Positions 1 through 64,000 of a stretch of DNA of 64,000 bases are shown in pieces. The notes under the pieces are model-generated. The model was not told the origin of the DNA, did no database searches, and was given only the letters and a program-made list of their open reading frames with translations. A program made the translations under genes and the position numbers. The DNA comes from Bradyrhizobium zhanjiangense (GTDB taxonomy: Bacteria > Pseudomonadota > Alphaproteobacteria > Rhizobiales > Xanthobacteraceae). The stretch covers positions 2,749,001-2,813,000 of the forward strand of contig NZ_CP022221.1 in the NCBI RefSeq assembly GCF_004114935.1, given 5' to 3'. How positions within the stretch are numbered: position 1 is the first letter of the stretch; each line of letters begins with the position of its first letter.

Positions 1-1167
1 CTTCGCGTCACCGTGGACATGGCTATGGGACCGCTGCTCGTGATCCAGCGGCTCGCGAGCCTCAACAAGGATCTCTCGCAGCGATTCGGCGGCTTGATCG
101 TGCAAATCCGCCTCAACCTGGAGGCCGTCGAAAAACTGAGGCCCGAGATCACCGACCGCAAGCAGCGCGAAGCCGCGCTCGCCGTCCGCGAGGCGCGCAA
201 TCAGGCCGACCAGTTCACTAAGAGCCTGCGGGCCATTCTGGCCGACCTGAAGCGCGTCCGACGGACCGTCATGGAGTCGAAAACAGTCGCTACCCGGCTG
301 GAAGCCTTTTTCGAGGAGTTCGTCGAACAGCTCCTGCTGAAGGATTTCGAGTCCATTCTCACCGTCAACCATCCGTACCGCTTCCGCGACGCCATCGTCG
401 ATCTCGCGCGGAGGATCTCCTACACTCCGGAGACCATGCAGGTCCTTGCCGAGGAGTACACAGCTTCCAGCATGGCAGCCGACATCGAAGACGGTCGAAT
501 GGCCGCGGCCGACGACTTGCTGGCCATCGAAAGCATCTTCGATCAGATCGGAGAGATGTTCGATAGGATCGAGGCCTTCCGCAGGCAGCTCGAAGCCCGG
601 GTCCGCAACACCATTAAGTACGCCGAGCGGGGCGGGCAGGGACTAGTCGGCCGGGCCGGCGACCTGGTGCGGCGCCTGGATGCCCTTCTGCGGGACGGCA
701 GACACCACAGGGCGACAATCGAATGGAGCATCGAGCCGCTGCGGTCCCCCTGGTCGGAGCACCATCAGGCGCCGACCAGGCAGCCGCGCCGTCCCGTCGA
801 AGCAAGGGAGCTCGCCGAGCCGCCCTCGGACCCGCTGTACGAACTGCGGAAGAAGCTCCGCCTCGAGTACATCGCTCGCATCGCGCCCCGCCCCGAGGAT
901 GTCAGACGATTTCTCGAGGGCCAGGTACCGCCCTTCGCGACCAGGGAAGCCCGCTTCATGGAAATCGATACCGTGGACGACTTTCTCGCCTTCGATTGCG
1001 CCCGCCGGTATGCGTTGACGGGCGAGGTTCCGGCGCAGGTCGCGGCCGGGTTCGAACTCGAACCGTGCCCCGACACGCCACCACACGACAGCGAATGGCT
1101 TCGGTGTGCGAACTTCGTTGTCAGGCGATCGGGCGCGCTCCCGAAGGCGAGGGCGGCTCATGCTTAG
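1..1167 (+). CDS. jetA: Wadjet subunit JetA, 5' end outside window
   Basis: Kleisin-like subunit of the JetABCD (Wadjet) complex, an SMC-type machine that extrudes and cleaves circular plasmid DNA. The frame is open to the window edge, so the GTG at 13 and ATG at 19 are not secure starts and the N-terminus is probably missing (about 388 codons are visible). The visible part is mostly helical with Arg/Glu-rich segments and has no catalytic motif. Assignment rests mainly on position: its stop overlaps jetB by 8 bp and is followed by unmistakable jetC and jetD. The C-terminal part (LYELRKKLRLEYIARIAPRP and onward) fits the winged-helix end expected of the family. Family call is good; exact subtype is not decided. 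Confidence 0.82.
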   Translation, partial: LRVTVDMAMGPLLVIQRLASLNKDLSQRFGGLIVQIRLNLEAVEKLRPEITDRKQREAALAVREARNQADQFTKSLRAILADLKRVRRTVMESKTVATRLEAFFEEFVEQLLLKDFESILTVNHPYRFRDAIVDLARRISYTPETMQVLAEEYTASSMAADIEDGRMAAADDLLAIESIFDQIGEMFDRIEAFRRQLEARVRNTIKYAERGGQGLVGRAGDLVRRLDALLRDGRHHRATIEWSIEPLRSPWSEHHQAPTRQPRRPVEARELAEPPSDPLYELRKKLRLEYIARIAPRPEDVRRFLEGQVPPFATREARFMEIDTVDDFLAFDCARRYALTGEVPAQVAAGFELEPCPDTPPHDSEWLRCANFVVRRSGALPKARAAHA

Positions 1168-1798
1168 TGAATTCGAAAACGTCGAGCGCTCCTTCGGCGC
1201 GGAAAAGGCAGCCGACCTCCGCAAGGCGCTGCACTTCCTGCTACGTCGACAGTTCGTGTTCGCGGGAGACCCCCGGACCGGGACAGTCTACAACACGATC
1301 ATGGATGGCCGCTTCCGCGACGTGGTCGACGGCTTCTTCGATAGTTGCGGATACCGCGTCCATCGCGATCCGGAGGCGCAGTGGGCCGGCATCGTCGCGA
1401 TGGACGAGGACGTGCCGCTGCCCCGGATGAAGCTCGACGAAACCATCGTCATGCTGGTGCTGGCTGCATACTGGCAGCAGGAGGTGAACGTCGGAGCAGT
1501 CGAAGACCGGGCCGTCGTAGTGGCCACTTTGAACGACCTGTTCGATCGCTACCGCGAGATGGCGCAACACGGCGGCGGAGGCGCGATCTCGCCCGCCCGC
1601 TTCCGGGACATCCTGCGCGAGGCCGCCCAACGCAGTTTGGTCGAGATCGGTGATTTTGACGACGAGCAGCAGGACTGCGAGATCAGGATCCGTCCGATGA
1701 TCAAGCTGATCAGTGGCGGCGATGCCCTCCAACGGCTTGAGCGCTACGTCCGTAGCGAGGAGGCGCGGTTTCCGCAGCCCGCAGGAGACGAGGCATGA
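1160..1798 (+). CDS. jetB: Wadjet subunit JetB (kite-like)
   Basis: Small subunit of the Wadjet complex, comparable to the MukE/kite proteins that bind the kleisin JetA. The chosen start is the ATG at 1160 (MLSEFENVERSF), whose codons overlap the jetA stop (ATGCTTAG). This gives 212 residues, the usual size. The sequence is helical with a winged-helix-like C-terminal half (about residues 130-190). It ends at TGA 1796-1798, which overlaps the jetC ATG, a sign of translational coupling. An upstream start at 1106 would extend far into jetA and is less likely. Confidence 0.85.
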   Translation: MLSEFENVERSFGAEKAADLRKALHFLLRRQFVFAGDPRTGTVYNTIMDGRFRDVVDGFFDSCGYRVHRDPEAQWAGIVAMDEDVPLPRMKLDETIVMLVLAAYWQQEVNVGAVEDRAVVVATLNDLFDRYREMAQHGGGGAISPARFRDILREAAQRSLVEIGDFDDEQQDCEIRIRPMIKLISGGDALQRLERYVRSEEARFPQPAGDEA

Positions 1799-4700
1799 TG
1801 GAGCTACGCCACCTGACGATGGTGAACTGGCACCTGTTCGACGTCGCCGACATCGACGTGACAGGACACGTCGGGGTCCTGGGCGAGAACCGGTCCGGCA
1901 AATCCACAATCCTCGACATGGCACAGGTCGTTCTCACCGGCGGGAGCCGGCGGTTCTTGCGCCTGAATGCGGTCGCCGGCGATAGCGGAAAATCGCGCAG
2001 CGGCTCGAAGCGCAGCGTCGTCGATTACTGCCTCGGGACGCTCGGCGAAGATCAGCGCCGGCGCGACGAGGCGCGCACCTACATCGCGCTCGGTTTCGAA
2101 GACACGGAAGGCGCCCGGCCACCGGTCACGATCGGCATGGCGCTGGAGGCGCGCAAGTCCGACAGCAGGGAGACCGTGCTGGCACTGTTCGTCGCCGTCG
2201 GGACCGTCCTGAGCTCCAAGGACTTCATCGAGCAGCGCGGAAAGTCACAATTCCCGGCGCCGTGGGAGGACGTGCGCGCCCGGATCGTCGCGGCGGTCGG
2301 CGAAGGCAACTTCGTCAATCATCGCGACCGGGCGAGCGACTACGTCCGTGAGTACATGCGCCATCTTCTGCCGCATTCGCCCTATGGCGAGCAGAACGCC
2401 AGCGCCCTGCAGAAATCAATCGTCAACGCGATGACGCTCGACCACAACCAGACGGCGACGCAGTTCGTGCGGAACTACATCCTCGAGGACAGTCCGATCG
2501 GCATCAAGGAGCTGCGCGAGTCGATCCAGACATACCGGAACATCAGCGAAACCATCCGGAAAATGCGCCTCAGGCTCGAAGCCCTGAGGGCGCTTCGAGT
2601 CGTCCTCGCCGCGCTTGAAGAAGCGCTCGAGACCAAGTTCAGGGAGGAGTGGATCGCAAAACGCGCGACTTGGCTCGCGGCGCGCGCGACAAACCTGGAC
2701 TTCAAGACCAAGCGGCGTACCGAGATGGCGCGCCGGGACGCGGCAGCAAAAGAACTCGAATTCATCGACGACGACGTCAAGGCCATCGATAACGAGATCG
2801 AACGCCTCACGGCCGCGATCGCCGAGCACGATGCCAAGACCGGCAGAAAGTCCCTACAGCAGACCGCCGATGTGGCCGGGCAGGCGGCGCACCGCGCCTC
2901 GGCGGACTTCAAGGCTCGATTGGAGGACATCCGTCGCCTGGAGCCGCTACGCGCGATGTGCGCGGACGGTTTCGAGGACTTCGTTCCTGCGCTTGAGCGT
3001 CTTCTGACCGCCACTGCCGGGGCCGATATCGGGGGCGTCTCCGACGAGCTCTCCGCGGCCGAGAAGTCCTTCGCGGCAAGCGGCGCCAAATGGCTGCCGA
3101 AGATCGACGAAGCACGTCAAACGATCATCGCGGAGCTTTCCGGGCTCCGCGGCCGGCGCGACGAGGTGCTCGAACGGATCCGACAGCACGCCGCCGGAGG
3201 GGCGCGCGCCTATCTTGGCGACGACACTGAACTCCTCTGCCGCAGGCTGCGGCAGAGGGGAATGGTCCCGCGCGTGCTCTGCGACATCATCGAAGTCGCC
3301 GAACCTGAGTGGGTGGGAGCCGCCGAGGCGCTCCTCGGCCGCGATCGGGAAGCCGTGTTCGTGGACAGAGCTGATATCAGTGCCGCCACGTCAATTTTCA
3401 AGGAAGGTCGCCGCGAGTTTCGCCACGCATCGCTCGTGAGCCTAAACAAGCTCGAGCAGTTCAGGGCCAAGCCGGAGCGCGGCACTTTCCCCTCGATCTT
3501 CCGGAGCCAGGATCCGGACGCGATGGCCTTCATCATGCGCCGCTACGGGACGGTCCGCCTCGCGGACACGCTCGACCAGTTCAACAGGCCCGGCCGGGCT
3601 ATCACGAAGGACGGCCTCTACGACGACGGACTCGTAAGGACCCATCGCTGGATCGAAGCCTCGCAGCACAAGATTGGAAAGGCGGCCCAGGCGAACGCCC
3701 TGCGCTCCCTGCAGGATCAGGCCGAGGAACTGGGTCGGATTCTGACCGACAAGGGGAAGGAGGCCCATGCCGCGGAGCAGGCTTTTGCCGCTCTGAAGAA
3801 CATCTGCGAGGGACGTAATGACCTGAGGGCTTGCGCGGCCGCCTTCGCGGCCGCGCAGACTGAGGTCGCTGAAGCTCAGGCCAGGCTCGATGCTCTCGAC
3901 GGCGCGGGGGACGGCGGGCTTCGCGACAAAAAGAGGGCACAGCAGAAGCTGAAGGAGAAGAGGCTGGAGGAGAGAAAGACACAGCAGAAGGCGTTCGGCG
4001 AGCATGACGGTGAGGTCAGATCGGCGGAGAGGAGGCTCGGAGAGGGCGAAAACGTGCCCGGCTCCGAGCTCAACCTGCGGGTCGCCCGCTCGATCTATCG
4101 CAAGACCTTCCCGCTCTACTCCACCGCGAAAGGCAGGGCCGTCTACCGCGACCGCCTCGATGCCGCAGCCCAAAAGGGCTCCGCGGAGAAACACCGGGCC
4201 ATCGCCGAGAAGGCCTTGAAGGATGCGAACGCGTCCGACAACGAGCGCGCCCGGATCGAGCGACGGGTCCGCGAGCTTCTTTACGATTACTTCGACCAGT
4301 TCGGGATGAGCTCGCAAGTCGGCGCGGAGAGCGAGCCGCTGCGGGAAGTGAAGCCATGGATGGAACAGCTCATCTCGGATATCGAATCCAATGAGCTGCG
4401 CCAGTACGAAAGGCAGGCGCGGGAAGCGGCGGAGAAGGCGTCCACCCTGCTGCGCGGCGAGTTCATCAACGCGCTCACGGCCCGGATCGGAAAGATGGAG
4501 CGGGAGCTGCAATCGTTGAACCGTAGCCTCTACGCACATCCCTTCCATAACGAGCGATATTCATTCCATCGCACCCAGATGGTGGAATTCCAGCCGATCC
4601 TGAAGATCATCGAGATCGCCAAAACCTCTCCGGAGGCGCTCGATATGCTGTTCCGGGGCGACGTGCCCGATGACTTCCCGCACAAGGATACGATCGTCGC

Positions 4701-5229
4701 ACTCGAGGCGCTGCTCGAGGATCCCGACAAGGATTTCACCCAGTTCGAGGACTACCGCAACTTCTACACCTTCGAGATCCACATGGAGGATGTCGCCACC
4801 GGCCGCTCGACCCGCTGGGAGCAGCGGCGCGGCACCGGGTCTGGCGCCGAACAGCAGGTGCCTATCTACGTTGCCATCGGCGCTTCGCTGGCCGCGGTCT
4901 ACGGTAGCGCGGAGCGTCGTGCTGGCAAGCCCGCCGGTTTCGCGCTCGCCATGTTCGATGAGGCCTTTTCCAAGATGGACGGCAAGAACCAGCGGCAGAT
5001 GATGAGCTTTTACAAAAACCTCGGCCTGCAGTTCGTGATCGCGGCGCCGTTCGAGAAGCGCGTCGCCGTGCTCGAGCACATGGACACCATCGTGGAGGTG
5101 GACCGGATCGGCGAGCAGTCCAGGGCTACCGTGGTGGAACTGAAAGAGAAGGCCAAGCGCGAGCTGATGGCCATCGATCCGGACCTGATGTCCGAAGATG
5201 AGCTCGCTACCCGTCTGGCCGCCGAGTAG
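1795..5229 (+). CDS. jetC: Wadjet SMC-like ATPase JetC
   Basis: MukB/SMC-like ATPase motor of the Wadjet anti-plasmid system. Walker A is GENRSGKS at residues 30-37 (Lys36). Coiled-coil arms run from about 230 to 480 and 620 to 900, with a hinge-like globular part between them (about 470-620). The ABC signature is near GTGSGAEQQ (about 1013) and Walker B is AMFDEA with Asp1055/Glu1056. All ATPase elements are present, and 1144 residues is normal for JetC, so it looks functional. The ATG overlaps the jetB stop. Acts in the cytoplasm with JetA and JetB as a loop-extruding complex (family knowledge). Confidence 0.95.
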   Translation: MMELRHLTMVNWHLFDVADIDVTGHVGVLGENRSGKSTILDMAQVVLTGGSRRFLRLNAVAGDSGKSRSGSKRSVVDYCLGTLGEDQRRRDEARTYIALGFEDTEGARPPVTIGMALEARKSDSRETVLALFVAVGTVLSSKDFIEQRGKSQFPAPWEDVRARIVAAVGEGNFVNHRDRASDYVREYMRHLLPHSPYGEQNASALQKSIVNAMTLDHNQTATQFVRNYILEDSPIGIKELRESIQTYRNISETIRKMRLRLEALRALRVVLAALEEALETKFREEWIAKRATWLAARATNLDFKTKRRTEMARRDAAAKELEFIDDDVKAIDNEIERLTAAIAEHDAKTGRKSLQQTADVAGQAAHRASADFKARLEDIRRLEPLRAMCADGFEDFVPALERLLTATAGADIGGVSDELSAAEKSFAASGAKWLPKIDEARQTIIAELSGLRGRRDEVLERIRQHAAGGARAYLGDDTELLCRRLRQRGMVPRVLCDIIEVAEPEWVGAAEALLGRDREAVFVDRADISAATSIFKEGRREFRHASLVSLNKLEQFRAKPERGTFPSIFRSQDPDAMAFIMRRYGTVRLADTLDQFNRPGRAITKDGLYDDGLVRTHRWIEASQHKIGKAAQANALRSLQDQAEELGRILTDKGKEAHAAEQAFAALKNICEGRNDLRACAAAFAAAQTEVAEAQARLDALDGAGDGGLRDKKRAQQKLKEKRLEERKTQQKAFGEHDGEVRSAERRLGEGENVPGSELNLRVARSIYRKTFPLYSTAKGRAVYRDRLDAAAQKGSAEKHRAIAEKALKDANASDNERARIERRVRELLYDYFDQFGMSSQVGAESEPLREVKPWMEQLISDIESNELRQYERQAREAAEKASTLLRGEFINALTARIGKMERELQSLNRSLYAHPFHNERYSFHRTQMVEFQPILKIIEIAKTSPEALDMLFRGDVPDDFPHKDTIVALEALLEDPDKDFTQFEDYRNFYTFEIHMEDVATGRSTRWEQRRGTGSGAEQQVPIYVAIGASLAAVYGSAERRAGKPAGFALAMFDEAFSKMDGKNQRQMMSFYKNLGLQFVIAAPFEKRVAVLEHMDTIVEVDRIGEQSRATVVELKEKAKRELMAIDPDLMSEDELATRLAAE

Positions 5230-5231
5230 CC

Positions 5232-6401
5232 ATGGCCCGGCGTTTCACGGATGCGATCGGCCTGCTGAACGACCTGCTCAACCGCTTCGAGGCAGGAGCC
5301 GCAAGCCCGATCGCCCACCCGGACTACCCCGCCTTCCCATCAGTCGTCGCGGCGGACGCCTTCCTGAAACAGATCAGGGAAGCCGAAAGTGCCGGCGCGG
5401 TCTCCATTCGCTGGGGGCGCGGCGCCAGCCGAGACCAAGTGGCGCACGTGCGGTTGGTCTCGGCGGAGATCTTATACCGATATCTCGGCCGCACCCCGGC
5501 CTCACGCATCGCGGAGCATGCCGCCGTCCGGCTTGTAGCCGGAGTGGCGCTGCACGAGTCGCTGAAGAACAGCGGCTCTCAAATCGCAGAGGTGTGGGCG
5601 CGGGGTAAGACGTGGCACGGATTCGGTTCGTCCGACGTCGACACGCTGCGCCACGCATTCGTTCTCGCCCAGGCGATCCTCGATAACAAGCATCTGGACG
5701 TCGACTACAAAACGTTCTCGCGACGTACGGTGGGGCACAGCAAGATACTCGAGCGCATCGAGGGGGGCGTGGTCCGGCTTTTGAGCGGCATAATGGACTT
5801 TCCGCCTGGCGCCCGCCCCCGCGAGGCACTGCGAGCGATCGGGCTGGAGCGTTTCGCGCCGCCCCTGCTGATCGCGGGCAAGATCGACCTCGACGGAGCC
5901 GATCTTTCCCGGATATCTCCGCATTATCTCGGAATCACTCCCAAGGAGGCTGATCGCGTCCGGTTCCGGGAGCCGCCGGCCTACGTTCTAACGATCGAAA
6001 ACTTCGCAAGCTTCAACCGGCACATCGCCGAGGCGGACCCCGGCCGATTAGGCACGACCATGTATGTCGGCGGGTACCCCTCGCTTGCCACCCAGCAGGC
6101 GCTGCGGACAATCGCAGGATTGGTATCCGAACAGACGCCGATCTTTCATTGGTCGGACATTGATCCGGACGGCACCTGGATCTTCCACACCATCGAGCGC
6201 GCCGTCGATCGACCGATCCGTCCCCACCTCATGAGCGTCGAAGTTGCCGAGCGTTTGGGACAAGTGCCGTTCAAAAAATCGGCACCCGCTCGATGTCCAC
6301 CGGACTCCGGTATCGCAGCTCTGGCAGCGTACCTGGCGAAAGATCGAGCCAAGACGCTCGAGCAGGAAGAACTCGATCCAGTCCTGCCAGAGTTTCATTA
6401 G
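5232..6401 (+). CDS. jetD: Wadjet nuclease JetD (Toprim)
   Basis: Toprim-fold nuclease subunit of Wadjet, related to Spo11/topoisomerase VI subunit A; it cuts the extruded plasmid. The ATG lies 2 bp after the jetC stop. Toprim residues are visible: Glu256 in VLTIENFAS and the D-x-D pair Asp309/Asp311 in HWSDIDPDG. The C-terminal LEQEELDP tail typical of the family is present, so the 389-residue protein seems complete. With jetA-C it makes a tight four-gene operon with no gap larger than 2 bp. Confidence 0.93.
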   Translation: MARRFTDAIGLLNDLLNRFEAGAASPIAHPDYPAFPSVVAADAFLKQIREAESAGAVSIRWGRGASRDQVAHVRLVSAEILYRYLGRTPASRIAEHAAVRLVAGVALHESLKNSGSQIAEVWARGKTWHGFGSSDVDTLRHAFVLAQAILDNKHLDVDYKTFSRRTVGHSKILERIEGGVVRLLSGIMDFPPGARPREALRAIGLERFAPPLLIAGKIDLDGADLSRISPHYLGITPKEADRVRFREPPAYVLTIENFASFNRHIAEADPGRLGTTMYVGGYPSLATQQALRTIAGLVSEQTPIFHWSDIDPDGTWIFHTIERAVDRPIRPHLMSVEVAERLGQVPFKKSAPARCPPDSGIAALAAYLAKDRAKTLEQEELDPVLPEFH

Positions 6402-7261
6402 AAAATGCGCGCGGACGCTCGTGGTTGCGGCTTTGGCTGTCTCGCTCAGGACGTCGTTTGTTTCAAGCGCGACAACAACACCGCCTGCAACTACGTGCTG
6501 CGCGAAAACCGACATCGTTTCTTCATAAAAACGCTCAACCGGCATTGGCATGCCGGTTGCTTGAAGATGTGATGAAACCACCTGTGACTATGATGCTCCT
6601 TCAGCATCCGGTCGAAGTATTCAGATGAAACTTGCCCGCTTGATCGATGGCAGAGGTCTCCTGATGCGCTTTCCAAACCGTGCGCATGCCTCGCGAACTC
6701 TGCCATCTTCGGATCGCGCTCCGGTTTGCCGGGCGGAACCCGATTGTCTTGTAAGGGGCTCGCAAAGAATGGTGGTTCTCAACAAGAACGCCAGCGTAAA
6801 GGCGTCCTCTGGACGATCGTTTGGCATCGCTTTAGCCCATGGCTCAGGGTGGGGCATCTGCGACATGCGGAGCCTGCGTTGGAAGCTAAGTGCCGGCCTT
6901 GCATCGGTGCTTGCAGATGGTCAATGAGCTGATGCAGAACGATTTGGATCTTGAGAAAATACTCAGGCAACAGGACGAGCTCAAGGTCAAGCTGCTTCGC
7001 GCCCAATCGGTTGTCGCCGAATGTAAGGCAGGATTGGCGGATCTGGAGCGGAGGCTTGAGCGTCGTGCGGTCTCATCGTCGATCGATGAACGCCAGCGCA
7101 ACTCTGCGGCAAACAATTCAATACGTAACGCACGACCGCCCAAATCGCGAAGTGTCGATGATCCTGTTAACCCGGATTCTGCCGTGGCATTTTCGTCTCG
7201 ATCATGGGACCGCTGAAAGCTGCCGCCGCGCACGGTAACGGCGACAGGTTTTGTCACGGAC
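6402..7261. other. gap with diverged repeat, copy a
   Basis: No convincing gene. About 6430-6640 resembles the stretch just upstream of the NRPS (9965-10165): both hold CAGGACGTCG, a TTGCTTGAA element and end in ATTCAGATGAAACTTGC or GTTCAGATGAAACTTGC. The short frames from 6625 and 6917 have no recognisable domain; the one at 6917 (MVNELMQNDLDLEKI) would be a roughly 99-residue coiled coil. Possibly the debris of an older gene start cut off by the IS element at its right. Confidence 0.4.
6917..7216 (+). CDS. hypothetical short coiled-coil protein
   Basis: Not recognised. The first about 60 residues (from MVNELMQNDL) form a charged heptad-like helix with regular Leu spacing. The rest is low in hydrophobic residues and looks disordered. 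It lies alone between jetD and the truncated IS element, with no clear ribosome binding site. It may be a chance frame or the surviving front of a gene cut by the IS element. Confidence 0.25.
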   Translation: MVNELMQNDLDLEKILRQQDELKVKLLRAQSVVAECKAGLADLERRLERRAVSSSIDERQRNSAANNSIRNARPPKSRSVDDPVNPDSAVAFSSRSWDR

Positions 7262-8294
7262 ATGGCGAAGATCTGCCGCAAGGCCGGGATCAGCCAGGCG
7301 ACCTATTTCAACTGGAAGAAGTATGACGGTCTGCTGCCGACCGAGATCCGCCGGCTAAAGCAGCCCGAGCAGGAGAACGGCAAGCTGAAGAAGCTGGTCG
7401 CCGATCTCAGCCTCGACATGGAGATGCTGCAGGACGTGATCCGCCGAAAGCTATCAAGCCTGGCTGGAAGCGCAAGCTGGTCGAGGAGGTCTGTGGCGAG
7501 TGGCAGGTCTCGATCCGCAAGGCCTGCGAAGCCCTCGAGTTCGATCGGTCGACCTACCACTACGAATCCCGTCGCCCCGGCCAGGCTGCCCTCGAACAGA
7601 AGATCAAGGAGATCTGCCATGTTCGTATTCGCTACGGTTATCGTCGTGTTCACGTCCTGCTGCGTCGTGAAGGCTGGCGCCATGGCCAGAACAAGACGCG
7701 GCGCATCTATCGCGAATTGGGCCTGCAATTACGCAACAAAACGCCGAAGCGCCGGGTCAAGGCCAAGCTGCGCGATGATCGCAGGCCGGCGACGCGATCG
7801 AACGAGACCTGGGCGATGGACTTCGTCCATGACCAGTTGGCGACCGGACACAAGCTGCGCGTGCTCACGATTGTCGATACCTTCTCCCGCTTCTCGCCGG
7901 CGCTGGCGCCACGGTTTACCTTCAGCGGCACCGATGTCGTGGAGGTACGGGAAAGGGCCTGCAAGGAAGTGGGATTCCCGGCAACGATCCGCATCGATCA
8001 AGGCAGCGAGTGCGTGTCCCGCGATCTTGACCTCTGGGCCTACCAGCGCGGATGTCACCCTGGACTTCTCGCGGGCCCGGTAAGCCAACCGACAACGCGT
8101 TCATTGAGGCCTTCAGCGGCCGCTTCAGGGCCGAATGCCTCAACGCCCACTGGTTCCTGTCTCTTGCGGACGCCCAGCAAAAAGTGGAGACTTGGCGCAG
8201 ATACGACAATGAAGAACGGCCCCATGGGGCAATCGGCAATCGACCACCGATTTTGCTGCACACCCACGTCGGCGCAACCAGCCCGCCAACGTGA
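7262..8294 (+). pseudogene. IS3 transposase OrfAB, broken
   Basis: DDE transposase of the IS3 family. OrfA is read in one frame to about 7450 (DVIRRK), and OrfB continues in the -1 frame, as expected for programmed frameshifting: KRKLVEEVCGEWQVSIRKAC, then the rve core with WAMDFVHD, IVDTFSRF and IRIDQGSE. Two further +1 insertions break it, one near 8050 (between AYQRG and VTLDFSR) and one near 8076 (SR|PGKPTDNAFIE). The last catalytic block with Glu is thus in a third frame. The 5' end is also missing, so no active enzyme can be made. Confidence 0.8.
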
Positions 8295-8392
8295 GAGGCG
8301 CAAAACTCTAGTTCTGAATGGTCCAAACTTCGGTCTCGCTGCAAAAACCCCGAGACTCTAACTGCCGCTGGATGAAAAGCAGTGGCAGGTCA
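7262..8392 (+). mobile_element. IS3-family element, 5' truncated and frameshifted
   Basis: Right-hand part of an IS3-family (IS407-like) insertion sequence. The OrfA remnant (KICRKAGISQATYFNWKK, then a leucine zipper) begins abruptly and lacks its usual N-terminal HTH start; no left inverted repeat is seen. OrfB follows in the -1 frame. The right end is probably near 8392, where GGCAGGTCA resembles the usual family terminus (TGACCTGCC on the other strand). Exact ends cannot be fixed without a full-length relative. The element is dead. Confidence 0.75.
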
Positions 8393-8482
8393 CTCCTTCG
8401 TCAGGCTAATCGCTGCCGCTCAGGGATGCTGCTCATGCACCCTTGAAGCACGACTCAACTTTCAGGAAAAGTGGGGACTACG

Positions 8483-9433
8483 CTAGGCCAATGCCACGGC
8501 TATCCTTCGAGTGCCCGGTGCCGATGTCCAATTGTTCACCGCATGCGCCCAAGTTAGGTTGTTCAGAATAACAAGATCCCCTGGTTTTAGCTTGAGAATA
8601 ATCTCGTCACAAAAAAGTTTCTCGTAATCGGCGCCTGAACACCAGCTCCGTCCTGCATTGACGGGGTCCAGTTGGTGCAACTCAAAACCGTCCGGTGGGA
8701 ACTTGAGAAGTTCGCGCTCCTGCAACATCCGAACGAAAAAGTGAAGACAGCTTTGGTCAACACTACCAATGTTATCCCAAAGGACATTCACATCGCGCCC
8801 TAGGAGAAGGGAAAAGCTTCTTTTCGGCCTTGCCATAACAATCGCCAGCAAAAGGCCCGGGATCTCGGATTTCACCTCGGCTACTATTTGGTCATCTGGT
8901 ACCAAATAGTCATCCGGCGAGCTCAGACGATAAAGTGCTTTTGCACGAGTGATCATGCCCCGAGACAATGGTTTTGATCCAGGTAATATTTTTGTCGTTT
9001 TTTCTCGTAAAAGTCCCCATGCCTCACTTGTGTCGTCGATGTTCAATAGGATTGTTTCTCCTCCGTCTTTACTATTCTCGAAACAATAAAAGCACGACAA
9101 CTGCATATTAGATATTCTATCTCCTTCGGAATGCGGGGTGACAAACTGATAATCATCCCGGGAATTAACGCTCATGAAGTATTTGTTGATCCGCCGTCGG
9201 TGACCAAGAAAATCGGAAAAGCCGGCCTCCAGCTCTAGCTTTTTTTGCAATCCCAGTTCACCGGCAATTTGATGTACGAGGCCGTCCGCCTCGCTTGGTG
9301 AGACATTACGAATCAAAATGACAGAGTCTCGACTGAGTGCCTCGATCACGCAAGTCACATCCAAGCCGCTGCACCCAAGGGTCAACAGCATGCGCCGATG
9401 TGAGGGATCAGGAGTCAGTTGTGATTGCGACAT
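8483..9433 (-). CDS. TauD/SyrP-like Fe(II)/2-oxoglutarate oxygenase
   Basis: Probable non-haem iron, 2-oxoglutarate-dependent hydroxylase of the TauD/TfdA superfamily, nearest in look to SyrP-type enzymes that hydroxylate amino acids held on NRPS carrier domains. The metal motif is the H-x-E in VTPHSEGDR, with the distal His in NLTWAHAVNNW and a 2OG-binding Arg in PGTRRIAVAL near the C-terminus. I chose ATG 9433 (MSQSQLTPDP); the frame can also start at 9490 with a very basic leader (RRRKRRR). It is divergent from the NRPS about 720 bp away, so a tailoring role (side-chain hydroxylation) is likely but inferred. It could also act on a free amino acid. Confidence 0.7.
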   Translation of the reverse strand: MSQSQLTPDPSHRRMLLTLGCSGLDVTCVIEALSRDSVILIRNVSPSEADGLVHQIAGELGLQKKLELEAGFSDFLGHRRRINKYFMSVNSRDDYQFVTPHSEGDRISNMQLSCFYCFENSKDGGETILLNIDDTSEAWGLLREKTTKILPGSKPLSRGMITRAKALYRLSSPDDYLVPDDQIVAEVKSEIPGLLLAIVMARPKRSFSLLLGRDVNVLWDNIGSVDQSCLHFFVRMLQERELLKFPPDGFELHQLDPVNAGRSWCSGADYEKLFCDEIILKLKPGDLVILNNLTWAHAVNNWTSAPGTRRIAVALA

Positions 9434-9490
9434 TCGCCGTGGACCCGTTCTTCGTCGCTTTCGTCGCCTCACGAGCAAGGGCCGTGCCAC

Positions 9491-10155
9491 AGACGTCAGC
9501 GGGCATTAAGCGAAAACGCTACTTAGTGCCGAGCCCCGGCCAGTCTGCGAAAACGCGATGCGTGGCGAACTTTGCAACATCGAGCGGAATCCCTGTCGCA
9601 AGACCCTCTCTCACTCGACGAGCAGACCACCTGGAGAAAGCAGCGGCGAGCATTTTGGCTCGCAAAGGCAATTCGGGCAAGGCGCGGGCGCCCGATCTTG
9701 AGTGGTCGTCGCTGTTGACGGCGCGTGCTGTTGTGTTGAGCTCTGTTCGGTTCAAGGCGTTAATGTCCCAAGCCCGACGGCATGACGGCAAAATTCTGGC
9801 AGCCCGGCGAGAAGCGAATTGTTTCAGAATGAGCTCGCAGAAGGTCATTGGCGAGTCCGTTACTTAACGTGAGCGCCAAGGAGATTCTGCTGTACGCGCG
9901 GTGATGACGGCGGCTGTTGCAGAGCTTCCGACGACTTTGCGGACGCCCATGCGGTGATCGTCGCCAATGACGTCCGTATTGTTGTGCTGAGCTGTGTCTG
10001 GTTCAGGACGTCGATGTCCCAAGTCCGACGGCGGCATTCCGAGCGAGGCGCGCGTTCTTCAGGAAACGCTCGCAGTACGTCGTTGGTATGTCGATTGCTT
10101 GAAATGCGGGGTGATCCGTTACGGCCTTCATCGTAGCCCCTGTCTAAGAGTTCAG
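9491..10155. other. intergenic region with two repeat copies (b, c)
   Basis: Region between the divergent oxygenase and NRPS. Two segments resemble each other: about 9720-9790 and about 9965-10040, both with GTTGTG(T/C)TGAGCT and ATGTCCCAAG(C/T)CCGACGG. The second continues to the NRPS start and matches 6430-6640. It presumably holds the NRPS promoter. I see no sigma-54, nod-box or tts-box match. Confidence 0.45.
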
Positions 10156-13100
10156 ATGAAACTTGCTACACCGGTTGGCTCTTGCATCTTTGTTGGTGGT
10201 GGTACGCTAGCTATTAGATGTGCTCAGCTAGTGATGGAGATGGGCCACGTGATCCGGGCGGCGCTGTGTGCCGACGCCATATTCCGCGATTGGGCCGCTC
10301 TCGCCGATATCTTGTGTGTGACGAGCATTGAAGAGCTATCTGCGCTGCTCAACGCCGAGCCGGTCGAGTGGATATTTTCCGTTGCCAATCCGTTCATATT
10401 GCCAGCAGATGTGTTTGGGAAAGCGCGTAGAGGCGCTTTCAATTACCACGACGGTCCGTTGCCGCGATATGCCGGAACTCATGCGACGTCTTGGGCGCTT
10501 CTTGCCCGAGAGACCGAACATGGCATCACGTGGCATCGTATCGATCACGGTGTTGATACTGGTGAGCTGGTCGTCCAACGCCAAGTGTTGATTGCGACGA
10601 GCGATACTGCGCTGACGCTGAATCTCAAATGTTATGAGGCCGCTATCGATGGCTTCCGCGAGCTTCTAACTGGCTTAACAAATGGAGAGCTTAGTGCTCG
10701 TCCGCAAGCGCTAGCGGACCGAAGCTTTTTCCCGAAAGGTCGACGCCCAGATGCTGCGGGCTGTCTGCGATGGGATCGATCCGCACAAGATCTGGAAGCG
10801 ATGACGCGCGCCTTAGACTTTGGCCCGTATCATACCAATCCATTGGGGTTGTCCAAGGCTCTCGTAGGCGATGACGTTGTCGTCGTCAGGCACTTGGAGG
10901 TGACGGCTCGGCGCTCGGGCTTTGCTGCGGGGTCTTTAGTTGAGATCCACCCCAGCCACTGGCGTGTGGCGACAGGGACAGAGGATGTTGATGTTTGGCT
11001 TAGCAGCTTGGATGGTAAGGCTCTGGATGCGCGGGCACTCGCGAGGCGTTCTGATTCCCATGTAGGCGACCGCCTCCCGATTCTGAGCGATGACGAGGCG
11101 CGGAGCATAACGGTTGCGCATGAAATGTTGGCGCCTCGTGAGGGTTTTTGGCGACGGCGGCTTGAACAGTTCAAAACATCCCAGCTTTCCTTTTTGTCGT
11201 CTTCAGTAGCCTTGGCTGCACCTCAATGGCAGTTGAGTTCATGGCGAATTCCAGGTGCTTTGGCTGAGCTGTCTCCCAGTCATCGCACGGAATTCTTGCT
11301 AACGGCTTGGCTCATCTACCTAGCCCGCATCACGGGAGAATTAGAGCTTCAATTGGGATGGACTCCCGCGCCGAGTGGATCGCGAGCGGGGTTGAAAGCG
11401 CTCGAGATGCTTGTCGCTTCTGTTGTGCCGATGGCAATTACCATCGATCTCGACAATGATTTTGCAGAGGCGCGCACGGTGGTGGCGGCCGAATTCGCTC
11501 AGCTGAAGGAGCAGGATAGTTTCGCGCGAGATCTTATCGCGCGCTGCCCAACGTTGCTCGGTATGGAGGCGTTACGATTGCGCCGCCCCTGGCCGGTTGG
11601 CGTTATGCTCACTGTAAGTGGCGAGTCTGCCACTGGTGACCTAGCTTCGAGCCCGACTTCTGAGGCAGCCCTGCCCGGTGAGGCGTTAACATTTGAGGTT
11701 TGCGCTCTAGATGGGAGCTTTCGATGGCACTTTGATGCAAGTCGCTTGGAGCCCAAGCATATCGACCGTATGACCCAGCATTTGCAAAATTTGCTATGTG
11801 CTGTGAAGGCAGATCCGCGGCAGCCGGTGGGGCAGATTGAACTCTTGTCATCCGCTGAGCGCGCGTATCTGCTGGAGGAGCTGAACCGGACGGCATCGGC
11901 CTATCCGTCGGACGTGTGCATCCACGAGCTGTTCGAGGCACAGGTTCGCCGTGCGCCGGACGCGGTGGCGGTGGTCCATGAGAAGGAGCGGCTAAGCTAT
12001 CGCGAGCTGAATGCGCGGGCCAACCGCCTGGCGCATCATCTGATCGCCCTCGGGGTCAGGCCGGACCAGCCGGTGGCGATCTGCGTTGCGCGCAGCGTGG
12101 CGATGGTGGTCGGGCTTTTGGCGATCCTCAAGGCGGGCGGGGCGTACCTGCCGCTGGATCCGGCCTATCCGCCGGCGCGGCTGCGGCAGGTGCTCGACGA
12201 TGCGGCGCCGCGGCTCCTGCTGGCCGATGCGGCGGGACGATCGGCGCTGGGCGACGATGCGCGACGCGATCTGACGGTGGTGGATCTGGCGGCGACGATG
12301 CCGGAATGGACAAATCTGCCGGCGTCGGATCCGGACCCGCGTGCGCTTGGCCTCACCTCACGCCATCTCGCCTATGTGATCTACACCTCCGGATCCACAG
12401 GCACCCCCAAGGGGGTCATGGTCGAGCATCGCGGAGTGGTGCGTCTGGTGGCGGAGAACGATTTCGTCGAGATCTCGCCGCAGGACGTTTTTCTCAACGC
12501 TTCCTCGCCGACATTCGATGCGACCACGTTCGAAGTCTGGGGAGCCTTGGCGAAGGGCGCCAGTGTTGTGCTCTATCCTGAATGCTATCTCTCGACGGCA
12601 ACGCTGGCCCGGATCATCCAAGACCATGGCATCACTATCGCTTGGATGACTGCGCGGTTGTTCGACGTCTATGTCGGGGAGGGGCGGAGCACCAGTGGGC
12701 TGCAGCAACTGCTGGTCGGGGGCGAAGAGGTCTCAGCCAGTTCCATCAGAGCATGTCAGAAGCGACATCCGACGCTGCGAATCTCAAATGGCTACGGCCC
12801 GACCGAGAACACCACCTTCAGTCTCTGCTACCCGGTGCCTGCTGGCTTCGATGGCCAGCAACGGGTGCCACTGGGACGACCAATCCGGAATTCGGTGGTC
12901 TATCTGCTGGACGGTCATGGTGCGCCGGTTCCGTTTGGCGCGGTGGGAGAGCTTTACGTCGGCGGGGCGGGGGTGGCGCGCGGCTATTTGAACCGGCCCG
13001 AGCTGACCGCGGAGCGGTTCATCGCCAGTCCCTTTGTGGACGGCGACCGGCTGTACCGCACCGGCGATCTGGCGCGCTACCTGCCGGACGGCAATCTGGA

Positions 13101-14070
13101 GTTTTTGGGCCGCAACGACGACCAGGTGAAGATCCGCGGCTTCCGGATCGAGCCGGGCGAGATCGCGGCGCGGCTTTGCGAGCACCCGTTCGTGCGCGAG
13201 GCGGTGGTGGTGGCGCACGAGGGCCCCGGCGGCGAGCAGCGTCTTGTCGCCTATGTGGTGTGCGCGCCGGACGCAGCTTCGAACGGGCTGGAGGGAAGCG
13301 AGCTTGCCGGCGCCTTGCGCGCCCACATAAGTGCACACCTGCCGGAGTACATGGTGCCATCGGCGTTCGTGCGGCTGGCGGCGCTGCCGCTGACGGTGAA
13401 TGGCAAGCTCGACCGCAAGGCGCTGGCTGCGCCGGACGATGAGGCGTATGCGCGCGCCGCCTATGAGCCGCCGCAAGGCGAGATCGAGATCACGCTGGCA
13501 CAGATCTGGGCCGAGCTGCTCGGTGTGGAGCGGGTCGGACGGCACGACGACTTCTTTGCGCTCGGCGGGCACTCGCTATTGGCGGTGCAACTGATCGAGC
13601 GTTTGCGGCGGCGGTCGCTGGGGTTGAGGTGCGCACGCTGTTCGCCAGGCCGGTGCTGGCCGATCAGGCCGCAAGCCTGGGCCGTCATCAGGAGGTGGCG
13701 GTCCCGGCCAATCGGATCACCGAACAGAGTACGGCGATCACGCCAGAGATGGTGCCGCTCATTGAGCTGGCGCAGGGCGAGATCGACCGGATCATCGCCA
13801 CAGTGCCCGGCGGGGTCGGCAACATCCAGGACATTTATGGCTTGTCGCCGCTGCAGGACGGCATCCTGTTCCATCATCTGTTGGCGACAAAGGGCGATCC
13901 GTACCTGCTGGTATCGCAGATGGCGTTTGCCGACCGTGGCGTGTTGGACCGCTATCTTGCCGCGGTCCAGCGGGTGGTGGACCGGCACGACATTCTGCGC
14001 ACCTCGTTCGTCTGGGAGGGGCTGTCGCGTCCGGCGCAGGTGGTGTGGCGCCACGCACCGCTGGAGGTGA
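10156..14070 (+). CDS. NRPS fragment 1: formyltransferase, A1, T1
   Basis: Loading module. The start at ATG 10156 ([12 protein letters not shown]) begins a methionyl-tRNA-formyltransferase-like fold with catalytic Asn96 and His98 ([12 protein letters not shown]) and Asp134 (HGVDTGE), as in LgrA of linear gramicidin, so the first residue should be N-formylated from 10-formyl-tetrahydrofolate. About 240 residues then resemble the second half of a condensation domain without HHxxxDG. A1 has [11 protein letters not shown] and pocket residues D-A-F-W-L-G-G-T-F, close to known Val codes. T1 has GGHSL. True coding ends near 13620, where a lost G shifts the frame; the remaining 150 codons to the stop at 14070 are out of frame. 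Confidence 0.85.
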
Positions 14071-14504
14071 GCGAGGTCGAGCTGGACGGGTCTGCTGGTC
14101 CTGGCGCCGCGCAGCTTAAGGATCGGTTTGATCCGCGCCAGCACCGCATCGATCTTGGCCGAGCGCCCTTGTTGCGGTTTGTGATTGCGCGCGAGCCCGG
14201 CCATGGGCGCTGGCTGCTGTTGGAGCTGCAGCATCATCTGATCGGGGATCACACGACACTGGAGGTGATGCGTGCCGAGGTCCAGGCTGTGCTGGAGGGA
14301 CGCGAGCACGAGCTGAGCGCGCCACAGCCGTTCCGCAATCTGGTGGCGCAGACGCATCTCGGCGGTGATGCCAAGGCGGATGAAGCGTTCTTCCGGGGTG
14401 GCTGGCCGACATCGACGAGCCGAGCACGCCGTTCGGCTTGCGCGAGGTGCGCGGCGACGGCAGCGGGGTTCGAGAGGCGCAGCGGATGCTGCCGCAGCAG
14501 CTGA
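13629..14504 (+). CDS. NRPS fragment 2: first half of C2
   Basis: N-terminal lobe of the condensation domain of module 2. It carries HHLLATKGD (13872-13898), which fits the HH[I/L]xxxxGD signature of dual epimerase/condensation domains, and the condensation motif HHLIGDH (from 14232). In-frame coding ends at about 14396, where CCGGGG should be CCGGGGG as at 20893. The next 140 bases (14397-14536, [12 protein letters not shown]...) are read in yet another frame that has no open reading frame of its own. As it stands this piece would not be translated alone. Confidence 0.75.
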
Positions 14505-16242
14505 ACGCGCGGCTGCGCAGCCAGGCGCGACGGCTGGGGTGAGCCTGGCGAGCCTGTGCCATCTGGCCTGGGGGCAGGTGGTGGCGCGCAGCAGCGGCCG
14601 CGAGCAGGTGGTGTTCGGCACGGTGCTGTTCGGCCGCATGCAGGGGGGTGCGGGTGGCGACCGCGCGATGGGGCTGTTCATCAACACGCTGCCGCTGCGG
14701 CTTGATCTTGATGGGACCGCGATCGAAGCGAGCGTGCGAACCACGCACGCCCGGCTGGCCGAGCTTTTGGCGCACGAGCAGGCCTCGCTGGTGCTGGCGC
14801 AACGCTGCAGCGGCGTTGCGGCGCCGGCGCCGCTGTTCAGTTCGCTGTTGAACTACCGCCACAACACCGCGGCGGTCGCCACCGCAACCGATGACAGTCT
14901 GGTGGGCGTGGAATGGCTGGGCGGGGAGGAGCGCACCAATTATCCGCTGACCTTGTCGGTGGAGGATTTTGGCGAGGCGCTCGGTCTGACGGCGCAGGTG
15001 GCGGAGCCTCTCTCGGCGGATCGGATCTGCGGCTACATGCAGCGGGCGCTCGAGCAGCTGGCGGAGGCGCTGGAGCATGCGCCGAGCACGCCGGTGCGCG
15101 CGCTGGACATCCTGCCAGCCGCCGAGCGCGCCTATCTGCTGGCGGAGCTGAACCGGACGGCGGCGGCCTATCCGTCGGACGTGTGCATCCACGAGCTGTT
15201 CGAGGCACAGGTTCGCCGTGCGCCGGACGCGGTGGCGGTGGTCCATGAGGAGGAGCGGCTAAGCTATCGCGAGCTCAATGCGCACGCCAACCGCCTGGCG
15301 CATCATCTGATCGCCCTCGGGGTCAGGCCGGACCAGCCGGTGGCGATCTGCGTTGCGCGCAGTGTGGCGATGGTGGTCGGGCTTTTGGCGATCCTCAAGG
15401 CGGGCGGGGCGTACCTGCCGCTGGACCCGGCCTATCCGCCGGCGCGGCTGCAGCAGGTGCTCGACGATGCGGCGCCGCGAGTGCTGCTGGCCGATGCAGC
15501 GGGGCGATCGGCGCTGGGCGACGATGCGCGACGCGATCTGACGGTGGTGGATCTGGCGGCGACGATGCCGGAATGGGCAAATCTGCCGGCGTCGGATCCG
15601 GACCCGCGTGCGCTCGGCCTCACCTCACGCCATCTCGCCTATGTGATCTACACCTCCGGATCCACCGGCACGCCCAAGGGGGTCATGGTCGAGCATCGCG
15701 GCTTGGTCAATCTCAGCTTGGCTCAGATCGGGCTTTTTGGCGTTTGTTGCAACAGCCGCGTGGTGCAGTTCGCCTCCTTCGGTTTTGATGCAAGCGCCTC
15801 GGAGCTTGTTATGGCGTTTGGTTCGGGAGCCGCATTGCATTTGCCTGCGGATGAGCTCCGTCAAGCGAGTAACAAGCTATCGGATTATCTGCGAAACGAA
15901 GCCATCACGCACGCGACGCTGCCTCCAGCCTTGCTTCAGGGAAGCCAGAAGCTGGAAGCCTTGGGATCGCAAGTTCTCATTCTTGCTGGAGAGCTGCCGA
16001 AGGCAGAACTCATCCGGAGTCTGGCTCCAGCATCCATTATCAATGCTTATGGACCTACCGAAGCAACAGTTTGTGCGGCGACCTGGAGTTGCCCGATGGG
16101 TTTGATGGGGCCATCGTCCCGATTGGCCGCCCGATTGCGAACACGCGCGTGTATCTGCTGGATGATCATGGCGGGCTGGTGCCGTTCGGTGCGGTGGGGG
16201 AGCTCTGCATTGGCGGGGCGGGGGTGGCGCGCGGCTATTTGA
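14365..16242 (+). CDS. NRPS fragment 3: second half of C2 and most of A2
   Basis: Real coding in this frame starts near 14540 ([13 protein letters not shown]), after a lost G in the run 14536-14539, and ends near 16092, where CCC should be CCCC (compare 25808 onward in module 5). It holds the C-terminal lobe of C2 and A2 up to motif A5. A2 motif [11 protein letters not shown] is at about 15650. Pocket residues D-A-S-T-I-A-A-V-C are near the Tyr code DASTVAAVCK. The core is almost identical in DNA to that of A5. Confidence 0.78.
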
Positions 16243-17756
16243 ACCGGCCCGAGCTGACCGCGGAGCGGTTCATCGCCAGTCCCTTTGTGGACGGCGACCG
16301 GCTGTACCGCACCGGCGATCTGGCGCGCTACCTGCCGGACGGCAATCTGGAGTTTTTGGGCCGCAACGACGACCAGGTGAAGATCCGCGGCTTCCGGATC
16401 GAGCCGGGCGAGATCGCGGCGCGGCTTTGCGAGCACCCGTTCGTGCGCGAGGCGGTGGTGGTGGCGCACGAGGGCCCCGGCGGCGAGCAGCGTCTTGTCG
16501 CCTATGTGGTGTGCGCGCCGGACGCAGCTTCGAACGGGCTGGAGGGAAGCGAGCTTGCCGGCGCCTTGCGCGCCCACATAAGTGCACACCTGCCGGAGTA
16601 CATGGTGCCATCGGCGTTCGTGCGGCTGGCGGCGCTGCCGCTGACGGTGAATGGCAAGCTCGACCGCAAGGCGCTGGCTGCGCCGGACGATGAGGCGTAT
16701 GCGCGCGCCGCCTATGAGCCGCCGCAAGGCGAGATCGAGATCACGCTGGCACAGATCTGGGCCGAGCTGCTCGGTGTGGAGCGGGTCGGACGGCACGACG
16801 ACTTCTTTGCGCTCGGCGGGCACTCGCTATTGGCGGTGCAACTGATCGAGCGTTTGCGGCGGCGGTCGCTGGGGGTTGAGGTGCGCACGCTGTTCGCCAG
16901 GCCGGTGCTGGCCGATCAGGCCGCAAGCCTGGGCCGTCATCAGGAGGTGGCGGTCCCGGCCAATCGGATCACCGAACAGAGTACGGCGATCACGCCAGAG
17001 ATGGTGCCGCTCATTGAGCTGGCGCAGGGCGAGATCGACCGGATCATCGCCACAGTGCCCGGCGGGGTCGGCAACATCCAGGACATTTATGGCTTGTCGC
17101 CGCTGCAGGACGGCATCCTGTTCCATCATCTGTTGGCGACAAAGGGCGATCCGTACCTGCTGGTATCGCAGATGGCGTTTGCCGACCGTGGCGTGTTGGA
17201 CCGCTATCTTGCCGCGGTCCAGCGGGTGGTGGACCGGCACGACATTCTGCGCACCTCGTTCGTCTGGGAGGGGCTGTCGCGTCCGGCGCAGGTGGTGTGG
17301 CGCCACGCACCGCTGGAGGTGAGCGAGGTCGAGCTGGACGGGTCTGCTGGTCCTGGCGCCGCGCAGCTTAAGGATCGGTTTGATCCGCGCCAGCACCGCA
17401 TCGATCTTGGCCGAGCGCCCTTGTTGCGGTTTGTGATTGCGCGCGAGCCCGGCCATGGGCGCTGGCTGCTGTTGGAGCTGCAGCATCATCTGATCGGGGA
17501 TCACACGACACTGGAGGTGATGCGTGCCGAGGTCCAGGCTGTGCTGGAGGGACGCGAGCACGAGCTGAGCGCGCCACAGCCGTTCCGCAATCTGGTGGCG
17601 CAGACGCATCTCGGCGGTGATGCCAAGGCGGATGAAGCGTTCTTCCGGGGTGGCTGGCCGACATCGACGAGCCGAGTACGCCGTTCGGCTTGCGCGAGGT
17701 GCGCGGCGACGGCAGCGGGGTTCGAGAGGCGCAGCGGATGCTGCCGCAGCAGCTGA
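16071..17756 (+). CDS. NRPS fragment 4: end of A2, T2, first half of C3
   Basis: From about 16095 this frame gives the C-terminal part of A2 ([31 protein letters not shown]), the carrier T2 with GGHSL, and the front of C3 with the dual E/C signature HHLLATKGD and HHLIGDH. It ends at a lost G near 17650 (CCGGGG in place of CCGGGGG). Apart from the frame errors it is nearly identical to the matching part of module 1/2 (from 12900) and module 3/4 (from 19400). Confidence 0.8.
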
Positions 17757-20700
17757 ACGCGCGGCTGCGCAGCCAGGCGCGACGGCTGGGGGTGAGCCTG
17801 GCGAGCCTGTGCCATCTGGCCTGGGGGCAGGTGGTGGCGCGCAGCAGCGGCCGCGAGCAGGTGGTGTTCGGCACGGTGCTGTTCGGCCGCATGCAGGGGG
17901 GTGCGGGTGGCGACCGCGCGATGGGGCTGTTCATCAACACGCTGCCGCTGCGGCTTGATCTTGATGGGACCGCGATCGAAGCGAGCGTGCGAACCACGCA
18001 CGCCCGGCTGGCCGAGCTTTTGGCGCACGAGCAGGCCTCGCTGGTGCTGGCGCAACGCTGCAGCGGCGTTGCGGCGCCGGCGCCGCTGTTCAGTTCGCTG
18101 TTGAACTACCGCCACAACACCGCGGCGGTCGCCACCGCAACCGATGACAGTCTGGTGGGCGTGGAATGGCTGGGCGGGGAGGAGCGCACCAATTATCCGC
18201 TGACCTTGTCGGTGGAGGATTTTGGCGAGGCGCTCGGTCTGACGGCGCAGGTGGCGGAGCCTCTCTCGGCGGATCGGATCTGCGGCTACATGCAGCGGGC
18301 GCTCGAGCAGCTGGCGGAGGCGCTGGAGCATGCGCCGAGCACGCCGGTGCGCGCGCTGGACATCCTGCCAGCCGCCGAGCGCGCCTATCTGCTGGCGGAG
18401 CTGAACCGGACGGCGGCGGCCTATCCGTCGGACGTGTGCATCCACGAGCTGTTCGAGGCACAGGTTCGCCGTGCGCCGGACGCGGTGGCGGTGGTCCATG
18501 AGGAGGAGCGGCTAAGCTATGGCGAGCTCAATGCGCGGGCCAACCGCCTGGCGCATCATCTGATCGCCCTCGGGGTCAGGCCGGACCAGCCGGTGGCGAT
18601 CTGCGTTGCGCGCAGTGTGGCGATGGTGGTCGGGCTTTTGGCGATCCTCAAGGCGGGCGGGGCGTACCTGCCGCTGGACCCGGCCTATCCGCCGGCGCGG
18701 CTGCAGCAGGTGCTCGACGATGCGGCGCCGCGAGTGCTGCTGGCCGATGCAGCGGGGCGATCGGCGCTGGGCGACGATGCGCGACGCGATCTGACGGTGG
18801 TGGATCTGGCGGCGACGATGCCGGAATGGGCAAATCTGCCGGCGTCGGATCCGGACCCGCGTGCGCTCGGCCTCACCTCACGCCATCTCGCCTATGTGAT
18901 CTACACCTCCGGATCCACCGGAGCGCCCAAGGGCGTCATGATTGAGCATGCGAGCACGGTGAACCTGCTGCATTGGAGCGGCGACGTGTTTACGGCATCA
19001 GAGATCAGCCGCACGCTGTTTGCCACCTCGATCAGCTTTGATCTGTCCGTCTATGAGTGCTTCGTTCCGCTTTCGCAAGGAAGCACGCTTTACCTTGTCG
19101 AGAATGCGCTGGCGCTGGCCGAGAGGTCTTTGGATATCTCTTTGATCAACACAGTGCCCTCGGCGATCGCCGCTCTGGTCGACAGAAAAGCAGTGCCGGC
19201 TTCGACCAGCGTCGTCAATTTGGCGGGCGAGTGGCTGACGGCGGAACTGATCGAGAAGATCTTCGCGAGCAGTCGGGTCCAGAAGATTTGTAATCTGTAC
19301 GCGCCTTCTGAAACCACCACGTACTCAACCTGGATCTGCGTGCGAAGGGGGGACGTTGTCGTTGAGACGATTGGCCGTCCGATTGCGAACACGCGCGTGT
19401 ATCTGCTGGACGGTCATGGTGCGCCGGTGCCGTTTGGCGCGGTCGGGGAGCTCTGCATTGGCGGGGCGGGGGTGGCGCGCGGCTATTTGAACCGGCCCGA
19501 GCTGACCGCGGAGCGGTTCATCGCCAGTCCCTTTGTGGACGGCGACCGGCTGTACCGCACCGGCGATCTGGCGCGCTACCTGCCGGACGGCAATCTGGAG
19601 TTTTTGGGCCGCAACGACGACCAGGTGAAGATCCGCGGCTTCCGGATCGAGCCGGGCGAGATCGCGGCGCGGCTTTGCGAGCACCCGTTCGTGCGCGAGG
19701 CGGTGGTGGTGGCGCACGAGGGCCCCGGCGGCGAGCAGCGTCTTGTCGCCTATGTGGTGTGCGCGCCGGACGCAGCTTCGAACGGGCTGGAGGGAAGCGA
19801 GCTTGCCGGCGCCTTGCGCGCCCACATAAGTGCACACCTGCCGGAGTACATGGTGCCATCGGCGTTCGTGCGGCTGGCGGCGCTGCCGCTGACGGTGAAT
19901 GGCAAGCTCGACCGCAAGGCGCTGGCTGCGCCGGACGATGAGGCGTATGCGCGCGCCGCCTATGAGCCGCCGCAAGGCGAGATCGAGATCACGCTGGCAC
20001 AGATCTGGGCCGAGCTGCTCGGTGTGGAGCGGGTCGGACGGCACGACGACTTCTTTGCGCTCGGCGGGCACTCGCTATTGGCGGTGCAACTGATCGAGCG
20101 TTTGCGGCGGCGGTCGCTGGGGGTTGAGGTGCGCACGCTGTTCGCCAGGCCGGTGCTGGCCGATCAGGCCGCAAGCCTGGGCCGTCATCAGGAGGTGGCG
20201 GTCCCGGCCAATCGGATCACCGAACAGAGTACGGCGATCACGCCAGAGATGTTGCCACTCATTGAGCTGGCGCAGGGCGAGATCGACCGGATCATCGCCA
20301 CAGTGCCCGGCGGGGTCGGCAACATCCAGGACATTTATGGCTTGTCGCCGCTGCAGGACGGCATCCTGTTCCATCATCTGTTGGCGACAAAGGGCGATCC
20401 ATACCTGCTGGTATCGCAGATGGCGTTTGCCGACCGTGGCGTGTTGGACCGCTATCTTGCCGCGGTCCAGCGGGTGGTGGACCGGCACGACATTCTGCGC
20501 ACCTCGTTCGTCTGGGAGGGGCTGTCGCGTCCGGCGCAGGTGGTGTGGCGCCACGCACCGCTGGAGGTGAGCGAGGTCGAGCTGGACGGGTCTGCTGGTC
20601 CTGGCGCCGCGCAGCTTAAGGATCGGTTTGATCCGCGCCAGCACCGCATCGATCTTGGCCGAGCGCCCTTGTTGCGGTTTGTGATTGCGCGCGAGCCCGG

Positions 20701-23700
20701 CCATGGGCGCTGGCTGCTGTTGGAGCTGCAGCATCATCTGATCGGGGATCACACGACACTGGAGGTGATGCGTGCCGAGGTCCAGGCTGTGCTGGAGGGA
20801 CGCGAGCACGAGCTGAGCGCGCCACAGCCGTTCCGCAATCTGGTGGCGCAGGCGCGCCTCGGCGGTGATGCCAAGGCGGATGAAGCGTTCTTCCGGGGGT
20901 GGCTGGCCGACATCGACGAGCCGAGTACGCCGTTCGGCTTGCGCGAGGTGCGCGGCGACGGCAGCGGGGTTCGAGAGGCGCAGCGGATGCTGCCGCAGCA
21001 GCTGAACGCGCGGCTGCGCAGCCAGGCGCGACGGCTGGGGGTGAGCCTGGCGAGCCTGTGCCATCTGGCCTGGGGTCAGGTGGTGGCGCGCAGCAGCGGC
21101 CGCGAGCAGGTGGTGTTCGGCACGGTGCTGTTCGGCCGCATGCAGGGGGGTGCGGGTGGCGACCGCGCGATGGGGCTGTTCATCAACACGCTGCCGCTGC
21201 GGCTTGATCTTGATGGGACCGCGATCGAAGCGAGCGTGCGAACCACGCACGCCCGGCTGGCCGAGCTTTTGGCGCACGAGCAGGCCTCGCTGGTGCTGGC
21301 GCAACGCTGCAGCGGCGTTGCGGCGCCGGCGCCGCTGTTCAGTTCGCTGTTGAACTACCGCCACAACACCGCGGCGGTCGCCACCGCAACCGATGACAGT
21401 CTGGTGGGCGTGGAATGGCTGGGCGGGGAGGAGCGCACCAATTATCCGCTGACCTTGTCGGTGGAGGATTTTGGCGAGGCGCTCGGTCTGACGGCGCAGG
21501 TGGCGGAGCCTCTCTCGGCGGATCGGATCTGCGGCTACATGCAGCGGGCGCTCGAGCAGCTGGCGGAGGCGCTGGAGCATGCGCCGAGCACGCCGGTGCG
21601 CGCGCTGGACATCCTGCCAGCCGCCGAGCGCGCCTATCTGCTGGCGGAGCTGAACCGGACGGCGGCGGCCTATCCGTCGGACGTGTGCATCCACGAGCTG
21701 TTCGAGGCACAGGTTCGCCGTGCGCCGGACGCGGTGGCGGTGGTCCATGAGGAGGAGCGGCTAAGCTATCGCGAGCTCAATGCGCACGCCAACCGCCTGG
21801 CGCATCATCTGATCGCCCTCGGGGTCAGGCCGGACCAGCCGGTGGCGATCTGCGTTGCGCGCAGTGTGGCGATGGTGGTCGGGCTTTTGGCGATCCTCAA
21901 GGCGGGCGGGGCGTACCTGCCGCTGGACCCGGCCTATCCCCCGGCGCGGCTGCGGCAGGTTCTCGACGATGCGGCGCCGCGAGTGCTGCTGGCCGATGCC
22001 GCGGGGCGATCGGCGCTGGGCGACGATGCGCGACGCGATCTGACGGTGGTGGATCTGGCGGCGACGATGCCGGAATGGGCAAATCTGCCGGCGTCGGATC
22101 CGGACCCGCGTGCGCTTGGCCTCACCTCACGCCATCTCGCCTATGTGATCTACACCTCCGGATCCATCGGAGCGCCCAAGGGGGCACAGAATGAGCATCG
22201 GGCTATCGTCAATCGCTTGATTTGGATGCAAAACGCCTATGGTCTCAAGGCAACTGATGTCGTGTTGCAGAAGACGCCATTTGGCTTCGATGTCTCGGCC
22301 TGGGAGTTCTTCTGGACCTTGTTTGAAGGGGCGACCCTGGTGCTGGCGCCTCCGGGTACGCACAGAGATCCCGCTGCATTGGTCGACTTGATCATCAGCC
22401 AGCGCATCACGACGGTTCACTTCGTGCCATCCATGCTGGTCAGTTTTATGGATGCGAAGAGTGTTGACCGCTGCACGTCGCTGCGACGAGTTTTATGCAG
22501 CGGCGAGGCGCTCCCTGCCGCCAGTGTGCATAGGGTTCGGCGCCTCTTGCCTTGGACGGGCCTGCACAATCTCTACGGTCCGACGGAAGCTGCGATCGAC
22601 GTGACAGCGTGGAGTTGTCCGGATGAGTTTGATGGCGCTATTGTCCCGATCGGCCGTCCGATCGCGAACACGCGGATCTATCTGCTTGACGGTCATGGTG
22701 CGCCGGTTCCGTTTGGCGCGGTGGGAGAGCTTTACGTCGGCGGGGCGGGGGTGGCGCGCGGCTATTTGAACCGGCCCGAGCTGACCGCGGAGCGGTTCAT
22801 CGCCAGTCCCTTTGTGGACGGCGACCGGCTGTACCGCACCGGCGATCTGGCGCGCTACCTGGCGGACGGCAATCTGGAGTTTTTGGGCCGCAACGACGAC
22901 CAGGTGAAGATCCGCGGCTTCCGGATCGAGCCGGGCGAGATCGCGGCGCGGCTTTGCGAGCACCCGTTCGTGCGCGAGGCGGTGGTGGTGGCGCACGAGG
23001 GCCCCGGCGGCGAGCAGCGTCTTGTCGCCTATGTGGTGTGTGCGCCGGAAGCAGCTTCGAACGGGCTGGAGGGAAGCGAGCTTGCCGGCGCCTTGCGCGC
23101 CCACATAAGTGCACACCTGCCGGAGTACATGGTGCCATCGGCGTTCGTGCGGCTGGCGGCGCTGCCGCTGACGGTGAACGGCAAGCTCGACCGCAAGGCG
23201 CTGGCTGCGCCGGACGATGAGGCGTACGCGCGCGCCGCCTATGAGCCGCCGCAAGGCGAGATCGAGATCACGCTGGCACAGATCTGGGCCGAGCTTCTGG
23301 GTGTGGAGCGGGTCGGACGCCCCGACCACTTCTTTGCGCTCGGCGGGCACTCGCTATTGGCGGTGCAGCTGTTGAGCCGGGTCTCGCAGGCCATTGGCTT
23401 CACACTGCCGCTGACCACGCTGTTTGCCAAACCGGTGCTGGCCGATCTGGCCGCGAGTATCATGGATGAGTTGAGCCGCTCCGGCGCGCAAGATCTGCCA
23501 GCCATTGCGCCGGTGCCGCGTGAAGCGCCGCTTGTGCTGTCGTTTGCGCAGCAGCGGCTGTGGTTTTTGGCGCAGCTGGATCAGAGCAGCACGAATTATC
23601 ACATTCCACTCGGGTGGCGGCTCAAGGGTGGGCTCGACCGCAGCGCCTGGCAGCGTAGCCTGGACCGTGTGTTGGCGCGCCATGAGGCGCTGCGCAGCGT

Positions 23701-26700
23701 GTTTGTCGCGCCGGAGGGCAAGCCCTGGGTGGAGCTGCTGCCGGAGGATGCGGGGCTGCCGGTTGTGGAGCACGATCTGCGGGACAGGCCGGATGCGGAC
23801 GAGGTGCTATTGGGTCTGTGCAGGGAAGAGGCGCGCACGCCGTTCGATCTGGCGCGTGGCCCGCTGATCCGCGGCCGGCTGATCCGGATCTCGGATGAGG
23901 AGCACGTCTTGCTGCTGACGCAGCATCACATTGTCTCGGATGGTTGGTCGCTGGGCGTGCTGGCGCGTGAACTTAGTCAGCTGTACCGGGCGTTCGTGGC
24001 CGGAGAAGGCGATCCGCTGCCGCCGCTTGCAATCCAGTATCCGGACTATGCCGCCTGGCAACGGCAGTGGCTGTCGGGCGAGCGGCTGCAGCGCCAGGCG
24101 CAGTATTGGCGCAGCAATCTGTCCGGCGCGCCGGCCCGTCTGGCGCTGCCGACGGACCGGCCGCGGCCGGCCCAGCAGTCGTTTGCGGGGGCGACGGTCC
24201 CGATCGTCATTGATGCGGAGCTGACGCGGGAGCTGAAGCGGCTGGGCCTGCAGCAAGGCACGACGTTGTTCATGACGGTGCTGGCGGGGTGGGCGGCGGT
24301 GCTGTCGCGTCTGTCGGGACAGGACGATCTTGTGATTGGCGTGCCGAGCGCCAATCGCGGGCACCGCGAGATCGAAGAGCTGATCGGCTTCTTCGTCAAC
24401 ACGCTGGCGCTCCGGCTGGACCTGTCGGGCGAGCCGAGCGTATCGGAGCTGTTGGAGCGGACGCGGCGCACGGTGCTGGCTGCGCAGGAGTATCAGGACC
24501 TGCCGTTTGAGCAGGTGGTGGAGATCATGCAGCCGCCTCGGGCTCTTGATCACACGCCGTTGTTCCAGGTGATGCTGGCCTGGCAGGACAACGCCGCTGG
24601 GACGTTCGACCTTCCCGGGCTGATGGTGGAGGCGGCGGCAGACGGCTTCGATCAGGTCAAGTTCGATCTGGAGCTGAGCCTTGGCGAGCAGGGTGAGGTG
24701 ATCGCTGGGACGCTGGGTTATGCCACGGCGCTGTTTGATCGCGCGACCATCGAGCGGCAGCGGGATTATCTGCTGGCGCTGCTGCGGGCGATGGTTGCCG
24801 ATGCGCAGCAAGCGGTCGGGCGGATTGAGCTGCTGCCGGCTGAGGAGCGCACCTATTTGCTGGAGCAGCTGAACCGGACGGCGGCGGCCTATCCGTCGGA
24901 CGTGTGCATCCACGAGCTGTTCGAGGCACAGGTTCGCCGTGCGCCGGACGCGGTGGCGGTGGTCCATGAGGAGGAGCGGCTAAGCTATCGCGAGCTCAAT
25001 GCGCACGCCAACCGCCTGGCGCATCATCTGATCGCCCTCGGGGTCAGGCCGGACCAGCCGGTGGCGATCTGCGTTGCGCGCAGCGTGGCGATGGTGGTCG
25101 GGCTTTTGGCGATCCTCAAGGCGGGCGGGGCGTACCTGCCGCTGGACCCGGCCTATCCGCCGGCACGGCTGCGGCAGGTTCTCGACGATGCGGCGCCGCG
25201 CGTGCTGCTGGCCGATGCAGCGGGGCGATCGGCGCTGGGCGCCGATGCGCTACGCGATCTGACGGTGGTGGATCTGGCGGCGACGACGCCGGAATGGGCA
25301 AATCTGCCGGCGTCGGATCCGGACCCGCGTGCGCTTGGCCTCACCTCGCGCCATCTCGCCTATGTGATCTACACCTCCGGATCCACCGGCACCCCCAAGG
25401 GGGTCATGGTCGAGCATCGCGGCTTGGTCAATCTCAGCTTGGCTCAGATCGGGCTTTTTGGCGTTTGTTGCAACAGCCGCGTGGTGCAGTTCGCCTCCTT
25501 CGGTTTTGATGCAAGCGCCTCGGAGCTTGTTATGGCGTTTGGTTCGGGAGCCGCATTGCATTTGCCTGCGGATGAGCTCCGTCAAGCGAGTAACAAGCTA
25601 TCGGATTATCTGCGAAGCGAAGCCATCACGCACGCGACGCTGCCTCCAGCCTTGCTTCAGGGAAGCCAGAATCTGGAAGGCTTGGGATCGCAAGTTCTCA
25701 TTCTTGCTGGAGAGCTGCCGAAGGCAGAACTCATCCGGAGTCTGGCTCCAGCATCCATTATCAATGCTTATGGACCTACCGAAGCAACAGTTTGTGCGGC
25801 GACCTGGAGTTGCCCCGATGGGTTTGATGGGGCCATCGTCCCGATTGGCCGCCCGATTGCGAACACGCGCGTGTATCTGCTGGATGATCATGGCGGGCTG
25901 GTGCCGTTCGGTGCGGTGGGAGAGCTTTACATTGGCGGGGCGGGGGTGGCGCGCGGCTACCTGAACCGGCCCGAGCTGACCGCGGAGCGGTTCATCGCCA
26001 GTCCCTTTGTGGACGGCGACCGGCTGTACCGCACCGGCGATCTGGCGCGCTACCTGCCGGACGGCAATCTGGAGTTTTTGGGCCGCAACGACGACCAGGT
26101 GAAGATCCGCGGCTTCCGGATCGAGCCGGGCGAGATCGCGGCGCGGCTTTGCGAGCACCCGTTCGTGCGCGAGGCGGTGGTGGTGGCGCACGAGGGCCCC
26201 GGCGGCGAGCAGCGTCTTGTCGCCTATGTGGTGTGCGCGCCGGAAGCCGCTTCGAACGGGCTGGAGGGAAGCGAGCTTGCCGGCGCCTTGCGCGCCCACA
26301 TAAGTGCGCACCTGCCGGAGTACATGGTGCCATCGGCGTTCGTGCGGCTGGCGGCGCTGCCGCTGACGGTGAACGGCAAGCTCGACCGCAAGGCGCTGGC
26401 TGCGCCGGACGATGAGGCGTATGCGCGCGCCGCCTATGAGCCGCCGCAAGGCGAGATCGAGATCACGCTGGCACAGATCTGGGCCGAGCTGCTCGATGTG
26501 GAGCGGGTCGGACGCCACGACGACTTCTTCGAACTGGGCGGGCACTCACTGCTAGCGGTGCGGCTTCTCAGTCGAGCGCTCGATGCCGGGTTCAAGTTTA
26601 CCGCCGCCGATCTCTTCCAAGCTCCTGTTCTGAAGGAACTTGCATTGAAGGTTCATTTGGAGCCACAGCCCAGTAGTCCGGGAGTGATTTGTGTTCGCGC

Positions 26701-27505
26701 AACCGGATCGCAGCCGCCGCTGTTCTTTGTTCCCACAGGCTTAGGGGATTGTTCCTATATCCTCAACTTGGTGGAGGAAATGGACACGGACTGTCCAATC
26801 TATGGTCTACCGTGGCCTTCTTTCAGTGAAGTTTGTTCACCAACTCTTGAAGCGATAGCCTCGCAAGTCATTCCGGCGATCAGGGAGATACGGTCCCGGG
26901 GTCCATATCGATTTGCTGGATACTCATCAGGCGGAATATTGGCTTACGCCATAGCCGAGCACTTACTGAGCCTCAATGAAACTGTCTCATTTATGGCGTT
27001 CATTGATGTTAGGCTACCCGCAAAGCCAGCCGGCATGACGCCCACCCAGATGGTATGCGAAGTGGTGCTGGAAACTCTTGAACCCCTAGAGGACGAGCAC
27101 TTTAAACTATTAAAGCGCTTTGCACGGCACAGTTCAATTGCTCAACTACTTGCGAAGGCTCATCAAATAGGAGCTATACCTCCGGATCACAATGATGCTT
27201 TGATGTACGAGAGAATTGAGCAGTTTCAAAGGGCGCTGCAGCTATATCGGGCTCCGTCGCTGCCAATTGAGGTACATCAGTTTTACGCGACGGATTCTTC
27301 AGTAAGTTGTCGCGCACGACTAGACAAGAGCTCAATAGCTCCAGAGATGAGCTCGCCGATGCGAGGCTGGGACAGGGTTTTGAGTGCAGCGGCCATTGAT
27401 ACCACACCGATTCCAGGCAATCACGCGACGATGATGAACACTCCAGAAAACCGCAAAGTCCTGGCACGCTTGTTATCAAGAGCCTTAAATAGCTCACCGA
27501 CGTGA
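17690..27505 (+). CDS. NRPS fragment 5: end of C3 to thioesterase
   Basis: Longest intact piece, about 3270 residues: rest of C3, A3-T3, C4-A4-T4, C5-A5-T5 and a thioesterase. Pocket residues: A3 D-L-Y-N-N-A-L-T-Y (Ala-like), A4 D-V-W-H-L-S-L-I-D (the standard Ser code), A5 D-A-S-T-I-A-A-V-C (Tyr-like). C4 keeps the dual E/C signature; C5 is of the ordinary LCL type with HHIVSDGWS (about 23925). A4 has an unusual A3 motif, [10 protein letters not shown]. The TE has GYSSGG with its nucleophile Ser, and NHATMM may hold the catalytic His. Real coding in this frame begins near 17651. No MbtH-like gene lies in the window. Confidence 0.9.
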
Positions 27506-27756
27506 TCTGAGGCCGCCGGCGAAAACCTGCGGAACGAATGAAAGAATACAGATAAGTCCGGCCCTACGCAGAAGGCGACGTTATAACCGAGCGGAAGGGT
27601 GCTTTGGCCGGTCAGGAGATTGATAGAGCCGATGATCCAAGCCGAGGAAAACGTAAGCAGCGCGGCATTCTTCGTCTCCGCGAACTTAACGAAGTCGATA
27701 TTGCGGCTGAGTTGCGTTGAGAGTCTTCCAAATGCATCCTCTTGATCGTCTTTCAT
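27421..27756 (-). pseudogene. small membrane protein remnant, Pycsar-effector-like
   Basis: Starts at ATG 27756, 9 bp after the Fic stop, so it is the second gene of that operon. The first about 55 residues (FVKFAETKNAALLTFSSAW, then a hydrophobic helix) resemble the start of small two-helix membrane proteins of the PycTM/DUF5706 kind. After about 27560 the hydrophobic pattern is lost, and the frame runs into the antisense of the NRPS thioesterase. I read it as a 3'-truncated or frameshifted gene. Family assignment is tentative. Confidence 0.4.
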
Positions 27757-27765
27757 GGTCAACTA

Positions 27766-28944
27766 TCAGGTTTTTGAATCTATTAGCGAGTAGCTCGTAC
27801 TCCGGCCACCGGCAGCGTCCTTCTTGAGGATGCCGTGACCGACGAGTTCGTCGATGTCCCTCGCGGCGGTAGCCTGGGAGACTTTCGTAAGTTTCGCCCA
27901 TTTCGACGACGTAAGTTTTCCTTCGAATCCCTCGAAGAGGCGATTGAGCACCAGCCGCTGGCGCTCATTAAGTTGCCGTGCTGCGTAAAGGGCCCAGAAG
28001 TCCGCCTTGCGGAGAATGTTGCCGAGAATAGTGTCCGCGCCATCGAAGGCGCGATCCAGGCAGTCGAGGAACCACGTTAGCCAGTCGGTGACGTCGAGAC
28101 TTCCCCTCTGGGTTCTCTCTAGGATGGCGTAGTACTCATTCCTCTCACGGCGGATTTGAGCGGACATGCTGTAGAACCTCTGCGCGCTCTGCTCCGATCT
28201 GGAGAGAGCGAGATCGGCGATGGCGCGTGCTATGCGGCCGTTGCCATCCTCGAAGGGATGGATGGTTACAAACCAGAGGTGCGCAAGCGCAGCTTTCAAA
28301 ACAGGGTCGATGCCGCTGGCGTTGCCGTTGAACCAATCAAGGAATGTCTGCATTTCCTTGTCGAGACGATCGACGGGCGGCGCTTCATAGTGGACACGCT
28401 CGCGTCCAATGGGGCCCGAGACGACCTGCATCGGACCTGTTTCAGCAGTACGCCACGCGCCGACAACAATCTTCCTCATACCGCTTCGCCCAGTGGGGAA
28501 GAGCGCGGCGTGCCACCCGAAGAGACGCTCAGCTGTGAGTTCGGCAGCGTAGTGTTCAGTGGCGTCGAGGATCATTTCCACAACGCCTTCCACATGGCGA
28601 TCCGCCGGAGGGAGGGCGCCGATGTCCATGCCAAGTCGGCGAGCAATGGATGACCGGACTTGGTGGCGATTCAGAACCTCGCCCTCGATCTCACTGGACT
28701 TCACCACGTCTTCAGTGAGGGTCTGGAGAGTTGCCTCGGCTTTGAGGGGGAACCCCAGGCGCTCCATCCGCCCGAGTAGGCGCCCCTGTTTGTGGCGCAC
28801 AGCCACCAAGCGATCGGCAATTTGCTGCAAGTTCCAACGGAAGGTCGGCCACTCCCCCAGTTCGTGAATATAAACCATAATCTCATCATCCTTTGCAGAG
28901 ATTATGCGGCTTAATCTCGTCGTCGGCAAGTCTATTCTCATCAT
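27766..28944 (-). CDS. Fic family protein with C-terminal winged helix
   Basis: Fic-domain AMP- (or other NMP-) transferase. The catalytic motif HPFEDGNGR is complete, and an N-terminal inhibitory helix with SSEIEGE (S/T-x-x-x-E-G class) is present, so activity should be self-restrained. The last about 80 residues (LNERQRLVLNRLFEGF to the end) form a winged-helix DNA-binding domain, as in Fic proteins that regulate their own gene. Starts are possible at 28944 or, better placed behind AAGGATG, at 28878 (MVYIHELGEW). An inverted repeat covers that start. It is probably a chromosomal-type toxin-antitoxin-like or regulatory Fic and not a secreted effector. Confidence 0.88.
   Translation of the reverse strand: MMRIDLPTTRLSRIISAKDDEIMVYIHELGEWPTFRWNLQQIADRLVAVRHKQGRLLGRMERLGFPLKAEATLQTLTEDVVKSSEIEGEVLNRHQVRSSIARRLGMDIGALPPADRHVEGVVEMILDATEHYAAELTAERLFGWHAALFPTGRSGMRKIVVGAWRTAETGPMQVVSGPIGRERVHYEAPPVDRLDKEMQTFLDWFNGNASGIDPVLKAALAHLWFVTIHPFEDGNGRIARAIADLALSRSEQSAQRFYSMSAQIRRERNEYYAILERTQRGSLDVTDWLTWFLDCLDRAFDGADTILGNILRKADFWALYAARQLNERQRLVLNRLFEGFEGKLTSSKWAKLTKVSQATAARDIDELVGHGILKKDAAGGRSTSYSLIDSKT
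28877..28905 (-). promoter_or_regulatory. inverted repeat over the Fic start, possible operator
   Basis: ATAATCTC (28877-28884) and GAGATTAT (28898-28905) form a perfect 8-bp inverted repeat with a 13-bp spacer across the start codon at 28878. A further TAATCTCG half-site is at 28911. A site here could let the Fic winged helix repress its own gene. This is inference from position and symmetry only. Confidence 0.4.
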
Positions 28945-29125
28945 TTTTTGACGAGAAGCAGGGCCTCATCTCTGCAGGCCTCGGAAATCCGGGGAAAACC
29001 TGCCTATATTTCTCCCGTGCATATTCCAAATAGTTCCTCCTATGTTCTAAATATACTCGCTACGCGCGCAAGGACCAAGAGCACCTTCCCCTTGCGAACA
29101 TTCAAAGCAGCGCTGCCACTGCCGG

Positions 29126-29620
29126 TTGTGCCTCATTGCAGGTCCCGCTCGTGCCGCGCACAAGCACAGCAATGGCAGGCCAGGTAAGGAGCGGGCCACA
29201 AAGCCGATTGATGCCAAGATTGACGGGCTTCCACCCAAGGCCATCGAGATCAAGGAGTACGTCCGCGACACGGACCTCTCAAACTTGTCGAACAACCGCG
29301 CTTTCCTGAACGAGTTCTTCGCGCGGACAGGGCACGTACCAACGCTTCAACTATCTTGGCGAATGGCACCCCACCCGTAATTTGAGCCGCTGCCGAGCGT
29401 ATAAGACCAGAAGGCGATGCGCGACATCGTCGAAGACCCAAACGTCGGCGTCAATTTTGCGGTGCTGCTGATTGTCACGCTTGCGCGCCGCTCGATGCTG
29501 CACCTCTCCGCGACGGCATTCCGCGCACAAACATCGCCGCTTGTCATTGAAGTCGAAGCGGAAAGCGAAGCCAGTCCCAAGCGGAGTTGGTTCGTGCGGC
29601 TTATCGATCTTCTTCGATAG
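29126..29620 (+). pseudogene. broken JAB/JAMM (MPN) metalloprotease gene
   Basis: Three frames together read as an MPN/JAMM domain: NNRAFLNEFFARTG, shift near 29331, YQRFNYLGEWH, one base lost near 29370, then H-P-stop-F-E-P-L-P-S-V-stop-D-Q-K-A-M-R-D-I-V-E-D-P. With the lost base and two stops repaired this spells the metal motif H-T-H-x7-S-x2-D (29367-29413). The last part from 29417 is open to the TAG at 29618. JAB proteases of this kind occur in ubiquitin-like bacterial defence cassettes such as type II CBASS (Cap3). The gene is clearly dead; its original operon is unknown. Confidence 0.65.
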
Positions 29621-30033
29621 CGAAGGTGCGCACACCGATCCGCTTCACAAGTTCGCGGATGGTACGGTATCGACTCAACTTGCCCATAAAAAGTCCCAGC
29701 TCGAAGAGCACGTTGTCACGTACGGTCGGCGCCCTTTTCCCGCGTGATTCCGAGATCAGGCTCGGCGATGGCAACGGCAAAATCAGTCTCGCTCACCTGC
29801 TTCTCTAGAGCTTCAAGAGGGTAGCCGCCCGCGAAAAAGACCCCGCCATCTCAAACTGTGCTGAATACCTCTTTCTCAAGTCCGGTGCGAAGTGCGTGCG
29901 CAATTTTGATCCCCTCGGATGAGGAGATGACAAAGAGCAGGCGCTCAAAAACCTGGCACCGCATTCTGCGTGCTCTTGCAGGGCCCATAACCGACTTTTC
30001 GGAGCTATCGCCTCCCGTCGAATATGATCCCAA
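29601..30033 (-). pseudogene. broken TIR-like nucleotide-binding effector (CAP12 type)
   Basis: On the minus strand the frame gives LLFVISSSEGIKIAHALRTG, then TGA where TGG is expected, then DGGVFFAGGYPLEALEKQ and FAVAIAEPDL. After a shift near 29722 comes RDNVLFELGLFMGKLSR, the hallmark of the TIR-like domain found in CAP12/Pycsar effectors (PF10137). It ends at TAA 29603-29601, overlapping the end of the JAB pseudogene tail to tail. One in-frame stop plus one frameshift make it non-functional. The true start upstream of 29960 is not clear. Confidence 0.65.
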
Positions 30034-30137
30034 GTAAGTACGTAGCGTTCCACTTGTCTTCTACAGAAAGACCAGCAGGGTTGATCGCGGCCCGACGGTA
30101 ACTCTTGACGACCTAGGAGACCGTCTCTGGGGCAACG

Positions 30138-32306
30138 CTAACCGCCAACATTCGTACTGACATCGAACGCATCAATGCTGATTCCACGCAAGTTTGTCGC
30201 TGCGGGTAACTTGTTAGAGGCAAGTCGACCAGCAAGCTCTCGGGAGCGAGCGGGCCACGTATTTACATGCAACACCATGGGAAGGTCCGGAATGGGTGTC
30301 GGATTCCATACACCGCGTCGGTGAACGAGCGTTCCGTCGACAAGCCATCGGATTTCGCACGGGTCCCATTCTATCGCAAAGCGGTGCGGAGCTCTTGATG
30401 CGTCGAATCCCAACGGGATAGCTACCGGCGTTCCGCGATAACCGTAATCAAATTTAGCGCCTTCCGAGCCAGGATTGTAAAAGACATTCACGAGAAGTTG
30501 GGTCGGACAGTTGCCTGCTATCTCGATATCGATCTCCTGGCGAGGAGAGGCTCGGTACAGGAAGAAGCCCGTAATCACGCCCGGAACGTTCGTCGCTTGT
30601 AAGATCGCCTCGAAACGTCCGTACAAAAAGCTGCCGCAACTGGAAATGGCTGCTGCGGCGAAATTGCGAACGCCGAGCGCCTCTTCGCGTACGGCAAGCG
30701 AGAGGCCTCCCTCCGCACATGCCGATACGTTAGAATGCCGAAACAGACCAAGATTCCCAGGGAAGGTGTCGTTTCTGAGTAACCATCGCGACGGCTGCAC
30801 CACCTCGCTCAGATCATCGTCAAAGACGATTCTTGAACCGCGTGTCGGTCCTTCGAACGAGATCGTTCGTATTCCGCGCCAAATAGCATTAGGCTCCGCA
30901 ATCCACGGAGACCGATCGTGGCGCAGCTGCCTTATTCGAGGGTTGGGCGTGGCCGCCTCGGCCGTTCCGAGATACTTTCGCTGACCGATCTCCTCGACAC
31001 GGGGGTAGGATGCCACGGGCGGGGGTGTCCGTAAGTGTTCGCAAAGCGCGCGCCAACGAAAAGTCTCGTCCCCCTTCAAGCAAACGACGTCAGCACCTAA
31101 TAGATTGATCAGCAACTGATCGCTGGCTGGATCATCGATTTCACCGTGCTCGGTAACTATGAACTTCGCTTGCGGAAAGCGCTGCACAAGCTGGTCCACG
31201 TGAGGCTCCAGTGAACCCACATTTACGTAAGCGTCAAAGTTGCCCCTCTTCCCGGCCAGCAGCGCTTTCAATTCCGTTTCAGGAAGCCGGTCGAGATCGC
31301 TGCAGCACCGGTAGCCAAGCATTGATAGAGCCATTGCTACAGATGACAGGCCGGTCCCGGGTCTGCCGAACGCGAAAACAGGAAAGCAGGTCGGCCGTTG
31401 GTGAAATAGCGCTGTGCTGCCATAATCGAGCACTCCAATCTTGGTCAGGGCCGGCAGTATGGAATAAGAGTTCGTCGATACCAGGTCAGCACGCTGGTGT
31501 ATCACCGGACGACGTAGGGCACGGACGTCGATCTCTTGGAATTGCTGATTGATCCATAAGTCGATCGGACCGCGGCACGGAAGCAGGTTCAGAAGCTTCT
31601 GGGCGCTTTTCTTCGACAGGACGTAGCCGGATAAATACCAAAGTCCGCGTTCCGGGCGGAACAAGTTCGCTGAAATGAGCTCCTTCGGCGCACCATGTCG
31701 CGCCTCGGCGTAAGAGAGATACAGGACATCAAATTTAGGATCACCCCCGTCAGCTTTCGTCATCTCATCCCACGCTTGATCGATCGCGTGGGCGAGACCT
31801 CGTTCAAGCCAGACGTCGTCTTCCACTATGAGCGCATAATTGGCGGAAGATTGGGCAATAGATCTCCAGACACCGATATGGGAGCGCGCGATTGCGACCT
31901 CTGCCGAACTCATGCAGATCGGGCGTGTTAGATCGAATCCGTCAGGTAGCGCTTGGGGCTGTGGCTCAACATAGAGCTGATCGCCCAAGGTATAAAATGG
32001 ATAGACGGCCTCCCCATCAGGCAAATCCTGGGAGACGCTCTGGGCGTCAACGGCTGAGTACCGTGTTGTCCTGGTGCCAAGATCATTTCCCTCCGCATCC
32101 AAAACGCAAGCGAACTCTCGCTGAATCTCAGCCCAACGCCTGGGCTGACGGTCGAGATTGATGACGTAAATTTGGGAAATGCCAGACCGCTCGGGCGTTT
32201 CCGATCGAAATGTAGCCGACTGCCTACGTGGCAGACGTTGTCGTAGGTTTAAAGCGAGGTAATGCAGAATCCGGTAGGCAGTGTGAAATGGCTTCGTCAA
32301 ATTCAT
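30138..32306 (-). CDS. GT25 / sulfotransferase-like / GH16 three-domain protein
   Basis: 722 residues with three parts. Residues about 45-290: family GT25 glycosyltransferase (ISQIYVINLDRQPRRW; acidic motif LIVEDDVWLE), the type that adds sugars to lipopolysaccharide. Residues about 300-430: a P-loop segment (FGRPGTGLSSVAMALSMLG) like nucleotide-sulfate sulfotransferases. Residues about 490-710: a GH16-type jelly roll with EIDIEI at 591-596, the usual catalytic E-x-D-x-E pattern. It starts 15 bp after the preceding GT32-type gene, so the two form one operon. No signal peptide is evident. The domain calls are fair; the combined role (building and trimming a sulfated surface glycan) is inference. 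Confidence 0.72.
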   Translation of the reverse strand: MNLTKPFHTAYRILHYLALNLRQRLPRRQSATFRSETPERSGISQIYVINLDRQPRRWAEIQREFACVLDAEGNDLGTRTTRYSAVDAQSVSQDLPDGEAVYPFYTLGDQLYVEPQPQALPDGFDLTRPICMSSAEVAIARSHIGVWRSIAQSSANYALIVEDDVWLERGLAHAIDQAWDEMTKADGGDPKFDVLYLSYAEARHGAPKELISANLFRPERGLWYLSGYVLSKKSAQKLLNLLPCRGPIDLWINQQFQEIDVRALRRPVIHQRADLVSTNSYSILPALTKIGVLDYGSTALFHQRPTCFPVFAFGRPGTGLSSVAMALSMLGYRCCSDLDRLPETELKALLAGKRGNFDAYVNVGSLEPHVDQLVQRFPQAKFIVTEHGEIDDPASDQLLINLLGADVVCLKGDETFRWRALCEHLRTPPPVASYPRVEEIGQRKYLGTAEAATPNPRIRQLRHDRSPWIAEPNAIWRGIRTISFEGPTRGSRIVFDDDLSEVVQPSRWLLRNDTFPGNLGLFRHSNVSACAEGGLSLAVREEALGVRNFAAAAISSCGSFLYGRFEAILQATNVPGVITGFFLYRASPRQEIDIEIAGNCPTQLLVNVFYNPGSEGAKFDYGYRGTPVAIPLGFDASRAPHRFAIEWDPCEIRWLVDGTLVHRRGVWNPTPIPDLPMVLHVNTWPARSRELAGRLASNKLPAATNLRGISIDAFDVSTNVGG

Positions 32307-32321
32307 CGCGAGCTGCTTCTG

Positions 32322-33158
32322 CTACTGATCAAATCGCTTTTGGTTGGAGTGACGCCAATTTCGCCGATCGTTGCGATAGCTTAAGGGCCATTTGGAAATA
32401 GCGAATAAGTCCCAGTCTCGCAGGACAACGACCTCCCGCTCTATAGTGCCCGAAGTGACTCCGAGTTCGAAGATCGTTCGGGATAGAATTCCTGGGCCGG
32501 TTGTTGCCTGGATCTCGGGCAAAGCGCCATCAATCGAATTCTCGAGAGCTTCGGTTGAGCGCTGCAAGGCCAGCTGGATGACTGGGTGACGCCGAGCAGC
32601 GATAAGCGGATTGTTGTTGAAGTAGAAAATCCAATTGGGTGTAAAGGTTTCCGCCGTAAGGAAGCTAGCTGTGCTTACCATCGAAGCGGTCGCTATGTCG
32701 TAGCAAAGGGGGTGGACCTTCAAGCGAGTGTCTTCGAAGAGCCAATCAATATGTGACCCAATACAAACGTCGTCCGCGTCGACATAGAAGCCTCCCTCCA
32801 CCGACAGGTAACACAAGCGAAAGTAGTCCGCCTGCATGGCCGGATGGTAGCATCGGTCGAAAGCTTGCTCGTAGCGACGACCAAGTGAAGTGCGGATGTA
32901 TGATCGCGCGGTAAACTCGTCGAAGAGGACATGCTTGAACCCCACTTCTTGCCAGCGGGCCCATGATGCGATGCATTCCTCCACGTCAGGCGGAAGATTC
33001 TGTAGATCGTGCCAAAACTGTATGATTGTCTTAGGCGGTTGCTCTCGGAGGCTGCGGCCAGCCAACGCGCACTCGGTCCGCTGAACCATTCCTCTGATGA
33101 ACTCTGAGCGCTGCCGGTGGTGCTCAGGGCTGTCGGTCATGTCCACGCTATGAATCAT
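32322..33158 (-). CDS. GT32-type glycosyltransferase with DxD motif
   Basis: 278 residues resembling the Och1/TcdA-like sugar-binding glycosyltransferases (GT32). Early KTIIQFWHD is the family start block. MQADYFRLCYLSVEGGFYVD leads to the metal-binding DADD that coordinates the nucleotide sugar. Probably cytoplasmic, acting on a surface polysaccharide or glycolipid. First gene of a two-gene operon with the GT25/GH16 protein, divergent from the carbamoyltransferase across a 140-bp gap. The start is at 33158 or at the next Met, 18 bp in. Confidence 0.8.
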   Translation of the reverse strand: MIHSVDMTDSPEHHRQRSEFIRGMVQRTECALAGRSLREQPPKTIIQFWHDLQNLPPDVEECIASWARWQEVGFKHVLFDEFTARSYIRTSLGRRYEQAFDRCYHPAMQADYFRLCYLSVEGGFYVDADDVCIGSHIDWLFEDTRLKVHPLCYDIATASMVSTASFLTAETFTPNWIFYFNNNPLIAARRHPVIQLALQRSTEALENSIDGALPEIQATTGPGILSRTIFELGVTSGTIEREVVVLRDWDLFAISKWPLSYRNDRRNWRHSNQKRFDQ

Positions 33159-33298
33159 AGCCTATCGTAGTGGTTTCAACGCTTGCCATCTACACGTAAT
33201 TATATCTTAATCAGATTTAGCTGGCGGAGGGTTTAACGCCGAGGTCTGGAGAGTTTAGGGCGGCAGGTATTGGGTGATATATTGGGAATTGCGGTGCA

Positions 33299-34921
33299 AT
33301 GAATATTCTTGCGTTCAATCCGGGGCATGACGGAGCGGTTTCCTATCTTAAAGACGCCCATTTGGCACTTTCGGTGGAGGCCGAGAAAAATTCGAATTAC
33401 CGATATTCTCCGATATCATCCAGCGACGTCTTCAACGTTCTCGGAGAAATCAGCGCGATACCAGACGTCATTTGCACCGGCGGCTGGTGGCCGCGCGATC
33501 ACTTCGAATATGTACGCGGGCCCGTTGCTCACGCCGGCTATCGTGGAGTGTCGAAGAGTGAAATTATGGTCGGGCGGCGACATTTCCTCGGGAAATCAAT
33601 TCATTCCTTTTCATCGTCGCACGAGCGCTCACACCTCCTTTGCGCGTTCGGAATGTCCCCATTGCCGAAAGGCACGCCCTGTTATGCGCTGATCTGGGAG
33701 GGCGCGATCGGCAGCTTTTACGAAATCGATCCGGAGTTACACATCAAAGTCGTGGGTGAGCCTTTGGATAAGCCGGGAAATCGGTACTCCATGCTCTATG
33801 GCTTGGCCGATCCATCCTTCCCTAAAAATACTCCCTACTTTCGAATTTCTGATGCTGGCAAGTTGATGGCTTTGGCCTCATTTTCCCGGCGAAACGAACC
33901 AACATCCTCCGAAAAGAAACTGCTGAAGTTTCTGTTGGAGGGGCCGTATAAGCAGCTATCCGAATACGACGGGCCCGAAGGGTTGCCGTATTGCGACGTG
34001 GGACTGGATGACGCCGAGTTCCGCAACTTCGCTGGTATCTTCAGTGATAGGCTATTCGATATCTTCTATCAGTTCGCTAAATCGAAGCTGAAACGAGGTA
34101 TGCCGCTGCTCATAGCCGGTGGCTGCGGTCTGAACTGCGACTGGAATACAAAATGGCGTTACACTGGGCTGTTCAGCGAAATCTTCGTACCGCCTGTTGC
34201 GAATGACTCGGGCTCTGCCATTGGTACGGCGATTGACGCGCAATATCACTTTACGGGCAATCCAAAGATCGACTGGAACGTGTATTCCGGAATGTCATTC
34301 GAAGCAGCCGGCGTTTTCGATTTGGCGCAGTATCATACAGTTGAAGCCAACTACGAGACGATTGCCGACATGCTTGCCCATGACCTTGTGCTTGGTTGGG
34401 TGAACGGCAGATATGAGGTAGGTCCTCGTGCATTGGGCAATCGCTCCATTCTCGCTGCGCCGTTTAAGGACAGCACGAGAATACGATTGAATGAGATCAA
34501 GCAGCGTGAGCAGTTTCGTCCGATCGCGCCTGTTTGCCTGGAAGAAGATGCCGCAACATGGTTCGGCTGCAACTGGTCGAGCCCATACATGCTCTACACC
34601 CAAAAGGCGAATACCAGTGCCTTGGCCGCGGTCACCCATGTGAACGGAACCGCACGTCTTCAGACGGTTTCAGCAGCTACAAACCGGCCCCTATATGAGC
34701 TGCTTTGTGCGTTCAAGGCCAGGACCGGTTATGGAGTCCTTTGCAATACGTCTCTCAATTTCAACGGACGAGGGTTCATAAACAGGATTGAAGATCTATC
34801 GGCTTACGTTTTGGATCGGGGGTTGGATGGGTTTGTAGCTGAGGGCAAGGCGTACCTCGTGAAGTCATCTCCTTATTCTCAGACCTTCATGGCAGACACC
34901 AAAGTCCCCTCGAAGGGATGA
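33299..34921 (+). CDS. carbamoyltransferase (NodU/TobZ family)
   Basis: O-carbamoyltransferase that uses carbamoyl phosphate and ATP to carbamoylate a sugar or related hydroxyl. The N-terminal Kae1-like fold has NPGHDGAVSYL and SSSHERSHLLCAFG; the C-terminal domain has VNGRYEVGPRALGNRSILA and QFRPIAPVCLEEDA, all family hallmarks. 540 residues is near the usual 550-600. It is related to NodU, which decorates Nod factors, but the N-terminus differs from typical NodU (no MRICGIKLTHDGAIA-like start), so I do not use that symbol. It is divergent from the glycosyltransferase operon, which suggests a shared glycan substrate. Confidence 0.85.
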   Translation: MNILAFNPGHDGAVSYLKDAHLALSVEAEKNSNYRYSPISSSDVFNVLGEISAIPDVICTGGWWPRDHFEYVRGPVAHAGYRGVSKSEIMVGRRHFLGKSIHSFSSSHERSHLLCAFGMSPLPKGTPCYALIWEGAIGSFYEIDPELHIKVVGEPLDKPGNRYSMLYGLADPSFPKNTPYFRISDAGKLMALASFSRRNEPTSSEKKLLKFLLEGPYKQLSEYDGPEGLPYCDVGLDDAEFRNFAGIFSDRLFDIFYQFAKSKLKRGMPLLIAGGCGLNCDWNTKWRYTGLFSEIFVPPVANDSGSAIGTAIDAQYHFTGNPKIDWNVYSGMSFEAAGVFDLAQYHTVEANYETIADMLAHDLVLGWVNGRYEVGPRALGNRSILAAPFKDSTRIRLNEIKQREQFRPIAPVCLEEDAATWFGCNWSSPYMLYTQKANTSALAAVTHVNGTARLQTVSAATNRPLYELLCAFKARTGYGVLCNTSLNFNGRGFINRIEDLSAYVLDRGLDGFVAEGKAYLVKSSPYSQTFMADTKVPSKG

Positions 34922-34998
34922 GGAGAGCGAGTCTCGCCAGTCCATCAATTCTCGATCTCAACTGCTGTCGGTGCCCGGCGGGTCCTTCAAGGAACAAT

Positions 34999-36312
34999 CT
35001 AAGACGCCTTACGGTCGCTGCCCTCGTGGTCTTCGAGCAGAGGTACCTCCAGGCTGGGGATTTCAGGCATCGCCTTGCCCGCAATTGCCTGGAGGTCACC
35101 CACCATGCCGACGGTAGAATCAATAACGGAAAGGATCTGGGTTTCACGCTTAGCCCACTGCCGGACCATGAACTTGCGCTCGCTATCTAGGTCCTTGCGC
35201 ATGTCGTTGAACTTCTCGACCACGGCCTCAACCCGCTGCCGGAACTTCGTGCCGGTCAAATAATGATAGACCTGCTCCATCTTGGTCTGCTGGCCTTGCT
35301 GGACCAGACGCGAGTTGCTGACATCAATCAACGCCTGACGAAGCGCGACCGCGACGGGCAGGGCGCAGCGGGGATGGGCTACCCACACGCCATCCATCAG
35401 GTCGAACTGCTCGATGTGCTTGGGCAGGGCGTGCGAGATGATGAGCGCCACGTCGGCTCCCGATCGGCGCTGATCGTCACGCAATTTGGCGAGCCATCCG
35501 TCGCTCCAGGCCTTGGTGCGCTTGGTTTCCCAGAGAATGATGCCGGCAGGCTGGCCCACCGCTGCATTGACCTGCTGAATAACGTCGGCGCCAAGCTCGC
35601 CTTTGCCAACCGGCTCGATCGAGTCCGTCGGGAAACGTCCGCGCAGCAACTCCTCAAGCTCAAGCTCTAAAACCTCGCCCTGGGACTGCTGAGAGCCTTG
35701 CTCGGCCTTGCGCTTCAGTTCCTCGATGGTCCGCGCCATCGACTCGATGGTCTGGTCTTTCTCGGCCACCCGCAGGCGGGCAGCCTCATCGGCCTCTTGC
35801 CGGGCTTTCACCTGGATCTGTTCAACGGAAGCCTGCACCCGCTTTTCGACCGTAAGGTCGAGCTCACGCTTTTCATCATCGAGGGCGCGTTGCTTACGCA
35901 TCAGCTCGGCCTGCTGTTGCTGGGCCTCGGCAAGCTTCGCGTTGTTGGCCGCCAGGGTCTTGCGTAGCTCCTCAAGCTCAGCGCCCTTCAACTGAACCTC
36001 GGCAGCGACGGCTTCCCGCGCTTTCTTCGCCTCCGCGGCGGCGATCTGGCTGCGCTCGGCAGCCATCCGCTGCTTGATTTGGACTTCGATCTGCTCGCGC
36101 GACTTCTCAAGCTGCTCGCGCTCCTGCCGCAACGCTTCCGTCTTGCGAGCGACCTCGGCATCCTTGCTGGCAAGCTGCTCGTGGAAGCGCCGACGCGTTT
36201 CCTCGATCAGAGGCGCGGCCAGCGACTCTGTAAGCTTGATCTCGTGATTGCAGTTCGGGCAGTTGAGGGTGGGCTCATGCGCAGCATAAGCCGCCGTTGC
36301 TTTCAAGTTCAT
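34999..36312 (-). CDS. DUF2130 coiled-coil protein
   Basis: 437 residues: a short zinc-ribbon-like N-terminus (LNCPNCNHEI), a long charged coiled coil (about 45-215), and the DUF2130 domain (about 225-400), predicted to have a PD-(D/E)XK-like fold, with ELGADVIQQV and IILWETKRTKAW. Function is not established. DUF2130 proteins are often found on mobile islands. Downstream (in gene direction) of the integrase/XRE remnant. Confidence 0.82.
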   Translation of the reverse strand: MNLKATAAYAAHEPTLNCPNCNHEIKLTESLAAPLIEETRRRFHEQLASKDAEVARKTEALRQEREQLEKSREQIEVQIKQRMAAERSQIAAAEAKKAREAVAAEVQLKGAELEELRKTLAANNAKLAEAQQQQAELMRKQRALDDEKRELDLTVEKRVQASVEQIQVKARQEADEAARLRVAEKDQTIESMARTIEELKRKAEQGSQQSQGEVLELELEELLRGRFPTDSIEPVGKGELGADVIQQVNAAVGQPAGIILWETKRTKAWSDGWLAKLRDDQRRSGADVALIISHALPKHIEQFDLMDGVWVAHPRCALPVAVALRQALIDVSNSRLVQQGQQTKMEQVYHYLTGTKFRQRVEAVVEKFNDMRKDLDSERKFMVRQWAKRETQILSVIDSTVGMVGDLQAIAGKAMPEIPSLEVPLLEDHEGSDRKAS

Positions 36313-36327
36313 GAGCCCCCCTTTGTC

Positions 36328-36440
36328 CGTCTCTATGCTGCCGGAATGAAGGTTATCCGGCCAGCCTCGCCACGCTTACGATGCGGCTTTACCGTGATTT
36401 CCACATCCTGGTCGAACGCAGTGAGCATCCGCAGCAGCTT
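36328..36440 (-). pseudogene. 3' end of XRE antitoxin-like gene
   Basis: In the -1 frame relative to the integrase fragment the sequence reads GEKLLRMLTAFDQDVEITVK and ends IPAA-stop. This is the typical C-terminal tail of small XRE/HigA-like regulators (COG5606). Its HTH domain is missing, replaced by integrase sequence, so a deletion joined the two genes at about 36440. Confidence 0.55.
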
Positions 36441-36909
36441 TTCCCCACCTTTCCTTGGCCTGTGCAATCCGCTGCATGCGGTACTCGTTCACGAGACCGC
36501 CGGTGATCTCCGAAAGGCCCTTCTTGCCAAAGAAGGGAATAAGGTACTTGCGCGCCCGGCGCTCATGGCCGGCGATATAGACGGGATTGCGCTGGCCTTC
36601 CGTCAGCACTGGAAACTCTTCTAGGAATTTCTCTGCGGCCGCCTTGAACGTCGGCTCCTTCTTGCGAGCGGTGACCTTTTCCAGGTCACCGCTCCTCACC
36701 ATTCCGCGTAACTTGAGATACCACTCCTCGGCGACTTCCTCGGCCTGCCGGAGATCGTCCTTCTCCGTGGAGGATCGGTATTGCTTCCCTTCAATCGTTG
36801 CCGAGCAATGATATCGGCCGCGCTTCCCGCGGCGGTAAAGGTGGACCTTGCCACCAAGGATGATGTGGTTCTTTTGCTTTTCAGCCCTTTGCAGCGCGAC
36901 GTCGTCCAT
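36376..36909 (-). pseudogene. tyrosine integrase, N-terminal fragment
   Basis: From MDDVALQRAEKQKN (ATG 36909) the protein has an Arm-type N-terminus (VHLYRRGKRGRYHCSATIEG) and a SAM-like core-binding domain (FLEEFPVLTEGQRNPVY, LIPFFGKKGLSEITGGLVNEYR). It then breaks off at about 36440, before the catalytic R-H-R-Y domain. The remaining codons to 36376 are out-of-frame XRE antitoxin sequence. A GTG/ATG start further out (37005) is less likely. A dead integrase, probably of a former genomic island. Confidence 0.7.
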
Positions 36910-37365
36910 GACGCTTGTCTTTCGTTGGCCCGCGGTGGCACACGCTGAGCGTGCTAAAACCGCGTGTTGTGCTAACACTGTGCTAAGGGTTCGAGGCTCC
37001 GTCAATCGCCTAAGATGATGATTTATCGGACAAAATTTATCTTAGCCAATCAATGGTAAGAATTTTAAGTCCTTCAAATTACCGGTTAGAGCGTCTCTGG
37101 AGGGGGCGCGAGCGGGCGCGTTCAATGACCACGATGGTCCGCTTTGGCCGTGGGGCAAGGCACCCGACGTGCCGGGCGGTGCTGGCCACGGAAGCCGACC
37201 ATACCTCATCGGCATCGCATGGATGATGACGAGAACTGGCTGACTATGTCCGGCAAGCGATCACAATGCGGTCCGGAACAGGGCGGGTAACGGCAGTCAT
37301 CCAAATTAGTGAGACGCCAGGAAGAGGGTATCCGGTGCGAATGCGATCCGGTGCCGGCCGTAGCC

Positions 37366-37397
37366 TCGTCAGCTTCTCGAAAGCTTTCCCGCATACT
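37366..37397 (+). promoter_or_regulatory. tts box, near-consensus
   Basis: TCGTCAGCTTCTCGAAAGCT (37366-37385) followed by TTCCCGCATACTCA matches the TtsI-binding tts box of rhizobial type III secretion regulons as I know it, essentially base for base in the conserved blocks. It lies about 335 bp upstream of the polygalacturonase on the same strand, with no other gene between. Confidence 0.8.
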
Positions 37398-37732
37398 CAC
37401 TGACCCACTGCTCCCTGGACGAGAGGCTGGCGTAAATTCACGCGCATTGTAGATGCAAAAATGCCGAAATCGGGGACCGGTTGGGAGCTCAATCAGTGTG
37501 AGCAGGCTGACGTTACGAAGTTGTTGGATTTTCGGACTATCGCAGAACGCTTCGTCTTTTTCGCGCACCGGGCAAGGTGCTACTGCGCGATCGCGAGGTC
37601 CAGGCGTCTGCTGCGTCGTATAAACGTCATCTTGCGCGCGCCAGTGACGCGCGCGGCGGCTCGGTCGAGCCAGCGCTCAATATCAGACAAGGCACGCGGC
37701 AAGGATGCGCGTGACAAAGCACGAGTAGGTCA

Positions 37733-39031
37733 ATGACAAAGCGTTTTCGCAACTGGACCCTATTGTCCATACTCGCCTCCATGGTTGTCTGCCCCGCCGC
37801 AAAAGCGCAAGACCGCCGGACTATCGCCGAACCTGTTGCACCTCATACGGTCTGCGATCGCCCTGTACCTTCCGGCAAGAACGATACAGTTAGCCTACAG
37901 GACGCCATTCAACATTGCCCCGATGGCGCTGCAGTTTATCTTGGGCGCGGCGAGTTTCACTCAGGTCCACTCGAGATGAAATCGGGCGTGACCTTATGGG
38001 TCGGACGCGGTGCGACACTGATCGCCATCCCCGAACCTGCTGCTTACGACAGGGGCCTCGGACAATGTGGTCGCATTGCGGAAAAGGGCGACGGTTGCCG
38101 GCCATTCATCAGCTTTTCTAAAACGCGCGGCGGCGGCATCTACGGAGAGGGCATCATCGATGGTCAGGGCGGCGCAATGATCGGCGGCGGCCCGGAAACC
38201 TGGTGGCAGCTAGCCCGCCGCGCCCAAGCCCAGGGCGGCAATCAGAACGCCCCACGCTTGATCCAGGTCGATCATGCGCAGGACATCATGTTCTCTGGTG
38301 TCACCTTGCGCAACGCTGCCAATTTTCATGTCGCGATGAACCGGGTTGAAGGTGCCACGTTTTGGGGCCTGACGATCGATTCGCCGGCGGATGCCCGCAA
38401 CACCGATGGCATCGATCTTGGCGCCAGTCAGGATGTGACCATCACCCACAGCTTGATCCGTACGGGTGACGACAACGTCGCAATCAAGGCCGGCGATAAT
38501 GGCTCAAGCAGCCATATCTCGATCATTGATAATTATTTCGGCTGGGGGCATGGCATGTCGATCGGCAGCGAGGTGAATTCCGGGGCCAGAGACATATTGG
38601 TGCGTAATCTGACGCTGGATGGTACGACGTCGGGCCTGCGCATCAAGAGCGATGTTAGTCGAGGCGGTCTGGTCGAGAGCGTGACTTATGAGTACGTGTG
38701 CCTGAGGGGCAACCGGTGGCCGCTCACTTTCGATACAAAATATGATCCGCGCGCTCAAGGCACGAGGATTCCGGTCTATCGGCAAATCATTCTCCGTCAT
38801 GTGCATGGCGACACTGGTGTGCTGCTGATGCGCGGCGTAGACGGGCGGCATGCCCTGGACGTGACACTCGAAGATGTCCGATTTGCCAATTCCGCGACTT
38901 GGCAACTTGAACATGCGAACGTCACCGCAAATCACTCTGACGTATGGCCCCCGCTGCCCGGACGAGCTACACAACCGCTGCTGCGCGGATCGGAGGTATG
39001 TTCCAGGGCATTCCGCGACGGCAATCGGTAA
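37733..39031 (+). CDS. secreted polygalacturonase (GH28)
   Basis: Exo- or endo-polygalacturonase that hydrolyses pectin. The ATG at 37733 begins a Sec signal peptide (WTLLSILASMVVCPAAKAQ), cleaved near residue 26. The right-handed beta-helix carries the GH28 motifs NTDG, GDDNVAIK, GHGMSIGSE and RIKSD. 432 residues, complete. Followed 220 bp later by a pectin methylesterase on the same strand; together they would de-esterify and cut plant-wall pectin, plausibly during infection. The tts box upstream suggests induction together with the type III secretion genes by TtsI and flavonoids; export itself would be by Sec and probably type II secretion. Confidence 0.93.
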   Translation: MTKRFRNWTLLSILASMVVCPAAKAQDRRTIAEPVAPHTVCDRPVPSGKNDTVSLQDAIQHCPDGAAVYLGRGEFHSGPLEMKSGVTLWVGRGATLIAIPEPAAYDRGLGQCGRIAEKGDGCRPFISFSKTRGGGIYGEGIIDGQGGAMIGGGPETWWQLARRAQAQGGNQNAPRLIQVDHAQDIMFSGVTLRNAANFHVAMNRVEGATFWGLTIDSPADARNTDGIDLGASQDVTITHSLIRTGDDNVAIKAGDNGSSSHISIIDNYFGWGHGMSIGSEVNSGARDILVRNLTLDGTTSGLRIKSDVSRGGLVESVTYEYVCLRGNRWPLTFDTKYDPRAQGTRIPVYRQIILRHVHGDTGVLLMRGVDGRHALDVTLEDVRFANSATWQLEHANVTANHSDVWPPLPGRATQPLLRGSEVCSRAFRDGNR

Positions 39032-39251
39032 GCACTACACCCGGCGCCGAACTCAGGTGGTGAGTTCCGCATCTGGGGCCAAGCTTACTGGTGTTGACGA
39101 AGGTCGGCCTCATGTCCCGAGTTGGTTGCAATTGGCCGACGGTTTTGCAGGGCCGGAAATGCCAAGGTGACGTGCAGGTTCTGATTTGGCGATGAAAATC
39201 TCGTGTCGATGCGCGGCGGCTATCCCGCTGAGAAACGAAGCGTAGGATCAC

Positions 39252-40292
39252 ATGCGAATTTTCGTTTCCTCCGCTGCACTTCTGGCGGGATGTTTCTGCA
39301 TCCCCGCGGGGTACGCTCATCCACTGTTGGTGTCGCATGCCGGAAATGCAGACTATCACTCCGTGCAGCAAGCCATCGACGCGTTGCCGGCGGAAGGCGG
39401 AGATCTCTGGATCGCGCCGGGCATCTATCGCGAGAAGGTCAAAATCACCAAATCCGGTGTTCATCTCGCAGGGACTGGTAACAGGCCGGAGGATGCGGTC
39501 ATTGTGTATGGCGACGGCGCGGTCAATGTAGGAGGAACCGCCCGCTCGGCGACGCTGGATGCCACTGGCGATGACTTCCGGCTCGAGAATCTGACCATTC
39601 AGAACGACTACGCCCTCAATCCGGCCAATCCACCCTCGCAGGCGGTAGCGCTGTCCGTTACCGGAGACCGGGACATCATTACGCGCGTCCGCCTGCTCGG
39701 CGCCCAGGACACGCTGTTTGCCGGCAAGGGACCAAACGGCAGAATGTCACGACAATACTTCTCGAACTGCTACATCGAAGGGCATGTCGATTTCATATTT
39801 GGCAACGCCAAGGCCTGGTTCCGGCACTGTGAGTTGCACGGCATCGCCAATCAAGCGGTCGTCTATACCGCTCAGAGCAAGGCAGCGCCGGATGAGGACA
39901 GTGGCTATGTGTTTGATCATTGCAGGCTGAGTGCCGACCCTGCTGCTCGCTATATCGCACTTGGCCGCCCCTGGCGCCCCTACGCCACCGTGGTCTTCCT
40001 GTCCGCGAAGATAGATGCCCCCGTAATCGCGGAAGGGTGGCGCGAATGGACGCCCGGCAAGACCAACACGTTGAGGACAAGCTATTTTGCTGAATACAGA
40101 TCCTTCGGCGTCGGGGCTAACCCCTCAGGCCGCGAGCCTCACTCCCATCAACTGACAGAGGGCGAAGCTGCGAGATGGTCGCTGAGCGTGTTCTTCCGGG
40201 GTGTCACAGATTGGCTGCCAACGAACCATCACGAAGGAACACAGAGCAACGTTCATGACGAAGGGCTTCGACGGCGATCCTCGGATGAATGA
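39252..40292 (+). CDS. secreted pectin methylesterase (CE8)
   Basis: Pectinesterase that removes methyl groups from homogalacturonan. The N-terminal signal peptide (IFVSSAALLAGCFCIPAGYA) is followed by a beta-helix with the CE8 motifs QAVALSV, GAQDTL, EGHVDFIFGNA (catalytic Asp) and LGRPWRPYA. 346 residues. The C-terminal about 50 residues after FGVGANPSGR are long and basic and may be ragged. Partner of the upstream polygalacturonase and probably transcribed with it. Confidence 0.92.
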   Translation: MRIFVSSAALLAGCFCIPAGYAHPLLVSHAGNADYHSVQQAIDALPAEGGDLWIAPGIYREKVKITKSGVHLAGTGNRPEDAVIVYGDGAVNVGGTARSATLDATGDDFRLENLTIQNDYALNPANPPSQAVALSVTGDRDIITRVRLLGAQDTLFAGKGPNGRMSRQYFSNCYIEGHVDFIFGNAKAWFRHCELHGIANQAVVYTAQSKAAPDEDSGYVFDHCRLSADPAARYIALGRPWRPYATVVFLSAKIDAPVIAEGWREWTPGKTNTLRTSYFAEYRSFGVGANPSGREPHSHQLTEGEAARWSLSVFFRGVTDWLPTNHHEGTQSNVHDEGLRRRSSDE

Positions 40293-40939
40293 CAGGAGGA
40301 GAGCCTGATTGTGACGGAGAGTCTTGTACAGCAACCCAACTGCCGCCGGATTCAAACCGTCAGAAGGGGGCAGGCGCGACGATCTCATCGGTCCGCCGTC
40401 CGCCCACATGCGCGCGCTCCAGTTCGCAGATCATCTTGTCCGTTTTGGCGGATCAGTGTCGCCAAGCTCTAGGGACCGTCGCTCAGCACCGTCGTCATCG
40501 CTCGGGAACGGCTGATTTTCTTGCTCAGCGCCTCGCGCGGATCTCCGGAGAACGAAGTGGGCTGATGCTTGCCGGCTATCTTCGTTCGGCCAGTGATGGC
40601 AGGCCCTCGTAGCTCAGCCAGCAGCCGTCGCCTCGATCATCAGTCGCAGACTGAGCAACTCTGAGGTTCTGCAGCGGCACTCGTCAGCTGATCGACAGGT
40701 AGGCCTGCTAACGGCAGAACGTTACGCTACCCGTTGACGTCCTACCGGACTTAACTGTCAACGAAAGGCAGCAAGCTCGCAGCAGTATCGATCCATTTGC
40801 CGCGGTCGGGTTCGTGTGAACGTACCCACTTAAGTCGGGCGGGAGCCACAGAGCACGTGCACCGGCGGTCGAATGATCATTGCGCTGCGCAACCACCTGC
40901 TTCGCGAGCTTGAGAAGCGGGGGTATTCTTGTTCCGACG
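40293..40939. other. intergenic region ahead of the NopM-type gene
   Basis: About 650 bp without a convincing gene. The only recognised element is the tts-box-like site at 40681-40711. The small frames at 40289-40612 on the plus strand have no similarity I recognise. Confidence 0.5.
40681..40711 (+). promoter_or_regulatory. tts-box-like site, weaker match
   Basis: TCGTCAGCTGATCGACAGGT (40681-40700) shares the TCGTCAGCT, TCG and AG blocks with the strong tts box at 37366 but differs at several inner bases. It sits about 230 bp ahead of the NopM-type effector on the same strand, the usual arrangement for such effectors. Confidence 0.6.
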
Positions 40940-42697
40940 ATGGAGAAATTGATGAACACGGGACAGGCGCTGTCGAGTGCAGGTTCTTCCTCCGCGCCTT
41001 CTGAAGACGCGGACGAGGAAAGTTACCTCGGCGGCTTCAATCGTGCCGTGGCGAATTTGATCGAAACCTTGACAGGGTACCGGACCCCATCCTCCGCGCG
41101 CGCGCAGATCCTGGACAATTGGGTTGCCGAAGAGGGGCAGGGCGATGCCGAGAATAGGCGACAGGGGCGCAGACGAATCAGGAATTCGGATAACACAGGC
41201 TCGCACTCGCTGGATTTGTCCTCGCTCTCACTGACCGCTCTGCCCGCCGCGCTGCCGCCAAGGTTGCTGGAACTGCGCGCCAGGCACAACGAGCTAAGCA
41301 GTCTGCCCGCTATGTTCCCACCCGGTCTCCAGCATCTTCTTATTAGCCATAATAGCTTGACCAGTTTGCCGGACGATCTTCCTGCAACCCTCTCTGAGCT
41401 GGAGGTCGTTGACAACAGCTTGACCAGTCTGCCGGCAAATCTTCCGGCCGGGCTCCAGATCCTGAACGCAAACGACAACCGGCTAACCAGCCTGCCGGAC
41501 GCTCTCCCGAGCGGGCTCACCTCGCTTGCGGTCAGTGGCAATCAGCTGACCGACCTCCCCGAGTCCCTGCCCTCGTGGCTCATTGAACTCAATGTCAGCG
41601 GCAATCAATTGGCCGACCTGCCCGACCCTCTTCCGAGCACGCTCCAATCACTCGATGTCAGCGGTAACCGGCTGACCAGCCTGCCTGAAGGTCTTCTAGA
41701 AGCTCTTGTACCGCGTAATAGCCTCTCCTACCCGCATCTGGAGAGCCTCGACTTCCGGGATAACCCGCTGCCGGACGACGTCCTCGCTCATCTGGCGGCG
41801 GCTGAAGCGCCACCGCAGCTTGCGCAGCAATCCCTGCATGAGGCTGCCGCACACTGGCTCGCAGACGATCCGGCCGCGCTGGCCGAATGGCAGCACTTTG
41901 CTGATGAGCCCGGCGCCCAAGACTACGCACAGTTCCTGGAGCGGCTACGAGGCACCGTGAATTACGGCAATGACGAGTTTCGGCAGGCAGTGGCTGATGA
42001 TCTGCGGCAGGCGGCCACCAATCCGACATTGCGCGAGCAGTTCTTTGCGCAGGCTTCCGAGGCCAACGCGAGCTGCGAGGATCGTGTCACCTTGCACTGG
42101 AATGGTATGCAGACCGCGCGCCTCAACGCTGACGTCGAGCACGGGGTATATGACGATCGGCTTGGCGATCTGATCCAGCGCGGCCGTGTCGCCTTCCGCT
42201 TGGAGGCGTTGGACGAGATCGCGCGCGACAGGGTCAACTCGCTCGCCAACGGCAACCCGAATGTAGACGACATCGAAGTCTACCTGGCCTATCAACATCG
42301 GCTGCGCGAGCCGTTGGAGCTCAGTCATGTCGCTCCTGACATGCGCTTCCTGGCGGTCTCTCACGTAAGCGAGGATGATGCGACAGAGGCGCTCGACCTT
42401 GTCCGGGGGCGCGAAGCAAGCCAGTTCACCGACTACGTGGCAAGCCGCTGGCAACCCTGGGAGACGGTGCTGAGGCGCATCGCTCCGGACGAATATGCCG
42501 CGATGCAAGAGCGGCTCGTCGAAGCCATGGGCGAGGAGTTTCAAACCCGCTTGGATCAGCGACTGGCCGACCTTGGTCTTCTAGGCGATCCGGATGCCGA
42601 GCGGGTGCTCGGAGCCCAAGTCCGAAACGAGATCGCTGGCGAGATCAAAGGCGAGGTCATGCACCGTGTGCTCGCAGAGCGCGGCCTCGAACTATGA
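40940..42697 (+). CDS. nopM: NopM-type E3 ubiquitin ligase effector (LRR-NEL)
   Basis: Type III effector of the IpaH/NopM class. Starts are possible at 40880, 40940 (MEKLMNTGQAL) or 40952; I chose 40940. An N-terminal secretion region is followed by about 7-8 leucine-rich repeats of 20-21 residues (LxxLxVxxNxLxxLPxx), which bind the host target. Then comes the novel E3 ligase (NEL) domain with catalytic Cys in ASCEDRVTL (codon 42074, C-x-D motif). All parts are present, so it should be an active ubiquitin ligase inside plant cells. Expression is likely TtsI-dependent given the tts-like box upstream. A hairpin lies downstream. Confidence 0.9.
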   Translation: MEKLMNTGQALSSAGSSSAPSEDADEESYLGGFNRAVANLIETLTGYRTPSSARAQILDNWVAEEGQGDAENRRQGRRRIRNSDNTGSHSLDLSSLSLTALPAALPPRLLELRARHNELSSLPAMFPPGLQHLLISHNSLTSLPDDLPATLSELEVVDNSLTSLPANLPAGLQILNANDNRLTSLPDALPSGLTSLAVSGNQLTDLPESLPSWLIELNVSGNQLADLPDPLPSTLQSLDVSGNRLTSLPEGLLEALVPRNSLSYPHLESLDFRDNPLPDDVLAHLAAAEAPPQLAQQSLHEAAAHWLADDPAALAEWQHFADEPGAQDYAQFLERLRGTVNYGNDEFRQAVADDLRQAATNPTLREQFFAQASEANASCEDRVTLHWNGMQTARLNADVEHGVYDDRLGDLIQRGRVAFRLEALDEIARDRVNSLANGNPNVDDIEVYLAYQHRLREPLELSHVAPDMRFLAVSHVSEDDATEALDLVRGREASQFTDYVASRWQPWETVLRRIAPDEYAAMQERLVEAMGEEFQTRLDQRLADLGLLGDPDAERVLGAQVRNEIAGEIKGEVMHRVLAERGLEL

Positions 42698-42780
42698 GGC
42701 TCCCAAACCGCCGCAGAGATATTTAACATTGCTCTGCGGGCGGCACGTAAAGATCGATCGTGAAGCCTCGCCCATCGCTG

Positions 42781-42802
42781 CCAAGGTGCTTTTGCACCTT
42801 GG
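42781..42802. terminator. hairpin downstream of the NopM-type gene
   Basis: CCAAGGTGC-TTTT-GCACCTTGG is a perfect 9-bp stem with a 4-base loop, 84 bp after the stop. No T-run follows on the plus strand, so termination is a guess. Confidence 0.4.
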
Positions 42803-42970
42803 AAAGTGAGCTGCCTTCGATGAGGCCCTTTCGGTCTTGCCGAGCAACGAAAGTTCCCGCGCGCGAGGCGAGGGCGTATCTGCGTCCCGTCGAAAGCCGC
42901 TTCGGGACGAGAGCTCAGTCGGCCGAAAAGTTGTTGAGGAGACCAAGGCGCGCAGCGGTGAAATCATCGG

Positions 42971-44137
42971 TTGCGGAGGCGCTGCCGCAGGCTCGAAACC
43001 AACGACAAGAAGATCAACGCTGATCTGGTCAACCTTGCCCGATACGAGCGAATCCTGGAGGCGAACAGGGCGCTTGGATTGAGGCCTCCTGAGGATCCGG
43101 GCCAGCCTTCTTGGGAAGCTGCTCGACAGCCGCATTCACTGCAGCCTCCCGCAACGCCAGCTAGCCCGAGCGCGGGAGCCTGGGATTGGCTTCGCGAGCA
43201 GGTCCACGGGCCCAGCATATCGATGCCAGTGGCGCCCAGCCATGGGCAGGCCGGTTCATCGCAGCAGCTTCCCGCAACGCCGGCGACGCCGAGCGCCGGA
43301 GCCTGGGATTGGCTTGGCGAGCAGATCCACGGACCCGCCTCACCAGAGCCAGCGCCGCATTGGGCCGCGCAAGCTCATCCGCCGCTCGAGCTTCCTGCTA
43401 CACCGGCCACCCCCAGCCAGGGAGCCTGGGCCTGGCTTGGGCAACAGATGCAAGACCCCGCATCTCCGTCGTCCGTGAGGCCTCGATCGTCAAACATCTA
43501 CGGCGGTCTCGACTCCTTCGTTGATCTGGATCGAGCCACACCCCACGACTTGCGTGACGATGCGCGCTCCGCGCCAGCACCTGAATTCGCAGCCGCCTCG
43601 TCGTTCGCAGGACCGCCGGGGGCGGCTCCGGAGCTGCGGGATATTGGAGCGATCGTTGGCCCCGGCTGGCGCCACGGTTCCCAGGCGGCTTCAGGCGTGT
43701 TGATCGATGTATTGGGCAATATCAATCTGCTGCCAAACCAGTTCGGGCCAAGTCAGTTTGCGATCAATGGGGAGCGCTATTCGGCTACGTTTGGACCGCG
43801 AGGTCGCAGGGATGTTCGCCTGATCCATCATCTCCGCGTGAGCCAGCCGGATGAACCTGGCCCGTCTCAGTCGCTCCATCGTCCCCGGCCGATCGTGCCA
43901 GCCGCGCAATCCGGTGAGGGGCCCGTTGATCTTGGGTATCTGATCCGCGGGGGATGGGAGCACCGAGAGCGATTCCTGCCACCTTACCTTGTCCGCGTCC
44001 TGGAAGGCCAAGGCATCCTGCCGCAGGCGGGGCAGCCAACCTATTTCGAGATCCGCGGAGTGCCTTACAGGGGGCGAATTGGTAGAAAGCGAAGGCCGCC
44101 AGCGCGTACGCGCCTATCCGAATCCTCACTGAGGTAG
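42971..44137 (+). CDS. proline-rich repeat protein, candidate effector
   Basis: Not recognised as a named family. After about 35 residues (VNLARYERILEANRALGLRP) there are three roughly 40-residue repeats centred on ATPATPSAGAWDWLGEQIHG (third copy more diverged). After a linker, two copies of a roughly 55-residue domain follow, one starting IGAIVGPGWRHG with NGERYSATFGPRGRR, the other LGYLIRGGWEHR with IRGVPYRGRIGRKRR. The basic ends could contact nucleic acid. The position directly after a NopM-type gene and the Pro/Ser-rich repeats fit a type III effector, but no tts box is seen. The true N-terminus is unsure; coding-like sequence in another frame just upstream (from 42837, SSVGRKVVEETKARSGE) hints at a frameshift near 42970. 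Confidence 0.6.
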   Translation: MRRRCRRLETNDKKINADLVNLARYERILEANRALGLRPPEDPGQPSWEAARQPHSLQPPATPASPSAGAWDWLREQVHGPSISMPVAPSHGQAGSSQQLPATPATPSAGAWDWLGEQIHGPASPEPAPHWAAQAHPPLELPATPATPSQGAWAWLGQQMQDPASPSSVRPRSSNIYGGLDSFVDLDRATPHDLRDDARSAPAPEFAAASSFAGPPGAAPELRDIGAIVGPGWRHGSQAASGVLIDVLGNINLLPNQFGPSQFAINGERYSATFGPRGRRDVRLIHHLRVSQPDEPGPSQSLHRPRPIVPAAQSGEGPVDLGYLIRGGWEHRERFLPPYLVRVLEGQGILPQAGQPTYFEIRGVPYRGRIGRKRRPPARTRLSESSLR

Positions 44138-44573
44138 ACGTCCTTCTCGACGAGTTCGCAGCAGCAGTTCAGAGGCTCGGGTTTGTTCTCCAAGGTATCA
44201 TCGACAACAATGTAGAAATACTCAGGGGGGCGCCGCATGGCTCCAGGCAAACAACAGGCCGTCAATCGCTTCTCGGTTTCAAACCGCTTCAGACGCCGAA
44301 CCACTAACCGGTGACATCCTGAAGTACAGGAGCGCGGGCGCGAGGACCCTTACGATTCTCTCAAAGCAGCGCTGTCTCATCTCCACAGGCTCGCGCCGGC
44401 CGAAAACCTGCCCGGCGGGCGCGTTCTTCTCTTCCATCGTCCGCAAGCTGGTTGACCGGCACAAAGCGTCATCTGCGGCCAGGATCACCAGCATCGCCCT
44501 GCGATCAATCGGCGCATCGTCCGCCTTCCAGGCCGCATTGAGAGGCGATACTACGGCGATTCCGGAACTCCTG
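44138..44573. other. no recognisable gene
   Basis: A minus-strand frame at 44065-44304 includes PPEYFYIVVDDTLENKPEPL, which looks protein-like but matches nothing I know. No other signal seen. Confidence 0.3.
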
Positions 44574-44939
44574 ATGATTAAAGCCTTTGTCGCCGTTGCA
44601 CTCTTGATATCGGCATACCTTGCGACGCCCGCGCGGGCGCAGGATGCGGCTGCACCGTTCGATGGCGAGCTGCAACTGGCCGAGATCCTCGGAGCCCTGC
44701 ACTATCTGCGCGGCATCTGCGGCTCCAACGAAGGCGCCAAATGATGCAGGGGCTGATCGACGCCGAACCCCCTCCGGCCACCGCCGCGCGCGCATGGTCG
44801 CGGGCTTTAATCGCGGCTACCAAGACTTCGAGCTGACCTATCGGACCTGCACGCCCCGCAGCCAGAGTGGCAATCAGCCGCTACATCGAGGAAGGCTTGA
44901 ATATCTCACGCGACCTGACGGCCCGCTATGCCAACTGAC
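44574..44939 (+). pseudogene. TIGR02301 family protein, frameshifted
   Basis: Starts with a signal peptide at MIKAFVAVALLISAYLATPA and reads FDGELQLAEILGALHYLRGI to GSNEGAK-stop. It continues in other frames with LIDAEPPSGHRRARMVAGFN and RGYQDFELTYRTCTP, and ends AISRYIEEGLNISRDLTARY-A-N at TGA 44937-44939. The pieces together match the short periplasmic TIGR02301 proteins of Bradyrhizobiaceae. At least three frame changes (near 44742, 44775 and 44862) inactivate it. Confidence 0.65.
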
Positions 44940-46050
44940 CACGCGATCCTCGACGGCACTCTGCCGGCGGATGGCCGACGGACCGATTCACGACCCGAAC
45001 AGGGTGATGATTGCGGCTTGGTTAGTCGTTGGATCGAATGGGCAACTTTAGCCCTTGCGAGGCTTACTTCGCATCCGGGAAGCGATGTGACGGCGCGCCC
45101 ACTGGAAGAATTCCGCCAACTATCCTTGCGACGGGCTGATCCGGATTATTTAAGGCGCTAAGTCCGGACCCAGCTCGCCAAAGCCACGAATCCCAACAGA
45201 AACCAAATCGCAAGGGCAAGCGGCCACAACGAAGAGGGAGCCTTTTCGGGGTGCGATTCTGAGTCTTGATGGCCGGTCCAGGCTTTCCATGATCGCCAAG
45301 TCTCAGGCGACATCGGTCCGTCAAAGTCACGAAGGCTAGTTTCGTCCACGGCTATCTCCCACCACAACGCCTAATCGATCAACGCATGGTGGAAGGGCCC
45401 GCCAATGAGAGAACCCGCGTCTAATCGGTACAACAACCCCGGCACCATGTGGAGCGGATCGGCCCTCGCCAAGAAATGGGGCACCAACCAGACAGTTCCT
45501 CAACAATGGGCCAAGGTAGGGCAATAACATCGCGGTATTCCGGAAGGTGAAAGGCGCTGCGGCCGTGTTCGGTAGTGAGTTGTTCTGAGCGGCGTATTGA
45601 GCAATCGCCGTGTCGATAAGGTCCCGATCTTCTGTAGATCGATGGGGATAGGAGGCTCCACTGCCGACGGGAGCGGGATCGGCCAGCCTTGCCTCGGCCA
45701 AGTGCTGCTCAAAGCCATCTTGCCCGGCCTGGCGCGTCTGCGGCTCTTCCGAGATGGCGTGCTGCAGCCGCGACATAGCTGGTACATTAAATGGGCCAAA
45801 ATTTTGCGGTCCACGCTAACCTCACTCCAGGATCACCTGAACCGGTCTCCCTAGTTGGGCAAGCTTTCGAGAACCTGACGTCGGGGAGTTATTCGCGCTG
45901 CCAATCTTGGAAATGACGGTGCTCGGGACCAGACCAGCCTCTCCTCGACAATCCGCCCGATCCTCCCTGGATGCGGATTCCGCTCGATGTCGCCCAGCAT
46001 TGAACGAACCCGCTACGCGGGAGTGGGGGCAAGCCTGGTGAACTGAGGTG
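44940..46050. other. gene-poor remnant region
   Basis: About 1.1 kb between the TIGR02301 pseudogene and the IS91-type element. The plus-strand frame ending at 45161 (RPLEEFRQLSLRRADPDYLR) and a small minus-strand membrane protein are the only protein-like pieces. The rest shows no recognisable gene or RNA. Confidence 0.35.
45158..45367 (-). CDS. hypothetical small membrane protein
   Basis: 69 residues, unrecognised. The polar N-terminal half (WRSWKAWTGHQDSESHPEK) is followed by a single hydrophobic helix near the C-terminus (LWPLALAIWFLLGFVALASW). It may be a fragment of a longer gene. No clear ribosome binding site. Confidence 0.3.
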   Translation of the reverse strand: MWWEIAVDETSLRDFDGPMSPETWRSWKAWTGHQDSESHPEKAPSSLWPLALAIWFLLGFVALASWVRT

Positions 46051-46099
46051 TCCTGTCTGAGAGGATGTTGGTCTTCGCACCACCCCTCTCAAGACAGGA
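46051..46099. repeat. inverted repeat ahead of the recombinase
   Basis: TCCTGTCTGAGAGG (46051-46064) pairs with CCTCTCAAGACAGGA (46085-46099) with one bulged base. It could be the terminal structure of the IS91-type element: GAAC lies immediately before, at 46040-46043, and GAAC is the usual IS91 target. It could also be a leader hairpin of the recombinase. Confidence 0.5.
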
Positions 46100-46106
46100 G
46101 ACCCAG

Positions 46107-46967
46107 ATGGCTACCATGAGCCCTCTTCGGCAGCGCATGATCGAGGACATGACGGTCCGCAATCTGTCGCCGTCGACTCAACAATCCTATATCTATGCGA
46201 TCGCAAAGTTTAGCCGCCATTTCGGCTACGCCCCGGACCGGTTGAGTTTCGAGCAGGTCCGCGCCTATCAACTGCATCTCATCGGCCAAAAGCGTTCGTG
46301 GTCCCACATCAATCAGGTGGCCTGCGCGCTGCGGTTCTTCTACGGCGTCACACTCGGGCAGACGGAGGCATTCGAGCGGATCATCGGTGGCCAGAAGCCT
46401 GACAAGCTCCCGCTCGTGCTTAGTGCCGAAGAGATCGAGCGCTTCCTGGACGCGGTTACAGGGGTGCGCAATCGCGTCGTGCTGGCGACGGCTTATGCGG
46501 CTGGCTTACGGGCTAGTGAAGTCGTCCGCCTGAAGGTGAGCTCGATCGACAGCAAACGAATGTTGATCCACATCGAGAACGGCAAGGGCGGCAGGGATCG
46601 TTACGCGATGCTTTCTCCGCGACTGCTGGAGATTCTGCGCACGTACTGGATGCGAGCCCGACCGGGGCTATGGCTATTTCCAGGCCAAGACCCCAGTGAA
46701 CATGTCAGCGTCCGCTGCGTCCAGGCGGCCTGCCGCGCCGCCCGCCGCCGCGCTCGGCTTGCCAAGCCGATTACTGTCCATACGCTCCGGCACTCGTTTG
46801 CGACCCATCTCCTGGAAAGCGGGATCGACATTCGCATCATTCAAGTTCTGCTCGGACATGCCGAGCTGGGATCGACCGCGCGCTACGCTCAGGTCGCGAC
46901 CAATCTGCTCGCCCGCACGACCAGCCCATTCGATGGACTCTCCGTCAGGGTGATCCCACCCGACTGA
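46107..46967 (+). CDS. tyrosine recombinase of IS91-type element
   Basis: XerC/D-like site-specific recombinase carried as the accessory gene of some IS91-family elements. The start at ATG 46107 (MATMSPLRQRMIED) follows CAGGAGACCC, a good ribosome binding site; an upstream ATG at 46065 lacks one. The SAM-like core-binding domain is followed by a catalytic domain with Arg in AAGLRASEVV, HTLRHSFATH, LLGHAELGST and Tyr in ARYAQV, all present. The transposase gene begins 9 bp after the stop. Confidence 0.88.
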   Translation: MATMSPLRQRMIEDMTVRNLSPSTQQSYIYAIAKFSRHFGYAPDRLSFEQVRAYQLHLIGQKRSWSHINQVACALRFFYGVTLGQTEAFERIIGGQKPDKLPLVLSAEEIERFLDAVTGVRNRVVLATAYAAGLRASEVVRLKVSSIDSKRMLIHIENGKGGRDRYAMLSPRLLEILRTYWMRARPGLWLFPGQDPSEHVSVRCVQAACRAARRRARLAKPITVHTLRHSFATHLLESGIDIRIIQVLLGHAELGSTARYAQVATNLLARTTSPFDGLSVRVIPPD

Positions 46968-46976
46968 GCTGCGCAT

Positions 46977-48170
46977 ATGCGCCCCGTGCTCGAGGTGGCG
47001 GACATCCTCCGCCGCCACGGCGGCGCGTTCCGTGCCGCGCAGGGTCCTCGGCTGTCCTCCGATCAGCGCCGTGCGATGGCGGCCATCGAGGCGTGTCGCA
47101 CAGCGACGCTCGGCGGCCACGTCGAGCGGTGCGACGACTGCGGCCTGGTCCGCGTCGCCTATAACAGCTGTCGCGATCGGCACTGTCCAAAGTGCCAAGC
47201 GCTCGCGCGCGCCCAATGGCTCGTCGAGCGCCAGGCCGACCTGCTGCCGGTCCCCTATTTCCATGTCGTCTTCACCGTGCCGGCGCCCGTGGCCGCCATC
47301 GCGCTGCAGAACAAGGCGGTGGTCTACGACATCCTGCTCAAGGCAGCAGCCGAGACGATCCGTCTCATCAGCGCCGACCCGAAGCATCTCGGTGCCGAGA
47401 CCGGGATGATCGCCATTCTCCATACCTGGGGCCAGACCCTGACGCATCATCCACATGCCCATTGCCTCGTGCCAGGCGGCGGGATCGCCCCTGATGGAAG
47501 CTGGGTTCATTGTCGCCCCGGCTTCTTCCTTCCCGTTCGCGTCCTGTCACGATTGTATCGTCGGCTATTCCTGGAGCGCCTGCAGGCGGCGTTCGATGGC
47601 ACCAAGCTCCAATTCTTCGGCCATCTCGCGCACCTCGTCGAGCCAGCGGCATTCGCCAGCCATCTAAACGCCCTCCGCAAGGTCGAGTGGGTCGTCTACG
47701 CCAAGCGTCCCTTCGGCGGACCAGAACAGGTTCTGGCCTATCTTGGGCGCTACACCCATCGCGTTGCGATCGCCAACGGCCGGCTCCTTAGCTGTGACCA
47801 GGGCCACGTCCGCTTCCGGTGGAAGGATTATCGCGCTGGCAACAAATCCAAAGTGATGACACTCGACACTGAGGAGTTCCTTCGTCGCTTTCTGCTCCAC
47901 ATATTGCCGAAGGGGTTCCGCCGCATCCGTCATTTTGGTTTCCTGGCGAACGCCTGCCGCGCCGCCAAACTCGCGCGCATCCGAGCGGCGCTTGACGCGC
48001 CGCAGCCACCTCCGCCTGCCGAAGCTGTCAACTATCGTGAGCGCTGCGCCATCCTCCTTGGTCACCGCCTCGACTTGTGCCCCATCTGCGGAGGCCGCAT
48101 GGTCGAGATTGGACCTGTGCCGCGTGCGCCAGCGCAGCGACGCGCAGCACCTCGCTGCGATACATCATGA
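46977..48170 (+). CDS. IS91-family HUH transposase
   Basis: Rolling-circle transposase. An N-terminal zinc finger (CDDCG then CRDRHCPKC) is followed by the HUH metal motif in HHPHAHCLVPGGG and the catalytic Tyr region VLAYLGRYTHRVAIAN. A C-terminal CPICGGRM finger completes the usual architecture. 397 residues with all motifs intact, so possibly active. Coupled to the recombinase gene upstream. The left end is probably near 46044; the right end is not certain. Confidence 0.9.
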   Translation: MRPVLEVADILRRHGGAFRAAQGPRLSSDQRRAMAAIEACRTATLGGHVERCDDCGLVRVAYNSCRDRHCPKCQALARAQWLVERQADLLPVPYFHVVFTVPAPVAAIALQNKAVVYDILLKAAAETIRLISADPKHLGAETGMIAILHTWGQTLTHHPHAHCLVPGGGIAPDGSWVHCRPGFFLPVRVLSRLYRRLFLERLQAAFDGTKLQFFGHLAHLVEPAAFASHLNALRKVEWVVYAKRPFGGPEQVLAYLGRYTHRVAIANGRLLSCDQGHVRFRWKDYRAGNKSKVMTLDTEEFLRRFLLHILPKGFRRIRHFGFLANACRAAKLARIRAALDAPQPPPPAEAVNYRERCAILLGHRLDLCPICGGRMVEIGPVPRAPAQRRAAPRCDTS

Positions 48171-48458
48171 CCGACGACCTCGACTTGTCCGCTCCCACTG
48201 CACGCGCTGCCCTGCCGACGTTCTCCGTCGGAACGATCAAGCACGCTCACAACGCCCGCCGAACGGGCGATAGTCAGCCGCCTGGGCTTGACGCGCCGTT
48301 CGACGCTATCGACGGCGGCATCCTTTGCTGCCAACATCAGCGACAATCTGCGGCCACACTCGCTCGCGGGCCCGACATCGGGTCAATCGCGCCTACCGGC
48401 GCCTAGATCGAACCCCCATAGGTCCGCGCTCACAAGACGCGGCTTCGTTCAATCCAGC

Positions 48459-48516
48459 TTCAAATAGGTCCCGCGCTGGACTTGCGGCGAGATCTGTGAC
48501 GCGGGACCTATTTGAA
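48459..48516. repeat. perfect 17-bp inverted repeat
   Basis: TTCAAATAGGTCCCGCG (48459-48475) and its exact complement (48500-48516), 24-bp loop. Far stronger than chance. It could be the end structure of the IS91-type element, a strong bidirectional hairpin, or the footprint of another small mobile element. Confidence 0.7.
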
Positions 48517-49024
48517 CCCTCCAGTATTCCGAGATGATCTCGCCCACCATTCCGATTTGAAGTAATCCGTCTGATCAAGAGTCACCTTCGCCTGATCGGC
48601 CTCCCGCAGGAGGTGGTCGAGCAGTCCGGCGGGACGATTTCGGCGGTTCGATGCGGGCGCCGCCGCACTCCGCTTTTAGGGAGAGTGTGCGAGGCGACAC
48701 GCGCCGGAGCGTAGACATTCCCAGCTTTCAGCTTCCCGCGATCCTGGCTGATATCGCCATGCTAGACGCCAGTCGACCAGTCGAGCACGCCCAGTACCTT
48801 CCTGCAATTCGGCCTCAGCTCTCATCGGGCGAGCAGCTCAAGACGCCAGTCTCTAGCGCTGACTTCGTTTTTCGATTATCACCAAGCGGCGCGGCCCGCT
48901 TGCCTGCCTACCTACGTCGACTTCAGCAGCTCGTGATTGGTTGCGCAGATCACGAAGACCGCGCTCAATGCGCCATCACGACTTCAGTCCTTGGTCGGGT
49001 GATCCTTCTGACAGGAGCATAGAT
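48517..49024. other. upstream region of the NopJ-type gene
   Basis: No tts box found in this stretch. A plus-strand frame at 48651-49022 (123 codons, ending LGRVILLTGA 2 bp before the effector start) is the only candidate; it has no recognised domain and may be spurious or part of a longer lost gene. Confidence 0.35.
48651..49022 (+). CDS. hypothetical protein upstream of the NopJ-type gene
   Basis: 123 residues, unrecognised. The end (LSPSGAARLPAYLRRLQQLV) is helical, and the stop lies 2 bp before the effector ATG, so a coupled operon is possible. No motif, signal peptide or good start site. Could be a chance frame in GC-rich DNA. Confidence 0.25.
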   Translation: MRAPPHSAFRESVRGDTRRSVDIPSFQLPAILADIAMLDASRPVEHAQYLPAIRPQLSSGEQLKTPVSSADFVFRLSPSGAARLPAYLRRLQQLVIGCADHEDRAQCAITTSVLGRVILLTGA

Positions 49025-50164
49025 ATGGGCGGCTGCATTTCACGACTGAGCGTACGGCGCGAAGCCTCTCGGGATGACGGACACGCCCTGGAGGCGGAGT
49101 TTGCTACTCAGCTGGATTTGGTGCAATCGAGCCCGCGATCCAGTGTCGAAGCGCAGCGCGTGCCCGGATCATTTCGCGATGCCGATCGTGGAACCACGTC
49201 TTACGGTATTCGTCCGGCTCGCATCAACGAGAAGCTCCTGTCGCTTGGGCAAACGCTCGAGCGCGCCGGCCAAGCGGGAATCTCGTCCGATCTGATGAAA
49301 TACGGTCAGCAGGTCGTTCGCTACATGTCTGCGGACATGCAGCCGGACCAGGAATTGTTGTTCCTTGATATCGCCAATCTTCATCGCCTGGCAGACAGCT
49401 ATAACAGGCGCTACCCGGACCTTAATCTTAAATCTATGGACTCGCCCGCCGAGTTTCTTGAGGCGTTGGCGGACCGGCCGTCGGATAGTGCATGGCGTGC
49501 TGTCGTGCGGTTGGCGAACGGCGATATGCACCACTTTGCTGCTGATGTGCGCATCCGCGCCGGAGCACCGCCGACGGTTATCGTGATGGAGCCAGCCGAC
49601 CTCTACACCTTCGTGACCCCGTACTCCAGATTCCGACGGGAAGCGCTACAGCAGCTGGGACCGGAGCCGCAGTGGGCCTTCATTGGAGTCGGCGCGCAAA
49701 AATCGTCCGGTGATTGCCTGATGTTCGCCATGCAATTTGCGCTGGCAGCGCACCAAGAGTCGTCCACCTTCGATGGCTGGCATGACAATCTTCATCGCCA
49801 TGGAACGATTGCCGATAAAGGCGATGATTCCAGCAACTACATTCCCTCGCCCGACGCCATACTGGAATACGCCGACATAAGCTTGTTTCACGGGGAAAAG
49901 TTCCTTCCAGCGTCGTTTTACAAGCACTCCCACTCGAGAAGAGTTATCGAGGAGGTCGCACGCTACCAACCTGATATCAAAGACCAAGATGTAAGCAACA
50001 GCAGACGCGATCCGAAAACGGAGTCGCTGGCCGAGCGGCTCGATGCCTTTACTGTCCAGCGAGGCTCCAGCAAATACAGCGCATCTATCGAGACGTCGAG
50101 GGCAACCAAGATTCGCACGGCGTTGGACAGGATGCTATCCGACCAATACGATGTTTCGGGTTAA
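49025..50164 (+). CDS. nopJ: NopJ/YopJ-family acetyltransferase effector
   Basis: Type III effector of the YopJ family (serine/threonine/lysine acetyltransferases of host proteins). I chose ATG 49025 because it gives MGGCISRLS, a myristoylation (Gly2) plus palmitoylation (Cys4) signal for host plasma-membrane targeting; the longer frame from 48941 would hide it. The catalytic triad is visible with normal spacing: His170 (MHHFAADV), Glu189 (VIVMEPAD), Cys231 (SSGDCLMFAMQ). 379 residues. The triad is intact, so it is probably active. The allelic name NopJ is by family resemblance. Confidence 0.88.
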   Translation: MGGCISRLSVRREASRDDGHALEAEFATQLDLVQSSPRSSVEAQRVPGSFRDADRGTTSYGIRPARINEKLLSLGQTLERAGQAGISSDLMKYGQQVVRYMSADMQPDQELLFLDIANLHRLADSYNRRYPDLNLKSMDSPAEFLEALADRPSDSAWRAVVRLANGDMHHFAADVRIRAGAPPTVIVMEPADLYTFVTPYSRFRREALQQLGPEPQWAFIGVGAQKSSGDCLMFAMQFALAAHQESSTFDGWHDNLHRHGTIADKGDDSSNYIPSPDAILEYADISLFHGEKFLPASFYKHSHSRRVIEEVARYQPDIKDQDVSNSRRDPKTESLAERLDAFTVQRGSSKYSASIETSRATKIRTALDRMLSDQYDVSG

Positions 50165-50647
50165 GGCACGGAGGGATTTAGCGTTAGCGGCCCTGGCGCG
50201 TCACGGCGGCCGTTTCCGGGCCGAAAACTTGGCGCCATCCTCAATACCCAAGTTCCTCGGCGGGCGCGGTAGTTCGCAACCTGCATAGCTTTTAAGCCTT
50301 CATGCGCAGTTCAGTATTACGCTATGCAAAGTCTCCTCGCGGTGTGTTGCAAACACCTGGTCCGCTCGGGAGCAGAGTGCAAGGTCCCGCTGGACCTGGG
50401 AAGCCGATGAAAGCGAGCTTGGTGCGACAAAAATCGATAAACTATTGTATAGCTCGTTTTCCCTTTCCTTTCGGTCTTTATCGCACAGTCAGCTATTGGA
50501 GCGTAGACTCTCGGTGACAATTGTCTCCGCTGTCGTCGGATAGCTCAATCTCCACGCAAACAGACGTCGCAACAGCGACGCGCCCTTAACAATAAGTGTT
50601 GGCCAACCTCAGCATGTATTCGGCTGGTTGGATAAAAGTATCCCGAG
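50165..50647. other. intergenic region, no gene seen
   Basis: AT-richer than the surroundings. Contains GTCAGCTATTGG at 50486, too far from a tts box to call. No nod box on the plus strand in front of the NolL-like gene. Confidence 0.4.
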
Positions 50648-51730
50648 ATGTTGATTGATCATGTAACAGGAAAGGTTGTGCCTGAGACCGCGCACGATCG
50701 CGATCTCGCTTTGGATTTCACCAAAGGAGTGCTCATCATTTTAGTGATCGTTGGTCACCTGATCCAATATATCCTCTACCAAAACGAAGGATTTTGGGAT
50801 TCGGCATGCTTCAAATGGATCTACATGTTCCACATGCCCCTCTTTATGGCGATAAGCGGTTATCTTTCTTGCCGAGCGCTACTGGTGAAGTCGTTCACGC
50901 AAGCTATCGGCGATCGTGCGACGCAGCTCCTGGTGCCAATGCTGTTTTGGTGCTCTCTTCTGGAGTCATTAAAGTTTGCCGTGTTTCCCCGATCGGCGGG
51001 CGCAGCAGACACCGTTTTTCAGTTTCTGAATGAGTTCGCCGGCACATACTGGTTCGTCTGGGCTGCGTTCATTTGTTTTATTCTCGCTAAAACTATTTCG
51101 ATCTCCAATCATTGGTCGCCCTTTGCCTTGTTCGTATCCGTCATTCTGGTCGTGCTTGCGCCTCTGACTTTTTCCATATTCCCTCTCATAAAGTATATGT
51201 ACCCGTTTTACTGCCTGGGATTCTCATTTGCGCAGTCGAGAGACCGGTGGACGAGCATAATGCGCTCTCACAGGCCATTCTTGATTATGTCTGCCTCAAT
51301 AGCGGCTATGATGTGCTTTCTGGCCTGGCGCAACGACACTTATGTCTACAACAATCTCGCTTTGGTCCAGGATTTGCAGTCGGGAAAAAACGTGCTTCTG
51401 ATGTTCATCGGCTCCGCAGCTGCCTCAGCGGTAATGATTGAGGTCCTGCTTCGATGCTGGAATATTGGTCGCTCAAATCGGGTGGTCCGGTTTATCGCCG
51501 CGAAACTGGGGCCGAGTACGCTCGTGCTGTACTTGATTCAGGGTACGGTATTCCGCCTCATGGATTCCATACAATATGGAGAACTTTGGGGCCTCACAAT
51601 GAGGTCAGCCGCGGCTGCATTTCTCGGGACAATGATTGTTGCCGTCGCGCTAGCGGTTCGCTGGACCGTGCGCGACATTCCTTATCTGTCCCAGCTCATG
51701 CTCGGAGTGCCACCCCGCTCACTTCGATAA
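50648..51730 (+). CDS. NolL-like acyltransferase-3 membrane protein
   Basis: Integral membrane O-acetyltransferase of the acyltransferase-3 family, about ten transmembrane helices in 360 residues. The first helix with DFTKGVLIILVIVGHLIQYI and the following IYMFHMPLFMAISGY are family hallmarks, with His in VGH as the likely catalytic residue. The opening resembles NolL, which acetylates the fucose of rhizobial Nod factors, and the symbiotic setting fits; other sugars or exopolysaccharide are possible targets. No nod box is seen in the 480 bp upstream. Start at ATG 50648. Confidence 0.75.
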   Translation: MLIDHVTGKVVPETAHDRDLALDFTKGVLIILVIVGHLIQYILYQNEGFWDSACFKWIYMFHMPLFMAISGYLSCRALLVKSFTQAIGDRATQLLVPMLFWCSLLESLKFAVFPRSAGAADTVFQFLNEFAGTYWFVWAAFICFILAKTISISNHWSPFALFVSVILVVLAPLTFSIFPLIKYMYPFYCLGFSFAQSRDRWTSIMRSHRPFLIMSASIAAMMCFLAWRNDTYVYNNLALVQDLQSGKNVLLMFIGSAAASAVMIEVLLRCWNIGRSNRVVRFIAAKLGPSTLVLYLIQGTVFRLMDSIQYGELWGLTMRSAAAAFLGTMIVAVALAVRWTVRDIPYLSQLMLGVPPRSLR

Positions 51731-51975
51731 GTAGCTGTAACCGAGATCTGATCAGGAGGCTCTCGCAAAACCATCATAGATTGCGTGCCTTGTGAACCTG
51801 CTATCTACTCAAGGCGAGACAATCTGGAAAGATGTCCTCGAAAATTGGGTCGTCGACCCACGTAATTTGCTTCCCCCGAACGTTAGCGCCGATGCGGCCG
51901 ATTCCTTCGAGGGGAGCGCGAAGGTTCGGTCCCATGCGTCACGAGAAGGTGGGAGCAGAACGGCGCTTGCGATGA

Positions 51976-53565
51976 TCAGAAGAATATCAACGTAGATACC
52001 AACAGATTGAGCGCGTGTTCCGTTTGGGGCGTGTGTGTGATGCTTGTCGGGTAATGAATGTATGACAGTCCGACGCTTGCATATATGCCCGGAGCGAGAT
52101 GCGCGATGTATGTTCCCGTGACTGCTGTGCTATCGCGGTGCGCAAGCTGGCCTTTAGCCAGAGCAGCATCCACTGCAAGCTTACTCCAGGCCGTGTCGGT
52201 CGCAACGAGAGCAATCAGATCGCTGGGCCGGCTATCAAAAGGTCCCTTCGCATAAAGACGAAGCTCGTAGTACCGGCTGATCCTGTTGCGCTCGGGTGGA
52301 GCTCCCATGACGGAGAAGCCGCCGTAGATGCCGCGAGACGGCGACCCAAGGGCATCGCTCTGCCAGAGCTGCCTGTCCGCAGCGATGTAGTGAAAATTAT
52401 TTCCGCTCTCCCTTTGTTGCTTGGGGTCCGCCAAATTCGTGTAGCGGCTACTGTTCAAACCAACGCCCGCCCGCAGCCACGTGTCGGGTACGCCGGGAGC
52501 AGCCTTGCTCTTGTAGCCGGCTTCTTCGACGAGAACGATGCCTGCATTGGCCGTGCTCCATTTCAAGCCGGTGGGATTCTCGGTTATATGGGCATAGGTA
52601 CCATCTGGACTGATTGAGCGCTGGACGGAGACCTTATTGTACAAGCGAGCGTCAAAATTGTACTTCAAGTTGACCGCGGGCGTCGGCGCGGCATTGGTGC
52701 TCATCCCTGCCTGGAACAACGCAGACATGTTCGATCCTGTAATCCCTCCGAACAATGTGCCGGTGAACTCATTTTGGTTTCTGAGGTAGCCAAGTTTGAG
52801 TTCTAGTGTCCTGTCCAAGAAAGTCTGGTAGTAGGCGAGCGTATTGAGTCCCACTCGATCTGGCCCTGGGCGATCCCACGTCCAGTATTGCTGCTCGGCT
52901 CCTACGACAATCTGTCCGTCGGCAATGCCAAACCGGCTCAGATCGTAGGTGACGATCATGAAATTCGCCGACGCGAAAGTCGGATTCTGGCCCATGTAGA
53001 GCTGGTTTGCGATAGTGCTTCTCGCTGCATGCGGTAGCTGGTTGCTTGCAAAGGAGTTATGTGTCCACCCAATATATCCGATGCCAACGTCTGCCAGCGC
53101 AGATCTAACGCCCCCCTTGTCCTGATCAATCGTATCTGCAGGACCTGGGATTGGGAACCACAACCCTTTTTCACGTAGATTGTCGTACCTTTGGAAGGGA
53201 TCGATCGTTTTTTGCGGTCTCGTCTGAGCAGCCCTGTCCCCATTGCCGCGCTTCTCGAAAGGCACTCCGGGACCTGCTGCTGGCGCCAGGGCAGGAGGGC
53301 GGATTGCCTGACGGATCAGGTCGATCGGGAGCTTTGCGGCCCGATCGGAAGTATTTCCTTTTTTGCTGGCCTGATCCACAGGGTGGTTACTAGGATTAAG
53401 TCCGCTCGCGGTTTGTGCCAGTACGGAATTGCCGCCCAGACAAGCCGCTAGCGAAAGTGCGATAACAAGCCCAGATTGCTTTCCCCTTGGTCTGAAACTG
53501 AAAGAAAGTGCTGCCCTAGCCGAGTATGTCCGAGACGAGGTCGTCGCAAGAAGGCAATCACGCAT
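51976..53565 (-). CDS. OprB-type carbohydrate porin
   Basis: Outer-membrane sugar-selective porin of the OprB family. The frame is open much further upstream (to 54336), but that part runs through a dispersed repeat and is low-quality; the likely start is ATG 53565 (MRDCLLATTSS) or 53583. A signal peptide with core LVIALSLAACLGGNSVLAQ is followed by a roughly 80-residue Pro/Lys-rich linker and then the beta-barrel from about GLWFPIPGPADTI. Alternating strands end with the C-terminal aromatic (NLLVSTLIFF). About 530 residues. Probably moves sugars through the outer membrane. Confidence 0.8.
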   Translation of the reverse strand: MRDCLLATTSSRTYSARAALSFSFRPRGKQSGLVIALSLAACLGGNSVLAQTASGLNPSNHPVDQASKKGNTSDRAAKLPIDLIRQAIRPPALAPAAGPGVPFEKRGNGDRAAQTRPQKTIDPFQRYDNLREKGLWFPIPGPADTIDQDKGGVRSALADVGIGYIGWTHNSFASNQLPHAARSTIANQLYMGQNPTFASANFMIVTYDLSRFGIADGQIVVGAEQQYWTWDRPGPDRVGLNTLAYYQTFLDRTLELKLGYLRNQNEFTGTLFGGITGSNMSALFQAGMSTNAAPTPAVNLKYNFDARLYNKVSVQRSISPDGTYAHITENPTGLKWSTANAGIVLVEEAGYKSKAAPGVPDTWLRAGVGLNSSRYTNLADPKQQRESGNNFHYIAADRQLWQSDALGSPSRGIYGGFSVMGAPPERNRISRYYELRLYAKGPFDSRPSDLIALVATDTAWSKLAVDAALAKGQLAHRDSTAVTGTYIAHLAPGIYASVGLSYIHYPTSITHTPQTEHALNLLVSTLIFF

Positions 53566-53583
53566 GGCGTACTTCGGGTCCAT

Positions 53584-54710
53584 GTCTGCCGGCCATGAAT
53601 AGATTGGACTGCGGCCTGATTGGCCCTGAGTGAGCTCCCGGCGGAGTGTGGCACGCGCCTGCTTCCACATCGTCATTGCGAGCGCAGCGAAGTAATCCAG
53701 AATCCCTCCGCGGCGGCAGTCTGGATCGCTTCGGCGCCAGCGCTCCTCGCAATGACGAGCAAGCGGCATCGCCGACGTCGTTTCGCATCCGAGGGCGAGG
53801 GGACGAGCCAGAACTCGATCTATCCGAACAGAGCCACTCAGGCTTCCTGAACCTCTCAGCTCGCGGCGCGATGATGATCTGGTCCGAAACTTTGCTTGTG
53901 CATGACGCCGGTGCGCCGAGAGCCAGCGGAGAGCGCTGGCTCGGCATATGCTCACGAGCGCGCGGAGCGTTCTGTCCTGGCCACCAAGACGTTGCGAATG
54001 TCCACCTTGCTCACTGTGAGCCAGGCGAGTCTGGCGGTGCCGCGCATCTGCATCGAAGGCGGCTTTCTGGACCAAACGGCAGCTAGCAGAAAGCAAGGCT
54101 CGCCGCGCAAGAGGCTTGGCTTCACGAAGCGCTTCATTGGTATCGTTGTCAGCGAAACACGAGACAATCGGCGGGCTTGAAGGCCGAAGAGCCCTTGAAT
54201 GTGGGCGCGCGGCAACCACTCCACAACATCCAACGTGGTGGCCCAGAAGACCGGAGGAATCAGTCATCGAGCAGCTTTGGCGAATATCGGCGAGCAGTTG
54301 CTGGTTGCCGTCAGCGCGGCAAAACTTGTCTTGCATCCGAATCCTTGACGTGCGCGGCGTTCGTTGGTCACGCTTGGCACGTGCCCGTCATCTCGAACAA
54401 CCTGCCGGAGCTGGTAGTTGATCAGGTGCAATGATTGCCGGTCCAATCGGCCATTGCGGCTCGGCCGATCAGCCGTGGCGCTTACGTGGCGCGTCCGGAC
54501 GAAGTTGCTGGTCTGGGCAATGCGTGAGGCGGGGCTCCATCGAACACTTGCAGGAATCCGTGGACGGTTTGCATTCGTGCCGGGGGACGGTAGGAAAATC
54601 TGCAAGGTTCTTCTGAATGATGAGAAAATGCTGCACCATCGTCGACGAAGACGAGAACCGTTGCTCGTCGACAAGATAAGCCTGCTGGAATGGGATCTTG
54701 AGCGAGGACA
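53584..54710. other. gene-poor region with dispersed palindrome
   Basis: Over 1.1 kb with no gene I can support. It holds the 53671-53757 repeat. The long minus-strand frame through it is an accidental extension of the porin, and plus-strand frames (for example 54418-54720) match nothing known. Confidence 0.45.
53671..53757. repeat. dispersed palindromic element
   Basis: Begins CGTCATTGCGAGCGCAGCGA and ends CTCCTCGCAATGACG, with AATCCAGAATC and CTGGATCGCTTCG as inner complementary parts. This 87-bp imperfect palindrome is the widespread intergenic repeat seen many times in Bradyrhizobium and Rhodopseudomonas genomes. Confidence 0.8.
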
Positions 54711-55229
54711 ATGGACTTGATTGATCAAGCGGCCGCTTCAGACTTGCGGCCGCTCTTGCACGGGCCATCAAGACGGATCCTCCCGGTTTTGGTGCTCCCG
54801 CTTATCCTCGTCGGCTCGTGTGCCGCTGGCGCCTGGCTTTGGGCTAACCTTGCAGAGTTTGTCGAGACGCCGGAAAGCAGGGATGTCGCTTCAACAATGA
54901 GCCTGTCACTAGAGGACAGGGCATCCCTATTCGAGATAAAGTGGGCACAGCAGAAAACTGGCGATGAGATCGCAGAACTCAATCGCCGGATTGGTGCCCA
55001 GCGGGATGTCCTCAAAGGGATACTGGATCAGATCACCATGCTGAGTTCGCGGATCGATGCGCTGCAGAGTTCAACACCTGTCCCTTCTGCTGCTTCCGAG
55101 CCTCCTTTGTCGCCAGCCCGGGCTGTTTCGAGGGTCGCCAGGAAACGCTTCGGGCGGTCCAAACCACGTGGACCTGTTTCCATCGGAGGCGCGCCAGTGA
55201 TCGCCGGACCGAAGACAGCCGAGCCTTGA
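54711..55229 (+). CDS. membrane-anchored coiled-coil protein, unknown
   Basis: 172 residues, not recognised. One transmembrane helix (about 24-47, ILPVLVLPLILVGSCAAGAW) is followed by a periplasmic coiled coil (about 70-118, SLFEIKWAQQKTGDEIAELN and LDQITMLSSRIDALQ). The Pro/Arg-rich tail (RVARKRFGRSKPRG) is probably disordered. The clean TM-plus-coil design suggests a real gene. Stands alone; the hemN gene downstream is on the other strand. Confidence 0.65.
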   Translation: MDLIDQAAASDLRPLLHGPSRRILPVLVLPLILVGSCAAGAWLWANLAEFVETPESRDVASTMSLSLEDRASLFEIKWAQQKTGDEIAELNRRIGAQRDVLKGILDQITMLSSRIDALQSSTPVPSAASEPPLSPARAVSRVARKRFGRSKPRGPVSIGGAPVIAGPKTAEP

Positions 55230-55634
55230 GGTCTGAGACGCTGCAGGGGTGGTCGAGTCTCCAACTGTGCTCGAGGAGGTGGACCGTAGCTTCGCAAAGC
55301 TGCCTCCAGCCGTAAAATACCCGAAGCTTGTGCGGGCGTCGGCTTCTCCAGCGGCACGTCGCTGAGGCCGTCACCATTATCAAGAGCACTCAAGGGGAGG
55401 CGGGGTAGAGCCCGTTCGGCATGATCGAGCCGTGGCCCTGAACGGCGGAATCCGCTGCGCCTCTCCTTCAATCAGCTTCCTTTTAGTCAGCCCTTCTGGT
55501 TTGAGGCCATAACGTTGTCATCACACCGTCGCTGCATTCTCGAAATCTGGCCTGTCTGCCGGAGGTGGCCTCTTCGGATCATTCCCTTCCCGAAGAGCTT
55601 AGATGTTTGTTATCCGATCACATGCGTGGCTTAG
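55230..55634. other. intergenic, hairpin near the hemN end
   Basis: No gene. CTCTTCGG (55570-55577) pairs with CCGAAGAG (55590-55597), 8-bp stem, 38 bp after the hemN stop; no T-run, so only a weak terminator candidate. Confidence 0.35.
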
Positions 55635-56969
55635 TTAATAGGGCGTACGGTCGAGATACGTGTCGAATGCGGCAGCAACAGCACGAATGACAAACCGGTG
55701 TTCCTGCTTGACCCGAATGAATCCCTCTTCAATGTCCACTATCCCGTCTTCGGCAAGCATTCCCAGCCGGTCGGCCGAATTGAGAAGAGGAATCGGATCA
55801 AATCCGTGAGCAGCACAGATCGCTGGTACGTCGGCCTGCAAATCGCACATCAGACGCTCGATAATTGCGGCGCGGAGCCGATCTTCGGGGGAGAGACAGT
55901 AGCCTTTTGAGGTTGCCAGACGACCAGCCTGAATGTGTTGGCCATAGGAAGCGGTCGCGCTCTCGTTCTGGACGTAACCGTCACGCAGACGGCCGATGGC
56001 TGACGGACCTAAGCCGATCACGGTTTTGCAGGTATCAGCCGAATAACCCAGGGAGTTGCGGCGCAGCTGACCGGCTTTCTGCGCCAGCGCGAGCTCGTCG
56101 TTGGGCAGGGCGAAATGGTCGAGCCCGATCTGGCGGTAGCCGGCCGAGACCAGCGTATCTGCAATAGCCGCGGCTTGCTCAGCGCGGGCCACATTATCCG
56201 GCAGCGCCGTCTCATCGATCTGGCGCTGACGTTTCATATAGGAGGGGACGTGAGCATAGCCGAAAACCGCAAGCCGGTCTGGCCGCATGGCCAGAGCCGT
56301 CCGCGCGGAGTCCACGCAGGACCGCACCGTCTGATGTGGCAGTCCGAAGAGAAGGTCGAAATTGATGCGCCTTATCCCATGCTGGCGAAGGCTTTCGACG
56401 ACAGAAGCCGTTTGGACCTCGCTCTGGACGCGGTTGATCGCCCTTTGAACCACGGGGTCGAAGCTTTGCACGCCTATGCTCGCGCGACTGATCCCCGCCG
56501 CTTCTAACGTTTCGACCATCTCGGCCGTGAACGCACGCGGGTCGATTTCTATGGCGATGGTAGCTGATTTGCTGAACGCAAAGCAGCTGCGCAGGAGTTC
56601 CATCAAGCTCAGGAAATCGGACGGCGCAATAGTGGTTGGCGTCCCGCCGCCGAAATGCACGTCGCTCACCGGCAGAGCGGGCGGCGCTTGCTCTGCGACC
56701 AAGCGTATCTCATCCTGCACCGCCGCCAAATAGTTGCGGATCGGTCGCTCGCTGCGAGTGAGGCTTGTAGGGAAGCCGCAATACCAGCAGATCGAGCGAC
56801 AGAACGGAACGTGGAGGTAGAGCGATACGGGTTCGTTCGGCGGCAGCCGCCTCAACCATGTCTCACAAATCTTGGGGCCGACCATCGCGGAGAAATCCGG
56901 TACGGTTGGGTAGATCGTGTACCAAGGCAGGCGAGCATCGCAATACTTGTTTAGGAGGGAGGTCTTCAA
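55635..56969 (-). CDS. hemN: oxygen-independent coproporphyrinogen III oxidase
   Basis: Radical-SAM enzyme that makes protoporphyrinogen IX from coproporphyrinogen III without oxygen, for haem synthesis in low-oxygen nodules. The motif CRSICWYCGF gives the CxxxCxxC ligands of the 4Fe-4S cluster (about residues 57-64). VHFGGGTPTTI binds S-adenosylmethionine, and the family features GLPHQT and QIGLDHFALP are present. The C-terminal HemN domain ends IRAVAAAFDTYL. 444 residues, complete. A FixK-type box lies 59 bp upstream of the start, matching known FixK2 control of hemN in Bradyrhizobium. Confidence 0.93.
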   Translation of the reverse strand: MKTSLLNKYCDARLPWYTIYPTVPDFSAMVGPKICETWLRRLPPNEPVSLYLHVPFCRSICWYCGFPTSLTRSERPIRNYLAAVQDEIRLVAEQAPPALPVSDVHFGGGTPTTIAPSDFLSLMELLRSCFAFSKSATIAIEIDPRAFTAEMVETLEAAGISRASIGVQSFDPVVQRAINRVQSEVQTASVVESLRQHGIRRINFDLLFGLPHQTVRSCVDSARTALAMRPDRLAVFGYAHVPSYMKRQRQIDETALPDNVARAEQAAAIADTLVSAGYRQIGLDHFALPNDELALAQKAGQLRRNSLGYSADTCKTVIGLGPSAIGRLRDGYVQNESATASYGQHIQAGRLATSKGYCLSPEDRLRAAIIERLMCDLQADVPAICAAHGFDPIPLLNSADRLGMLAEDGIVDIEEGFIRVKQEHRFVIRAVAAAFDTYLDRTPY

Positions 56970-57027
56970 GGCTTAACTTTCCCATGCTCAAACAGCGTGA
57001 AGCTGACCGGTGCCCTCTCTTATGTCT

Positions 57028-57041
57028 TTGCGTTGTGTCAA
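57028..57041 (-). promoter_or_regulatory. FixK/FNR-like box upstream of hemN
   Basis: TTGCGTTGTGTCAA matches the TTG-N8-CAA core of FixK2/FNR sites (consensus TTGAT-N4-ATCAA; C at position 4 is allowed in FixK2 sites). It is 59 bp from the hemN ATG. Confidence 0.6.
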
Positions 57042-58719
57042 ACGCGCCTAACTGTTCTTGAGATTGGTGCCGCTCGCGATGTCACTGCGAACCCAGCTTG
57101 GGGGCCGGAGTGGGAGTGAGCGCCGCTCCTTGGCGATTATCTGGATTCTTGTGGGTAGAATGAACGTCTCTTACGAGTACGGCCCAAGCGGCTAGACGTC
57201 TCCCGACTCAGCCTGCCCTCATTCATCCGAGGGCGGGTCGCTTCTGCACTCCCTGACATGCAGCAGGGATCTAAAGGCATCACCAAGAGCGGGCCAGGCT
57301 GTACCCAGACTCAAGCTGGTGTTCCGTGGAAAATCGATGTGCATGCTCGCAGCATTCGACCGATGCCTCCCGTCCAAGGCCGGCGTGTCACGGAAAATAC
57401 GTTGCTTGCTGGATGAAGAGCGCCAAGTGCGCGATCGTACAACGTGACGCTACGTGCGATTCAAGTCCTTTGGAGCAGCTCACGAAAAACATTGTCGAAG
57501 TTCAAGTACAAAACGCAATGAGCCTCAATTCCGCCACGCTGCTTGTCTCATTGCCGCGAGCATCATCACGGATGTACTGATGATGTTGGGCGAGCCCGGC
57601 GCACTTTCGACACCCGGCAAAGTGCGTCGGGTGCGCTTGGTTTGGCGGCGTCTCGTTCCGGCTCCAATGCAGCTCGCCAACTCACAACAACTTGCAGGTC
57701 CTGCTTATAGCGAACGCGAGCCGGGCCAGAAACCGCGCACGTGACACTATCTGCGATGTTTTATTCTGCTTCAGCGCTTGATGTCCTTTGTTTTTTGACA
57801 TCGCCTTTGCGGCTAGCGGTCGCTGTCAGAGCGCGCACAATTGCAGTTGACCCCTCATTGGCCTCGCGATCAATCCGATGCAGCAGCAGCTCTACTGTTT
57901 CACATAGACCGCCTGGCGAGGCGTCGATCATCCCGTCACAAGGAATCGTTCTCGCGCGGCGACCTGGAGGCCATCTAGGCAGAAGCCGGTTGGGAGATCT
58001 TGCGCCGGATCATTACACCAAATGGGAGTGGCACCCCTGGCATTCCAGTCCATTCACACTGGATCGAGAAAGTTTGTGCTTCGTAAGCCGATCGGGTCTG
58101 AAGATCAACTTCCGCGAATGAGAGCTGAGCTATCAAGGCAGCGAGGATGATCGCCAAACAGTTTGATAACTTGAAACTGGGCACGCACCAGGGACCCATA
58201 ATTGAAATGCTCAGCTCGCCGCCAGGCTTCCATCGGGTGACGACTACCCGCAAGACGGTTGGCGGCAACAATCAAGCATAGCGACGGCTACGTACGTCAG
58301 TATATGATCTGTGGCGATCATCCCCTTCAGTTCGCTATTGAAACGTTTGTGGCAAATGTCGATAGTTCACGCCCCCAAACCGCCTGGCTCTATCAGCAGC
58401 CTTCAGCGGGACCGCGTGAGAGGGTCTCAGCGTGTTTCAGATGGAGATGGGATCGAGGAACGATCGCGTCGACGCACCATGCGCCCAAGCGCCATTCCTG
58501 GTGTAAAACGGCGTCGAACTCATCGGAGAGCCGGTGAAAGGATGACTCTCTAGGCGTGCCTGATTTCATAGGGGCCTGCGCGATAGTGGCGGCTTCGTGG
58601 CGGAGGGAGCTCATTGCCGCGCCTCCGCATCCTTGCCAATTGACTGCGACCTTCTGGCGCTCAGAACATCTTCCCTGACAATCTCCATTAGCAGCGCGCT
58701 GCAAGGACGGACTTAACCC
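57042..58719. other. gene-poor stretch
   Basis: About 1.7 kb with many short frames on both strands, none with a recognisable domain, signal peptide or good start. It has the look of decayed DNA. No RNA gene seen. Confidence 0.4.
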
Positions 58720-58905
58720 AACTTGCTCCGAACTTGGACTAAGATGGCTTGCAGACCGTCCACCAAGCTCCTCGACGTAGTCGACGCGCGAGCCGACAAC
58801 GAGATTGGCGCAACTTTTCCAGAATACTGATAAAGATCTCATGGCCCGTGTCGCTCTCGAGGAAGCCGAATGAGCACCCTGGATCGATCCGCACGAGCGT
58901 GCCTA
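58720..58905 (-). pseudogene. cold-shock-domain protein, decayed
   Basis: Minus strand reads GTLVRIDPGCSFGFLESDTG then HEIFISI, shifts frame near 58835, and continues CANLVVGSRVDYVEELGG and ASHL. This is the cold-shock fold found at the C-terminus of some ribosome-hibernation-type (RaiA/HPF plus CSD) proteins of Bradyrhizobium. The upstream half is not found and the frame is broken, so it is a fossil. Confidence 0.5.
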
Positions 58906-60122
58906 GCGAGAGCGCGCTTAGTCGGGGATCCCGCGGCCGGAGGTGCAGTCAGTCCAAGTTCCTCGCGATTGTCATGTGTCGACCGCCCTCATCAATCGCC
59001 AAGGCACCGCGCAGCCGGTGACGACGATGCGCGCCTCGGGGCGTCGCGCTTCAGCTTGCGGATCTAATACTTGACTGGGCTGGGAGAGGGCTGCGCTTGG
59101 GGCACCGACGGTTGGACTCGAGGCGGCCGCCGAGAGAAGGTGTGCTCCTTTCTTGGTCCAGGTCAACTCGTGCTGCGGCTCGCGCAAAAGGCGCTGTCGC
59201 CTTTCCTCCCCATGTCATGATTGCTTCAATGCCTTGCGACCAACCGGCCGCCTTTCAAGCCCCTGTCCGGGCGGTAATTTTCGCGAAATCAGCAGTTGGT
59301 ATGACACTTGCTGGACTGGTGCGATCCGATCCGGGGTCCTCTCCCTTCTGGAGATGCGCATGCAAAGTGTCCTCTGCATCAAGCGGGTCTCGCGACTGCG
59401 AGTATCTCCCATTGCGTCTTTGACGTGGCCATTTTCTGCCCCTTCGATTCATTTGCGCCGGACCTGCCGGACGGACCCGCTGAAACGCCGGGCAATCATG
59501 CGAGGAGTATGGCTTCGGCTCTTCCGTGTTGCTCATCGATCGCGTCCCCGACGCCGTCATAGGGCGGAGCATCAGCCAACGGTTAGCGATGGCATTTCGC
59601 AAGATTGGGAAGAAAAATGACGCTCCTGTTGTCTTCGTCGGCAAGCAGAGAATCGATACCGACAACGCGCAGGTCGAGTCCGGCACCGCCAAGCGCATCG
59701 GCGTCCTCTACCTTACCTGTATCGCGGAGTTCAGTGCCCAGGACCTCCTCGTGCTTGGCCTTGAAGCAAAGCGAAGCGTCGTTCGGACAAGACCATGGTT
59801 TCTCGCCATCCAATCTGAACAGAGCTGGGCCTGTGACCGCTCGTGCTGTTTGGTTCGTCTCGCCAGCTCAGTCGTCAGGGCCCTCGGACTTTCTATCACT
59901 GCCAGACCATCAACATGGACGACCGCCCGGTGATCTCCGATTTCGCCAGTGGGCTATCGGCGAGCTCGACCGATCACTTTGCCTGTGCAACGGCGCTTCG
60001 ATTGCGGCGTGCCGTTCAGCCTCGGACCAGGAATTATGGCGGCATTCGGCTGTTTGACGAGACGATCATGCCGGCGCAGCCAGCGGCAGGGCAACGAATC
60101 CGGGAATGGCGTCTGACGCAGC
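58906..60122. other. gene-poor stretch
   Basis: No supported gene in about 1.2 kb. A plus-strand frame at 59526-59933 (AFRKIGKKNDAPVVFVGKQR) is the longest candidate but matches nothing I know. A second at 59843-60178 includes TINMDDRPVISDFASG, also unrecognised. Confidence 0.35.
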
Positions 60123-60962
60123 GTGCAGAGAACAAACCCAAGAGTTCAGGTCATGGAATTGAATTTGGCTCCGCCTGAAACAAGCGCAATCGAACACAGT
60201 GACAGGGAGCTTGATCGAGGTTCTGAGGCGCCCATCATGGATCTCTTTAGCTTCACCGAATGCGCGAACCAGACGCATTCGCTCAGAGCGTTGTTCGAGC
60301 TTCTCGTAAGCTGTGCCACCAAGGAAGGGTTCAGTGAAGTCGCTTACGGCGCTCTCAACTTCGTCGAGCCACTTCGGCTGATGGAGTATCCACCTCCGAC
60401 TGTGGCTGTGAAGTGGCCGCCAGATTGGTGCGACCGATACTTCAAACGCAAGTACCATACTATCGATCCGGTGGTCCGGAGGACGCCAATGCTTTCGCGG
60501 CCGTTTCTGTGGGACCAACTCGCCGGCCTCTATAAACTTCAACCGGACGAGAGACGCGTACTGGACGAGGCGAGAGAGGCGGGCCTGAAGCATGGCATGA
60601 GCGTGCCATTGTTTGGCCCGTTGGGTCGGGTTTCTGTAGTGTCGTTTGCATCTGCGTCCGACGATGCTGATCCTCAGAACCGCATCGGTCATCTCAATGC
60701 GCTGGCCTGGCAGTTTCACACCGCCTATGGCGACATCGCTCGTCCCCGCGATAATGGTTGCGAAACAAAAATTGAACTATCACAGCGGGAGATCAGTTGC
60801 TTGTGGTGGGTCGCAAAAGGGAAATCGTCTTGGGAAATGGGGAAGATCCTGGACATCAGCGAGAATACAGTCAATTTTCATATCAAAAATGCGATGCGAA
60901 AGCTGGGTGCGACCAGCCGGATTCAAGCGGTCATTATAGCAATTCGCCTCAATCTTCTTTGA
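60123..60962 (+). CDS. LuxR-type regulator with autoinducer-binding domain
   Basis: Quorum-sensing-type transcription regulator, 279 residues or somewhat fewer (starts at 60123, 60153 or 60237 are possible). The ligand domain keeps the signature Trp, Tyr and Asp-Pro (PDWCDRYFKRKYHTIDPVVR), a later Trp (FLWDQLAG) and Gly (LKHGMSVPLFGP). The C-terminal LuxR HTH reads LSQREISCLWWVAKGKSS then ISENTVNFHIKNAMRKLG. No luxI-like synthase is in the window, so it may act as a solo receptor. Its 3' end is tandemly duplicated downstream. Confidence 0.88.
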   Translation: MQRTNPRVQVMELNLAPPETSAIEHSDRELDRGSEAPIMDLFSFTECANQTHSLRALFELLVSCATKEGFSEVAYGALNFVEPLRLMEYPPPTVAVKWPPDWCDRYFKRKYHTIDPVVRRTPMLSRPFLWDQLAGLYKLQPDERRVLDEAREAGLKHGMSVPLFGPLGRVSVVSFASASDDADPQNRIGHLNALAWQFHTAYGDIARPRDNGCETKIELSQREISCLWWVAKGKSSWEMGKILDISENTVNFHIKNAMRKLGATSRIQAVIIAIRLNLL

Positions 60963-61317
60963 ATTCATCAGTCGAATGGAACGAGCACGTGCCAAAATCT
61001 TGCTTCAGCTTCTGACAGGTTAATCGATGCCCCGCGATAATGGTTGCGAAAGAAGCGTTGCACTATCGCAGCTGGAAATCAGTTGCTTGTGGTGGGTCGT
61101 CGCAAAGGGGAAATCGTCTTGGGAAATGGGGGAGATCATGGACATCAGCGAGAATACAGTCAATTTTCATATCAAAAATGCGGTGCGAAAGCTGGGTGCG
61201 ACCAGGCGGATTCAAGCGGTCATTATGGCAATTCGCCTCAATCTTCTTTGAATTCATCAGTCGAATGGAACGAGCACCAAATGCCAAATCTTGCTTCAGC
61301 TTCTGGCAGTTAATCGA
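60744..61317 (+). repeat. tandem duplication of the LuxR 3' end
   Basis: Two direct copies with a 287-bp period: 60744-61030 and 61031 to about 61317. Both start CCCCGCGATAATGGTTGCGA, include the HTH and stop codon, and end near GTTAATCGATG. They differ at scattered bases plus small indels (for example GTCGTCGC against GTCGC). Confidence 0.88.
61027..61251 (+). CDS. LuxR HTH-only duplicate
   Basis: 74 residues made by the tandem duplication: MPRDNGCERSVALSQLEISC followed by a complete LuxR-type HTH (ISENTVNFHIKNAVRKLGAT) and the same end as the full regulator. It has no ligand domain. If translated it could bind the same DNA sites or pair with the full protein and interfere; if not, it is a fragment. 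One codon longer in the HTH entry (WWVVAKGK against WWVAKGK). Confidence 0.5.
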   Translation: MPRDNGCERSVALSQLEISCLWWVVAKGKSSWEMGEIMDISENTVNFHIKNAVRKLGATRRIQAVIMAIRLNLL

Positions 61318-61397
61318 TGCTTATGGAGCTCCACAACCTGACGCGGCGAGAGGTTTCAGACTTGCCTTGAGGAAGGGAGGAGCGTGTGAAGGAAGAA

Positions 61398-61415
61398 CCC
61401 CGACCGCAGTCGGGG
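61398..61415 (-). terminator. Rho-independent terminator of the outer-membrane protein gene
   Basis: CCCCGAC-(4-base loop)-GTCGGGG, a 7-bp perfect GC stem 31 bp after the stop of the minus-strand gene. It is followed on that strand by TTCTTCCTTC. Confidence 0.75.
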
Positions 61416-61445
61416 CTCCCGATTCACGCAACCGCGTGGAGATCA

Positions 61446-62171
61446 CTATTTGGCGAACCCAGGGCCGAACTTGTAATTGAGCCGTGCCGTGATGAGATCG
61501 ACGTCCTGGTGGACGCGATCGGCGGCAACGGCCGCTGGGAAGCTTACGTTGCTGCGCTGCATGAACAAGTGGGTATACTCGACGCCGGCTGACCAGCTGG
61601 GCGCGAGGCTGACTTCGGCACCGGCGCCCAGCGCGCCACCCCAGCGCACATCATTGTCTTTGGCAATCTCGGTGCCAGCAGCCACCGAGTTCACGTGATA
61701 GGTGTTGCTGGTCACCGCAGCACCGCCCTTGGCGTACAGCAGCACGGCATTGAACGCGTAGCCAATATGGCCGGTGAGCAGACCGAACGCATCTGTCTTG
61801 GTGCCAATGGTGTCTGCTGGGAAGGCGGCGCTGACATTGGAGCCGCTGAAGTCGGCCCAATTGCCCTGGCCTTCGATCCCGTAGACCATGTTGAAGATGT
61901 GCCAACGATAGCCAATCTGACCGCCAATGGTACCGCCAGTCGAATTATGGCAACCCTCGGGTGTGACTCCATTGAAATCCCAGCAGTTGCGGCTCGTTCC
62001 CCAGCCGCCATTGACACCGATATAGTAGCCGGACCAATCGATAATCGGAGCTGCGACCGGCAGCGGTGGCGCCTTGACCTGGACGGGCTGCCTGGCCAAG
62101 TCCGCGCCGAATGCGGGAACGGCTGCACTGAGTGCGCCGATGCTTGCGGTCAGAATCAGAAAATTCTTCAT
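61446..62171 (-). CDS. outer-membrane beta-barrel protein (Omp25/RopB-like)
   Basis: 241-residue 8-strand barrel protein of the Omp25/Omp31/RopB kind common in Rhizobiales. Signal peptide MKNFLILTASIGALSAAVPA-FGA, then a short Pro-rich linker (PPLPVAAPIIDWSGYYIGVN) typical of the family. Barrel strands rich in Gly and aromatics end RLNYKFGPGFAK, with the usual near-C-terminal Phe. Start ATG 62171. Probably a structural porin-like surface protein. A strong terminator follows. Confidence 0.9.
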   Translation of the reverse strand: MKNFLILTASIGALSAAVPAFGADLARQPVQVKAPPLPVAAPIIDWSGYYIGVNGGWGTSRNCWDFNGVTPEGCHNSTGGTIGGQIGYRWHIFNMVYGIEGQGNWADFSGSNVSAAFPADTIGTKTDAFGLLTGHIGYAFNAVLLYAKGGAAVTSNTYHVNSVAAGTEIAKDNDVRWGGALGAGAEVSLAPSWSAGVEYTHLFMQRSNVSFPAAVAADRVHQDVDLITARLNYKFGPGFAK

Positions 62172-63025
62172 TAGAGTGTCGTTCCTTTCGATGCCCCCGG
62201 CACCGTGCGTTTAACAATATGATCGCGAATTGCTGTAACTGCCGCACAACATGTCTTCGAAAGAAATGGGTCAAATCGCACGCCGCGTCAGATTGTGGAG
62301 CGTGCAACTTGCCATGCACTGCCTCGGCCGAAATGCTGCGGCCTGACAGCTGTCGCTTCGCACAGATACTTCTTTGAATGCGATCCGTTCGTGATGGCTT
62401 GTGATGGGACGCAATGCTGCGAGGTGTTTGGCTCTCTCTGTCGCAAACTAGCGACAAGGCCAGTCTGCGCCAACACGTCCCTTGCATGCGTACAGTTCAG
62501 AGAGTTCCAGCAAACGAAGACCGCTGATCGAAGACGCGTCTCGGGCACTCAAGATCATTCGTCCGGCAGGAGGGGCGTGCTGCCACTTGCAATCGTCGGC
62601 GATGCGGTGATGGCCGATCACAGGCCTGGATCGCTTTGGAATGATTTTCCTCAACCTCGACCTCGATCGACGATGTCAAGAAGCCGATGCGGCTGTACTT
62701 GACGAGGCTCTCGCTTAAAGTTGCGCAAGCTCGTGCCGAGCCAAAGATCAGGAGAGAAAACGCTAGGGCGTTTCCTGGCGCCAGCAAATATTGGCGCGGC
62801 TGTCCCGTCCCGTCGCCGACTTGCTGTGGGTTCCAGGTTACTGGTCTGGGGTCATCAGAAGAGCTGCATAGGCAACAGTTCGAACGTGCTCGCCTTCAGC
62901 GGGGCTGAACAAGAGTGGAGGAAGGTCAGCTCGACCACTCTCTGCCCCGGTTGTTTTCCCGTCGCATAAGGTCCCCAAGAGCCTTAACGAAAGCGAACTT
63001 ATATAGCAGTGGAGGTTCAAGCGCC
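62172..63025. other. no recognisable gene
   Basis: About 850 bp. It holds the promoter side of the outer-membrane protein gene (from 62172 up) and short frames without known domains. Confidence 0.4.
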
Positions 63026-63271
63026 TTATTGCTCCGTCCACGGCGCCAGTTCAGCGCGCAAGCTGCGTATCGCCTCGTTTGCCAGATTCAAAGTATTCCG
63101 TTCGCCTTTCCTTATCGAAGACTCAAGGAAAGTGCGCAACCGGCTATGGAGGACCGTCTTGAGATTATGCGCCAGCAACGGATCCTTCTCAACAAAGCGC
63201 CAGGCCTTATCAAATGCGACGCTCACGATGGCATCTGTCATCTGCACTTGCTCGGGTAAGAACTGATCCAT
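63026..63271 (-). CDS. small conserved-looking alphaproteobacterial protein
   Basis: 81 residues from ATG 63271 (MDQFLPEQVQMTDAI), preceded by GTGGAGTG as ribosome binding site. All-helical: VAFDKAWRFVEKDPLLAH, a middle helix, and ERNTLNLANEAIRSLRAEL. The pattern of a Trp-Phe-rich first helix and LANxAIxxLR at the end is one I associate with small uncharacterised proteins in rhizobia, but I cannot name a family. The longer frame up to 63382 lacks a good start. Role unknown. Confidence 0.55.
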   Translation of the reverse strand: MDQFLPEQVQMTDAIVSVAFDKAWRFVEKDPLLAHNLKTVLHSRLRTFLESSIRKGERNTLNLANEAIRSLRAELAPWTEQ

Positions 63272-64000
63272 CTCAACACTCCACGACGTCCTGATACAAG
63301 GAGGTACCTTGGCAAAAGCTAACCGAGAGGCTGTAGCTTGTCCTAGCAAGTAAGACATCAGAGCCGCAGGACGCTCGGACATCGAGCTGCTCTTGGTGCT
63401 TCAATGAATTTATAGATGTTTGTTGAAGTTCCGATGACCCGGCAGTCGTATTGCCAGGCGCAATTCGAATAATTCTGAAGCGGCCGAAAGAGCACGCGTC
63501 GCGCGGCTTCGTTGCCGCGGTGCTCTTGTTGCTCGGCATCGGTCAATAATTGCGGCTCTTCTTCCTGCAATCGGAAGATCGGCGCCATGCCGATCACGAC
63601 TGAAGCCGAACACAATGAAAATGGATCGTTCCGCTCCATTCGCAGTCTCAAGCTAAGAAGCGTTTCTGGAAGCTGTGGCGTTTTCCGAACACTGCTTGTT
63701 TGCTTTCTGATATGTGTCCGCGGCCCGTCGTCCTTTGCTCGGCCCTGCGCGTGGCCTCCTGCTCCGGTGCAGGCTCCAGCTTTCGAGCATGGTGGCGAAC
63801 AGTTGCGATATGGAAAAGCCAGCGGAACCGGCGCGCTTACGGGACGGTGTGCCCATAGACGCCCAGTCGTCGATCCCTGGTACGTACGGCCGTAGCAGTC
63901 AGCCCAGCGATAAACGTTCGATAAGCGCGCCATCAACCGCAGAAAAAGGCAAATGAAATCTCAGTCGGCTGCTGCTGAACGTGACAGAATTAGCTTCGCG
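63272..64000. other. right-edge region
   Basis: One minus-strand frame (63358-63936) is the only candidate gene, listed separately. Otherwise no signals seen. Confidence 0.35.
63358..63936 (-). CDS. hypothetical protein, uncertain
   Basis: Frame of up to 192 codons; the second half (from MERNDPFSLCSASVVIGMAP) looks more protein-like than the first, with IFRLQEEEPQLLTDAEQQ and LQNYSNCAWQYDCRVIGTST. Start unclear, possibly 63639. No recognised domain. Just upstream, in gene direction, of the small protein at 63026-63271. Confidence 0.3.
   Translation of the reverse strand: MMARLSNVYRWADCYGRTYQGSTTGRLWAHRPVSAPVPLAFPYRNCSPPCSKAGACTGAGGHAQGRAKDDGPRTHIRKQTSSVRKTPQLPETLLSLRLRMERNDPFSLCSASVVIGMAPIFRLQEEEPQLLTDAEQQEHRGNEAARRVLFRPLQNYSNCAWQYDCRVIGTSTNIYKFIEAPRAARCPSVLRL

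Follow-up and report, generated by a model that had tools for sequence, protein, structure and literature searches.

Homogenised blocks and exchangeable adenylation cores in a rhizobial family of formyl-initiated nonribosomal peptide synthetases

Natural exchange of the adenylation (A) core, a flavodoxin-like subdomain (FSD), has been described in nonribosomal peptide synthetases (NRPSs) such as microcystin McyB, where, as in the arrays reported here, only part of the A core is exchanged while the C-A linker and Asub are kept (PMC8097286, PMC7486941), and the exchange boundaries are diverse over many compound families (Baunach et al. 2021, PMC8097286). Concerted evolution has been reported for the calcium-dependent lipopeptides, syringopeptin and the rapamycin family, in which A domains and the majority of C domains group by gene cluster (BGC) rather than by position, and internal recombination was proposed (Medema et al. 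2014, PMC4256081). In the engineered enduracidin NRPS the swapped FSD is the same unit as the rhizobial core and the rest of the module is likewise untouched, with a guideline of >55% identity between exchanged FSDs (PMC8616955). In another study, partial A-domain swaps gave no visible pyoverdine (PMC7486941). A-core exchange and concerted evolution are each already published, while a report of their combination was not found in the literature searched. Laboratory subdomain swapping often fails, and a kind of exchange that peptide engineers find hard seems to take place in nature already; the rhizobial family described below is a natural library of about a dozen very unlike cores.

The window, i.e., the whole stretch of 64,000 nucleotides of a rhizobial genome that was analysed, carries a five-module NRPS near nodC, at 9994-27505 on the + strand, where all features given below also lie. 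Based on ORFs, stops and Pfam, its architecture reads F-(partial C)-A1-T-C2-A2-T-C3-A3-T-C4-A4-T-C5-A5-T-TE, with AMP-binding, Condensation and PP-binding domains in repeating modules and Thioesterase as the release domain. A formyltransferase (F) domain (10153-11022; PF00551, tblastn) lies within the first ORF and is fused to the N-terminus of the first module. It is followed by a partial, apparently degenerate C domain at 11263-11871, which aligns with no more than the second half of its Pfam model (PF00668 positions 244-455, 22 bits vs a cut-off of 30.6), and the thioesterase (PF00975, tblastn) is found at 26645-27502. The reading frame is broken in the assembly examined (ORFs and stops) by five single-base losses in homopolymers: G5 runs account for four, and the other is a C missing from a C run near 16091 inside core 2. 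Since every lost base is present in a sister module, where the run is complete, the breaks were treated as probable sequencing errors, and the reading of the locus as a pseudogene was rejected. The five breaks are probably long-read errors; one that is common to modules 2 and 3 (near 14394 and 17646) could be a real loss copied between modules, and the breaks may reflect real disruption or phase variation.

The modules repeat with a period of mainly 3248-3253 bp, in line with the ~3.25 kb noticed in an earlier sequence-only reading of the window. The three stretches that separate consecutive cores from core 1 to core 4 are 98.7-99.1% identical over 2.8 kb in self-BLAST. Sliding 60-bp windows, the check proposed with that reading, showed the five A domains to be 90-100% alike up to ~12400 (matching places 15670, 18920, 22170 and 25390), 23-66% and mostly 30-50% identical for windows starting at 12440-12807, and back to 93-100% from ~12950. 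The transition thus resolved spans ~90 bp on the left and ~120 bp on the right, so that the predicted sharp borders are present and a smooth fall over the module length is absent. The cores lie at 12421-12865, 15688-16116, 18941-19364, 22190-22643 and 25409-25838, within ~50 bp of where they had been placed, and cores 2 and 5, already recognised as near copies, are 99% identical, remain at 96-100% in 60-bp windows, and with their flanks reach 97.6% over 1729 bp (self-BLAST).

Two constant blocks surround the cores. Block 1, comprising the C-A linker and the N-terminal part of A, is found at 11843-12420 (self-BLAST, 60-bp windows), with further copies at 15110-15687, 18363-18940, 21612-22189 and 24833-25408. 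Block 2, the C-terminal A plus T up to a ten-residue stretch, occupies 12866-13594 and about 16117-16845, 19365-20093, 22644-23372 and 25839-26561. The claim that C, T and the outer parts of A are almost base-identical stood for outer A (90-100%) and for C2, C3 and C4 (99%); it failed for the partial C before A1 and for C5, which belongs to a different class.

C5 marks a second slot, consisting of the end of T plus C, that alternates between dual epimerising (C/E) and LCL domains. In the window, a dual C/E domain (HHLLATKGD) at 13595-15110 has further copies at about 16846-18362 and 20094-21611, 99% identical to each other, and an LCL domain, marked by a ten-residue stretch, lies at 23373-24832. 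Slot identity across the family is 0.999 within the same class and locus, 0.851 within the same class between loci, and 0.40-0.41 between classes. The dual C/E N-terminal motif HH[I/L]xxxxGD (taken from PMC1894796) was found in 95 of 155 inter-core segments, those of the window's C2-C4 included, and the slot is predicted to set the epimerisation of the upstream residue; PMC10531924 warns that some E/C domains are idle. The slot starts within T, immediately after FFxxGGxS and close to the XUT-III/IV fusion sites of engineered XUT units (PMC12668312), but unlike these it comprises the T end and C only and ends in the C-A linker, so that the next A is excluded.

The exchanged core types differ in their nine-residue substrate codes. 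Automatic codes failed at some positions (a "?" or a doubtful fourth residue in T2, T3, T4 and T9), and these were read by hand against GrsA landmarks. The amino acids assigned to the codes are predictions: core 1 (type T4, DAFWLGGTF, its W read by hand) is taken to be Val-like, cores 2 and 5 (both T3) aromatic-like, core 3 (T1, DLYNNALTY) Ala-like and core 4 (T5, DVWHLSLID) Ser-like. The predicted window peptide would thus be formyl-Val-(aromatic)-Ala-Ser-(aromatic), with residues 1-3 predicted to be D. The best PDB match of the A1-T1 segment was the linear gramicidin synthetase LgrA (6mfz/9be3), with its second module as the best stretch. The window NRPS resembles LgrA in its N-terminal formyltransferase and in a first A domain that is Val-like by code, the first A domain of LgrA being specific for Val. 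In LgrA, F leads directly into A-T, whereas the window NRPS has a partial C between F and A1, uses dual C/E and LCL domains in later modules, and ends in a thioesterase.

Including the window, 23 related loci from alpha- and beta-rhizobia were retrieved, with 15 of the 22 relatives on conjugative plasmids; neither this spread nor the T/C slot had been seen in the sequence-only reading. In tblastn at E<=1e-5, F had matches of 48-83% identity in 17 of the other 22 loci; several are partial, and that of BLCT2 covers only 24 residues. Whole arrays, the largest with 16 modules, are mosaic, with borders that hardly differ in position, and share a core alphabet across genera. Modules were located via their flanks, so that those with foreign flanks are under-counted; in a less flank-dependent survey, three of the 22 family loci (RhT1473, P. 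sabiae and S. chiapasense) were without a uniform left block, and only two of the eight rhizobial loci among 51 comparison loci had both blocks at >=0.90. DNA-level typing of 180 cores in the 23 loci gave 14 types that are ~23% identical in protein, following a smaller typing of 85 cores in 14 loci with 12 types. It replaced a protein-level typing with 20 types, a number due to eight same-type cores being read out of frame and to some cores with frame breaks. Representatives of 13 types are 18-33% identical, mostly well below the enduracidin FSD guideline, except for two pairs (T10/T11 and T12/T14) at 63-66% that could be merged. Each of the seven main types is present in 7 to 19 of the 23 loci.

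The constant blocks are ~98-99% identical within a locus and 80-88% between loci; the cores are not homogenised in this way. In a comparison covering 157 of the 180 modules, left-block identity was 0.983 for the same locus and different core types (507 pairs) vs 0.805 for different loci and the same type (1625 pairs), while core identity was 0.298 vs 0.848, respectively. Homogenisation within loci thus holds for the constant blocks and for same-class C slots (at silent sites as assessed for the left block), and not for the cores. Among the module pairs that passed an 85% outer-flank filter, as many as 498 showed a sharp border on the left and as many as 520 on the right. Core and scaffold trees are incongruent: with 87 representatives, the core tree requires 11 type changes and 80 locus changes, whereas 62 and 31, respectively, are required in the flank tree. 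Some dependence between flank and core remains, since left-block nearest neighbours share the core type in 64.0 of 157 cases vs 21.6 after shuffling. Individual crossover points could not be placed.

The left border falls within ~3-5 residues of GrsA K205 (Crusemann) and the right border as close to I352 (Kries), the sites named in PMC7486941; the GrsA numbering used here agrees with the residues named there. Compared with the natural exchanges of PMC8097286, the rhizobial arrays are whole-array mosaics with near-fixed borders and an alphabet common across genera, and compared with the concerted evolution of PMC4256081, homogenisation halts at slots with sharp edges: the A cores group by type, and the C domains fall into two classes that are each homogenised inside a locus.

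Exchange of the substrate-selecting core by recombination, as the sequence-only reading had proposed, is well supported by the tree incongruence and by near-identical strains that carry different core orders, as found in the comparison with other strains suggested there. The plasmids of Bradyrhizobium septentrionale 162S2 and 1S1 are 95-100% identical per 60-bp window over 6.55 kb, with the exception of core 3, which is T2 in one and T1 in the other, a clean replacement in these assemblies. We consider it likely that homologous recombination through the constant blocks, preserving two exchangeable slots, explains the array family. The formyl-initiated NRPSs are repeat arrays of two constant blocks (the C-A linker with N-terminal A, and C-terminal A with most of T) and two slots, of which the A core would pick the side chain and the T end plus C would decide whether the preceding residue is epimerised. 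By gene conversion and unequal crossover, recombination in the blocks would keep these near-identical within a locus, alter module number, and move cores and C cassettes between modules, and conjugative plasmids would carry both between strains. As cores of different types are too unlike to interconvert, tracts would stop at the core edges, and the old alphabet, with roughly a dozen types, would persist.

The history derived from the sequence-only reading, a recent duplication of one module followed by the insertion of foreign cores into its copies, fits the near-identity of modules within a locus and some cores that look younger than their flanks. Window core 4, for example, shares 95.9% identity with core 2 of P. 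sabiae, where the flanks reach 84.9/87.0%, and 94.5% with core 7 of B. septentrionale B1S1b, where they reach 78.6/88.0%, a modest contrast. Same-type cores and flanks nevertheless diverge in step between loci, unlike what recent import from outside predicts (medians 84.3% vs 83.8%, r = 0.80, 2044 of 2064 pairs; the core is >8 points less alike than its flanks in 100 of the 2044 and more alike in 51), and the seven main types recur across loci. Recent duplication and import is therefore not the whole story, and we regard it as unlikely; the co-divergence implies that the core set is old and that the blocks are homogenised within each locus.

A site-specific recombinase or retroelement dedicated to swapping core cassettes could account for borders that, pooled over loci, are confined to a narrow stretch, and recombinases, IS elements or group II intron reverse transcriptases do occur near several loci. 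However, the six window borders tested have no inverted repeat in common, cassette edges vary by type (in Bradyrhizobium, bases specific to T1 start at about -30), conserved protein motifs fall at the borders, and an uncounted inspection of the annotation tables revealed no recombinase gene common to the loci, making such a dedicated mechanism quite improbable.

Repeat-assembly artefacts as the source of core orders and near-identity are very improbable. The five single-base losses in the window, and five cores without an open frame in three other loci, do point that way; on the other side, two separately assembled locus pairs agree in core order (the S. medicae strains ml2 and ml60 match over a single stretch of 36.7 kb at 99.98%, and the second array of B. 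septentrionale 1S1 matches that of Bradyrhizobium 2S1 over 42.4 kb, again in one piece, at 99.9%), the family includes annotated single genes of 20-42 kb, and PMC8374602 gives PacBio draft genomes for 1S1, at 93-fold, and 162S2. Purifying selection without exchange, with only the cores free to vary, is barely credible: the blocks do hold domain interfaces and catalytic motifs (A3 and A7-A10), but left-block third codon positions are 0.99 identical within loci and 0.63 between them, where block protein is 0.79, which refutes protein constraint alone for this block.

In this family, cores with different substrate codes share one scaffold at nearly fixed borders, and a second slot would carry chirality; what working swaps depend on, scaffold compatibility or the placing of the border, thereby becomes directly testable. 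For nitrogen-fixing symbionts, the family also points to a class of predicted formyl peptides that is highly variable; among the open-access literature listed, no paper describing it was recognised, and no product or activity of any member was found in the literature examined. Tentatively, the arrays might form a natural combinatorial peptide system on rhizobial plasmids, with standard blocks, two plug-in slots and freely interchangeable ~23%-identical cores, in which reshuffling would be fast enough to give different formylated peptides within one species, and selection would favour products specific to a strain during competition or interaction with legumes; the logic would resemble that of type I restriction specificity subunits, whose recognition domains are reshuffled.

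Searches of the window for the Nod-box core (0 matches) and with Rfam at gathering thresholds gave no matches. Near the NRPS start, tts-box-like sites were absent, and the four present in the window, two of them exact, lie at 37368 and beyond.

The NRPS at 9994-27505 (+) comprises a formyltransferase, a partial C domain, an A-T unit, four C-A-T modules and a thioesterase. With nodC at genome position 2824468 (~11 kb beyond the window) and nifH ~0.6 Mb off, it lies near nodulation genes of a rhizobial genome, a single contig of 9.34 Mb; its nearest relatives are found in Bradyrhizobium. The sequence-only reading had described modules that repeat every ~3.25 kb and vary only in the adenylation core, and this was borne out, with a period of mainly 3248-3253 bp and sliding 60-bp windows that are 90-100% identical outside the core vs 23-66% (mostly 30-50%) inside it. 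The core borders are sharp (edges ~90 bp and ~120 bp wide at 60-bp resolution), and core 5 almost duplicates core 2, as had been noticed. The near-identity claimed for the C domains holds for C2, C3 and C4 (99% identical) but not for C5, which belongs to another class and is bounded by edges as sharp as those of the cores. Five indels break the reading frame, each removing one base from a G5 or C run that a sister module has intact, and one is common to modules 2 and 3.

Related DNA was retrieved by megablast from 98 plasmid records for window 9900-14100 and from 121 for 17690-26600, the latter set (76 typed conjugative) comprising Bradyrhizobium (36), Rhizobium (28), Sinorhizobium (24), and Mesorhizobium, Paraburkholderia, Mycetohabitans, Streptomyces and others. 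The family is patchy, since among 296 genomes from the window's family the constant block right of the core (C-terminal A and most of T) was matched at ≥82% identity in only three same-genus genomes (G105, G277, G024) besides the window's own. For comparison we used the window and 22 plasmid loci picked by similarity to it (plasmids typed as 15 conjugative, 5 mobilizable and 2 non-mobilizable), some stretches being cut at their ends; a formyltransferase was matched in 17 and a thioesterase in 16 of these 22. The largest array, B2S1a, has 16 modules, and the longest gene annotated as a single unit spans 41.6 kb. The same transporter-like set (ABC ATPase, FtsX-like permease, RND adaptor and a hypothetical protein) precedes the array on three Bradyrhizobium plasmids (L012, L013, L055).

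The 180 A cores of these 23 loci, extracted by way of their flanks, sort into 14 types at the DNA level. Seven predominate: T1 (code DLYNNALTY; 41 copies, 19 loci), T2 (DAWLLGNVV; 32, 14), T3 (DA[W/S]TIAAVC; 26, 17), T4 (DAFWLGGTF; 21, 12), T5 (DVWHLSLID; 19, 14), T6 (DANNIGEVG; 18, 8) and T7 (DFWNIGMVH; 11, 7), the others having 1-3 copies each; manual reading filled in some code positions that the script could not resolve. By the code tables, T1-T7 presumably resemble Ala, Leu, aromatic, Val, Ser, an unassigned polar residue and Thr, respectively, and the rarer types Glu/Gln, Pro, Gly and Asp; the specificities and the D/L pattern of the family are predictions from codes and motifs. Type representatives share 18-66% protein identity (median 23%, 13 types), and the window's order is T4-T3-T1-T5-T3. 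Five cores in three relatives (Smed60p4, L061; B162S2a, L013; Smel21A, L058) lack an open frame, which may reflect error or pseudogenisation of single cassettes.

The borders were profiled by pairing unlike cores from the same locus and keeping pairs whose outer flanks passed an 85% filter, which left up to 498 pairs for the left border and up to 520 for the right. Per 10 bases, mismatch on the left is 0-3% up to -30, 7% from -30 to 0, 12% over core bases 1-10 and 46-73% beyond; on the right it runs from -80 as 66, 39, 12, 21, 11, 7 and 8%, with 0-5% from -10 onward. In the protein, the left edge falls at (V/I/N/A)EH after A3 and the right at PIGRPI after A5. GrsA numbering, in agreement with the residues named in PMC7486941 and with the GrsA stretch quoted in PMC8616955, puts the edges no more than ~3 (left) and ~5 (right) residues from K205 and I352, the engineering boundaries of PMC7486941.

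Between these borders the cores and their scaffold follow different relationships. Setting aside two loci that nearly duplicate others, and any module whose flanks were incomplete, left 157 of the 180 modules. In these, identity within a locus between different core types vs between loci within one type was 0.983 vs 0.805 for the left block (C-A linker and N-terminal A), 0.993 vs 0.877 for the right block and 0.298 vs 0.848 for the core. The nearest neighbour by core shared type in 156/157 and locus in 79.7/157 (ties as fractions), and by left block it shared locus in 107.8/157 (shuffled 7.3) and type in 64.0/157 (shuffled 21.6). In trees built from 87 representatives, 11 changes of type and 80 of locus are required on the core tree, against 62 and 31, respectively, on the flank tree. 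Constraint does not account for the identity, since left-block third codon positions are 0.99 identical within loci but 0.63 between them, where the block protein is 0.79 identical. Because modules had been found through their flanks, the comparison was redone by using a single A domain as tblastn query and restricting the count to pairs of unlike cores; protein identity was ≥0.92 (left) and ≥0.94 (right) in 19/22 family loci, the exceptions being RhT1473, P. sabiae and S. chiapasense (left block 0.65, 0.37 and 0.35). In 51 other loci of the genome collection, mostly Pseudomonas, the median was 0.40 for the left block, 0.71 for the right block and 0.24 for the core, and both blocks reached ≥0.90 in only two, both Bradyrhizobium, while six further rhizobial loci fell below 0.90 on at least one side; uniform blocks are thus usual in the chosen arrays but not universal in rhizobial relatives.

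Core orders do differ between strains, a comparison that the sequence-only reading had suggested: Bradyrhizobium 2S1 (2-4-2-4-2-1-4-3-2-3-5-2-1-5-1-4), B. septentrionale 162S2 (4-2-2-4-3-1-1) and 1S1 (4-2-1-4-3-4-1-1-4, read to the record end) have a common 5' part at 99.6-99.7% identity. From core 2 to core 4, the sole replacement between 162S2 and 1S1 is core 3 (T2 or T1), the remaining base differences being two far from that core (-1268, -443), seven bordering it on the left (-30 to -15) and three within the right block (+506 to +510); elsewhere the two arrays diverge by an extra module and by differences in core 4. This replacement is consistent with conversion from a sister module, since each version of core 3 is 99.8% like another same-type core in its own array. 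Arrays can also be stable, with identical orders in B1S1b and B2S1b and in S. medicae ml2 and ml60. The core exchange proposed in the sequence-only reading is well supported, but recent module duplication with import of cores explains the history only in part. Same-type cores between loci have a median identity of 84.3% and their own flanks 83.8% (r = 0.80; 2044 of 2064 pairs, 20 with one array-end module being left out), so most cores diverged together with their scaffolds; cores were >8 points more alike than flanks in 51 pairs and >8 points less alike in 100. The core alphabet is ancestral, with blocks re-homogenised in every lineage, and transfer of single cores between lineages supplements this pattern and does not dominate it. 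Certain cores do appear to have moved independently of their scaffold: window core 4 is 95.9% identical to core 2 of P. sabiae, while the flanks reach 84.9 and 87.0%, though this contrast is modest.

A second slot, the end of T plus C, holds two C classes that are 0.40-0.41 identical to each other, with constant DNA on either side. The dual C/E motif HH[I/L]xxxxGD, defined in PMC1894796, occurs in 95 of 155 inter-core segments, an LCL-type first motif in 59 and neither in one. In the window this slot starts just past a 14-residue stretch of the T domain, close to the FFxxGGxS fusion sites of XUT units (PMC12668312), and ends in the C-A linker. C class partly depends on the preceding core, being LCL after 13/15 Ser-type and 6/7 Thr-type cores and dual after 26/31 T2 cores (near-duplicate loci included).

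A-core exchange (PMC8097286, PMC9205934) and concerted evolution of modules (PMC4256081) are already published. Searches of the open-access literature yielded no report of the two combined, of two slots with nearly fixed borders, of such broad interchange among cores ~23% identical, or of strain-level reshuffling in nitrogen-fixing symbionts. A plasmid survey finding BGCs on 58% of Rhizobiales plasmids (PMC10434180) does not describe this family in its accessible part.

Elsewhere in the window, a Wadjet-type defence operon JetA-JetB-JetC-JetD (1-6401, +; PADLOC best matches JetA1/B1/C1/D1) has its JetA cut by the window start, and a Fic-domain protein (27766-28944, -) that matches SoFic, and XopAC weakly, adjoins the NRPS. 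A NodU-related carbamoyltransferase (33299-34921, +), whose N-terminal domain is matched only in its last part, is possibly a changed or truncated copy. At 37368-40292 (+), an exact match (at 37368) to a tts-box-like pattern lies 365 bp ahead of a GH28 polygalacturonase gene and a pectinesterase gene; a second exact match lies at 45862-45879 (-), and a YopJ-family acetyltransferase gene at 48941-50164.
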